The notes beneath the pieces are model-generated. The model did no database searches and was not told the DNA's origin. It worked only from the letters and a program-made list of their open reading frames with translations. Made by a program: the position numbers and the translations under genes. A DNA stretch of 40,819 nucleotides from Muribaculaceae bacterium (GTDB taxonomy: Bacteria; Bacteroidota; Bacteroidia; Bacteroidales; Muribaculaceae): contig JAGCRW010000120.1 in the NCBI GenBank assembly GCA_017964485.1, positions 1 through 40,819 of the forward strand, in the 5' to 3' direction. Numbering within the stretch: the stretch's first letter is position 1; every line of letters begins with the position of its first letter. Positions 1-40,819 of the stretch are shown here, one piece after another.

Positions 1-712
1 CTTTCTCTTCCTTCTTTTCTTCTTTCTCTTTCTTGCAACAGCAGCAGATAGGATCAATTATCATCCAGATTACTGCAGCAAGCGCTGCGCCAACGAATGG
101 GCCAACGATGAAGATCCACAAGTTGCTCAGTGCCTCTCCTCCCTCAAATACAGCGGGAGCGATAGAGCGAGCGGGGTTAACCGAAGTGCCAGTGTAGCGG
201 ATACATACCAGGTGCACGAGAATCAGCGACAGACCGATTGCAAGACCAGCAAAGTTGTTGGTGGCGCCATTAGTCTTAGCAGTAGCACCAAGCACTACGA
301 GCACAAATACGCAAGTGAATACAATCTCGGCGATGAGACCGCCAGCAACCTCTACACCTTGTTGCAGGTTGTTGGCTCCAGTGCCTTCGAGACCACTGTT
401 GGTTGTGAGCAAGTACAGAATTGCTGAGCCAATGAATGCACCAATCACTTGGAAGATGATATACATGCAAGCATCTTTAGCGCTGATGCGCTTTGCGATG
501 AGGCATCCCAGGGTAATGGCTGGATTGATGTGGCAACCGCTGATGCCACCAATGGTATAGGCCATAGCAACTACTGCCAAACCAAAGGCAAATGCAGTGC
601 CCACAACGGCAGGAATGTTAGCAACTGGGTCACAACCAAGGCTCACGGCAACACCGCAGCCCATCAACACGAGCACCATAGTGCCCACCATTTCGGCTAA
701 ATACTTTTTCAT
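1..712 (-). CDS. aqpZ: Aquaporin / MIP-family channel, 3' end outside window
   Basis: Inner-membrane water (or small solute) channel of the major intrinsic protein family. Reading from the ATG at 712, the translation begins MKKYLAEMVGTMVLVLMGCG and holds the two pore half-helix motifs, HINPAITLG near residue 62 and TSVNPARSI near residue 176, in a six-helix layout. About 237 residues are visible and the frame is still open at base 1. The visible C-terminus is odd: after the last helix come four consecutive cysteines and then an almost pure Lys/Glu stretch, longer than the tail of typical AqpZ. The gene lies 38 bp downstream of the M15-like gene on the same strand, so the two may be cotranscribed. 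The family call is firm. Water versus glycerol selectivity is inferred from the general AqpZ-like look. Confidence 0.93.
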   Translation of the reverse strand, partial: MKKYLAEMVGTMVLVLMGCGVAVSLGCDPVANIPAVVGTAFAFGLAVVAMAYTIGGISGCHINPAITLGCLIAKRISAKDACMYIIFQVIGAFIGSAILYLLTTNSGLEGTGANNLQQGVEVAGGLIAEIVFTCVFVLVVLGATAKTNGATNNFAGLAIGLSLILVHLVCIRYTGTSVNPARSIAPAVFEGGEALSNLWIFIVGPFVGAALAAVIWMIIDPICCCCKKEKEEKKEEK

Positions 713-750
713 ATAAAAACTGATTTTAAAAGTTAGTAATATGGTTATTA

Positions 751-1473
751 TTATTTTCGTGTAGTGATATGATAACAGGGCTGCCCTCGCTCAAACTTGA
801 CGTAGCAACGGTTTGAGTCGCGCAGCTCTTTGAGAGTCTCGCCCAGTGTGTTGATTAGCACTTTGTGGCTTGCATCATTGCCAGTAAAGTCGGGCAGACT
901 ATCAATCCTCTCAAAGCAGTTGTAGGCAATGTCGAAGGTGGTGCCATACATGTGACAGCTGTTCTTGACGGCATTGCGGTTGACGCGCCGCAGCTTGCGC
1001 ACGTCGTCGCTGGTGCGCAGCAGTGATGTGACTATAAACTGGTATTGCGCAAAGCCTTTCTCTTGCAGTTTTGCCTGGAAATTGGCGGCAATAGTGTTGA
1101 GCAGTTCACTAGCGCTGGGCGTGAGGTAAGGTGCCGAGTGGGTAAGACTGTCTAACCTGAACGCGTTTGATGACTCAATTTTTATCAGCTGTGAGGCAAT
1201 GCTGTCAACACCGTCGCGTGTGCTCAGCGGCACGATGCCAAATTGCTGTGCGGCAACAATTTGTGTGTCGTTTACGTCCTTGAAACGGTATAAGGCGTTA
1301 AGGCCTGCGCTGCCGCCCCTCACCTTAACTCGATGCTCCTTTTGATTTCCTTTGCGGGAGTCGTCTTGGCCAAGGGGAATGGCATAGCATAGAACCACGA
1401 GAAGAGCCACTACCATTACAGATAAAATGGCTAATAATCGTGTGCGAGTTCTATGGGCTTTTTCCTTATTCAT
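751..1473 (-). CDS. Membrane-anchored/exported M15-peptidase-like protein (DUF5715-like)
   Basis: 240 residues from the ATG at 1473. An upstream GTG at 1506 is in frame, but a promoter box lies between the two, so the ATG is preferred. A short basic N-terminus is followed by a hydrophobic segment (about residues 13-33), suggesting a signal anchor facing the periplasm. Residues 172-181 read SCHMYGTTFD, which fits the SxHxxGxxxD zinc motif of M15 D-Ala-D-Ala carboxypeptidases (His174, Asp181). The C-terminal CYHIT (His235) sits where M15 enzymes have their third zinc ligand. The catalytic Glu/Asp is less clear to me. The DUF5715 assignment is from memory. A peptidoglycan-trimming role is inferred from the fold. 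Confidence 0.72.
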   Translation of the reverse strand: MNKEKAHRTRTRLLAILSVMVVALLVVLCYAIPLGQDDSRKGNQKEHRVKVRGGSAGLNALYRFKDVNDTQIVAAQQFGIVPLSTRDGVDSIASQLIKIESSNAFRLDSLTHSAPYLTPSASELLNTIAANFQAKLQEKGFAQYQFIVTSLLRTSDDVRKLRRVNRNAVKNSCHMYGTTFDIAYNCFERIDSLPDFTGNDASHKVLINTLGETLKELRDSNRCYVKFERGQPCYHITTRK

Positions 1474-1478
1474 CCCTG

Positions 1479-1486
1479 CAAAATTA
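1479..1486 (-). promoter_or_regulatory. Bacteroidetes -7 box (TAATTTTG) for the M15-like gene
   Basis: On the minus strand TAATTTTG ends only five bases before the ATG at 1473, which predicts a leaderless or near-leaderless transcript. No good -33 TTTG is seen at the usual 20-base spacing. Confidence 0.55.
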
Positions 1487-1548
1487 CAAAAAATGGATAA
1501 AATCACATAATTTGTGACGAATTATTTTATGTATTGTGGTTATTTTTA

Positions 1549-1556
1549 TACTTTTG
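1549..1556 (+). promoter_or_regulatory. Bacteroidetes -7 box (TACTTTTG) for pyrE
   Basis: TACTTTTG lies 30 bases before the pyrE ATG. A partial -33 match, TTTT, is present at 1525-1528 (20-base spacer). Confidence 0.6.
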
Positions 1557-1586
1557 TGCAAAATTTTATAACCTTATTATATCACT

Positions 1587-2237
1587 ATGGACAGTTTAGA
1601 TTTGACACTGGCAAAGAAATTACTGAAAATAAATGCGATAATGCTCCAGCCCGAGCAGCCCTTCGTGTGGGGAAACGGCTGGAACGCGCCAATCTATAAC
1701 GACAACAAAATTGTGCTGTCTTACCCCGACATGCGTCGATTTGTAAAGGTGGAGCTCTCAAGGCTCATCCTTGAGCATTTTCCCGATGCCGAGGTTGTGG
1801 CGAGTGTGGCGATGGGTTCTATAGCTATGGGCGCCCTGGTTGCCGACACGCTGGGACTGCCGTTTGTCTATGTGCGCGACGTGCCCAAAGACCATGGTCT
1901 TGAGAACCTTATCGAGGGCAATTTTGAGCCTGGCCAGAAGGTTGTGCTCATTGAGGACCTTGTCTCTACTGGTTCAAATGCTATCAAGGCTCTGCATGAG
2001 ATGCAACTTGCCGGCGGCGACGTGATGGGAATGGTGGCGATGTTCACCTACGACTTTGAGAAAGCAATCACTACATTTAAAGAAGAGGAGCTGAAACTTA
2101 TCACCCTCACCAACTATCACGCCATGATAGAGGCTGCGCTTGCAACGCAGTATATCAAAGACGAGGATGTCGACACCCTAGAGCTGTGGCACGAGAAACC
2201 TGAGAACTGGACGCCAACAGCCACTAAATTGGATTAA
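1587..2237 (+). CDS. pyrE: Orotate phosphoribosyltransferase
   Basis: 216 residues, the normal length. It converts orotate plus PRPP to orotidine 5'-phosphate in de novo pyrimidine synthesis (cytoplasm). The PRPP-binding loop is visible as VVLIEDLVSTGSNAIKAL around residues 112-129. The N-terminal half contains FVWGNGWNAPIYNDNK, matching the substrate loop of PyrE (usual form: sGw.SPiY.DnR). The ATG start is 30 bases after a good -7 promoter box. It is followed after 26 bp by an SRPBCC-fold gene, probably in one transcript. Confidence 0.95.
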   Translation: MDSLDLTLAKKLLKINAIMLQPEQPFVWGNGWNAPIYNDNKIVLSYPDMRRFVKVELSRLILEHFPDAEVVASVAMGSIAMGALVADTLGLPFVYVRDVPKDHGLENLIEGNFEPGQKVVLIEDLVSTGSNAIKALHEMQLAGGDVMGMVAMFTYDFEKAITTFKEEELKLITLTNYHAMIEAALATQYIKDEDVDTLELWHEKPENWTPTATKLD

Positions 2238-2263
2238 TTACAAACCCTTATACACAACATCAA

Positions 2264-2701
2264 ATGGAAACCTATAAAAGTGACAAAGTTGTTATTGATC
2301 ATAACATTGAATTAATTTACAGCAAGTTGAGCAACCCTTCCATGTTTAGGGAGCAGATGGAGAAAAACATGGACCGCATCCCCGATGAGGCCCGAGAGCA
2401 TCTTGATAACGTAAAGTTTGAGGAAGATGGCATCAGCATCGACTCGCCAATGGGAGCAGTGAAACTCAGTGTGAGCGAGAGTGTAGCACCCAACTTGGTA
2501 AAATATGTGGCAGAGTCGTCACCAGTGCCCTTTGGGCTCACCGTCAACCTTGAAGCCATCGATGAGGAGCACACCAACGCCATAGCCGAGATAAACATCG
2601 AGTTGCCGTTGATGATTCGCGCTATGGTAGGCGGCAAACTCTCAGAGGGTGCTCAGAAAATGGGTGAAGTCCTCGCAAAGCTCCCTTACGGAGAGTTGTA
2701 A
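2264..2701 (+). CDS. SRPBCC-fold (START-like) small protein downstream of pyrE
   Basis: 145 residues, cytoplasmic, no signal peptide. The pattern of an N-terminal strand with Lys-rich start, two helices (residues about 20-45), a strand-rich centre and a long C-terminal helix matches the polyketide-cyclase/SRPBCC superfamily of hydrophobic-ligand-binding helix-grip proteins. No catalytic motif is evident. A gene of this kind next to pyrE is, as I recall, a recurring Bacteroidetes arrangement. The ligand and role are unknown. It ends before a convergent hairpin that separates it from comF. Confidence 0.7.
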   Translation: METYKSDKVVIDHNIELIYSKLSNPSMFREQMEKNMDRIPDEAREHLDNVKFEEDGISIDSPMGAVKLSVSESVAPNLVKYVAESSPVPFGLTVNLEAIDEEHTNAIAEINIELPLMIRAMVGGKLSEGAQKMGEVLAKLPYGEL

Positions 2702-2717
2702 TCAATACGTGATTCTT

Positions 2718-2753
2718 AATGCACAATGCACAGCGCGCAAAGCGTTGTGCATT
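2718..2753. terminator. Hairpin between convergent genes, made from an AATGCAC-type repeat
   Basis: AATGCACAA (2718-2726) pairs perfectly with TTGTGCATT (2745-2753), with an 18-base spacer that can itself fold (CGCGC/GCG). It sits between convergent stop codons (2701 and 2757), so a bidirectional terminator role is likely. The left arm belongs to the same AATGCAC/AATGCAT repeat type seen at 22917 and 38883. Confidence 0.6.
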
Positions 2754-2756
2754 TTC

Positions 2757-3467
2757 TTATTCTAGTTGTGCAGCGGCGAGGGTGAAGAGGGAGAGTTTGA
2801 CGCCTGGAATGGAGGCTTTGAGTGCCGTGGCGCAGGCGAGTAGGGTAGAACCAGTGGTCACCACGTCATCGACAATGAGCAGATGCTTGTTTTCTAGCCC
2901 CTTGCAGTGCCGCTTGCTGGCGGCATACATTCCCTGGGTATTCATCATTCGCTCGGCGGCGTCTTTGTGGGTTTGGGTGGAATGCTCATGGAGTGCTTTC
3001 AGGGCTTTAATCACTGGCATTCCTGTTGCCCGTGATATGCCCTCGGCAAGATATTGACTCTGGTTATAGCCTCGATTGGCTAATTTGGTGTAATGCAGCG
3101 GCACAGGGACAATGGCGTCGATGCCGTCAAAGAAATGGCTCGGCAGCATCTCGCGTGTGGCATGCTCCGTGAGCCATCGCCCCAGCGTGGGCATATTGCG
3201 GTATTTAGTGTCGTGAAGAATAGAGGCGTAGGGGTCGTTCTTTTGGTAGAAAAAATAGCTGGCACAGCGCTCAATGGGCACCTTGCCAGCCATTAATTGG
3301 TCGAAGGCATTGAAAGGGATATCCTCGTAGTGCGTGCGTGGAATGTTCATCAGGCACTGGCGGCACAGGAATTTCTCGTCGAGATTCAGAGGTTTGCCGC
3401 ACACCGAGCAGTTGCGGGGCATAAACACACTGGCAGCACTGGTAAGAAGGTCTTTAATCTTCATCAC
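2757..3467 (-). CDS. comF: ComF-family phosphoribosyltransferase-like protein
   Basis: 236 residues, typical length. An N-terminal zinc-ribbon (CSVCGKPLNLDEKFLCRQCL near residues 20-39) is followed by a type I phosphoribosyltransferase domain with the PRPP loop LLIVDDVVTTGSTLLACATAL near the C-terminus. The family is linked to DNA uptake in Gram-positive and some Gram-negative bacteria (ComFC/GntX). The exact biochemical role in Bacteroidales is not established. The start codon lies inside the 3' end of recX, with a 14-base overlap, so translation is probably coupled. Confidence 0.92.
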   Translation of the reverse strand: MMKIKDLLTSAASVFMPRNCSVCGKPLNLDEKFLCRQCLMNIPRTHYEDIPFNAFDQLMAGKVPIERCASYFFYQKNDPYASILHDTKYRNMPTLGRWLTEHATREMLPSHFFDGIDAIVPVPLHYTKLANRGYNQSQYLAEGISRATGMPVIKALKALHEHSTQTHKDAAERMMNTQGMYAASKRHCKGLENKHLLIVDDVVTTGSTLLACATALKASIPGVKLSLFTLAAAQLE

Positions 3468-3939
3468 TCGAGGAGATTATGCGTGACACAGCCTCAAATA
3501 TGATGCCTGGTTCAAAGCCTCGCGAGGCTGCGAAGCGCAGCAACGATGCCCGAAGTTGGTCGGGCGATTTGCCTTGTAGGGTTTTGGCTTTAGATGCGAG
3601 GGCATCGTCAAGGATTGATACATACTGCTCCTCGTCGATCTCGGCGAGTGCCGCGTCAATATATTCTTGCTCAATGCCTTTGCCACGCAGCATATAGTTG
3701 ATTTTTATCCTTCCCCAGCCGTTGAAGCGCAGTTTGTCACGGCAGTAGGCGTGGGCGTAACGCTCATTGTCAAGGTATTGTTCCTGCTTAAGACGGGCAA
3801 TGACGGCATTAGCGTCACTTGCCGACAATCCCCAGTCGTGCAGTTTTTTACGCAAGTCTCCCTCGGCCTGCTCACACCGCGCGCACAGTGTGGCAAGCCT
3901 CAGGAAAGCGTTGTCGGGAGTTATGGGCTTGCGTGGCAT
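3454..3939 (-). CDS. recX: RecX-family regulator of RecA
   Basis: 161 residues. Three-helix repeats typical of RecX are visible: LCARCEQAEGDLRKKL (about 18-33), KQEQYLDNERYAHAYCRDKL (about 51-70) and RIKINYMLRGKGIEQEYI (about 77-94). The family binds RecA filaments and modulates recombination. Here the gene is not beside recA but overlaps comF by 14 bases downstream and lies 35 bp after the PorT-like gene. No separate promoter is evident, so it may be read from the PorT-like promoter. Confidence 0.9.
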   Translation of the reverse strand: MPRKPITPDNAFLRLATLCARCEQAEGDLRKKLHDWGLSASDANAVIARLKQEQYLDNERYAHAYCRDKLRFNGWGRIKINYMLRGKGIEQEYIDAALAEIDEEQYVSILDDALASKAKTLQGKSPDQLRASLLRFAASRGFEPGIIFEAVSRIISSSDED

Positions 3940-3974
3940 TTCGTGTTGGAGAAATGTTGCCTTCTGATATTTTT

Positions 3975-4601
3975 TTAGAATCGGTAACCTATAGCGATTT
4001 GTGCGTTTCCGTTCTTGTACTCATTATCTTTCTCAAATACGTCGGTCACGCCTAGTGTGTATCGGCCTTGAACAAACACATCATCGGTGATGTTGTAAGT
4101 CAAGCCAAGAGCAACCCCAAAATCAATGGTCTTTGTGAGATTCTTGTAATCGATGGTCTCGTTATAAGAAGGACTCTTGTCGACTTCTTTGCTGTAAACA
4201 TTAATACCCAATTGTGGTCCAAGGTCAATGCTTAACGATGGGATAACATAGTACTTTAACATTACAGGCACATTGATATAGTTGGTTTTGTAGGTTATTG
4301 TTCCTTCTTCAGTATCAATTGGAAGTCCTGTAATCTCATCAAAGACTAAGAAAATGGCATCAATCTTGTCGCCTTGTGCAGCAAAAACAACCTCTGGTGC
4401 GATTGAGAACTTGTCGGTAAAGCGATATTCCATGAACAAGCCAGCTTGGTAATTGAAAAGCCCTTTGTTGTTTTCAACATACTTGCCCCAGAAGTGGGTG
4501 TAGTCCACGCCTATTTTTGGGCCAAACGTGAATTGTTTCTGCGCCATTGCTGCGCCAGCAGCGAGAATGATGCAAATGAGCGAAATAGTAAATTTCTTCA
4601 T
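3975..4601 (-). CDS. PorT-family outer-membrane beta-barrel protein
   Basis: 208 residues with a clear signal peptide (MKKFTISLICIILAAGAAMA, then QKQF). The remainder alternates short amphipathic strands and ends with an aromatic residue (IAIGYRF), the hallmark of an eight-stranded outer-membrane barrel in the Bacteroidetes PorT/OMP_b-brl_2 group. Phrases such as FGPKIGVDYTHFWGKY and FSIAPEVVFAAQG are typical. PorT itself is a T9SS component, but this family is very broad and no specific identity is claimed. A textbook promoter precedes it. Confidence 0.82.
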   Translation of the reverse strand: MKKFTISLICIILAAGAAMAQKQFTFGPKIGVDYTHFWGKYVENNKGLFNYQAGLFMEYRFTDKFSIAPEVVFAAQGDKIDAIFLVFDEITGLPIDTEEGTITYKTNYINVPVMLKYYVIPSLSIDLGPQLGINVYSKEVDKSPSYNETIDYKNLTKTIDFGVALGLTYNITDDVFVQGRYTLGVTDVFEKDNEYKNGNAQIAIGYRF

Positions 4602-4641
4602 GATTGTAAGTATTGAAAGTTAGACATTATTGTTTTTTTCG

Positions 4642-4673
4642 CAAAGATACAGTGTTTTACTTGTTTTTCCAAA
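4642..4673 (-). promoter_or_regulatory. Bacteroidetes promoter TTTG-N20-TATCTTTG for the PorT-like gene
   Basis: On the minus strand TTTG (4670-4673) and TATCTTTG (4642-4649) are separated by exactly 20 bases. The predicted leader to the ATG at 4601 is about 35 bases. Confidence 0.78.
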
Positions 4674-4695
4674 TCTAGTAGTTGCTTACAACCAC

Positions 4696-5580
4696 TTATC
4701 CATTAAAACTTAACCCTTTACACTCGTCGGGTGTGCACCAGGTGATGTCGGGATCGCGTTTAAACCAGGTGAGTTGTTTCTTGGCATAGACACGGGTGTT
4801 CTTCTTGATGCGCTCGATGGCGGTGTGGCGGTCCATCGTGCCGTCGAAGTAAGCAAACATCTCCTTGTAGCCCACAGTATTTAGCGAGTTGAGGTGTCTC
4901 AAGTGATAGACACTGCGAGCCTCGTCTTCTAGTCCTTGCTCTATCATGGCGTCAACGCGGTGGTTGATGCGTCTGAAGAGCATTTCGCGCTCGATATTGA
5001 GGCCTATTTTGATTATGTTGAATGGGCGTGGTTTGGTTTGACCAGTGCGCAGTGAGGAGTAGGGGACACCTGCCTGGCGGCACACCTCAATGGCATGTAC
5101 CACTCGTTTGGGATTAAGCTTATCCACTTGCTCATAGTAGATTGGGTCGAGACGTTGCAGCTCTTTGAGCAGTGGCTCCAGGCCCATTTCTTGCCATTCC
5201 TGCTTTACTGCCTGGCGCACCTCGTCGCTGATGTCGGGGATAGGATCAATGCCATTGCACACGGCATCGACATACATCATCGCGCCGCCGCACATGACCA
5301 CATAGTCTCCTTTCTCGAATAGCGATGGCAACAATGCCATGACATCGGCCTCAAACTGCGACGCGCTGTAATACTCGTCAAGTTCCTTGAATTGCACGAA
5401 ATGATGTCGCACAAGGGCTTGCTCCTCGGGAGTGGGTGTTGCGGTGCCTATTGGAATACCCTTAAACACCTGTCGCGAATCGGCATTGATGATGTCGCAT
5501 CCCAGCCGCTGCGCCACCTCAATGGCAGCTGCTGTCTTTCCAACCCCAGTGGGGCCTGTTATGACAATCAAGTGCTGCAT
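4696..5580 (-). CDS. miaA: tRNA dimethylallyltransferase
   Basis: 294 residues, near the usual 300. It adds the isopentenyl group to A37 of tRNAs reading UNN codons. The P-loop GPTGVGKTAAA (residues 9-19), INADSRQVFKGIPIGTATP (about 31-49) and the tRNA-contact region GYKEMFAYFDG with KKNTRVYAKKQLTWFKRD near the C-terminus are all MiaA signatures. It starts 3 bases after the stop of the alpha/beta hydrolase gene, so the two form an operon. Confidence 0.95.
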   Translation of the reverse strand: MQHLIVITGPTGVGKTAAAIEVAQRLGCDIINADSRQVFKGIPIGTATPTPEEQALVRHHFVQFKELDEYYSASQFEADVMALLPSLFEKGDYVVMCGGAMMYVDAVCNGIDPIPDISDEVRQAVKQEWQEMGLEPLLKELQRLDPIYYEQVDKLNPKRVVHAIEVCRQAGVPYSSLRTGQTKPRPFNIIKIGLNIEREMLFRRINHRVDAMIEQGLEDEARSVYHLRHLNSLNTVGYKEMFAYFDGTMDRHTAIERIKKNTRVYAKKQLTWFKRDPDITWCTPDECKGLSFNG

Positions 5581-5583
5581 AAT

Positions 5584-6555
5584 TTATTTAATGAAGCGAT
5601 TTACGAAGTTCTTCACTCGCTGGGTATATTCTTCGGGGTGGTCAGTATAGGCTCTAGCGTGCTCTGTGCCGTGGGCGATGTATTTCTCTTTATAACCCAT
5701 AGTCTTGGCATTGTAGAGTCGGTCGAGCATGGCATAAGGGACAAAGGTGTCGGCGTCGCCGTGGATAAAGAGCATGGGCAGGGTGGATTTCTTTACCTGC
5801 TCAAGCGATGAGGCCTCGCCAAAGGTCCATCCGTAGCGCATCTTGCACAAAGTGCTGGTGATGTTCATGAGCGGGAACGACGGCAGTCCGAACTGGTTTT
5901 TCAGTTCGCCGCTGAACTCGTCCCACACGCTGGTGTAGCCGCAGTCCTCGACGAAACATTTGACGTAAGCAGGACATTCCTCACCACTGATGCACATCGT
6001 GGTTGCGCCACCCATCGAGATGCCGTGCACCACCATTTGAGATTGTGTGGAATCACCTTTAAACATATCGTTGGCAACCTGCATCCACTGCATCACGTCG
6101 AGGCGGTCTTTCCACCCCATGTCGATGTGGTCGCCATCGCTGTCGCCGTGACCGAAAAAGTGCGGCAGCAGCACGTTGAAGCCCATCTCGTGGTTGTAGA
6201 TATAGGCGATGTGGAGCATCGACTCGGCGCGGTCGTTATAGCCGTGCAGCAGCACCGCTACATGGTTGGAGGCACTATCGCCATTGATATAAAGGGCAGT
6301 AAGTTTGCCCCTTCCCTCAACGTTGATGCTAGTGTCGCGCAGAACCTTATTTTTCTCGAGCGAATCAACCCACACCTTGAGGCTCTCAGGCTCGCGCTTA
6401 TAGAAGCGCTCCATCGCCTCTTGGTGGCTGCGGCGCATTGGCTCAAGTGCGAAGTTTAGCATATAGAAACTTGACACCACGAGGGCAATTATCGCCAGCA
6501 ATGCTGTTACGCCAAGGCACCAAAGCAGTATTTTTTTGATTCGTTTGCTTCTCAT
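5584..6555 (-). CDS. Membrane-anchored alpha/beta hydrolase
   Basis: 323 residues from the ATG at 6555. The open frame continues another 252 codons upstream, but that part is antisense to the amidase gene and is rejected. An N-terminal hydrophobic anchor (residues about 9-34) is followed by an alpha/beta-hydrolase fold: oxyanion strand VLLHGYNDRAES (about 102-113), nucleophile elbow GISMGG with Ser180, acid in HGDADTFVP (Asp269) and His299 in GTEHA. It resembles the BAAT/YqkD-type serine hydrolases of Bacteroidetes. The substrate is unknown. The likely location is the inner membrane facing the periplasm. It is in an operon with miaA, and a -7 box lies 5 bases before the ATG. Confidence 0.85.
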   Translation of the reverse strand: MRSKRIKKILLWCLGVTALLAIIALVVSSFYMLNFALEPMRRSHQEAMERFYKREPESLKVWVDSLEKNKVLRDTSINVEGRGKLTALYINGDSASNHVAVLLHGYNDRAESMLHIAYIYNHEMGFNVLLPHFFGHGDSDGDHIDMGWKDRLDVMQWMQVANDMFKGDSTQSQMVVHGISMGGATTMCISGEECPAYVKCFVEDCGYTSVWDEFSGELKNQFGLPSFPLMNITSTLCKMRYGWTFGEASSLEQVKKSTLPMLFIHGDADTFVPYAMLDRLYNAKTMGYKEKYIAHGTEHARAYTDHPEEYTQRVKNFVNRFIK

Positions 6556-6560
6556 GCTTG

Positions 6561-6568
6561 CAAAGTTA
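6561..6568 (-). promoter_or_regulatory. -7 box (TAACTTTG) for the hydrolase-miaA operon
   Basis: TAACTTTG on the minus strand ends 5 bases before the hydrolase ATG at 6555, predicting a leaderless transcript. There is no clear -33 element. Confidence 0.55.
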
Positions 6569-6621
6569 CAGTAATTTTTGAAAAAAACGATGAAACAACA
6601 CTGTGTTATGGATAAAATCGT

Positions 6622-6629
6622 TATTTTTG
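6622..6629 (+). promoter_or_regulatory. -7 box (TATTTTTG) for the amidase gene
   Basis: TATTTTTG ends 4 bases before the ATG at 6634, again predicting a leaderless mRNA. The divergent hydrolase promoter is only about 53 bases away. Confidence 0.55.
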
Positions 6630-6633
6630 CAGT

Positions 6634-7773
6634 ATGAAAAACATTATTACACTTGTTGCCGCTATAGTTCTTGCCCTTGCCCCAGCGGCCGCCAAAGGAC
6701 TGAAGGGCAAAGTGATATATGTGAATCCTGGACATGGAGGATGGACTGTGAACGACCGTCCGCACGCTACTGTGAACTACGAGGCGATGGACACCATGAG
6801 TTTCTTTGAATCGAAGACCTGTCTGTGGAAAGCATTGGAGTTGCGTGACCGATTGGAGGCAGCGGGCGCCAAGGTGATAATGTCGCGCACGCGTAATGGT
6901 TACGTGGCAGAGGGCGACACCAACGCTACTGTCAACGACCGCTTTGAGACTCTCGCTGATGAGAACGGAGAGCAGCAACTTATCACCCTCCAGAAGATTG
7001 CATGTCAAGTAGATTCTATCAATCCCGACTATTTCATCGCCCTGCACAGCAATGCCACAGGCGGCGAAGACGGCAAGAAGGTTAACTACCTGCTCTACAT
7101 GTATCGTGGTGAGACAGGAAACGATTATGCAAAAGGAAGTATCGAAAGGGCTAAAATGGCGTTCCCTTATGCCTATGACAACCCCTTGACTGTGTGGACG
7201 GTGGAAGAGACTGAACGCTATGTTGCCGGCGACCTCACATGGATGGGTGGCACACCACCGGGCGAACCCAATGTGCTTGGATATACTGGTTGGCTGGCGG
7301 TGCTCAAGCATCGTGTGCCTAGTTTTCTTGTGGAAGGTTCATTTCATAGTTATCAACCCGAGCGTCAGCGACTTATGAATCGCGACTACTGCCGTATGGA
7401 GGGCATCCGCCACTTCCGTGGCATCAACGCTTGGTTTGGCGGCAAGCCCGAGAAGCATGGATACATCGCGGGCACAGTGAAGAGCGCCGATGAGATTATC
7501 GAGAATCCACGCTATAACTACAAGGAAGATACCGACGACCAATGGCTACCGCTAAATGGCGGAGAGGTGTATCTGTTAAACTCTCGCTATGACCGTGTTG
7601 GTTACTATAAGATTGACAACGAGTGTAATGGATTCTTTGGATTCTTCTATCTCAAACCAGGAAAATACACGCTCATTTATTATGTGCCAGGTTACGAGAC
7701 CGTTACCGAAGAGGTGGAAGTGAAAAAGGATCAAACCACCTATTGCAAGCCCCGCCTCCACCGCAGCAAGTAG
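6634..7773 (+). CDS. Exported N-acetylmuramoyl-L-alanine amidase-like protein (Amidase_3)
   Basis: 379 residues with a signal peptide (about residues 1-20, ending PAAA). The Amidase_3 zinc site is visible: NPGHGG (His34), FFESK (Glu59) and ALHSNA (His138). The catalytic Glu is likely Glu234 in FLVEGSFHS. Family members cut the amide bond between MurNAc and the stem peptide during wall turnover. A large insertion (about residues 140-225, with GGTPPGEPN) separates the third zinc ligand from the catalytic Glu. The C-terminal part (about 262-375) looks like a carboxypeptidase-regulatory beta-sandwich (PGKYTLIYYVPGYETVTEEV). It precedes the WG-repeat gene by 34 bp. Confidence 0.85.
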   Translation: MKNIITLVAAIVLALAPAAAKGLKGKVIYVNPGHGGWTVNDRPHATVNYEAMDTMSFFESKTCLWKALELRDRLEAAGAKVIMSRTRNGYVAEGDTNATVNDRFETLADENGEQQLITLQKIACQVDSINPDYFIALHSNATGGEDGKKVNYLLYMYRGETGNDYAKGSIERAKMAFPYAYDNPLTVWTVEETERYVAGDLTWMGGTPPGEPNVLGYTGWLAVLKHRVPSFLVEGSFHSYQPERQRLMNRDYCRMEGIRHFRGINAWFGGKPEKHGYIAGTVKSADEIIENPRYNYKEDTDDQWLPLNGGEVYLLNSRYDRVGYYKIDNECNGFFGFFYLKPGKYTLIYYVPGYETVTEEVEVKKDQTTYCKPRLHRSK

Positions 7774-7807
7774 GCGGTAATGTAGAGACAATTAAAACTA
7801 TATAGTT

Positions 7808-9100
7808 ATGAAACGAATTTGTTTTATCCTTTTGATTATAAGTGCTGTTGCTTCTAATGCGCAGAATGCTAAAATAGTGGGTGTTATATGTCCTGAGTGC
7901 GGAGTGTATCTTGAGGGCGCTGACGCCAAACATTTCGATGATCCCGCCTATCATAATAGCGGTTGCACCTTTGTGAAGAAAAGTGAGAGCGAATCTTCGT
8001 CTTCTTCATTATCATCCGTTTCCAACTCAACACACCTTAAGGACCACACTCCACTCCCCGAGGTGAAAAGCGAATTAAATGTAAGCTCTGAGAGATATCA
8101 GCTCATCTACAAATCTGGTGTGGGCGACAACATGATAATGTGTCCGGCATGTAAAAGCGTGGTCCACGAGAGTTGGTGTTTACTTCTTCTCTACCAGAAG
8201 AAGGCCGAAGATGCAAGGAATAAAGCATTGGCTGCTAGATCAGTGCAAGACCGAGAAGCGGCTTTGCGTGAATTTCATGATGCCGAATTTCAGTTGAATT
8301 ATTTCTATGAAACTATTTTACCACAGTTGGAACAAAGTGCCTCAACGCAGCAGAATACGTCTCCTGAGCCCGCTTTAGGCAGCTACCAGCATCTCTCAAG
8401 CGTTGATATTAAGAACGGTTATGACAAGAAGCTAACTTTTGGCTACGATGCCACAGCCTACTGCAAGACTTCTCCCAACGGCACCGAGCGCTGGGTGCTC
8501 TACGACATGGACGGCCAGGAAGTGGGACAGTTCTCGAAGATTGAAGTGGCCGATGCCGGCAACGGGGAGGACGAATATTTCCTGGTGCGGGACGACAACG
8601 GGCAGTGGGGCGTCTACGGCCGTGGTGGAGGACTCATGTGCGAGCCGCGATACGAGAGTGTGAAACTGCTCACGGCTCTGCAAGGCGAAGGTCGACGGCC
8701 TTTCTTCGATGTGGGCCGGAGGCTCCCCAACGGGCAAGTGCTGCACGGCCTTGTGGACTCCTTTATCGTTTCAAGGGGAGAGGGTGAAATCACGCAGTGC
8801 GTGTTTGAGCAAATCGAATTGATTGACCGAAGCCCCGCGCCGTATGGCGTACTGGCAAAAGTGAAAAGTGATGGCAAGTGGGGCATCATTGACACGGAAA
8901 ATTATGGTGATATCATCATACCCCCAAAATACTCCTATATCAACACCTACTTCACACGAAAGGGTGGCATGTACTTTATCGTGGGAGACGGCAATGGCCT
9001 TGGTGCCTACCACGTTGAGACGATGCAAGAGGTTGTGCCAGTCACAAATGGCTATTCTTTGGATAAGGTGAGAAACTTGATTGACCAAATAGACCGATAA
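7808..9100 (+). CDS. Exported WG-repeat protein with two Cys/His zinc-like knots
   Basis: 430 residues with a signal peptide (about 1-19, ASNA/QNAK). Two similar Cys/His clusters follow: C28-x2-C31...H49-x3-C53 and C112-x2-C115-x4-H120-x3-C124, flanking a Ser-rich linker (about 60-75). The C-terminal half carries degenerate WG-type repeats: RDDNGQWGVYGRGGGLMCEP, KSDGKWGIIDTENYGDIIIP and GDGNGLGAYHVETM. WG repeats are presumed protein-interaction modules of unknown function. It follows the amidase in the same direction and ends at a strong bidirectional terminator. The function is unknown and zinc binding is inferred. Confidence 0.75.
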   Translation: MKRICFILLIISAVASNAQNAKIVGVICPECGVYLEGADAKHFDDPAYHNSGCTFVKKSESESSSSSLSSVSNSTHLKDHTPLPEVKSELNVSSERYQLIYKSGVGDNMIMCPACKSVVHESWCLLLLYQKKAEDARNKALAARSVQDREAALREFHDAEFQLNYFYETILPQLEQSASTQQNTSPEPALGSYQHLSSVDIKNGYDKKLTFGYDATAYCKTSPNGTERWVLYDMDGQEVGQFSKIEVADAGNGEDEYFLVRDDNGQWGVYGRGGGLMCEPRYESVKLLTALQGEGRRPFFDVGRRLPNGQVLHGLVDSFIVSRGEGEITQCVFEQIELIDRSPAPYGVLAKVKSDGKWGIIDTENYGDIIIPPKYSYINTYFTRKGGMYFIVGDGNGLGAYHVETMQEVVPVTNGYSLDKVRNLIDQIDR

Positions 9101-9121
9101 TATTCAGGTTGAGATGACGTA

Positions 9122-9158
9122 AAAAAGACAAGCAAATAGCCCATTTGCTTGTCTTTTT
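9122..9158. terminator. Strong bidirectional rho-independent terminator
   Basis: A perfect 16-bp stem (9122-9137 with 9143-9158) around a 5-base loop AGCCC. The A-rich left arm and T-rich right arm serve both the WG-repeat gene and the convergent M48 gene. Confidence 0.92.
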
Positions 9159-9186
9159 GTTGGATTGTCAATCAAGAATTATAGCT

Positions 9187-9990
9187 TCATTTAATGTAGG
9201 AGCCATACTCTTGTTTTACCTTCGGCAGTTTGCTCTTCAGGTTGTTGATGCGTGTTGCGTCGCTTGGGTGAGTGCTCATGAATTCGGCTTTGGTGTTGCT
9301 GCTGCTTGCGCTCATCTTCTGCCAGAAGGTGAGTGCGCAGTCGGGGTTGTAGCCTGCCATGGTCATAAGCACCAGACCGATGTCGTCGGCCTCGATCTCA
9401 TGCTTGCGCGAGAAGGGGAGCATAACACCATAGTTTGCGCCAAGTCCAAATACTTGGCTAGCAAGGTTTTGTGTCTGTTGGCTAGCGTTTTGGGTGATTG
9501 CACCCAGGATAGCTCCACCATATTCAAGAGCTTTCTGCTGGCTCAGGCGCTCGTTGCTGTGCTTGGCAACAGCGTGAGCTACCTCGTGTCCGAGCACCAC
9601 TGCTAGTTCGTCATCGCTGGCAATGATGTTCATAATGCCTTCATACACTACGATTTTGCCGCCAGGCATACAGAATGCGTTGAGCTGATTGTCGCGAACG
9701 AGGTTGAACTCCCATGCGAAGTTCTTTACTTGGTCGCTCATGCCGTGAGAGTTGAGGTAGGCTTCGGTTGCGGCAGCAATTTTGCGGCCCACGCGAGTTA
9801 CCTGATCGCATTTCACTGTTTGTGTTGACTTAGGTGCTTTGCTGATGTACTCTTTATAAGAAGCGAGGCTCGATTGCAGCACTTCGGCATCAGACACCAG
9901 ATTCAACTGATTACGCCCGGAGATGGGCACTTTGTTGCAGCCGCTAAGGAGCACTGCAACCATTGCTGTGAGTAAAAAGATCTTTTTCAT
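9187..9990 (-). CDS. M48-family metalloprotease lipoprotein
   Basis: 267 residues. The signal peptide ends in a lipobox, LLSGC, with Cys18 as the lipidation site. The zinc motif HEVAH (135-139) and the downstream EIEADDIGL third-ligand motif identify an M48 peptidase of the LoiP/YcaL/BepA-like periplasmic group, which acts in outer-membrane protein quality control in other bacteria. The residues after the lipobox (NKVPISGRNQLNLVSD) match the conserved 'tGR.ql.lvs' start of this group. It lies 28 bp after mrp and is probably cotranscribed with trmB-mrp. Confidence 0.93.
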   Translation of the reverse strand: MKKIFLLTAMVAVLLSGCNKVPISGRNQLNLVSDAEVLQSSLASYKEYISKAPKSTQTVKCDQVTRVGRKIAAATEAYLNSHGMSDQVKNFAWEFNLVRDNQLNAFCMPGGKIVVYEGIMNIIASDDELAVVLGHEVAHAVAKHSNERLSQQKALEYGGAILGAITQNASQQTQNLASQVFGLGANYGVMLPFSRKHEIEADDIGLVLMTMAGYNPDCALTFWQKMSASSSNTKAEFMSTHPSDATRINNLKSKLPKVKQEYGSYIK

Positions 9991-10018
9991 GATTGTAAAA
10001 GTATTTAGTATTTAGTTC

Positions 10019-11125
10019 TTAATGAGTTATTACACGCTTTGTTGGTGGAAGGGTGGCGTTGCGCTCGTCAATGGCTTCGCCTACTGCGGTGGCTAGTTTC
10101 ATAAATGCCATTCCTGAGACGGAATTCTCAAGGATTACTGGCACGCCGTCGTCGCCGCCCTTGCAGATGGTTGCCACAAGAGGAATTTGGCCCAGAAGTT
10201 TGACGTTAAGTTTCTCAGCGAGGTTCTTGCCGCCGTCACGCCCGAAGATGTAGTATTTCTCATCGGGATGTGCTGCAGGAGTGAACCATGACATGTTCTC
10301 TACGATGCCAAGAACGGGGACGTTGACGTGCTCGCCCATGAACATCGACACGCCCTTGCGTGCATCGGCGAGTGCCACCTCTTGCGGTGTGGTGACAACT
10401 ATTGCGCCAGTAATGGCGAGGGTCTGAACAAGAGTCAAGTGGATGTCGCTTGTGCCTGGAGGCATATCGATGATGAAGTAGTCGAGTTCTCCCCAGTTGG
10501 CCTCGGTGATAAGTTGCTTGAGCGCATTGCTCGCCATCGCTCCGCGCCACAAAACAGCCTGGTCTTTGCTCACTACGAAGCCAATGGATAGCACTTTCAC
10601 GCCATATTTCTCGGCAGGAACGATATATTTTTGTCCGTCAATCTCTTCCATGTAGAGTTGTTCATCCTCGATACCCAGCATTTTAGGAATTGAGGGCCCG
10701 AAGATGTCGGCATCAAGCAGTCCCACGCGGTAGCCCTGCTGAGCAAGCGCCACGGCGAGGTTGCACGCAACGGTTGATTTTCCCACGCCGCCTTTGCCGC
10801 TTGACACGCCAATGATGTTCTTAACACCTGGCAGTGGCTCGTTGGCCTTGGGTTTTGCCTCAGGGTCGGGAGTTTTGATGGCGATATTGCCCTTAATCTC
10901 CACTTCGGGGCTGATATATGTGTTGATTGCCACCTCGCTGGCCTTCACTATCGACTTGATGAAAGGATCGGTCTTCTTTGGGAAGATAAGCGAAAACGAG
11001 ACGCGGTTTCCGTCGATGCGGATATCGTCTTCGACCATTCCCATCGTCACGATGTCCTTGCCAGTGCCAGGATACCGCACCGTGCGCAAGGCGTCAAGTA
11101 TCAGTGATGGATAAAGTTCTGTCAT
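10019..11125 (-). CDS. mrp: Mrp/ApbC-type P-loop iron-sulfur carrier ATPase
   Basis: 368 residues. The N-terminal DUF59/MIP18-like domain (about 1-95) is followed by a deviant Walker A, KGGVGKST (111-118), and the ATPase core with DYFIIDMPPGTSDIHLT. The family loads Fe-S clusters on apoproteins. The CxxC pair that most ApbC/Mrp proteins carry after VENMSWF is absent: here the segment reads VENMSWFTPAAHPDEKYYIF. As I recall this is common in Bacteroidetes members, but it means cluster binding must differ from the E. coli model. It sits 16 bp after trmB in the same operon. Confidence 0.93.
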   Translation of the reverse strand: MTELYPSLILDALRTVRYPGTGKDIVTMGMVEDDIRIDGNRVSFSLIFPKKTDPFIKSIVKASEVAINTYISPEVEIKGNIAIKTPDPEAKPKANEPLPGVKNIIGVSSGKGGVGKSTVACNLAVALAQQGYRVGLLDADIFGPSIPKMLGIEDEQLYMEEIDGQKYIVPAEKYGVKVLSIGFVVSKDQAVLWRGAMASNALKQLITEANWGELDYFIIDMPPGTSDIHLTLVQTLAITGAIVVTTPQEVALADARKGVSMFMGEHVNVPVLGIVENMSWFTPAAHPDEKYYIFGRDGGKNLAEKLNVKLLGQIPLVATICKGGDDGVPVILENSVSGMAFMKLATAVGEAIDERNATLPPTKRVITH

Positions 11126-11141
11126 ATTTCTGTTTCAGGTT

Positions 11142-11915
11142 TTATTCTTGTTTGTTTGTGTCAAAGATTTGTGGCATTTGTATTTCGCCGCGGCCATAGC
11201 TGCGGTAGGTGTCGTGCTCAATTTCTATGTCGGGTTCTTGCAGATTACCATCGTGTGGCAGATGGAAACAGATGTACTTGATTGTGAGTCCGCGCTGTAG
11301 CCATTGCTGCTCGTAGTGGGTCTTGATTTCAAGGATATCATCGGCAAGTCCGCTGGCATATAGGTCAGGCGTATCAACCTCGGTGGCAAGATTGTTGAGA
11401 GAGGTGAGTTCGTGAGTATAAGTGTAGAGGAACGGACTGTCGGTTTTGAGGTGGACAAGTCCGTCGGGTACCAATATCTTGCGGTAGTTGTTCAGGAACC
11501 GTGTGCCGGTAAGGCGCTTATTGGCATTCTTCATTTGGGGGTCTGGGAAGGTAATCCAAATTTCAGAAACTTCGCCAGGTTCGAAGAAGTGGTCGATAAA
11601 CTCAATGCTGGTGCGAAGGAAGGCGATATTCTTGATACCCTCTTGCTCTACCATCTTGGCGCCTGTCCACATTCGCGCGCCCTTGATGTCAACGCCAATG
11701 TAGTTCTTGCCAGGGAACTTCTTTCCAAGCCCCACGGCATACTCTCCCTTGCCGCATCCCAGTTCGAGGACTATGGGGTTGGAGTTGTGGAAATACTGCT
11801 CGTTCCACTTGCCACGCATGGGGAAAGGTGCCTCTTGAAGTTTTGCAAACGGATATTGGAAGACGCATGAGAACGTCTCCATATCGGCAAATTTCTTGAG
11901 TTTGTTCTTTCCCAT
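11142..11915 (-). CDS. trmB: tRNA (guanine-N7-)-methyltransferase
   Basis: 257 residues from the ATG at 11915. An in-frame TTG four codons upstream (11927) is less likely. It makes m7G46 in tRNA using S-adenosylmethionine. Motif [21 protein letters not shown], the following [12 protein letters not shown], and the catalytic-region signature [16 protein letters not shown] are diagnostic. First gene of the trmB-mrp-M48 run. It begins 60 bp after the stop of the last LRR gene, and I see no convincing promoter in that gap. Confidence 0.95.
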
Positions 11916-11975
11916 AGTGTTAAGCAAACAAGCTTAAAGTAAACAAGGCAATAGCTGTTGCTCACTCAATAGATC

Positions 11976-13478
11976 TTACTTGCGCAAGAGTTTGAACGAG
12001 CGTTGAGCGCCGCCTTCGAGGATAACGTTCACGATATAGAACTTGCCGTTGAAGTTGGCGGTGTTGAGTTGTGCCTGTTCGCTGCCTGGTGCGGCAGTGC
12101 TCAGGAGTACACCGTTGATGTCGAAGATTGAGACTTTGGCGATTATAGCGTTAGCGTTCACGATGAGCATAGTGCCCTCAAAGTGAGCCTTGACTTGCAG
12201 GTCGTTGTTGTCAATCTCGTCGATGCTAGTGGGAGGAGAGTCTTGTTGGATTAAAAACTCTTTCCACTGCTCGGCGGCAGCATAGTCATCGGTTACCGAG
12301 GGGTCGGTTCTCAATGGGATTGTGGGTTGGTCCACTCCTGCCCACACACTGTCGCCAAGTTCGGGAACTGTGAGGGGATGTGCGGTGACCTCTTCAAGGC
12401 TAGTTTGTCCAGCCATAGCCATAGTGCCCACATATTCCACGCTTTCGGGGAAGGTGAAATCACGAATCTGATCCCAGTTGTAGAAGGCATAGTCACCAAT
12501 TGAAATCACTCCGTCTTTCACAGGCTGGTCCATATCGATGGCGTTGTTGCCAGCAAGCAGGTAGTTGCTCAGGCTAGTGATACCGTTGGGGATATCAATC
12601 TGCTCCATATTGAGGTTGTAGTAGAATGCGCCATCGCCCAGTGACTCCAATGACTGTGGAAGAGTGACGTTCTGTAGTGGGGTGTTGGCAAACGCCCACA
12701 TCCCAATGGTGGTGAGATTGTTGCACTTGTCGAGGGCAATATTCTCTACTCCCGAAGCGGCAAACGCAGCCTCGGCGATAGTAGTGAGATTGTTGCTCTC
12801 GTTGAGTCTTGCCGATTTCAATGCTGAGCATCCGCTGAAAGCACCAGGCCCTATCGCAGTGACATTGTCTCCCAATGTAACACTGGCGAGCTTCTTGCAG
12901 TCTTGGAAAGCATCCTTGCCCACAGTGAATGAGTTAGTGGGATTAATAGTCACAGCTTTAAGCTCATTGCAGCGTGAAAAAGCTCCTTCTCCCAGTTCTT
13001 GTAATCCTGCTGGGAGAGAAATTGATTTCAGTTTGTTGCACGACGAGAAAGCGTAGGGTTCTATTACCTCGAGTGTGCTAGGCAGCGTAAGGTATTCGAG
13101 CTGTTGGCAACCAGCAAAAGCCGCTTTGTCAATCTTTGTCAGTCCCTCGGGCAATGTCACACTACGCAGTTTCTTGCCCATTAGAGATGTTGGGGGAATC
13201 GCCTGACTATCATAGTTGGTTATTGACATGAAAACTGGTGACTTGGCGTCGTTATAGGCAAGCACTTCGGCGTTACTCAGGTTAAGTATCGACAAGTTGT
13301 TTAATTTGTCGGCGATGAATTTGAAATCGCGCGCGTCGATAGTGCCAGTTATGGTAAGCGAAGTGATAGAAGTGTCGTCAACGAGTGTTGACAGATTGCC
13401 TGCTGTGCAATTGACCTGCACCGCCCACATTGAGATGTAGGCAACGCAAGCAACTAATAGTGTGAGAATACGTTTCAT
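11976..13478 (-). CDS. BspA-like leucine-rich-repeat secreted protein (copy A)
   Basis: 500 residues with a signal peptide (about 1-19). The N-terminal domain shared with the two neighbouring paralogs (CTAGNLSTLVDDTSITSLTI, TIDARDF) leads into LRR_5 repeats of the Treponema/BspA type (about 105-370, with units like LPSTLEVIEPYAFSSCNKL). Unlike copies B and C it has no dockerin or cohesin-like part. After a short linker (SIDEIDN) it ends in a strand-rich domain finishing SFKLLRK, resembling a T9SS C-terminal sorting domain. Likely a surface protein, and adhesion is a common guess for the family. It has its own promoter and follows a hairpin after copy B. Confidence 0.85.
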   Translation of the reverse strand: MKRILTLLVACVAYISMWAVQVNCTAGNLSTLVDDTSITSLTITGTIDARDFKFIADKLNNLSILNLSNAEVLAYNDAKSPVFMSITNYDSQAIPPTSLMGKKLRSVTLPEGLTKIDKAAFAGCQQLEYLTLPSTLEVIEPYAFSSCNKLKSISLPAGLQELGEGAFSRCNELKAVTINPTNSFTVGKDAFQDCKKLASVTLGDNVTAIGPGAFSGCSALKSARLNESNNLTTIAEAAFAASGVENIALDKCNNLTTIGMWAFANTPLQNVTLPQSLESLGDGAFYYNLNMEQIDIPNGITSLSNYLLAGNNAIDMDQPVKDGVISIGDYAFYNWDQIRDFTFPESVEYVGTMAMAGQTSLEEVTAHPLTVPELGDSVWAGVDQPTIPLRTDPSVTDDYAAAEQWKEFLIQQDSPPTSIDEIDNNDLQVKAHFEGTMLIVNANAIIAKVSIFDINGVLLSTAAPGSEQAQLNTANFNGKFYIVNVILEGGAQRSFKLLRK

Positions 13479-13515
13479 TATCTTAGTTTTAGTTATTACT
13501 TATAGTTTCAACTTG

Positions 13516-13523
13516 CAAAAGTA
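13516..13523 (-). promoter_or_regulatory. -7 box (TACTTTTG) for LRR copy A
   Basis: TACTTTTG on the minus strand lies 37 bases before the ATG at 13478 and downstream of the copy B hairpin. No clear -33 element. Confidence 0.6.
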
Positions 13524-13551
13524 ATAATAAAACTTTAGATTATGAAATAAT

Positions 13552-13575
13552 AAGCGAAAATAGTTTTTTTCGCTT
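13552..13575 (-). terminator. Hairpin terminator after LRR copy B
   Basis: AAGCGAAAA (13552-13560) and TTTTCGCTT (13567-13575) form a perfect 9-bp stem with a 6-base loop, 31 bases after the copy B stop. An AT-rich stretch follows on the minus strand. Confidence 0.65.
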
Positions 13576-13606
13576 TTTAGGGCTTCGCTGGTTTGGGCTG
13601 GTTCTC

Positions 13607-15625
13607 TTACTTAACTACGACTTTCTTGTTGCCCACGATGTAGATGCCTGATGGGAGGCCGAGGGTTGCTTGAGAGGCTGTTACATTCTGTCGCAATAGT
13701 TGTCCTTGGGTGTTATAGACGTTGACTGGTTGGTCGTTTTCATCTACAGTGATGGTCTCAATCGCCGATGGTCCCAAAATGTTGATGTTGATGTTGTTGT
13801 CATAATACACATTCTCTTGGTAGTCGGCAAAGTAGATGCGACGAAGGGTGATGTAGTCGTTGTTGCTGAAGTCTTGGCTGCTGGAAACGTTGAGTGTTAG
13901 GAGCAGACCATTGTAACCTTCAATGTCATCGCTGGCGGGGGAGTAACAAAGTAAGCGGTAATTGTTGTCCTCAAATTGGCCTACATATACCTCGTGTCCA
14001 ATGCATCGGTTGGAGAGCGTGGCACCGTCGATGGTGATGAAGCTCGGAGTTATGATGTCGAACTGGAATGCGGTGTAGTTGATGGTGTTGTTGAGTGAGA
14101 TTTCGATCTTTGCTTTGTGTGTTGCGGTTTCGGATCCCAGAGCTTCAATTTCGTCCTCAAACCATAGGTTCATGGGGTAGTCAGCTGGTTTCACACCATT
14201 GATGATGTTGTAGATAGCAACAATGTCGCCAATGTCAATGCGCCCATTGCTTGCCACGTCGGTGCGGTCGAGGTTGATGCCTTCGGTAATGCCTTCAATA
14301 AGGTAACTTCTCAGGCTAGTTGCATCGAGAGTGTTGACAAAGCCGTCGCAATTCACATCACCTCGCAGCTGTGCCACGCCAACGAGGAAATCTTGCCATT
14401 GCAAAGCTGCTAGGTAGTTGTTGAGGCTCTCCTCCTTGACGTTGAGTTTAACGCTGCTCTGGTTAATTCCCGCCCATACGTTGTCGCCGAGTTCGGGCGC
14501 TTTGGCGGGCTCACTAGTGATTTCTCGCAGTTGTGTTATTCCCGACATAGCATGAGTGCCAATGTAATAAACCCTTTGTGGCACAGTTATCTTGGCGTGC
14601 TGCGACTGGTTGAAGATGGCATAGTCACCAATGTTACCCATGTTCTGTGTCATGAAAGGTGTGCCTTTGATATGGTTGCAGCCGGCGAGCATATAGTCGG
14701 ACAGGTAACTCAGAGTGTTGGGCAGTTCGAGAGTGGAGAGTGTGTTGGTGTAATACAGAATTCCCTCGTCAAGTCTCTTGACATGGGCTGGCAGTGAGAA
14801 TGTCTTGAGTTTTGTGCGTGCCAGCGCCCAGGCACCAATGTGCGTGAGGTGAGGGGTGTATTCCAGGTCGAGTTCTTCGAGTCCAGATCTGTAGAAGGTC
14901 ATGTCGCCAATGTCCTCAAGTTTTGAACCTGGCAAGATGTTGATTTTCTTTAGCTCTTTGCATGTGGCGAAGGTTCCGTTACCAAGTGAGGTAACAGCAG
15001 TTCCAATAGTCACATTGTTGAGTTTCATACAATGGGCAAACGCTTCGTCGCCAATCTCAATGTCGCCACTAGGGTTAATGACGAGCGTGGTGAGATTGTT
15101 GCAGTGAGCGAAAGCTTTGCTTCCTAGGTAGTTGATAGAGCCATCAATGGTGACCTGTTTCAGCGATGAGCATGAATTGAAAGCGTCATCACCAATCTTC
15201 TTCAGCGATGAGGGGAAATTGATGGCGGTAAGTGCTTTGCACCCCGCGAAAGCGCCATAGTCGATGGCGGTAAGGTTGGCGGGCAGATTAACAGTTTGAA
15301 GTTTCACCATGCCCGCAAAAGCACAGTATGGCAGGGTGTTATTGGCATATATGTATGCGCCTGGCAGCATCCCGTCGCTGGGTGTGCTGTTATAGGCAAC
15401 GATAGTGGCGTTGGTGAGGTCAAGTATTCTTAGGTGGACCAACTCGTCATTTATGAACAAGAAGTCGCGTGCATCAAGGGTGCCGTTCACTGTGAGAGAG
15501 TAAACGTCGTGATTGGTGAGTATCGTTGATAGCTTTCCAGCAGTGCTGGTGACCGTTGTTGCCTGAAGATGCAACACGGTTGCCAGCAGCAATGCTAAAA
15601 GATGGAACCTCTTGAACATAGCCAT
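13607..15625 (-). CDS. BspA-like LRR protein with dockerin and cohesin-like domains (copy B)
   Basis: 672 residues with a signal peptide (about 1-22). ATG at 15625 is used; a second ATG two codons later is equally possible. Domain order: shared N-terminal domain; LRR_5 repeats (about 110-385); a type I dockerin-like pair from residue 422 (GDVNCDGFVNTLD, then DVASNGRIDIGD); a cohesin-like beta-sandwich (about 490-620); and a C-terminal T9SS-like sorting segment ending GIYIVGNKKVVVK. The second dockerin calcium loop is weakened (Ala at the third ligand position, Asn at the fifth). It lies 66 bp after copy C with no clear promoter, so a C-B transcript is likely. Confidence 0.85.
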   Translation of the reverse strand: MAMFKRFHLLALLLATVLHLQATTVTSTAGKLSTILTNHDVYSLTVNGTLDARDFLFINDELVHLRILDLTNATIVAYNSTPSDGMLPGAYIYANNTLPYCAFAGMVKLQTVNLPANLTAIDYGAFAGCKALTAINFPSSLKKIGDDAFNSCSSLKQVTIDGSINYLGSKAFAHCNNLTTLVINPSGDIEIGDEAFAHCMKLNNVTIGTAVTSLGNGTFATCKELKKINILPGSKLEDIGDMTFYRSGLEELDLEYTPHLTHIGAWALARTKLKTFSLPAHVKRLDEGILYYTNTLSTLELPNTLSYLSDYMLAGCNHIKGTPFMTQNMGNIGDYAIFNQSQHAKITVPQRVYYIGTHAMSGITQLREITSEPAKAPELGDNVWAGINQSSVKLNVKEESLNNYLAALQWQDFLVGVAQLRGDVNCDGFVNTLDATSLRSYLIEGITEGINLDRTDVASNGRIDIGDIVAIYNIINGVKPADYPMNLWFEDEIEALGSETATHKAKIEISLNNTINYTAFQFDIITPSFITIDGATLSNRCIGHEVYVGQFEDNNYRLLCYSPASDDIEGYNGLLLTLNVSSSQDFSNNDYITLRRIYFADYQENVYYDNNININILGPSAIETITVDENDQPVNVYNTQGQLLRQNVTASQATLGLPSGIYIVGNKKVVVK

Positions 15626-15691
15626 CAGTTGTTAGCCCTTAGTTCATTCTAGAGTTCTTGATTTACTAGAATTCTAGACACCTAAAACTTG

Positions 15692-17695
15692 TTACTTAAC
15701 TATGACTTTCTTGCCGCCCACGATGTAGATACCGCTTGGCAGGCCGGTAGTTGCCTCGCTGCGCTCTATGTTTTGGCGCAGGAGCTGTCCGTTCACGTTA
15801 TAAACATCTACTGGACCGTTGTCGGCAGTATCGATGTTGATGTCTTTAACACCAGTAGTGGTGCCAACCTCTACGTCAACGTCGCCAATCTCATGCACGA
15901 GCTCGGTGGGCTCTACGGCGATTATGTTGTCAATGGAGATGGTCTCGTTGCCAGTGAAGTAGTCATCGGCCTTGACAGTGATGTTAAACAGAGTGCCCTT
16001 ATTGCCATTGATTGTAGTGGCGCTGTGAACAAGGATTCTCCACTTGCCTGGCTCAATCTCATTGAAGCCCATCGCCATGTTGCTTGTGCGACTGGTGGCT
16101 GTAACGTTGTTGATAGTCAGGCCCTGTGGCATAGTGATGTCGAGCTGCAATGCGGCAAACTGTGCGCTGTTGCGCATCTCAATATCCATGGTGTGAGTCT
16201 TGCCGGCCTCGATAACAAAACCATCAGCAAATATGATGTCGTTGCTGTCGAAAGTCTTCTTGTTGCGGCCAGGTACATTCTCGTTGCCGAGCAGAATGTT
16301 ATAAATGCAGGTGATATCAGCAGCAGTGACTACGCCGTCTCCGTTCACGTCAGCTGTGTCCATGAAGTCGGTGGAGTTGCCCAACAAGATGTCATAAACG
16401 CATGTGACGTCTGATGCGGAGACATAACCGTCCTGGTTCACGTCGCCAAAGATGCCATGTGGCTCTTCTTCCGACCAAACGAGGAATCGGCTCCATTGGT
16501 CGGCAGTGCTATAAGCCTCATAGCTGTCTTGTGGTACTTTCAACGGGATTGTGGCTTGCTTAACGCCGAGCCACACTTCTTCGCCAAGCTCAGGCACCTC
16601 AATTGCTTTGCTAGTAAGCTCTTGAAGGTCAATCATGCCCGCCATTGCTTGGTCGCCAATGTAGGCAGTGGTGCTAGGCAAGGTGAGCGTGGTGATTGGG
16701 GTGTTGTAAAGTGCATACTTGCCGATGTGCTGCACTTGTGTGTTTTCGGTAACATTGTTGCTCACGGCAGTACCAGCAAGCAGAAATTCGGCGATGGTAT
16801 CGCATGCCGCATTGGGGACATAAGAGGTGAGTTCGGTGGCATAATAGAAAGCGCCTTTGCCCACATGACTATTGTTGGCGGGAATCGTTGCGCTCACTTG
16901 CTTTGACTGTGCAAATGCCCAATCACCGATGTCGGTAATGTTGGTTGCCTCAAAGTTGAAGTTGCTAATTCTTGAGCCAAGGAAAGCTTCCTTGCCGATG
17001 TGGGTTATATTGTTGCCGTTGCTGAACACGAAATTGTAAATTCGTGAGGTGCCTTTGAAGGCTCGGTCGCCAATGGCAGTCACGTTGGGGCCTATTGTCA
17101 CATTGTTAAGGGAAGTACAGCCCTCAAATGCGCAACTGGGAATCTCCATTGGGCTGTCAGGAGTGATAGTTGCTAAAGAAAGAGTTGTGATATTGGAAAA
17201 CGCACCTTTACCCATAAATTTTACGCTGGCTGGCAGGTAAAGTCGGCTTATTTTTGCGCCCGAGAAAGCGTAGGCTGCAATGGAGTCAATGCCCTCAGGG
17301 AAGGTGAAATTTGTTAACTGGTTGCATCCTGCAAATGCTGCCATGCCAATGGCACGCGTGCCGGCGGGGAGGGTTATTTCTGTGATTCTCTTGCCGAAGA
17401 ATGACATGGGTGGAATGCAGTTTTCTGGGTAATCCACCTCGTTGTTAAATAGCGGTTGTGTGTGGTTGCTGTAACCAACTATAGTAGCGCCCGAGAGGTC
17501 TACTATGGTGAGAGCATCTAGATCGTTGTAGATGAACATGAAGTCGCGTGCGTCCATTTGTCCTGTCACTGTTAGCGACGTGATGCTGGTGTCGTCGATC
17601 AGGTTGGCGAGGTTGCCTGGAGTACACTCCACTTCAAGTGCCCAACTTGCTGTGGCACTAATTAATAACGCTATTGAGAGCAATATTTTTTTCAT
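15692..17695 (-). CDS. BspA-like LRR protein with dockerin and cohesin-like domains (copy C)
   Basis: 667 residues from the ATG at 17695. The in-frame GTG at 17722 would put nine charged residues before the signal peptide, so the ATG is preferred. Signal peptide MKKILLSIALLISATASWA, N-terminal domain, LRR_5 repeats (about 105-385), dockerin pair from residue 417 with complete calcium loops (DVNQDGYVSASD and DVNGDGVVTAAD), a cohesin-like domain (about 488-610), and a T9SS-type tail (VYNVNGQLLRQN, GIYIVGGKKVIVK). The nearly identical tails of B and C indicate recent duplication. Probably secreted and surface-attached by T9SS; the binding target is unknown. Confidence 0.86.
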   Translation of the reverse strand: MKKILLSIALLISATASWALEVECTPGNLANLIDDTSITSLTVTGQMDARDFMFIYNDLDALTIVDLSGATIVGYSNHTQPLFNNEVDYPENCIPPMSFFGKRITEITLPAGTRAIGMAAFAGCNQLTNFTFPEGIDSIAAYAFSGAKISRLYLPASVKFMGKGAFSNITTLSLATITPDSPMEIPSCAFEGCTSLNNVTIGPNVTAIGDRAFKGTSRIYNFVFSNGNNITHIGKEAFLGSRISNFNFEATNITDIGDWAFAQSKQVSATIPANNSHVGKGAFYYATELTSYVPNAACDTIAEFLLAGTAVSNNVTENTQVQHIGKYALYNTPITTLTLPSTTAYIGDQAMAGMIDLQELTSKAIEVPELGEEVWLGVKQATIPLKVPQDSYEAYSTADQWSRFLVWSEEEPHGIFGDVNQDGYVSASDVTCVYDILLGNSTDFMDTADVNGDGVVTAADITCIYNILLGNENVPGRNKKTFDSNDIIFADGFVIEAGKTHTMDIEMRNSAQFAALQLDITMPQGLTINNVTATSRTSNMAMGFNEIEPGKWRILVHSATTINGNKGTLFNITVKADDYFTGNETISIDNIIAVEPTELVHEIGDVDVEVGTTTGVKDINIDTADNGPVDVYNVNGQLLRQNIERSEATTGLPSGIYIVGGKKVIVK

Positions 17696-17914
17696 GTCTT
17701 TTGTGTATTTTTCTTTGTTCACGTTAGGGCATAGTTTGCCTTATAAAAATAAACGTAACGCATGGCCGCTTTATTATATTTAAGGTATATTTTTTCAGTT
17801 TATGGTTGATTGGAGAAGTTATTGGACGCAGATTGTGATAGAGAATGGTTTTCTCCCTTCTCTTGGCATTTATTGTGAGAAAAAATGGTATTGTGCTTTG
17901 TCTGCTAATCAATA

Positions 17915-17945
17915 GTGGTAGTGCTTCAAGGAGAAACACTACCAC
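17915..17945 (-). terminator. Hairpin after the DUF932-like gene
   Basis: GTGGTAGTG (17915-17923) pairs perfectly with CACTACCAC (17937-17945), with a 13-base loop, 9 bases after the stop codon. There is no T-tract, so termination strength is uncertain. The rest of 17696-17914 holds no gene I can support. Confidence 0.5.
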
Positions 17946-17953
17946 AATGTTTC

Positions 17954-19006
17954 TTACCCATTCAGCGTAAGCCTGGGTTTTAGGTCTCGTTCTTTGTCAA
18001 GGAGGTTCATGCTTTGGATTAGGATGGCTGTGCGGCGTGGGTCGCGTTGAGTTAGTTGTGTGCTGTGTGTTGCAAATTCTGTAAGGTTGTTGTAGAGTTT
18101 CCACACGTTGAGGTTGCCTTCGGCGAAGGCCATGTTTTTCGCATTAATACGATGTCCTGCTTCTTTGTATTCCTTCACTAGCTCCTTGTATGGCACATAT
18201 TCCTCGGCTACGACATCCTCCACGCCGTTATTGAGCAGCAGTTCTTTGGCGGTTTTCATCTCTCGCAGTGATGCTGTGCACCTTGCCGCTTCAATCACTT
18301 TCTCTTGCAGCGTTGTCAAGTTGTTGCTCATTAGCAGTTGGTTGTCAGGTAGATAGAGCATATCAGACAGCACATGTGGCGATGCAGTAGAGGTGCGTGC
18401 CATGTTCTCGTTGATGATGCGCGTCATGCCATTGGTGCACACCAGCCTGATGTAGAAATTGTCCAAAGCCATTTGTCCTGGTCGCCATGAGAGTAACATG
18501 CCGTTTGAGATGATTTCGTCGCCTTTAAACAGCATGTGGTACTGCGGGTTGACTGCCGTGAGCATAAGATGGATTTTGTTGTCGCGAAACTCCATCTTAT
18601 AGGGCAGATAGTCGTTGCGGTCCATAAACATATCTGCAAAGTCGAAGAACGTCTGCGGCACAATCATGTGTTCGCCAATGCGTTCCACACTCTGCACCAT
18701 CCCCGTTGTGGGATTGGCTTGCAAAACGACCTTCTTGCCGGGCTTTACCGACCTGCCCAAATAGTTGCGCAGGTTGGTGGCACCTTTGTCGCCATAGTAT
18801 TTCCTTACTTGCCCAACCTGCTGACTGTTAGTACCAATGATTTTGTCGAGCCTTCTTGCTACATCGGGAATCACCTCGACCGTCATTCCCGCTACGTTGT
18901 AGTGTTTGTCGTCAAGTGCCTCAATATCCTCGACCGCTGCTTCGCGGAAGCACATAGGGCGGTTGAGGAAAGCATCACGTTGTTTTTGATATTCAGTTGT
19001 TTCCAT
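17954..19006 (-). CDS. DUF932-like (phage/plasmid-type) protein
   Basis: 350 residues, no signal peptide, cytoplasmic. The segment GDEIISNGMLL...RLVCTNGM (residues 162-194) matches the core of the DUF932 / TIGR03299 family, which is found on phages and plasmids and often near recombination or single-strand-DNA genes. The first half (IPDVARRLDKIIGTN, LRNYLGRSVKPGKK) and the helical C-terminus (about 235-350) are typical in length. Its ATG lies inside the last codons of the RadA-like gene (14-base overlap), so the two are translationally coupled and probably act together. The molecular function is unknown; the family call rests on motif memory only. Confidence 0.68.
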   Translation of the reverse strand: METTEYQKQRDAFLNRPMCFREAAVEDIEALDDKHYNVAGMTVEVIPDVARRLDKIIGTNSQQVGQVRKYYGDKGATNLRNYLGRSVKPGKKVVLQANPTTGMVQSVERIGEHMIVPQTFFDFADMFMDRNDYLPYKMEFRDNKIHLMLTAVNPQYHMLFKGDEIISNGMLLSWRPGQMALDNFYIRLVCTNGMTRIINENMARTSTASPHVLSDMLYLPDNQLLMSNNLTTLQEKVIEAARCTASLREMKTAKELLLNNGVEDVVAEEYVPYKELVKEYKEAGHRINAKNMAFAEGNLNVWKLYNNLTEFATHSTQLTQRDPRRTAILIQSMNLLDKERDLKPRLTLNG

Positions 19007-19850
19007 TTGTAGTGATTTTTGTGTTTATAACATTATCAAATTGATTAGCAAATTCACGAATCTGTGAGGAGATGTTGCTGTGAGTGTGTCGCAGGCGGCG
19101 CTCCTCGTTGAAACGGCGCTCGTTGTAGTTCACGTCGCCTGCGGTGCTGAGGCTGAAGTAGAGCTTTACGCCCACGTCGCCGCGGCGGTGCTTTGAGAAG
19201 ATGATGTAGCGGTCGCTGAACACGTTCTTGGGGTTGTCGAGGCGCAGCTCCATCATTGCCGAGATCATGTGCTTAAGGCGATTGGTTCCCATAAAGTTGC
19301 CACGCTTGGTTACCTGTTGGATGGTGAGAAACGTGGTGTTCTTTTTAGCTTCGTTCATTGCCTTGTTGTGCCTTTTGATGAGCGAGAGCAGGTAGGTCTC
19401 GGCCTGGTGCGAGGTAATGTTCTCTTCCTCCTTGATGATGCCCTGCAGCTCGTTGAACGAGTCAATCGCCACAATATCCCAGCCCTTGTTGAGCTGCTCC
19501 TGCAGCAGTGGCAGATGCCGTTTCTTGCCGTCGATGTCGGGTTCGATGAACATGATGTCGATGTCGCCAAATTTGGGGAATCGATGCACATAGACGGCGA
19601 GGTCTATCTCGTTCATCTCGGCGCTGATAAACAGCACCTTAGCCTCAGGTGCATACTTCATGACATTGGCGAGCAAGTCGAGAATCACGGTGGTCTTGCC
19701 CACTCCTGGGTCGCCAACTACCATGTAGTTCACTCCCTTAGGCAGGCCACGGTAGGAGCACAGTAGCTCGTCAAGCACTGTTCCAGTGGTGTAGTTGGCA
19801 AACAGCGAAGCCCTTAGCTTCATGTCGCGCATTTTCACAATAGTTTCCAT
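18993..19850 (-). CDS. Minimal RadA-like RecA-fold ATPase
   Basis: 285 residues, cytoplasmic. Walker A GDPGVGKTT (46-54), ISAEM (75-79) with a probable catalytic Glu78, Walker B IVAIDS (Asp130), then TIQQVTKRGNFMGTNRLKHM (177-195), which aligns with the VTKEG...G...LEHMVD region of RadA/Sms. KHRRG (220-224) stands where RadA has KNRFG. RadA's N-terminal C4 zinc finger and C-terminal Lon-like domain are both absent, so only the motor core remains. RadA promotes branch migration in recombination; whether this version does is unknown. A KaiC- or DnaB-like role is an alternative. It overlaps the DUF932-like gene and diverges from a WYL regulator. Confidence 0.78.
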   Translation of the reverse strand: METIVKMRDMKLRASLFANYTTGTVLDELLCSYRGLPKGVNYMVVGDPGVGKTTVILDLLANVMKYAPEAKVLFISAEMNEIDLAVYVHRFPKFGDIDIMFIEPDIDGKKRHLPLLQEQLNKGWDIVAIDSFNELQGIIKEEENITSHQAETYLLSLIKRHNKAMNEAKKNTTFLTIQQVTKRGNFMGTNRLKHMISAMMELRLDNPKNVFSDRYIIFSKHRRGDVGVKLYFSLSTAGDVNYNERRFNEERRLRHTHSNISSQIREFANQFDNVINTKITTNGNN

Positions 19851-19897
19851 AATCCTTTTTGTTGCTTGGTTTTTTCTTGATGCAAAGAAAACAGTGG

Positions 19898-19920
19898 ACT
19901 ATGCCAAATGACGGCATAGT
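19898..19920. promoter_or_regulatory. Inverted repeat in the RadA-like leader (possible operator)
   Basis: ACTATGCC (19898-19905) and GGCATAGT (19913-19920) form a perfect 8-bp inverted repeat with a 7-base spacer. It lies between the predicted RadA-like promoter and its ATG, in the WYL-divergent intergenic region. It could be a regulator site or an RNA hairpin. Confidence 0.4.
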
Positions 19921-19986
19921 TGTATGTTCTTTTGCATTATTTGATTATTCCTTTTCTTAAATCATTAATAAATCACTCCTTTTCTA

Positions 19987-20019
19987 CAAATTTACAAAAA
20001 AAAAATTGACCTGAGCAAT
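19987..20019 (-). promoter_or_regulatory. Promoter of the RadA-like/DUF932-like operon with A10/T10 spacer tract
   Basis: TAAATTTG on the minus strand (19987-19994) and a partial -33 ATTG (20016-20019) are 21 bases apart. Ten identical bases (19996-20005) fill half the spacer. The predicted leader is about 130 bases. Confidence 0.55.
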
Positions 20020-20102
20020 AGTGTTGGATTTTTTTTCTCAAAAAAAGACGATGTTACAGTCTATTTTTTTAGTAGCCATGTCGATGGTCAGAAATTTCTC
20101 AC

Positions 20103-20110
20103 TATATTTG
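20103..20110 (+). promoter_or_regulatory. -7 box (TATATTTG) for the WYL regulator
   Basis: TATATTTG sits 38 bases before the ATG at 20149. The -33 match at 20-base spacing is poor. Confidence 0.55.
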
Positions 20111-20148
20111 CAATCACATTAATAAAATATTGCATCGTTTAAATAATC

Positions 20149-21102
20149 ATGTCACGGAATTTATTTGCTCGGTATTTGTGGGAGATTAACACGTTGTATG
20201 ATCGTGGGCACGTCACGCTCAAGGAATTGAATCAGCTTTATCGCGATAGTTTCCTCTATGATGAGGCCGATGAGGAGGCGCGGCTTGAGCGGCGAACCAC
20301 TGGAAACGATGATGACGGGGCCATACCTCGCCGCACCTGGGACAACCACCGTCGTGAGATTGAGACCATCTTTGACGTCAACATCGAGTGCCGCAAGAGC
20401 GACAACACCTATTATATCGCTGATGACGAGGGCTACATGGCGAGCGAGATGACGCACATGATTTGCAACCACTTTGCAGTGAAGAATATGCTTGTAGAGG
20501 CCGATCATCTTAAGTCGCGTGTGATGTATGAGAACATCCCATCGGGCTATAAACATCTCACTACTGTCATTCAGGCAATGCGAGAGGGAAAGGCTCTGAA
20601 CATTGTTTATCAAAGTTTCGCGCGCGATGAGAAGACCGAGTTCGTACTGCATCCCTATTGCTTGAAAGTGTTTCGCCAGCGCTGGTATGTTGTTGGTTGG
20701 CATGAGCCGAGCGACGATGTGCGCATCTACGGTCTCGACCGAGTGGATAGTATGACGATTACCACGAAGAAGTTCACAATGCCCGCAAACTTCGACCCGC
20801 AAGAGTACTTTGAGGACTCGTTTGGAGTGTTCCGCAACGACGGTGTGGCGGTAGAGACGGTGCGATTGCGTGCCAATGACGAGGAGCGCGCCTACCTTCG
20901 TTCGCTACCGTTGCACCACTCGCAGCAAGAGGTTGAGATAGGGGAGGACTACTCGGTGTTTGAGTGGCGGCTCCGCCCGTCGTTCGACTTCAAGCAGGCA
21001 ATCCTCGCTATGGGTGCAAATGTAGAAGTCCTTGAGCCGCAATGGCTACGAGAGGATTTGCGCCAAAAACTCACCGAGATGCTGAATCTTTACACCCCTT
21101 AA
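20149..21102 (+). CDS. WYL-domain transcriptional regulator
   Basis: 317 residues. An N-terminal DNA-binding region (about 1-95; a winged-helix variant with RRTWDNHRREIETIFDV) is followed by a WYL domain: EGKALNIVYQSF, HPYCLKVFRQRWYVVGW (RWYVVG 178-183) and IYGLDRVDSM, then the WCX C-terminal extension (about 230-315). WYL proteins sense ligands, often single-stranded nucleic acid or nucleotides, and control DNA-damage and phage-defence genes in several phyla. Here it is divergent from the RadA-like/DUF932-like operon, 298 bp apart, which makes that operon its most likely target (inference). Confidence 0.9.
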   Translation: MSRNLFARYLWEINTLYDRGHVTLKELNQLYRDSFLYDEADEEARLERRTTGNDDDGAIPRRTWDNHRREIETIFDVNIECRKSDNTYYIADDEGYMASEMTHMICNHFAVKNMLVEADHLKSRVMYENIPSGYKHLTTVIQAMREGKALNIVYQSFARDEKTEFVLHPYCLKVFRQRWYVVGWHEPSDDVRIYGLDRVDSMTITTKKFTMPANFDPQEYFEDSFGVFRNDGVAVETVRLRANDEERAYLRSLPLHHSQQEVEIGEDYSVFEWRLRPSFDFKQAILAMGANVEVLEPQWLREDLRQKLTEMLNLYTP

Positions 21103-21140
21103 GGTTTTACACCGCCTAAAACCCTCTGAAATTTTTTTTT
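21103..21140 (+). terminator. Probable terminator after the WYL gene
   Basis: GGTTTT/AAAACC (21103-21108 with 21118-21123) forms a short stem followed, 8 bases later, by nine T residues (21132-21140). Confidence 0.45.
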
Positions 21141-21221
21141 CTACATTTTTATATGGCTGTGCTGTGTTCTGGCACAGTTGTTGCTGTATTTTGCATCAAG
21201 AAACTTAAAAACATTGGAATT

Positions 21222-21518
21222 ATGCAGACAACTTTATTAGGAAAATTGAAAAATGCGCTTGCCGAGGGCGAGCTTAACAGTGATGTGAGGGGTGATGTGC
21301 TGGTTAAAATTCTGAATATCATAACCGACAACGACAGCTGCAAACTTGGGCTTGGAACTGATCAGTTGCTTGACGCGGCTGAGTATGCGTTAAATCTGTT
21401 TCTTGTGGGATGGAAGAGCTTTGTTACTAAAGCTAACAATGAGGCTGAATTACACAGGAAACTCTATGTCTTGTGCCTCAACGCGTGCCAAATAGAGAGA
21501 CGCAGGACGCGATTTTAG
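21222..21518 (+). CDS. Small protein of unknown function (98 aa)
   Basis: 98 residues from the ATG at 21222 (MQTTLLGKLKNALAEG). The longer frame from 21153 starts with a hydrophobic stretch that overlaps likely non-coding sequence. It appears wholly helical and soluble, with acidic and basic stretches and a basic end (ERRRTRF). I do not recognise a family. It is followed 40 bp later by a 47-residue membrane peptide in the same direction, and lies 119 bp after the WYL gene. It may belong with the neighbouring RadA-like module or be an independent small operon; nothing in the sequence decides this. Confidence 0.6.
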   Translation: MQTTLLGKLKNALAEGELNSDVRGDVLVKILNIITDNDSCKLGLGTDQLLDAAEYALNLFLVGWKSFVTKANNEAELHRKLYVLCLNACQIERRRTRF

Positions 21519-21558
21519 GAGGACTAGGAGAGCGGTAACTTTTTAACAAGCAAAGACT

Positions 21559-21702
21559 ATGTTCTCGATTTTGTTTGGATTCATATTGGGTTTTGTGCTG
21601 ACTTTTGTGGTGGGTGGAGTGGTGGTGTTGGCTATCGCTGGCATAGGCGCTCTGCTGATAAAATTGCTTGAGTGGTTCTTTTTTGACTACCTGAATATAT
21701 GA
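21559..21702 (+). CDS. 47-residue membrane peptide
   Basis: ATG at 21559, TGA at 21700-21702. The translation starts MFSILFGFILGFVLTFVVGG and continues as one long hydrophobic segment (about residues 2-35) with Gly-rich packing, ending LEWFFFDYLNI. A purine-rich GGAGGACTAGGAG stretch lies about 25 bases upstream. It is probably a small inner-membrane protein; a toxin or a regulator of a membrane partner are possible roles, but neither is shown. A hairpin with a T-tract follows 41 bases after the stop. Confidence 0.55.
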   Translation: MFSILFGFILGFVLTFVVGGVVVLAIAGIGALLIKLLEWFFFDYLNI

Positions 21703-21743
21703 GCGCCGCCTAATCTTTAGCTACAAGAAAAATGGAAAAAATA

Positions 21744-21776
21744 CCCGGGATAATTTGTTTTTCTCGGGATTTTTTT
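21744..21776 (+). terminator. Terminator overlapping the phosphoesterase promoter
   Basis: CCCGGGA (21744-21750) pairs with TCTCGGG (21762-21768), one G-T wobble, followed by seven T residues (21770-21776). The loop contains the -33 TTTG of the next gene. Confidence 0.7.
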
Positions 21777-21785
21777 GTATCTTTG
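21754..21785 (+). promoter_or_regulatory. Promoter TTTG-N20-TATCTTTG for the phosphoesterase gene
   Basis: TTTG (21754-21757) and TATCTTTG (21778-21785) are exactly 20 bases apart. The predicted leader to the ATG at 21823 is about 30 bases. Confidence 0.78.
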
Positions 21786-21822
21786 TAGAAAGTGAATAAA
21801 ATAATAATAAACGAAAAGGAAT

Positions 21823-22584
21823 ATGAAAATAATTGTTTTGCCCGATGTTCATGGGCGCAGGTTTTGGGAAATTGCCCGTGATCGCATTGATGAGTGCGAC
21901 AAGGTTGTATTTATTGGTGACTATTTCGACCCCTACAGTTTTGAGGGAATCAGCGAGCTTGATGCCATTAAGAATTTTCGTGAGATAGAGCTCTTTGCCA
22001 AAGAGTATCCCGAGAAGGTTGTGATGCTGCTTGGCAATCACGACTTGCCGTATTTCAGTGAAGAGTATCGTGCGTTGTCGACCTACCATTGCCGTTGGTC
22101 GCCCGAGTGGCACAGCGTGATTGCCTATATGCTGGAGGCTAATCGTGAGCTGTTTAAGGTTGCGCATGTGGAGGACGACGTGCTGTTCACTCACGCCGGT
22201 TGTTCTTCGTTGTGGCTCAGGAGCATAGATTCTAAGGCGGCTTCTTTGCCCGACCTTGTGACAGAACTCAACATGCTGCCTTCTACCGAGGAAGGCTTGC
22301 GCAAGCTCTTTATGGTGTCGTATCACCGCGGCGGATGTGATGATGCAGGCTCGTGCGTATGGGCCGATGTCAATGAGTTGGTCAACGCCCCAATGGATTT
22401 ACACGTTGGCGGCAAGGCGGTGAAGCAAGTATTCGGCCACACGCTGCAAGCAGTACATGACAATTATGGCAACCTAGTGAGTGGCCCGCCCATCAGCACT
22501 CCAGCGATGAAGATGCTCGACACCCGTTGCGCTTATCTCCTCGACACTGCCACCTTTGAGCATACCGCTTTGCTTAATGTATAA
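21823..22584 (+). CDS. Calcineurin-like metallophosphoesterase
   Basis: 253 residues, cytoplasmic. The metal-binding signatures appear in order: PDVHG (Asp8, His10), GDYFD (32-36), GNHD (71-74), THAG (about residue 125) and GHTLQ near residue 205. This is the PPP-type phosphoesterase layout (Ser/Thr phosphatase, ApaH, RNA-end phosphatases). The substrate cannot be read from sequence. It has its own strong promoter, so it is transcriptionally separate from the preceding small operon. Confidence 0.9.
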   Translation: MKIIVLPDVHGRRFWEIARDRIDECDKVVFIGDYFDPYSFEGISELDAIKNFREIELFAKEYPEKVVMLLGNHDLPYFSEEYRALSTYHCRWSPEWHSVIAYMLEANRELFKVAHVEDDVLFTHAGCSSLWLRSIDSKAASLPDLVTELNMLPSTEEGLRKLFMVSYHRGGCDDAGSCVWADVNELVNAPMDLHVGGKAVKQVFGHTLQAVHDNYGNLVSGPPISTPAMKMLDTRCAYLLDTATFEHTALLNV

Positions 22585-22661
22585 TCGGCCGAGCCTGGAA
22601 TTTTGTTTTTCAGACAATTAAAAATGATTAGGAACTATTGTATGAAATGGTACGGTTTTTG

Positions 22662-22675
22662 ATACTTATAAGTAT
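22662..22675. repeat. 14-bp perfect palindrome upstream of a small basic protein
   Basis: ATACTTATAAGTAT lies 60 bases before the ATG at 22736. It could be an operator; there is no supporting promoter box nearby. Confidence 0.35.
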
Positions 22676-22735
22676 GTGTGCCCTAAATCTCGCAAGGAAG
22701 ATTAGTTATAATTAGTTTAATTGGAGTAATTTATC

Positions 22736-22918
22736 ATGAAAAAGTCAAAAATAACCAAGAGCAACGCGATGGACAAGATCATCAAGATGATATCGCGCAA
22801 CGAGCAGATGGAACGCAACGGCGGCGGCCAATGGGTCGCCACGCATCGTGTGCATAAGTCAAAGAAGCAATACTCCCGTCGCCGCTTTAAGCAGGAGACG
22901 AAGCGAGAGCTTGATTAA
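22736..22918 (+). CDS. Small basic protein (60 aa)
   Basis: 60 residues, very Lys/Arg-rich, starting MKKSKITKSNAMDKIIKMIS, with RHRVHKS-like basic stretches and ending KQETKRELD. No Cys or membrane segment. The composition suggests a nucleic-acid- or ribosome-associated peptide. I do not recognise the family. The stop codon overlaps the start of an AATGCAC-type repeat. Coding status is supported by codon-like composition and start position only. Confidence 0.5.
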   Translation: MKKSKITKSNAMDKIIKMISRNEQMERNGGGQWVATHRVHKSKKQYSRRRFKQETKRELD

Positions 22919-22940
22919 TGCACAACCACAATGCATAATG
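22917..22940. repeat. Interspersed AATGCAC/AATGCAT repeat copy
   Basis: AATGCACAACCACAATGCAT, then AATG. Same repeat type as at 2718 and 38883. It begins within the stop codon of the small basic protein gene. Confidence 0.6.
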
Positions 22941-22987
22941 GGCTGCGCCAATTGTCGCGTGCCTTGTCCGAAACGAAAAGGAGTGTG

Positions 22988-23260
22988 TCAGCTCAGTAGG
23001 CGGGCGATTTTCTTGGCGTCGCTGTGGCTGAAGCCGTTGGCGGTTATCACCTGTCCACCATTGGTCTCAATGATGATGTCGGCAAATAGCAGGTGTTTGT
23101 TGATTGACACGCTGCCGATGGCGCTGAAGCGAATCTTCTTCTCCTCATAGCCTATCACCCGAGCCTTGCGGAAGATAAAGAACTCATCGGTGATGATGAT
23201 CTTGTCGGGGAACACAGCATTGCCACCCGTAACCCTGCTGGCTGTGAATTCGTAATGCAT
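22988..23260 (-). CDS. PH-like-domain small protein
   Basis: 90 residues, cytoplasmic, strand-rich with a C-terminal helix (GFSHSDAKKIARLLS). Segments such as DKIIITDEFFIFRKARVIGYEEKKIRFSAIGSV follow the pattern of bacterial PH-like (bPH) domains. No catalytic residues. It lies 5 bp after a 62-residue gene with which it shares a promoter. The role is unknown; small bPH proteins of this type are, as I recall, widespread in Bacteroidetes. Confidence 0.65.
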   Translation of the reverse strand: MHYEFTASRVTGGNAVFPDKIIITDEFFIFRKARVIGYEEKKIRFSAIGSVSINKHLLFADIIIETNGGQVITANGFSHSDAKKIARLLS

Positions 23261-23265
23261 AAAGC

Positions 23266-23454
23266 CTAGCCTTTCTTGATTATCCAGTAGCCTTTATATT
23301 GAGCGTCACGAGCTTTGCGTCCAAATCTGCGCTCACATTCGTCGGCAATCTCATAATCAGAAGGCGAAGAAAAACTCGATACCACTTGGATGGTTGTCCC
23401 CTTAGGCATTCCTGCCCTTGACTCTTTCAACGTGCATGTAAAAACCTGTGCCAT
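23266..23454 (-). CDS. Small protein of unknown function (62 aa)
   Basis: 62 residues starting MAQVFTCTLKESRAGMPKGT. It reads as a compact soluble domain: a first strand, an IQVVSSFSSPSDYEI strand-turn, a helix with Cys (ADECERRFGRKARDA), and a closing strand YKGYWIIKKG. No family recognised. First gene of a two-gene operon with the PH-like gene, behind a textbook promoter, which supports it being real. Confidence 0.65.
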   Translation of the reverse strand: MAQVFTCTLKESRAGMPKGTTIQVVSSFSSPSDYEIADECERRFGRKARDAQYKGYWIIKKG

Positions 23455-23502
23455 AATGAATAATTTAGTTAAGGGTTAATTTCTGGTTGAATAATACATT
23501 TG

Positions 23503-23534
23503 CAAATATAGGAATAATCTCAAGAAAATTCAAA
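23503..23534 (-). promoter_or_regulatory. Promoter TTTG-N20-TATATTTG for the 62-aa/PH-like operon
   Basis: On the minus strand TTTG (23531-23534) and TATATTTG (23503-23510) are exactly 20 bases apart. The leader to the ATG at 23454 is about 45 bases. Confidence 0.78.
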
Positions 23535-23607
23535 TCTGGGTCGGGTTTTCTCGGGAAATTATTAATCTAAGATTTTTTGCTGAGTCAATGTGTCTTGTCT
23601 ATGGCAC

Positions 23608-23645
23608 AAAAAAACAATCATCGGCACGTTGCTGTGTCGATGATT
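23608..23645 (-). terminator. Rho-independent terminator of rplU-rpmA
   Basis: AATCATCGGCAC (23616-23627) pairs with GTGTCGATGATT (23634-23645), 11 of 12 positions. On the minus strand the hairpin is followed by a run of seven T residues. Confidence 0.88.
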
Positions 23646-23691
23646 TGTGATTGTGGTCTCGTGAGGCTCTGGGCCTCAATGAGATGATGTC

Positions 23692-23964
23692 TTAGTTTTC
23701 TTCGCTTTGCTGGGGTGCTGCCACTACGTTAACGTAGGTGTGGCCAGCACGATGCTGGAACTCTACTGTTCCGTCAACGAGAGCATAGAGGGTGTGGTCC
23801 TTACCCATGCCAACGTTGGCGCCTGGGCGGTTAACGGTACCGCGCTGACGGCGGATGATGTTACCGGCCTTTGCGAATTGCCCACCAAAAAGTTTCACTC
23901 CGAGTCGCTTGCTGTGCGACTCACGTCCGTTCTTCGAACTACCTACACCTTTTTTATGTGCCAT
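23692..23964 (-). CDS. rpmA: 50S ribosomal protein bL27
   Basis: 90 residues. [20 protein letters not shown] and [20 protein letters not shown] are diagnostic of bL27, whose N-terminus reaches the peptidyl-transferase centre. No N-terminal extension that would need processing is present. It lies 20 bp after rplU, the usual operon, and is followed by a good terminator. Confidence 0.97.
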
Positions 23965-23984
23965 AATGAAATAGTTTTTAGGGG

Positions 23985-24305
23985 TTAAGCAATTACATCT
24001 TTAATCACGAGCTCGGTGAAGTACTGACGGTGACCGTTCAAGCGGCGATAGCCTTTGCGGCGTTTCTTCTTGAAGACAATCACGTGCTCTCCCTTAACGA
24101 GAGGCTGCTTAACTTCACACACTACTTTTGCGCCTTCAACGGTAGGCGCGCCAACTGTGATGGCACCGTCGGCATCCACGAGGAGGACCTTGCTGAATTC
24201 TACTGCATCGCCCTCGTTCTTCTCGTCGCCGAGATAGTGAACAAACAATTTCTTGCCGGCCTCGGCTTTGAACTGCTGTCCCTGAATTTCTACAATTGCG
24301 TACAT
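23985..24305 (-). CDS. rplU: 50S ribosomal protein bL21
   Basis: 106 residues. [20 protein letters not shown] and the C-terminal [20 protein letters not shown] are diagnostic of bL21, a 23S-binding protein. First gene of rplU-rpmA. A leader of about 90 bases with alternative hairpins precedes it (see findings). Confidence 0.97.
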
Positions 24306-24402
24306 TTAATTAATTGTATTGTAAGGGTTTCCCCTTAGTTAACCCGTGCGGCGGCTCCAATGTTGCGTGGAGCACTTAGTCGAGCCTTTCGGAAAATCGG
24401 TG

Positions 24403-24433
24403 CAAAGGTACTACAAAGTTTTGGATTACACAA
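24403..24433 (-). promoter_or_regulatory. Promoter of rplU-rpmA
   Basis: TACCTTTG on the minus strand (24403-24410), with a partial -33 TTG (24431-24433) at a 20-base spacing. Within the 351-base gap 24306-24656 the other supported items are the rplU leader and the hairpin at 24516. Confidence 0.68.
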
Positions 24434-24515
24434 TAGTTGCGTGAAAAAAATATTTTGAGATTTTTTCGGAAGCCTGTAAAGAGCTCCTCGCAGGCCACGA
24501 GTTGGTGGATGTAGC

Positions 24516-24574
24516 AGTACCCCCAGTTCCACTAGCTGCTTGCTGTGCTCGCTTGTGGTACTGGGGGTTGTACT
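24516..24574. repeat. Long imperfect hairpin without T-tract
   Basis: AGTACCCCCAGTTCCACTAGC (arm 24516-24536, first 20 bases or so) pairs with 24551-24574 with two mismatches and a 2-base bulge, around a 14-base loop. It lies 83 bp downstream of a C25 gene (minus strand). It may terminate or stabilise that transcript, or be a remnant of a small non-autonomous element. Confidence 0.5.
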
Positions 24575-24656
24575 AGGCTGAATTATATTTTAGATTATTT
24601 AGATAGATGTATCAGCTGTTTTTGCATCAGTCTCAGAGGTGTGTGATCTCTGGTTT

Positions 24657-27600
24657 TTACTGCATTTGATACTCTTCTGTGACAACTAGTGTTCCAATTG
24701 GTGTGCTGCCGTAGATGGTTCCGTTGTTATATTTTCCAAAGAAGGTGTAAATGCCTGGTGGCAATCGGTTGTTGCCAATTTTGAGGTTCCAGTCAAACGG
24801 GAAGTTGCTGATAGTCTTGTGCCATTTCATATTGCCCAGGTGGTCAAACAACTTTATTTCAACATCTGGCGTGAAGCTCAGGTCGGACTTGAAGTTGAAA
24901 GTGGCTTTATCAATAGCTGGTTCTTGGTCGACGGTGAGCTTGGCTTGTTGGGTGCTGCTCACGGCGAAGTTTAAGTAGCTTGTGGTCATGTTGCCCGCAA
25001 TGTCATAAACAGAATATTGCAGTGTGTGGTCGCCAGGCTCAAGTTGCAAGGGCATTTCTACGGTGAGGGTTTTGCCTTCGTTGCTCATTGCGGCGTAGGC
25101 ACTCACGTTAGGCAGGTTGGTCTTGCCACCGTCAATTTTGAGGTCCATACTGTTGCCAATCGCCATGCTCTGTGTGTTGAAAGCGACATCATCGCTGGCA
25201 ATGATGTGAAGAGTTGATGAAGGATCTACGGTGTTGCACAGTTCAAAGTACTGCTCGTCGTTGAAGTAGATAGCGTCGATAGTGGGCGCTATGCTGTCGT
25301 GCACGGTAAGGGCATTGGTTGCCGCGTAGCTGCTTATGACGAGTTTGTCAAAGCTGCCGTTCACCATGTCGTTGCTGTTGTCGCGGTGCGCATATACCGA
25401 CACGAGTCCTTGGGCTCCTGGGTTCTGAGTGTATCGTGGAATGACGGCTTTTCCTGTGAAGACGCCGTTGACCACTCTTCCGTTTACCTGTGTGAGCATC
25501 TTTCTAGGGTAGTAGATGTCGCGGCTGTTATAGGTGGTCTCCTTCTTCATGTAGTCGTAGATTGAGAGCGTGGCATCGCCGTTGAAAGAGCTGTCCAACG
25601 CACCGTTTTCTTTCAAGACAGTGGCCACTACTGTGACTTGACGCAGCGCTCCAGAAGTGATGTTGCTGGTGCCCACATTATAGCCATTGATTTTAGTGAT
25701 TTTGAACAAAGGCTTAGGATAATAAACTTTCATTGCAGGGTCTCCGAGCAGTGAAAACATCATCTTGTTGTAGGCTGTTACAGTTCCGAACGACTGCTTG
25801 CAGAGCATATAGGCCTCTCCTAAAGTAGTCATTTGCCCTGTGTTGTTATAGCTGAATAGGTTGGTCACAAAAGCTTTATTGAGGGCGTCGTTGCCTGTAG
25901 CGTAGGCCGAGCGTGTTGCCGCCAGCATTGCGATGGCGCCACCGTCAGGTCTATGGAACATGATCTCCATTAGTCCTCGCTGACTGCCGTCATATCGTGC
26001 CACATCGCAGCAGGCAGTAGTGACAATGGGCAGATGTGGATAACTGGCGTGTTTCGACTCATTAGTGGTCCACAGGTTCACTTGCTTGGTAAGTGCGCTG
26101 GGATTGGCGTGGCCCACATAGGTCATAAAGAATTGTCCGCTTTCTAGCAGCGAGTTCATGCTCTTGCGCCCTTCGAGCGAGAATCCGGTGGCGGGGTCTT
26201 TGGGGAACTGATTAACATAAACCTTATTCTTCATGAACCCAGCACTGAGTTCGTCACAGATAAGGTTAGCCACACCTTCGGCTTGACTCTCGTGCATGTA
26301 AGTTTCGGTATTAGGCGGGGTGCCAGGGACATCATATACATAGTCGGCGATAAAGAGAGCGTTGTTTCGCCATGGGCCATAGTCTGGGTTATTGACGTAG
26401 TTGAGAAGCTTATCAACATCGGTCTCGGCTTCCTCAACCGACGAGCTTGGAATGCGTCCCACACCCAGGCGGAGCAAATCTCCGGCGGGATTTACTCCCG
26501 AATTGTCGTCAAGAAATCCGAAAAAGTCGTCGCTCACGAAACTGTTGTTCTCATCGTTGCTGACAGGCGACTCGTAAGTGATGATGTTGCAAGGGTTCTT
26601 TACAAGCAGCTGGCGGTTATCGTAGCTGCCGCCTCCAAACATAAGCAGATATTTGAACTTGTTTTTGCCGTCGCGATCATAGAACATCTTGTTCATGAGC
26701 CTTATGGCCATGGGGTCGGGGGTGCCGCTTGAAAACTCGTTGAAGATTTTCTGCTGGTCGAGCACGTGCACCACCATTCTGTCGTTGTCGCGGTGCATCT
26801 GTGCCACACGCTCGGCTTGTTGCATCAGTGGCTCGCAGGTGACGATTATCATGTCGGGGAGAGGCATGCCGTGAATGTTTTGGTTAGCGACCTGCTCAAA
26901 GCCTGCGATTTTCTTAAGTTCCTTGGTAGGGTCAAAGGCGATGAATTGCGTGTAGTCTATCGTGTAGAGTGGAGTGAAGCCTTTTATTCCGTTTTTCTCG
27001 CTAATACTGTAGTTTTTAGGTTCTAGAGGGTTGTCGATGTTCCATAATTGTGTGCTGGTAGTTGCTCCAACAATGGAGATGATGTCAGCCGACGACACAT
27101 TATTGAACCCCATGCGCATCTGGTTGTTTTGAGTCCCGCGTAAGTTGTTGCTGTGGTAGTAGGTAATCAGGCAGTAGTCAAGTCTTGCCCAGTTAAAGGG
27201 CTGGGATGAAGTGACGCCAATTGTTATCTCTCCGTTTTCGGGTATGTTGGAGCCGTTCTCGCCTCGCACTGTGACCAAAGGTTGAGCAGTGTTGTAAAAG
27301 ACATATTCAGAAGAGGCTGTGTAAATCTTTGACTCTTGAGTGCTTAGAGCGATGTCGTTTTCGTTGACTTTGAGCGTGATGTAGGAGAAAGAGTTCTTGT
27401 TTTTGGCTGCAGCACGTGGGTTCACGATTATTGCCGAGTCTCCACATAGTTTTGGCATCGAATATGATATGGTGACAGGCTGGTCGGTAATTTTTTCGCC
27501 AAGGAATTCCTTGCCCGACTGTGACGCCGAAATCACCTCTTGCTCGTGGTGGAAGTAGTCGAGGCTTGTGTTCCTTACATTTGTGCCCGTGATGCCGTAG

Positions 27601-28064
27601 GTTATTGTGGTGGGTTGCAGGTGGGTTTCGTTATTCTCACAGAGGAAGTAATAGCCCATTGTCGAGCAGTTGTTGAATTTGCGCGTGAAATGGGGGTTGT
27701 CGACGGGGGTGTCAATAGTGTACTCTATCGCACCGCAGGCATAGAAGCACAGCTTGTCGCCATATATTTTGCAAGGCACTTGCTTGAGGTCGTCGATGGC
27801 ATTGCCATTAAGTATCTCGCTGATGGGGTGACCTCCAGTACCATAAAGATTCACATTTTGTGGGTTTCTAAATCCCATCTGATGCAATTCGTTGAAGGAT
27901 ATTTCATACATTCCATCCTCAGGGATAGCGATTTTTACCCATTTTCCATTTGATAACTTTGATTGAGAGGCATAGATATTGGCATTAAAAGCCTTGACTG
28001 TGCCAACCCCAGCAACAGCTAAGATGATGACACAAAAGACATTAAATAAGAGCCGCTTATTCAT
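24657..28064 (-). CDS. C25-family (PorU-like) secreted protein, copy 1
   Basis: 1135 residues with a signal peptide (about 1-25). The N-terminal region carries the PorU-type start LSNGKWVKIAIPEDGMYEIS. The C25 gingipain-like domain spans roughly 410-760, with FNEFSSGTPD and the catalytic pair His652 (YVGHANPS) and Cys685 or Cys686 (TTACCDVARYD). The H-C distance of 33 equals that of P. gingivalis PorU (His657/Cys690, from memory). The C-terminus is a FlgD-like Ig fold (PGIYTFFGKYNN) near a T9SS-type end. PorU is the T9SS sortase; a dedicated paralogue could attach a subset of cargo. Gly after the His is replaced by Ala (GHAN), unlike copies 2 and 3. Confidence 0.85.
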   Translation of the reverse strand: MNKRLLFNVFCVIILAVAGVGTVKAFNANIYASQSKLSNGKWVKIAIPEDGMYEISFNELHQMGFRNPQNVNLYGTGGHPISEILNGNAIDDLKQVPCKIYGDKLCFYACGAIEYTIDTPVDNPHFTRKFNNCSTMGYYFLCENNETHLQPTTITYGITGTNVRNTSLDYFHHEQEVISASQSGKEFLGEKITDQPVTISYSMPKLCGDSAIIVNPRAAAKNKNSFSYITLKVNENDIALSTQESKIYTASSEYVFYNTAQPLVTVRGENGSNIPENGEITIGVTSSQPFNWARLDYCLITYYHSNNLRGTQNNQMRMGFNNVSSADIISIVGATTSTQLWNIDNPLEPKNYSISEKNGIKGFTPLYTIDYTQFIAFDPTKELKKIAGFEQVANQNIHGMPLPDMIIVTCEPLMQQAERVAQMHRDNDRMVVHVLDQQKIFNEFSSGTPDPMAIRLMNKMFYDRDGKNKFKYLLMFGGGSYDNRQLLVKNPCNIITYESPVSNDENNSFVSDDFFGFLDDNSGVNPAGDLLRLGVGRIPSSSVEEAETDVDKLLNYVNNPDYGPWRNNALFIADYVYDVPGTPPNTETYMHESQAEGVANLICDELSAGFMKNKVYVNQFPKDPATGFSLEGRKSMNSLLESGQFFMTYVGHANPSALTKQVNLWTTNESKHASYPHLPIVTTACCDVARYDGSQRGLMEIMFHRPDGGAIAMLAATRSAYATGNDALNKAFVTNLFSYNNTGQMTTLGEAYMLCKQSFGTVTAYNKMMFSLLGDPAMKVYYPKPLFKITKINGYNVGTSNITSGALRQVTVVATVLKENGALDSSFNGDATLSIYDYMKKETTYNSRDIYYPRKMLTQVNGRVVNGVFTGKAVIPRYTQNPGAQGLVSVYAHRDNSNDMVNGSFDKLVISSYAATNALTVHDSIAPTIDAIYFNDEQYFELCNTVDPSSTLHIIASDDVAFNTQSMAIGNSMDLKIDGGKTNLPNVSAYAAMSNEGKTLTVEMPLQLEPGDHTLQYSVYDIAGNMTTSYLNFAVSSTQQAKLTVDQEPAIDKATFNFKSDLSFTPDVEIKLFDHLGNMKWHKTISNFPFDWNLKIGNNRLPPGIYTFFGKYNNGTIYGSTPIGTLVVTEEYQMQ

Positions 28065-28184
28065 GATGATATGATAAAAGTGTGTTTTTGTTCTTTATTT
28101 TACATTATATTATATAACGAAAAATAATGTGGTTTATTGTCAAGAATATAGGTGACTATCCTTTTGATGGCTTCAATGAATTAT

Positions 28185-28216
28185 AAAAAAGCATTACACG
28201 CTCGAGCGTGTAATGC
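28185..28216 (-). terminator. Terminator after C25 copy 2 built on a perfect 26-bp palindrome
   Basis: GCATTACACGCTC and its exact complement form a palindrome at 28191-28216. On the minus strand six T residues follow (28185-28190). It sits 26 bases after the copy 2 stop. The remainder of the 177-base gap before copy 1 is AT-rich with no certain promoter. Confidence 0.85.
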
Positions 28217-28241
28217 TAAATATCTCAGTATGTGAGTGTGA

Positions 28242-31200
28242 TTAGTCGTTGTTGCTGCGATAGGGGTCAATGACTATTATGTGCCCTATCTCAGTGCCGC
28301 CATAGGTAGTATTGTTCTTGTAAGTTCCGTAGAACTTATACACACCTGCTGCCACACGGTTACCTTCATTATCGGTTAGGTTCCAAGTGTAGGGGAAGTT
28401 GGCGGTTGTGGTGCTCCACACTAAGTTGCCCACGTTGTCAAGTACCTTGATGGTGACATCGGGAGTGGGTGAGAGTGCGCTGCTCACATTGAAGGTTGCC
28501 TCGGTCATTGCAGGCTCTTCATCAACGGTAAGCTCGAGTTGCGACTCGTAGCCCACGATGAAGGAGATTGTCTCAGTTGCTTTGTTGCCGGCAGCGTCAT
28601 ATACAGTGTATTGCAGCGTGTGACGTCCTTCCTGCAAGTCCATGGGGAACTCAATGGATAACGCTTTGCCCTCATCTTCCAGTGTAGAGTAGTTTCTAAT
28701 GTAAGGATAGGTTGTCTTACCACCGTCGAGCATCAGGCTCATGGTGTTGCCCATTGCCATCGACTGGTTGTTGAATGAGTGGTCGTCGCTAGCGCGTATG
28801 TAAAGTGTGCTTCCTGAAGGAATCAAAGCGCCGTTACTGAAGCTCTGCTCGTCGTTGAAGTAGATGGCATCAATTACAGGTGGCAAATCATCGTGCACTG
28901 TAAGCGCGTTGTCATCATTGTAGGGGTTGAGTTTCAGCATGTCGAATGTTCCGTTCACCATCTCTTCGCTGTCGTCACGGTGTGCATACACTTTCACCAT
29001 GCCATTGTTGCTCGTTGAGAGGATGTAGCGTGGGATTACCGCTTTAGCGGTGAACACACCGTTCACAACACGTCCGTTGACGCGTGTGAGCAGGTCTTGT
29101 GGGAAGTAGATGTCGCGTGTTACGTCCACACGCTCCACGCGTACGGTAATTGAGGTCTCCTTCTTCTTGTAGTCGTAGATAGAGAGTGTGGCGTCGCCAT
29201 TGAAGTCGGTGTTGACTGTTGTGCCGTCGGGGTTATATACTACGGCTTCTACTGTGACCTCTTGCATTGCTCCAGAGGAGATTGCCGTTGTGCCCACGTT
29301 GGTACCGTTGATTTTTGTGATCTTGAAGTATGGTTTGGGGTAGTTTACCCTCATGGCAGGGTCGCCGAGGAGCAAAAACGACATCTTGTTGTAGTTTGCT
29401 TTGCTGACGCCAAACGACTGCTTGCTGAGCATATAGGCTTCACCTATAGTGGGCATATAACCCTTGGTGTTGAAGCAGAACATGCCTCTTACAAATGCCT
29501 GGTTGAGGGCATCGTTGTCGGTGGCATATACCGCACGTGCTGATGTGACGATAGCAATGGCGCCACCATCAGGTTTGTGGAACATAATCTCCACTAGTCC
29601 TCGCTGGTTACAGTCGTAGCGTGCCACATCGCAGCATGCAGTGGTGAGGATGGGCTTGTGGGGATATACTACTGTGTTAGATTGGTCGGTGCCCCACAAC
29701 TGCACATCTTTAGTGAGGAAGTTAGGATTGCCGTGACCCACATAGGTCATGAAGTACTGTCCCTCGGTGAGTTTTGAAATGAGTTCCTTGCGGGCATCAA
29801 AAGCGTATCCCGAGACTGGGTCGTTAGGGAATTGGCTGATATACACCTTGTTGTTCATCAAACCTGTGCTGAGTTCATCAACGATGATATTGTTGATTCC
29901 CTCAGTCTGGAATGCATGCAGTCCGTTGTCGTAGTCATCGGCAGTGAGCACCACATCGTTTCTCCAGTATCCATAGTCGGGATTGTTGACATACTCTAGC
30001 AGTTTGTCAACATCGCTTTCGGCTTCTTGAATTGTGGCGCTAGGAATGCGTCCCACGCCGAGCCTGAGATATTCCTTTGCGAGTTCCGTACCCGAGTTGT
30101 CATCAAGGATACCAAAGAAGTCGTCACTCACATAGCTGTACTCCTCATCGTTGCTGTTGGTAGCTTCGTAGGTGAGAATTGTGCACTCTCGCTTTGAGTG
30201 CAGCTGTCGGTTGTCGTAGTTACCGGCGCCAAACATGAGCAGGTACTTGTATTTGTTCTTGTTGCGATCATAGAACATCTTGCTCATGAGGCGAATACCC
30301 ATAGCATCTGGGGTACCGCTTGAGAACTCGTTGAAAATTTTCTGCTGGTCAAGCACATGCACCACCATGTTGTCGTTGTCGCGGTGCATCTGTGCTACGC
30401 GTTCGGCTTGTGGCATCAGCTCCTCGCAGGTCACGATTATCATGTGGGGGTCGGGAAGACCATGGATATTCTGGTTGTCAATATTAGTAAATCCTGATAT
30501 TGACTTGAGGTCTTCAGCTGGATTAAAGGCTATGTACTGGCCCGAATTTACGGCCATGTTAGGCGCAAATCCCATCACTCCATTGTCATCGTTGATCATC
30601 AAGCAGTTGGTGGGGCTTTGTGGGTTGTCGATGTTCCAGAGCTGATAGTCGCTATTGCTTTCGCCAAAAGTGATGCGGTCTTGTTTTGTCAGTTTCTCGA
30701 AGCACATGCGCAACTGGTTGTCGGCAACGCCAATGAGGGAGTTGCGGTGGTAGAAAGTGATAGTCACATAGTCGAGCCAAGCACTTTTAACAGCGTCAGC
30801 CGAGCCGCCTCCAATTTTCACGTTGATGACACCGTCGGTAAACATTGGCATCGTGTCAACGGGATTGAAAATCACATAGGGAGAAGCTGAGTTGTAGTAC
30901 ACGAAGCTATTAGCTGGTGCATAAATCTTAGCCTGGGTGTTTGTGAAGTTAAGGCTATTGCCGTTGATTTTTCCATAGATATAGGAAGACGCAGAAACCT
31001 TGGCAGCAGCGGTAACATTTACCACAACTGTTGTGTCGGTGTACAGAGTGGGGATAGAGTAGGGTACATTAATCTCGCCGTTTGCCATAGCCTCTCCCAA
31101 CATCTCTTTTCCTGACTCTCCTGGAGAAATGAGATCGTTCTCGTGATGCCAGTAGTCAAGGCTGTAAGTCCTTGTCACAGGTTCAGCAACATTAGCACTG

Positions 31201-31667
31201 GTGGCATCTGTTGGTTCCAGGCGGTTGGATCCGTCGTTGTCGGTAATAAGATAGTATCCTTTGTCAGAATAACTGTTGATCACTCTTGTGTAGTGAGGAG
31301 TGCCAGTGGGAGTGGAGAGTGTGAATTTCACTGATCCACATCCGTAGAAGCAGATTTTATCGCCATAGATTTTGATAGGAATCTGCTGCAGGTCATCGAT
31401 TTGCGAGCCGTCGAGCACTTCGCTGATGGGATATCCTCCCAGTCCGTAGATTCTCACTTCTTCGGGGTTGTTAAAGCCCATCTGCGCTAGTTCATCGAAT
31501 GTGAGCTGATAAATGCCGTTCTCGGGAATCTCAATTTTCACCCATTTGCCACTTGCCAGTTTTGAGGTTCTGGTGTAGTTGGACGATGAGAATGCCTGTA
31601 TGCTCATCGTTGTGGCCGCAACGATAGCCATCAGGCCCATGATTTTAAATAAAAACTTCTTATGCAT
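28242..31667 (-). CDS. C25-family (PorU-like) secreted protein, copy 2
   Basis: 1141 residues, signal peptide about 1-25 (MSIQA/FSS). Domain order as in copy 1, with which it shares long blocks (SGKWVKIEIPENGIYQLTF; MHRDND.MVVHVLDQQKIFNEF; ACCDVARYD). Catalytic pair His645 (GHGNPN) and Cys678 (or Cys679), 33 apart. The C-terminus is a FlgD-like fold ending in a polar tail (DPYRSNND) rather than the basic KLAITN-type end. It lies 50 bp after the FAH-fold gene with no promoter seen, so it may be read through from rex. It is closer to copy 1 than to copy 3, so 1 and 2 look like a tandem duplication. Confidence 0.85.
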   Translation of the reverse strand: MHKKFLFKIMGLMAIVAATTMSIQAFSSSNYTRTSKLASGKWVKIEIPENGIYQLTFDELAQMGFNNPEEVRIYGLGGYPISEVLDGSQIDDLQQIPIKIYGDKICFYGCGSVKFTLSTPTGTPHYTRVINSYSDKGYYLITDNDGSNRLEPTDATSANVAEPVTRTYSLDYWHHENDLISPGESGKEMLGEAMANGEINVPYSIPTLYTDTTVVVNVTAAAKVSASSYIYGKINGNSLNFTNTQAKIYAPANSFVYYNSASPYVIFNPVDTMPMFTDGVINVKIGGGSADAVKSAWLDYVTITFYHRNSLIGVADNQLRMCFEKLTKQDRITFGESNSDYQLWNIDNPQSPTNCLMINDDNGVMGFAPNMAVNSGQYIAFNPAEDLKSISGFTNIDNQNIHGLPDPHMIIVTCEELMPQAERVAQMHRDNDNMVVHVLDQQKIFNEFSSGTPDAMGIRLMSKMFYDRNKNKYKYLLMFGAGNYDNRQLHSKRECTILTYEATNSNDEEYSYVSDDFFGILDDNSGTELAKEYLRLGVGRIPSATIQEAESDVDKLLEYVNNPDYGYWRNDVVLTADDYDNGLHAFQTEGINNIIVDELSTGLMNNKVYISQFPNDPVSGYAFDARKELISKLTEGQYFMTYVGHGNPNFLTKDVQLWGTDQSNTVVYPHKPILTTACCDVARYDCNQRGLVEIMFHKPDGGAIAIVTSARAVYATDNDALNQAFVRGMFCFNTKGYMPTIGEAYMLSKQSFGVSKANYNKMSFLLLGDPAMRVNYPKPYFKITKINGTNVGTTAISSGAMQEVTVEAVVYNPDGTTVNTDFNGDATLSIYDYKKKETSITVRVERVDVTRDIYFPQDLLTRVNGRVVNGVFTAKAVIPRYILSTSNNGMVKVYAHRDDSEEMVNGTFDMLKLNPYNDDNALTVHDDLPPVIDAIYFNDEQSFSNGALIPSGSTLYIRASDDHSFNNQSMAMGNTMSLMLDGGKTTYPYIRNYSTLEDEGKALSIEFPMDLQEGRHTLQYTVYDAAGNKATETISFIVGYESQLELTVDEEPAMTEATFNVSSALSPTPDVTIKVLDNVGNLVWSTTTANFPYTWNLTDNEGNRVAAGVYKFYGTYKNNTTYGGTEIGHIIVIDPYRSNND

Positions 31668-31717
31668 AGGTAGTTTAATTATATTGTTTTCTAGCTATAT
31701 ATATTGTCTTCTAATTG

Positions 31718-32287
31718 TTATTTCACTCTAATTGTGAGTTTCTGGTTCCCGTTGATTGCGGCGTGAAGTGTGTCGCCCATTGTCAGCTCCAAGTTGCTGC
31801 CGCCAAGCTCCACGACTATCATGTCGCCCATCTTCAGTGTGAAGTACACGCTCAGCTGTGCTATCAGCTGCCTGAAGTCGATGCCCGCTACGTCAAGGCT
31901 GCCTTGGGCCACCTGCTCGCTGTTGCGCTCAATTGTCACCACGCTGTTATTGATGTCTTCGGGAGAGTCAACGTTGGTGAAATCGCCAAGCAGCAGCGCT
32001 CCGTCAAAGCTATGAGCTAGTGCCGAAGTCTCGCTTTTGGGCTGCGCCATCTCCAAGCCGCGTGCTGTCACCTTTATGGCTGGTGCCACTGCGAGGCAGT
32101 AGCGGTGGGCAAATCGTGGGGCGATGTGCTTCCCCAGCCGGTCAATGTGCAGTGCTATGGCTGGTGTTCCAGTAAAACTCTGTGCAAAGTGAGGCACGAA
32201 AAACGGTTTGTTAGTCTTGATAATTGCCGAGTCGGCCATCAAGTAAACCTGATTGGGCAGCTCTCTGCCTATGCCTATTATCTTCAC
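31718..32287 (-). CDS. Degenerate fumarylacetoacetate-hydrolase-fold protein
   Basis: 189 residues with a GTG start whose GTGA overlaps the rex stop by 4 bases. The fold is recognisable from MKIIGIGREL, DSAIIKTNKPFFVPHF, LGKHIAPRFAHRY and AHSFDGALLLGDF, which match the FAH/FAHD1-YcgM family (MKIIciGRNY; PFfiPdFs; ekFAHRYYD; KgFDGsapiG). The three metal ligands are lost: the HYEVEL segment reads TPAIAL (both Glu to Ala43/Ala45), and GIDFTARD reads AIKVTARG (Asp to Lys72 and Asp to Gly77). It cannot be a normal magnesium-dependent FAH hydrolase. Tight coupling to rex suggests a regulatory or structural role (inference). Confidence 0.8.
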   Translation of the reverse strand: MKIIGIGRELPNQVYLMADSAIIKTNKPFFVPHFAQSFTGTPAIALHIDRLGKHIAPRFAHRYCLAVAPAIKVTARGLEMAQPKSETSALAHSFDGALLLGDFTNVDSPEDINNSVVTIERNSEQVAQGSLDVAGIDFRQLIAQLSVYFTLKMGDMIVVELGGSNLELTMGDTLHAAINGNQKLTIRVK

Positions 32288-32955
32288 TTTGTGATATTTT
32301 TGTTGTTGACGTTCGCTTCCATGCTGTTATACATTAGAGCGAGGTCTGAATAAATTGATGTGTTTTGCAGGACCACATTCCGTGGTACCTTGATGCGGAA
32401 CGGTGTGAAGTTCCATATCGCCTTTATGTTGCTGTCAACAAGCATATCGGCAACTTCTTGGGCGCTCTCAAATGGCACTGCCACAATGGCTATTGCCACT
32501 CCGCTGCTTCGTTGTCGCATCGGCAGCTCGGCAAGGTCATAGATGGGAATGTCACCCACCGTTGACCCAATTATTGCCTTGTCGATGTCGAAGGCCGCCA
32601 CGATGTTAAGTCCATACTGCATCAGTCCCAGATCACGCATCAGTGCGCTGCCCAATGAGCCAGCGCCTATCAAAAAAGCATTATGGCGGTGCTTGAAGCC
32701 CAGAAACTCTGTCAGCGCCTTGGTGAGCGGGTGCACCTCATATCCGATGCGTGTCTTGCCCTTTATGTTGAGGAACGACAGGTCTTTAGCGATTTGCGAT
32801 GCATCCACATTGAGGCGCTTGGCAATCTGCGTGGAGGACACGTGCTCTTCGTGCTTGAGGTCAAGCATTTTCAGGTAAGCCAGGTACCACGGCAGCCTCC
32901 TGAGGGTGGGCTCGGGAAGCATCGCTCGGTTGATATGTCGCTCACTGTCGCTCAT
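32284..32955 (-). CDS. rex: Redox-sensing transcriptional repressor Rex
   Basis: 223 residues. An N-terminal winged helix (about 14-75; PEPTLRRLPWYLAYL and SSTQIAKRLNVDASQIAKDLS) is followed by a Rossmann domain with GAGSLG (97-102), AAFDIDKAIIGS, and the C-terminal domain-swap helix (about 196-215). It represses fermentation and respiration genes when NADH is low relative to NAD+. No clear Rex operator (TTGTGA-N-TCACAA type) was found in this window, so its local targets are unknown. It starts 46 bp after C25 copy 3 and overlaps the FAH-fold gene by 4 bases. Confidence 0.95.
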   Translation of the reverse strand: MSDSERHINRAMLPEPTLRRLPWYLAYLKMLDLKHEEHVSSTQIAKRLNVDASQIAKDLSFLNIKGKTRIGYEVHPLTKALTEFLGFKHRHNAFLIGAGSLGSALMRDLGLMQYGLNIVAAFDIDKAIIGSTVGDIPIYDLAELPMRQRSSGVAIAIVAVPFESAQEVADMLVDSNIKAIWNFTPFRIKVPRNVVLQNTSIYSDLALMYNSMEANVNNKNITK

Positions 32956-33001
32956 TTGTATTCTCTAGTAATCTATAGTTAAATCACTTATAACTTAACG
33001 C

Positions 33002-36000
33002 TTAATTAGTGATAGCCAGTTTCTTGGTCTTGGTGCTGTCTTGGTGGCCGTCGGTGCCTATGGTCGCTCTGTAGAGGTATATGCCACGGGCAAGGCGGCT
33101 GCCGCTGTAGTCACTCAAGTCCCAAGTGATTGGGAAGGCTGCAAACATTGAGCTCCTTCCGCTTTGGGTGGTGCTCCACACGCGTTGTCCCATTAGGTTG
33201 AATACCTCGATGGTGATGGTCACCGTAGCCTCAGGACGGTTGTGCGTGATGAGGAAGGTGGTAGATGTGGATGCTGGGTTGGGGAACGCCTTTATCTCGT
33301 CGATTTCGGGCTTGAGGCCGCTCATCACGTTGAAGGTGATGGTCTTTTCACTAGAGTTGTTAAACACGTCCCAAACCTTGAGTTTGAGGGTGTGATGCCC
33401 GTTGCTCAGTTCAGAGAGAGCGTAGTTTATCGTTCCTGCCGATCCCTTCTCGGCCTCAACGGCGGTGTAATAGCTGCTCACGTCGCTGAATGTGGTGGTG
33501 CCGTCAAGCGTTAGCGTCATGTTGTGGCCTATTCCGGCACTTGAGAAGTTGATGCCGCTCTCGTCACTCACACTGGCAATGAGCAGTGGCGAGTCGTTAA
33601 CGTTGTCGCCGTCGGTAAAGCTGGTGCTGTTAAGACCCAAATAGCTGATGTCGGGACCTATGGTGTCGGCCACTACAGTCTCATCATAGCCGTAAATGTA
33701 GAAGTCGTCACATGATCCTGCTGCTTCAGTCTTGTGCTCGCTGTCGTAGGCATAGAGGCTTACCAGCGATGGGCGGTAGTTGTCGTAGTTGACCGTTACC
33801 TCGCTGGGGATAGTGATATTCATTGCAAACTCGCCGTTGTTCACGCGGTTCACGTTGAGGGACAGCTTGTTCTGTCGCTCTTCGTAGGTGTGTACCTTGT
33901 CGTTATCATCAATAAACGATACCGATTTCTCGCAGTCATAAAGTGTGCTCTCGATGAGACCGTTGAAGTTGGTCTGCTTCTCGCCTGCGAGGTTCTCGAT
34001 GTGACCGGTGATGGCCATCGTTTGGCGCGCCTGGAAGACAGGCATATTATCGGGGTCCACGTCGTTGCCGTTGATTTGGTCGATCACGGCTTTTAGCTGT
34101 GGCATTGCGGGGCGCATTGCAGGATCGCCATAGAGGTGATAGCGCAGTGAGTTGTCACGGCCGTTGGTTGTGTTGTTTTTAGAATAGACGAGCAAGTCGC
34201 CAAGGCGCATCACCTGGCCATTGCTGTCGCGCTTGTACATCTTGGTGGCGGCGGTGATGTTGAGGAAGCGGTTGTCAGTCATATACACCAGTCGCGGTGG
34301 GCAAATCATCGCCACACAGCCGCCGTTGGGGTTGAAGAGCACGTTTTCTCCACCCGAGGGGTTGGTGCCGTCGTGGCGCGAGAACTCGCAGGTGGCGGCA
34401 AAGAGGATAGGCTGGTGGCTATAGAACAGATTGTTCTCGATATCGCTAGTCACTAATAGGCCGTCGCCTGTCCATCCCGAAGGACCGCCATGTCCCGAGT
34501 AGTTCCACCACAGGGTCCCCTCGGTGAGCGTCTTGTACATCTTCTTGCGGGCGTCGGGGAATTTGGAACCTGAGCCGTCGCTTTTCTCCTCAAAGTTGTC
34601 GAGGAAGACGCGGGTGAAGTTCACGTGCTCGCCGCCGTTGGCCATCACATTCTCTATCACACTCTCGCCGTGCAGCCAGTGACTACTGTTGTCTTCATTG
34701 TCGGCAACGTTGAGCATGGTGTTTTTCCAGGTGCCGTAATCGGCTTGGGTGACATATTTTACAATCTTGTTCACAGCGACATTGGCAGCACTAGTGCCAC
34801 GCGCGGGAATGCGGCCCACGGCAATATCCATTTTGACGTTGGGTTTGTTAATAAATGAGTTGTCTTGCAACTGACCGAAATAGTCGTCACTTGTGTATGA
34901 CTGCTTCTCGTTGCAGCTGAAGGGGTTGGTCAGGTCATCGTTATCAACACTCTCCCACACGAGTAGCATGGGGTAGTTAAGCGTCTTGGCGGCATTGCTT
35001 ACGCGGCGATTGTCGCAATAACCGTTGCCCAGCAGGAGCAGATAACCAAGTTTGTGTCCTTGCTCGTCGGTGCCACGGTCGTAGAAATATTTGCACAGCA
35101 GTCGATAGGCTGCCGCATCGGGGGTGCCGCTTGAAAACTCGTTAAATACCTTGTTGTGGTCTATTATCATCACACGCATGCTGTCCAGCTCCTCGTGCAT
35201 ACTTGCCAGTTGCTGTGCTTGTGGCATATATTCGCTCGGAGTAAGGATTATCATGTCGGGGATAGGTTGGCCGTGGATACTTTGGTTGTCGACAGTTCCC
35301 ACAAGCGAAGGCGTTGGGAAAGTGCCATTCTCGTTAAACGCAATCAGGTCGTGACGAGCGTTATTGTCGAGACTGAAACGCCCTTTGCTGCCCTCCACTA
35401 CAAGATTCATTTCAACTGGAACCTTTTTGTTGGTGAGGTCCCACACATGTGTGTTGGAACTTGCTCCACTAATCTCATACTGAGTTGGCTCATTGCTCCT
35501 AAGTCCAAAGAGCAGGCTACTATTGCCGCTGAGGTCAAGAGCGCGCTGGTAGTTGATGGTGATGAAGTCAAGGCGCGCCAGGTTTACCGTGCCGCCAGGG
35601 GTATAGTTGATAGTATAAGTCAGTTCCTTTGTGCCGCTCAGCTCAAACGTCTTCCTGATTGTCAGCGCATTATAGTGATAATGGCTGGGATCCTCCTTGC
35701 TGACAGGGTTTATTATGTGCTCTCCAGCAAGGTTGTTGCCGTTATATTTGAACGTTACTTTGCTGCTATTATTCAGCGTCTTGGTGGCAAAACGTGTAAG
35801 CGCTAGAACCGTTGAGCCGTCAACTAGCCCGTCGAGATTGAACTTGAAGGACTGTGAGTTGTTGCTGGTGAAGTCTTCTCCAAGCAGTACTCTACCAGTC
35901 TCACCTGGGTTTATGAGCTCTTGCTCATGACACATGCGCTCAGTGAATGTGGTTACCACGTTGCCCTGAGGTGTTGTGCTCGACTTGGCGGGAGTGAGGT

Positions 36001-36457
36001 CATCAAACCTGCTGTCGTCGGTTATGAAATAATATCCTTGGGTAGCGTAGGGATGCTGAACTTGCTTGTAAACTAGGAAAGAGCTGCTCCAAGACCATGA
36101 CATGGGGCCTTGAGCGTGGAACAAGATGCGGTCGCCGCTACGAAGCACGGGAACTTGAGGCAGGTCGTCGACAAATTTGTCGGCACGAAGTGTGTCGCTC
36201 AGTTGCTCGCCACCATAGCCAAACACCTTGACACGGCTCAGGTCGCTGAAGCCCCATTTGCTGGCGTCGCTGGCGGAAATCTGGTAGATACCGCTCTCGC
36301 TTACAGCCACTTTCACCCATTTGCCAGTAGCAAGCAGCGACGTGTCGGCATAGTGCGACATGTCAAAGCCATGAGCGCAGGGCCACACCATCATCAGTAG
36401 CAATACTGCAATGGCGCGGAAGTACAATTTCTGTATTTTATGATAACATTTTGTCAT
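33002..36457 (-). CDS. porU: C25-family protein, best candidate T9SS sortase PorU (copy 3)
   Basis: 1151 residues, signal peptide about 1-30. An N-terminal PorU-type domain (TGKWVKVAVSESGIYQIS) precedes the C25 catalytic domain (FNEFSSGTPDAAAYR, SGHGGPSGW with His656, AATCEFSRHD with Cys690). The GHGG and lone catalytic Cys are closest to gingipain/PorU consensus. The C-terminal region is a FlgD-like Ig domain (EVFNLMGQRVWSTTQSG, LARGIYLYRATIG) with the Lys-rich end of a T9SS C-terminal domain. The symbol is assigned on similarity alone; no porV is visible beside it, so the call stays provisional. It may head an operon with rex and the FAH-fold gene. Confidence 0.7.
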   Translation of the reverse strand: MTKCYHKIQKLYFRAIAVLLLMMVWPCAHGFDMSHYADTSLLATGKWVKVAVSESGIYQISASDASKWGFSDLSRVKVFGYGGEQLSDTLRADKFVDDLPQVPVLRSGDRILFHAQGPMSWSWSSSFLVYKQVQHPYATQGYYFITDDSRFDDLTPAKSSTTPQGNVVTTFTERMCHEQELINPGETGRVLLGEDFTSNNSQSFKFNLDGLVDGSTVLALTRFATKTLNNSSKVTFKYNGNNLAGEHIINPVSKEDPSHYHYNALTIRKTFELSGTKELTYTINYTPGGTVNLARLDFITINYQRALDLSGNSSLLFGLRSNEPTQYEISGASSNTHVWDLTNKKVPVEMNLVVEGSKGRFSLDNNARHDLIAFNENGTFPTPSLVGTVDNQSIHGQPIPDMIILTPSEYMPQAQQLASMHEELDSMRVMIIDHNKVFNEFSSGTPDAAAYRLLCKYFYDRGTDEQGHKLGYLLLLGNGYCDNRRVSNAAKTLNYPMLLVWESVDNDDLTNPFSCNEKQSYTSDDYFGQLQDNSFINKPNVKMDIAVGRIPARGTSAANVAVNKIVKYVTQADYGTWKNTMLNVADNEDNSSHWLHGESVIENVMANGGEHVNFTRVFLDNFEEKSDGSGSKFPDARKKMYKTLTEGTLWWNYSGHGGPSGWTGDGLLVTSDIENNLFYSHQPILFAATCEFSRHDGTNPSGGENVLFNPNGGCVAMICPPRLVYMTDNRFLNITAATKMYKRDSNGQVMRLGDLLVYSKNNTTNGRDNSLRYHLYGDPAMRPAMPQLKAVIDQINGNDVDPDNMPVFQARQTMAITGHIENLAGEKQTNFNGLIESTLYDCEKSVSFIDDNDKVHTYEERQNKLSLNVNRVNNGEFAMNITIPSEVTVNYDNYRPSLVSLYAYDSEHKTEAAGSCDDFYIYGYDETVVADTIGPDISYLGLNSTSFTDGDNVNDSPLLIASVSDESGINFSSAGIGHNMTLTLDGTTTFSDVSSYYTAVEAEKGSAGTINYALSELSNGHHTLKLKVWDVFNNSSEKTITFNVMSGLKPEIDEIKAFPNPASTSTTFLITHNRPEATVTITIEVFNLMGQRVWSTTQSGRSSMFAAFPITWDLSDYSGSRLARGIYLYRATIGTDGHQDSTKTKKLAITN

Positions 36458-36639
36458 CGTTGATGTCGTTTATTTCGTTCACAAAAGGGCGCAATATCCC
36501 CCTTATTAGAAAATAACGCATCTGACACAAGATTATTGCATTTACCCCACACCTTATTTAAAAATAACCAAAAATGAAGAATTGGAGATGGTTAATTTTT
36601 CTTCATTTTTTAATGTTGCTCGGGTTGTTGCAGTGGCGA

Positions 36640-36647
36640 TATTTTTG
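36640..36647 (+). promoter_or_regulatory. -7 box (TATTTTTG) deciding the start at 36694
   Basis: TATTTTTG lies inside the longest possible reading frame (from 36574), 46 bases before the second in-frame ATG at 36694. It supports 36694 as the true start. Confidence 0.5.
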
Positions 36648-36693
36648 CGCGAAAAAACAACAAAATAATCACATAAAAAACCTAAAAATCACT

Positions 36694-39156
36694 ATGAAAA
36701 ATACGACAAAAAAACTGAGAATCGTGCCTCGCGGAATGGTGGAGGCGCGCAATGGGGAAGGTGCTGTGGCGGGAGAGGCTGCGGCACTGGTGAATATGCG
36801 TGAGCGTGAAGATTCGCTCGAAGTGGTTGGCGAGCCGCAGGTCATATCTCAACTGACGCCTGGCGACAAGGTGCTGCTGGTAGATGATGACCGCACTTTG
36901 GTGCTGCGGGGCAACAGCGTGATGTGGGGCGATGTGGTTGTGCTTCAGTCTGTTGGTCAAGTGATTGCCGCCCACAAGGTGGGTGCGCTGCTAGTGGTAA
37001 TTACTAGCGAAGGCAATGTGGTGCTGAGGCGCACAGCCAATGGTTATGAGGCTCTTGACCCAATGGCCGCCATTCCGCAAATACACATAACAGCGGTAGA
37101 GCAGGCAACGACCACCTCAACAATAGGTGCCTACGATTTCAACGAACCTTACAACACATGGCAGGCGCCCCTTGCAAATGACGACATCAATGCTCTCACC
37201 AAACTTATGCGCAACGCTGTCAGCACGATGCAAAGCCAGGCCGCATCGCAGGGCCGTTTCACTGGCGTGCAGATGGTGCGTTATGCCGTACGGTTGTGGG
37301 ACGACAGCTATCTGTGGATGAGTCAGCCTGTTATAGTAGGGCACGAACTTATCAGCAATTCCTATCGCTCCACCGCCACGGTGCGCATTAGTGGCAATCA
37401 GTTCGTGGGCATTGAGGCTTTGTCGCTGAGTCTCAACAGTTACCGCTTGGGAATCACTATGGCGAGCGGTGTCGCCAGCGAGTGGCGTGACCTGGTGAAA
37501 GCCATCGATGTGCTGGTGTCGCCAGTGTCGCCGATTTTTGACACGTCGATTCTCGACTATCGCTGTGTGGTGACCACTTCGAGCGGCACGCGTCGTTATC
37601 TGCTCGAAATGGGACCTAAACCACGCTCCTCGAGCGCAATACTGCAGCCGTTGTTGGCTGCCGACTGGCGCGTGGCGGCATCAACTACGTCGCTCAACGG
37701 CAGTGGTTTCGTAGCAGTGAACACCGCAATGGCATCGCAGCAGGCTATCTCTAGATTGAGATGCGATGTTGTGACCTCGCAGCTGCTCTTACCGCTTAGG
37801 GTAAGCCGTGAGCAGTGTGCCCACGTGATGGAGAACTGCTCCCAGCAGGCTGTAAGCCAAGTGTCGATGGAGCATAATGGTCGCCTGTTTCAGGCTCCAG
37901 AGGCATTCTCTCTTACGAATCCCTGGCATGTGCTCCCCTGGCTTGACAGTTCTCCCACTTCATCCTCGGCAACAGCCACCGTGCAGGTGACGTTGAGCAC
38001 TTCCGAGGGTGATGTTGTGCTGACAAAAACTGGCGTTTGCCTGTGTAGTTCCACAAGTCTGAATCCTATGATTTCCTTTCCCGACGTGCGCGCCACCCAC
38101 ATCGCCATTGCTGTTGGCAACAAGGTGTGGGAGAGCGACTTGGCTCCGCTTGAAGGCACAGGAATGGCTGCCTATATTAACCCTGCGCTGCAAAGCAATG
38201 CGATGGCCGCTGGCACGATTTCAGGACAAGGTGCTTCATCGGTCACGATTCCCTCACAAGGCATGGTTGTGGTGAGTGCGGTGGGCAATCCGTTGGTCAC
38301 GCAGTGGAGGGCTGAGGTTAGCGGATGCCGCATTTTGGCACTTGGTGCCGCTTGCCGCCCCATCTACTCGGGAGGTTTTGGGCGATATCCTATCTATGTG
38401 TTTACAACGCAGGGCATTATGGCGCTACCGCAGAGTACCAGTGGCACGTGGGGCGAGCCGAGACTCGTCACCGAAGTGGTGCTCGCTAGTGGAGCAAAGC
38501 CCGTGGCGGGAGGCGACGCGTTGTGGTTTGTGTCGCAGCATGGCATTTTGTGTCGGCTCTCGGGCAGCGAAGTCAAGCGCATGCTCCACGAGGTGACGGC
38601 TGAGACGCAGCTGGCGTGGAATAACTGCGAGCGCGAACTCTGGCTGGCATCAAGCGATGGGGGAGTACAGGTGCTCATGCAGAGTGGACGCACCTACAAC
38701 CGCGATTTGGTCGTTGGCAATCTCTATAGCGACCCCACCAACTCGCTTGCGGTAACTGCCGATGGCGCGCTTCTCGACCTCTCTCACGAACTGCCAGCAG
38801 TGAAAAATGTGTCGTTTTTGTCCCATCCCTTTGAAATCGACCCCACTAAGCGCCTCAAAAGAATATCGTGGAATATTTTTACAATGCATAATGCACAAAG
38901 CACAATGCATAATGCAGAGGAGGCGCAGCCACTTAACACTTTAAACTCAACACTTAACACTTTGGTCTTGACCCTTCGTGGTGAGCGAGGCAGCAGTTGC
39001 CACGGCTATATCATCAGTCAAGTGAGGGCAACTGGCGTAGTGGCTGCTCCGCTGTCACGGCCTATCGTCTCTCCGCCCACACGCACCCTCAGGTTGCAGG
39101 TAGAAGCGGCAATCTACACAGGCACTCTCCTGCAGCCTACCATTATTACCACATAA
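36694..39156 (+). CDS. Large protein of unknown function, beta-propeller-like pattern
   Basis: 820 residues from the ATG at 36694 (MKNTTKKLRIVPRGMV). The longer frame from 36574 would add 40 residues that look like a poor signal peptide, and the promoter box sits within it, so the short start is preferred. The sequence is almost entirely short beta strands with repeated GD.VLLVD, GALLVVITSEGNVVLRR and YVFTTQGIMALP units, resembling propeller blades. No family is recognised; a phage-tail-like or surface scaffold protein is one thought. Residues about 731-757 (MHNAQSTMHNAEEAQP, LNTLNSTLNTL) are encoded by inserted interspersed repeats. Without a signal peptide its location is probably cytoplasmic. 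Terminated by a hairpin. Confidence 0.72.
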   Translation: MKNTTKKLRIVPRGMVEARNGEGAVAGEAAALVNMREREDSLEVVGEPQVISQLTPGDKVLLVDDDRTLVLRGNSVMWGDVVVLQSVGQVIAAHKVGALLVVITSEGNVVLRRTANGYEALDPMAAIPQIHITAVEQATTTSTIGAYDFNEPYNTWQAPLANDDINALTKLMRNAVSTMQSQAASQGRFTGVQMVRYAVRLWDDSYLWMSQPVIVGHELISNSYRSTATVRISGNQFVGIEALSLSLNSYRLGITMASGVASEWRDLVKAIDVLVSPVSPIFDTSILDYRCVVTTSSGTRRYLLEMGPKPRSSSAILQPLLAADWRVAASTTSLNGSGFVAVNTAMASQQAISRLRCDVVTSQLLLPLRVSREQCAHVMENCSQQAVSQVSMEHNGRLFQAPEAFSLTNPWHVLPWLDSSPTSSSATATVQVTLSTSEGDVVLTKTGVCLCSSTSLNPMISFPDVRATHIAIAVGNKVWESDLAPLEGTGMAAYINPALQSNAMAAGTISGQGASSVTIPSQGMVVVSAVGNPLVTQWRAEVSGCRILALGAACRPIYSGGFGRYPIYVFTTQGIMALPQSTSGTWGEPRLVTEVVLASGAKPVAGGDALWFVSQHGILCRLSGSEVKRMLHEVTAETQLAWNNCERELWLASSDGGVQVLMQSGRTYNRDLVVGNLYSDPTNSLAVTADGALLDLSHELPAVKNVSFLSHPFEIDPTKRLKRISWNIFTMHNAQSTMHNAEEAQPLNTLNSTLNTLVLTLRGERGSSCHGYIISQVRATGVVAAPLSRPIVSPPTRTLRLQVEAAIYTGTLLQPTIITT
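38883..38963. repeat. Two types of short interspersed repeat inside a coding region
   Basis: Block 1 (38883-38917): AATGCATAATGCAC, then a second AATGCATAATGCAG. Block 2 (38931-38963): CTTAACACTTTAAACTC and a second CTTAACACTTT. Both keep the reading frame open. Related block 1 copies occur at 2718 and 22917. Confidence 0.75.
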
Positions 39157-39160
39157 AACA

Positions 39161-39191
39161 AAAAGACCGGCTCGTGCTGAGCCAGTCTTTT
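39161..39191. terminator. Bidirectional terminator
   Basis: AAAAGACCGGCTC (39161-39173) pairs with GAGCCAGTCTTTT (39179-39191), one mismatch and a 5-base loop. It separates the unknown 820-residue gene from the convergent BACON lipoprotein. Confidence 0.85.
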
Positions 39192-39213
39192 CGTAATTAT
39201 TTGGGTTTATAGC

Positions 39214-40779
39214 TTATCCACCTTTCACGTGCGAGAAGTAGATACCGCCACAAAGCTCAATCTTACCATTATAAGTCTTCTTGTAACCAATTATGGTAAG
39301 TTCATCGCCAACCTCAATATTAGCGGCTTGCAGCCAACCCTTGCGGTCGTTGCCTAAGGCTCCCCAACCTGGGTAGCAGCCATAGATATAGAGTGTGGTG
39401 GCACCACCGTCATCACTTAAATAAAGGTTGCCATAGACGGGGTCATTAGCTCCGTTGCCAATATCCTCAATCACACCAGTGAGGCGGTAATACTGACTCG
39501 GTGCATCGGAGTTTGGATCATCGGGCATGTTCATGAAGTCAGCTATTGAAATGTCGGTAACAGAGTAATGTGACACATACTGAGCACCCTTCATCTGTGG
39601 GTTGCCATTGTATGAGCTGCGCTTGCCAACCAAAGTGACGATGTCGCCTTCCTTAAGGCCAAGTGCGGTGAAGTCGCCAGGACTTCCAACGCCATAGACA
39701 TATACCTCTTGGTTAGTGTAGTCACGCAGGTAAATATTGCCATAGTTGGTGTTTGATACCTTCTGGATCCCAGCTGTGATGCGATATTCAGTGTCGCCCT
39801 CTTCTTGAGCAAGGAACTCGGCGCAGGTTACGTCAACGATAGAACCAGTTTGGTAGATAGTGGCAGTTATTGCCGATTCCTGTGAACCATTGCTGGTCTT
39901 GAAGGTAACTACCGACGAGCGGGCGCCACCAGTGTTGGGCGCTGCGTGGAAGGTAACGGCTGGGCTGCTGCCGCCAGTGACGCTGGAGATAGAGAGCCAG
40001 CTCTTGTCCTCATCAGGAATCTCCACTGTCAAACCGTTGCCCTTGCTAGTGAAGTAAATAGTGCACTCACCGCCATCTTTGTCGATTGTGGCATCTTCGG
40101 GATCAGTGGTCTCAACCTTAAGCAACGACTTCACAACCTTGATGACTGTAACGTCAACAAGCTCGGCCTCTCCCTTATAAGTTGATTTTGGTCCTTCAAC
40201 GGTGATGATGTCACCAATTTCAATGTTCCAACTTGCCAGAGGGTTGTTGGCGAGTTTGCCGTTCTTGTCGGCCATACCATAAAGCTGAATTTCTCCAGTT
40301 CCATCACTGATATAGCAGTTACCATAGGTTTGGTAATTGCTTGCATATCTTGTTACGGCACCAGTCACGCGGAATGTCTTGCCGTCGGGGCTGGAAATAA
40401 TTTCGGCACAAGTAGCATCTTGAATGGTAAGGAGACCTTGAATCACTTTGATGTGCTGAGTGCGTCCAGCGCAGTTGATTTCCAGGTCAGCATTGCGTCC
40501 GTCGGGAGCTGCTGGTGCGCTGAAGGTGATTTTTGTTTGGCCAGCACCACCACTCAAGGGTGTTATGGTGAGCCAATCGGGAATGTCGGCTTCTTCAAAG
40601 CTCCAGCTATCGGTAGTGGTAATGTCGATAGTTGCCTCACCACCATCAATGTTGATGGGCACATAAGAGCGAGAAACTTGGATCTCGTTGAGCAGAGTCA
40701 TCGTGTCCTCATCCGAGCAGCTTACCAGTATAGCACCAATCAGTGCTACAAAAGCGGGAATAAAATATTTGAGTTTCAT
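39214..40779 (-). CDS. Surface lipoprotein with BACON and OB-fold-like repeats
   Basis: 521 residues. The lipobox LVSC puts the lipidated Cys at 21, followed by SDED, which fits the Bacteroidetes surface-export signal for lipoproteins. Two BACON-type beta-sandwich domains (about 34-115 with WSFEEADIPDWLTITPLSGG, and about 220-312 with DKSWLSISSVTGG) alternate with three related OB-fold-like modules: about 116-215, 314-400 and 405-517, each with YGN-Y-SD and YGM/YGV/YGC strands. BACON domains are linked to carbohydrate or mucin binding in gut Bacteroidetes; OB-like modules here may bind nucleic acid or sugar. No enzymatic motif. Forty bases of its upstream region remain in the window, with no clear promoter. 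Confidence 0.83.
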   Translation of the reverse strand: MKLKYFIPAFVALIGAILVSCSDEDTMTLLNEIQVSRSYVPINIDGGEATIDITTTDSWSFEEADIPDWLTITPLSGGAGQTKITFSAPAAPDGRNADLEINCAGRTQHIKVIQGLLTIQDATCAEIISSPDGKTFRVTGAVTRYASNYQTYGNCYISDGTGEIQLYGMADKNGKLANNPLASWNIEIGDIITVEGPKSTYKGEAELVDVTVIKVVKSLLKVETTDPEDATIDKDGGECTIYFTSKGNGLTVEIPDEDKSWLSISSVTGGSSPAVTFHAAPNTGGARSSVVTFKTSNGSQESAITATIYQTGSIVDVTCAEFLAQEEGDTEYRITAGIQKVSNTNYGNIYLRDYTNQEVYVYGVGSPGDFTALGLKEGDIVTLVGKRSSYNGNPQMKGAQYVSHYSVTDISIADFMNMPDDPNSDAPSQYYRLTGVIEDIGNGANDPVYGNLYLSDDGGATTLYIYGCYPGWGALGNDRKGWLQAANIEVGDELTIIGYKKTYNGKIELCGGIYFSHVKGG

Positions 40780-40819
40780 AGTTTTATCTGCTTTATTGGA
40801 TTAGTTGAAAATATATTTA

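Follow-up and report, generated by a model that had tools for sequence, protein, structure and literature searches.

The overlap of a gene for a short RadA-like ATPase with that for a DUF932-like protein, close to a divergently transcribed gene for a WYL regulator, raises the question of what such an ATPase does and what its companions contribute. The locus lies in a 40,819-nucleotide stretch (hereafter the window) from a Muribaculaceae bacterium, and the initial annotation viewed the three genes as one module, a phage-derived recombination/repair pair under the control of the regulator. DUF932 proteins are widespread in phages and plasmids and have, to our knowledge, no known function; in the literature searched DUF932 is named in 10 papers, but never in a title or abstract. 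The reading that we favour, with a probability of about 0.5, is that a RadA-core ATPase and a DUF932 protein together may constitute a two-part DNA-remodelling motor common to large phages and to defence-type islands of the Bacteroidales.

Organisation of the locus

The ORFs of the window bear out the gene layout, the overlap and the motifs described initially. The ATPase gene (18993..19850, minus strand) encodes 285 aa containing GDPGVGKTT, ISAEM, AIDS, VTKRGNFMG and KHRRG, and its stop overlaps the ATG of the DUF932-superfamily partner gene (17954..19006, minus strand, 350 aa) by 14 bases (18993-19006). The regulator gene (20149..21102, plus strand, 317 aa) is divergent from this pair and matches Pfam WYL (2.8e-18) and WCX (1.8e-12), both passing the Pfam cut-offs, as expected of a BrxR-like regulator, the N-terminal part being without any Pfam match. 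The 298-bp intergenic region between the ATPase and WYL genes (19851..20148) is presumed to be the shared control region of the pair and the regulator gene. In comparison with the closest relative (L030) all three genes are under purifying selection (dN/dS 0.09 for the ATPase, 0.11 for the DUF932-like and 0.05 for the WYL gene), and no diversifying selection on the DUF932-like gene is seen in this single pair. As noted before, no integrase or transposase was named nearby, that is, among the 17 window proteins (7 + 10) to which the Pfam scan was confined.

Relationship of the ATPase to RadA

Comparison of the ATPase-family profile with proteins of known structure ranks RadA (5lkm, E 5.8e-12) ahead of single RecA chains (from 1.6e-8), KaiC (3.6e-4) and DnaB (0.002), RadA being the best single-copy match in the PDB. 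Like RadA/Sms (TIGR00416; 5lkm, 8rxc), the protein is an ATPase of RecA fold whose motifs follow the order seen in RadA, and the RadA pattern VTKxG/GxxxLxHM/KxRxG aligns with the family, as does the second histidine region. In the alignment of 72 sequences K52, E78, H194, K220 and R222 are invariant; K220 and R222 correspond in position to the lysine piston and the arginine finger of KNRFG in RadA, and E78 to the catalytic glutamate, the roles of these residues being taken from the RadA structure paper (PMC11612176). At the KNRFG position the lysine, the arginine and mostly the glycine are kept, whereas N and F are not; the window ATPase has KHRRG, and it also has Q in place of the histidine preceding VTK. 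On these sequence comparisons we place the ATPase in the RadA lineage, with the RadA catalytic residues evidently kept, in agreement with its initial description as RadA-like and against a better alignment to KaiC or DnaB.

In RadA itself the N-terminal C4 zinc finger serves DNA binding and the C-terminal Lon-like domain acts as a ring scaffold. As was claimed at the outset, the window ATPase has neither: two CxxC motifs occur in none of 162 ATPase-family ORFs, and the protein stops 60 residues past KHRRG without a Lon-like domain, at 285 aa compared with 452-473 aa in solved RadA. Its score against TIGR00416 (33.1 bits) is below the cut-off of 403 bits. Unlike RadA/Sms, moreover, the family has an obligate-looking DUF932 partner.

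Scans with the single sequence give RadA (2.4e-8), KaiC (6.3e-9) and DnaB-like proteins (5.6e-8) in a similar range, and the top Pfam family is KaiC (PF06745), at 36 bits above its cut-off of 26.6. It could thus be argued that the ATPase is a KaiC-like signalling or regulatory protein with DUF932 as its output partner, rather than a DNA motor. We consider this highly improbable, since the KaiC match is limited to the P-loop part at residues 26-90 (for the best stretch, profile positions 8-69 of 231), such that the full KaiC domain is not found although the cut-off is passed, since the profile search favours RadA and RecA over KaiC and since the RadA-type K/R pair is invariant in the family. 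Phage recombinases of the Sak4/UvsX type, which likewise belong to the RecA superfamily and are phage-borne, give weak profile matches (phrog_124 2.2e-6, phrog_97 1.7e-5), but the ATPase differs from them in its RadA-type K-x-R-x-G motif and its DUF932 partner.

The DUF932-like partner

The partner resembles DUF932 (PF06067; phrog_1362) in the RLVCxNG and WxxxN signatures, but is longer (about 350-385 aa), remote in sequence and paired with an ATPase. The label given initially was right, in that Pfam scans of 69 family members hit DUF932 more often than any other entry (20 at E<=0.01, best 8.3e-7), while the relationship is distant, the window protein scoring 16.6 bits against PF06067, below the gathering score of 23; a relative (L080) is above it at 29.2 bits. 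R187, C190, N192 and G193 of the RLVCxNG signature are invariant in the 69 sequences, and the signature is also present in standard DUF932 proteins. A profile built from true DUF932 proteins finds the phage partners down to 1e-29 and some chromosomal partners weakly (best 1.2e-4). Alignment of the two families by hhalign extends over short stretches only (94% over 50 columns, 66% over 19 columns), the first of these being the RLVCxNG region alone, and a profile search of the PDB with the DUF932-like family gave nothing meaningful (12 hits, best E 0.26).

Coupling of the two genes

The pairing of the ATPase with the DUF932-like protein is real and tight, as had been supposed. In 67 of 72 genome loci, collected with the ATPase alone as query, a DUF932-like match lies directly downstream (66 as separate ORFs, and in L100 as one fused ORF matching the ATPase at its start and the partner at its end); the partner is absent in chromosomal loci L063 and L066. 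Among 393 genomes of the Bacteroidales the DUF932-like protein occurs in four, all within the five that have the ATPase. Distances correlate most highly with those of the ATPase for the DUF932-like protein (r 0.83, n 45), followed by PLD (0.61, n 30) and WYL (0.53, n 27).

Relatives were also correctly expected in phages. Scanning of viral contigs with a single protein yielded none, and scanning with an alignment yielded 82 ATPase relatives, of which 80 were kept. Relatives of the pair sit in large viral contigs, with a DUF932-superfamily gene near the ATPase in 63 of the 80 (28 of 36 with near-copies removed) and in two gene orders; at seven viral loci with at least 7 kb on each side a recognised DUF932 gene is missing. 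In a collection of isolate phages 5 of 50,697 records match at E<=1e-3, and only the 484-kb LR756508.1 covers more than 80% of the query; it also has a DUF932 partner, 33 kb from the ATPase. Conversely, in all four inspected isolate phages with DUF932 the ATPase is absent from the fetched stretch, and the pairing is therefore one-sided. Plasmid records were rejected as members of the ATPase family, the 13 matches among 72,556 being 24-28% identical, none over more than 80% of the query, with seven annotated as RadA.

The more specific claim that the pair is phage-derived is not supported at this strength. In the tree the chromosomal sequences form one clade, and the viral sequences next to it may also be a single clade according to the AU test (p-AU 0.47; 0.69 in a further test), such that nesting of the chromosomal genes within the phage genes was not established.

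In the C-terminal tail of the ATPase the motif F[DEN]x[LMIV]F is found in 108 of 118 complete proteins with a long DUF932-like partner and in none of eight with standard DUF932 (51 of 59 and none of four with near-copies removed), the tail of the window ATPase being degenerate (FDNVI). This correlation of tail and partner type tracks the tree, so that shared ancestry may explain it. The idea that the tail is a beta-clamp motif was dropped, as the motif does not fit.

Genomic islands and exchangeable cargo

The surroundings of the pair are highly variable. A WYL gene is nearby in 46 of 72 loci against about one expected (the thresholds differ between these two figures), and an 81%-identical twin of the window regulator (G015:C3) sits with other genes. 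The regulator thus has different partners in part, and the trio does not make up a single fixed module as originally proposed; the WYL gene is an island companion rather than a fixed partner. Of 60 loci, 28 have a PLD nuclease gene after the pair, the small PLD protein matching DrmC (2.9e-8), while 38 of 72 contain GmrSD, DEDDh, IetA-like or c81 genes, each family being identified by a single representative; GmrSD alone is found in 20 loci, where 18 matches in 14 genomes would predict about 0.5. Genes for RtcB, FtsZ-like and DUF6557 proteins are also among the neighbours. Many neighbours are thus of defence type, which may reflect only that the pair lies in islands collecting anything mobile.

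The DrmC-matching PLD protein, the WYL regulator and the GmrSD neighbours recall the PLD proteins of DISARM and Dpd (DrmC, DpdK) and the WYL-regulated BREX islands, but no core gene of DISARM or BREX was identified. No PADLOC model covers the pair: the ATPase matches generic P-loop models only (best mad8 1.4e-6, 26 bits; MkoA, TRIP13), in its P-loop regions, and the DUF932-like protein none at E<=1.

In another genome of the genus (G001, L246) collinearity with the window ends at 17807 and resumes at 21559, and the gap is filled by other genes flanked by a 149-bp direct repeat, with a single match of 42 bp (21157-21198). The pair, the WYL gene and a small ORF (21153-21518) thus form a replaceable cargo block (17808..21556) between an LRR gene and a metallophosphoesterase gene; the latter (21823-22584) was rejected as a member of the unit, because it occupies the same place in G001 in the absence of the pair.

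A putative DNA-remodelling machine and its alternatives

We envisage the ATPase and the DUF932-like protein as components of one machine, in which the former would be a RadA-lineage ring motor cut down to its ATPase core and the latter would provide in trans what RadA performs in cis, be it the loading or assembly of the ring or the selection of its target. Acting jointly, the two would move along DNA and remodel intermediates that are branched or single-stranded. In large phages the machine might serve the DNA metabolism of the virus or competition, whereas in the Bacteroidales it would be an exchangeable cargo at variable places in the chromosome. There it is frequently accompanied by a WYL regulator, which may control the pair, and a PLD nuclease, and would most likely act on invading DNA. 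The phage stretches inspected, in which genes for a Clp-like protease, a tail fibre and a methyltransferase lie near the pair instead of replication or recombination genes, do not favour a core recombination role.

In a narrower and more tentative version, the pair would be an antiphage system in which DUF932 loads the RadA-type ring onto recombination or replication intermediates of the invader, the F-D-x-L-F tail docks the partner and the optional PLD nuclease cuts DNA exposed by the motor, the same two core genes being used by large phages on the opposite side, in competition between phages.

The RadA lineage of the ATPase, the relatives in phages and the frequent proximity of a WYL gene could also suggest that a recombination/repair pair captured from a phage has been retained as a host DNA-damage response and is induced through WYL. 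Yet occurrence is patchy, with 4 of 37 genomes in the genus and 5 of 393 in the order, a pattern not resembling that of general repair; those hosts that gave weak matches in the genus scan have ordinary RadA too, and the WYL gene has other partners. We regard this explanation as unlikely. That the pair is a passenger, serving the exchange or stabilisation of a mobile island or integrated element instead of defence, would accord with the cargo replacement in G001, its direct repeat and the variable neighbours; this is quite unlikely in our estimation, given that no integrase was named among the window proteins scanned and that the pair is an accessory in phages without such islands.

Implications

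Under the favoured reading of a two-part motor, the fixed association with a motor that can be recognised offers the first concrete handle on DUF932 function, and the question whether DUF932 is a candidate loader or targeting subunit of a RecA-family ring becomes addressable. Ring assembly and loading of RadA are left open in the RadA structure paper (PMC11612176), and a RadA core devoid of its own scaffold and zinc finger bears on both. If the pair does protect against phages, it would add a type of motor absent from the PADLOC release searched.

Conservation of the gene pair

As the initial annotation had stated, three open reading frames lie together in the window: the ATPase gene (18993-19850, minus strand, 285 aa), the gene of its DUF932-like partner (17954-19006, minus strand, 350 aa), which overlaps it by exactly 14 bases, and a plus-strand gene (20149-21102, 317 aa) for a regulator with WYL and WCX domains above the Pfam cut-offs. 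Searching genome contigs with only the ATPase as query yielded 72 loci, nearly all of them Bacteroidota by record label; the exceptions include metagenome-assembled genomes under the labels Oscillospiraceae (L050) and Opitutales (L093). On the L093 contig the ATPase profile has two members, one on each strand (4272-5150 and 10501-11346).

The joint conservation of ATPase and partner that had been proposed is borne out. In 67 of the 72 loci, and in 35 of 36 once near-copies are removed, a DUF932-like match lies directly 3' of the ATPase and shares its strand; the 67 include one locus (L100) in which a single reading frame joins the start of the ATPase to the end of the partner. The partner is genuinely absent from two loci of the same context (L063 and L066), and at the others that lack it (L097, L099 and L101) the ATPase matches are partial, L097 and L099 lying at contig ends. 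In the viral collection, where 80 of 82 ATPase loci were kept, 63 have a partner (28 of 36 without near-copies), 55 of them the long DUF932-like protein and eight a standard DUF932 protein; of the 17 misses, 10 have less than 1 kb on one side and seven at least 7 kb on both. Across loci the two genes often overlap, by 14, 8 or 4 bases, and phage groups differ in whether ATPase or partner comes first. Among 393 genomes of the order the ATPase occurs in five and the partner in four, all inside those five, and among 61 relatives the partner occurs in five, each with this ATPase. The pairwise distance correlation is highest for ATPase and partner (r 0.83, n 45), followed by partner-PLD nuclease (0.69, n 33), partner-WYL (0.64, n 29), ATPase-PLD (0.61, n 30) and ATPase-WYL (0.53, n 27); since none of 2000 permutations reached any observed value, all of these correlations reflect shared descent to some degree.

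Nature of the ATPase

The motifs claimed for the ATPase are all present in its translation, and it does lack the zinc finger and the Lon-like domain said to be missing: two CxxC motifs occur in none of 162 reading frames of 230-420 aa, and the protein has no room for a Lon-like domain. Single-sequence scans leave its identity unsettled: Pfam places it above threshold for KaiC (36 against 26.6 bits) and AAA_25 (27.1 against 27), the top NCBIfam match is RadA at 33.1 bits against a cut-off of 403, and the top PHROGs match is a DnaB-like helicase (5.6e-8). When a profile of the 72 relatives was searched against the PDB, RadA (5.8e-12 and 6.5e-12, positions 19-234 of 272) was preferred over the KaiC (3.6e-4) and DnaB (0.002) alternatives, with single-copy RecA from 1.6e-8. 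The three entries that outrank RadA owe their rank to summed scores: each is a fusion that contains RecA in four to six copies, and one copy reaches about 32 bits where RadA reaches 47.6.

The residue alignment with RadA spans the VTKxG, GxxxLxHM and KxRxG elements, and K52 (Walker A), E78, H194, K220 and R222 are invariant among the relatives. Through this alignment we mapped onto the ATPase the roles assigned in PMC11612176, where the KNRFG lysine is a piston, the KNRFG arginine a finger and E124 the catalytic glutamate. According to PMC4786428, the zinc-finger change C28Y in E. coli RadA preserves ATPase activity and abolishes DNA binding. Ten Bacteroidales RadA rows in the tree, recognised by a KNRFG or AGP-LEHxVD pattern, form a separate group (support 100). 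On these sequence comparisons, the ATPase of the pair is of RadA type.

Partner and C-terminal tail

The description of the partner as DUF932-like holds for the family, in which DUF932 is the commonest Pfam match (20 of 69 members at E<=0.01), but the window protein itself scores 16.6 bits against a cut-off of 23. With a profile built from eight phage DUF932 proteins, the phage partners are detected at E values that start at 1e-29, and a few chromosomal partners score between 1e-4 and 9e-3. The link to DUF932, as read from these profiles, is a chain of similarity, not one strong match. Two of the standard DUF932 partners, those scanned, score 1.9e-35 and 1.2e-32 in Pfam; RLVCxNG is invariant in both the partner family and the standard set. 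Standard DUF932 proteins occur in 23 of 50,697 isolate phage records, and in the stretches fetched around four of these 23 no ATPase match was found at E<=1; these proteins would seem to work without this ATPase.

Among complete ATPases with a long partner, 108 of 118 carry a terminal F[DEN]x[LMIV]F after the fold, and the tail is found in none of eight with a standard DUF932 partner and neither of two chromosomal ones without a partner; without near-copies the figures are 51 of 59 for long partners versus none of four for standard DUF932. It is also present in nine of 14 viral ATPases without a recognised partner, seven of these nine lying near a contig end, and it is degenerate in the window (FDNVI) and in its closest relative L030 (FENVI). 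Since the tail tracks the tree, and was replaced at L063 and L066 in the same event as the partner was lost, it offers a lead for a candidate docking motif, not proof of one.

Neighbours and chromosomal site

The proposed three-gene module was not upheld. WYL genes occur in 46 of the 72 loci, in 36 of them on the ATPase strand, compared with about one expected per 72 stretches of equal mean length (13 genomes, 34 WYL matches), a rough contrast in that the profile used on the loci was the more sensitive one and seven of the 13 genomes had been chosen for the ATPase. The closest relative of the window's WYL gene (81%) lies in genome G015 (G015:C3), with neither ATPase nor partner within 18 kb; downstream of it are a 409-aa gene without Pfam match, a 354-aa gene, a DUF2201 VWA-like gene and a relative of the small window frame 21153-21518. 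G015's own ATPase pair sits elsewhere, with another WYL gene.

A PLD nuclease gene directly follows the partner in 28 of 60 loci with at least 400 bp beyond the partner (representative: PLDc_2 6.7e-13, DrmC 2.9e-8); the window has no PLD match. With each neighbour cluster named from one representative, GmrSD-type pairs occur in 20 of the 72 loci, DEDDh in 19, IetA-like AAA in 17 and another GmrSD_N type in five, at least one of these in 38. By eye, FtsZ-like proteins (cluster c30; L022 6957-7973, L058 6663-7646; one without PADLOC match) and RtcB RNA ligase-like proteins (c37; L070 4033-5292) were each seen in seven loci. Neither WYL nor PLD genes lie near viral copies of the pair; of 10 proteins scanned from viral flanks, six had no match and the others matched a tail fibre, a Clp-like protease, a glycosyltransferase and a methyltransferase. 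Of the 80 viral loci, 31 also hold, near the pair, a member of an unannotated family of about 152 aa (c0; for example L163 7235-7693).

The window site is bounded by an LRR gene and rplU-rpmA. In genome G001 the metallophosphoesterase is kept and two different genes, for proteins of 505 and 308 aa, replace window 17808-21556; the pair is absent from this site in G003, G015 and G431, and the ATPase occurs in four of the genus's 37 genomes, with G001 counted for a fragment where a contig ends. The block 17808-21556 is therefore exchangeable cargo. The replacing cargo in G001 (L246) lies between the two copies of a 149-bp direct repeat (83%), at 4611-4759 and 7495-7643; the counterpart of one copy is window 21557-21704, and the repeat may be part of the exchange route. 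Elsewhere in the window are a BspA-type LRR gene with a dockerin domain (15692-17722), a 60-aa basic frame without Pfam match (22736-22918; similar DNA, 77-85%, in G001, G010 and, twice in one stretch, G011) and adjacent large C25-peptidase genes (24657-36457; E 1.1e-81 and 1.9e-77) with a third frame of similar size between them.

Descent and putative function

The 37 chromosomal ATPase rows form one clade (support 100), which the best tree places among the more diverse phage rows; a tree constrained to keep all viral rows in one group is only 1.4 log units worse (p-AU 0.47, or 0.69 with fewer outgroup rows). Between window and L030 the ATPase dS of 0.32 is far under the neighbours' 0.83 and 0.76, which could reflect local recombination.

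The literature searched, with subscription papers mostly outside its reach, yielded no description of the pair and no DUF932 in a title or abstract; DUF932 appears in a gene list in PMC3861447, and RadA, RecA and DUF932 were not found in the huge-phage preprint PMC12363816. PMC9122601 reports that known defence systems accompany 48% of BrxR homologues. ATPase and partner make up a conserved two-gene unit with a predicted RadA-type motor, undescribed in the literature searched; with the WYL gene added they are not a conserved unit, and defence is the leading reading of the pair's putative function.
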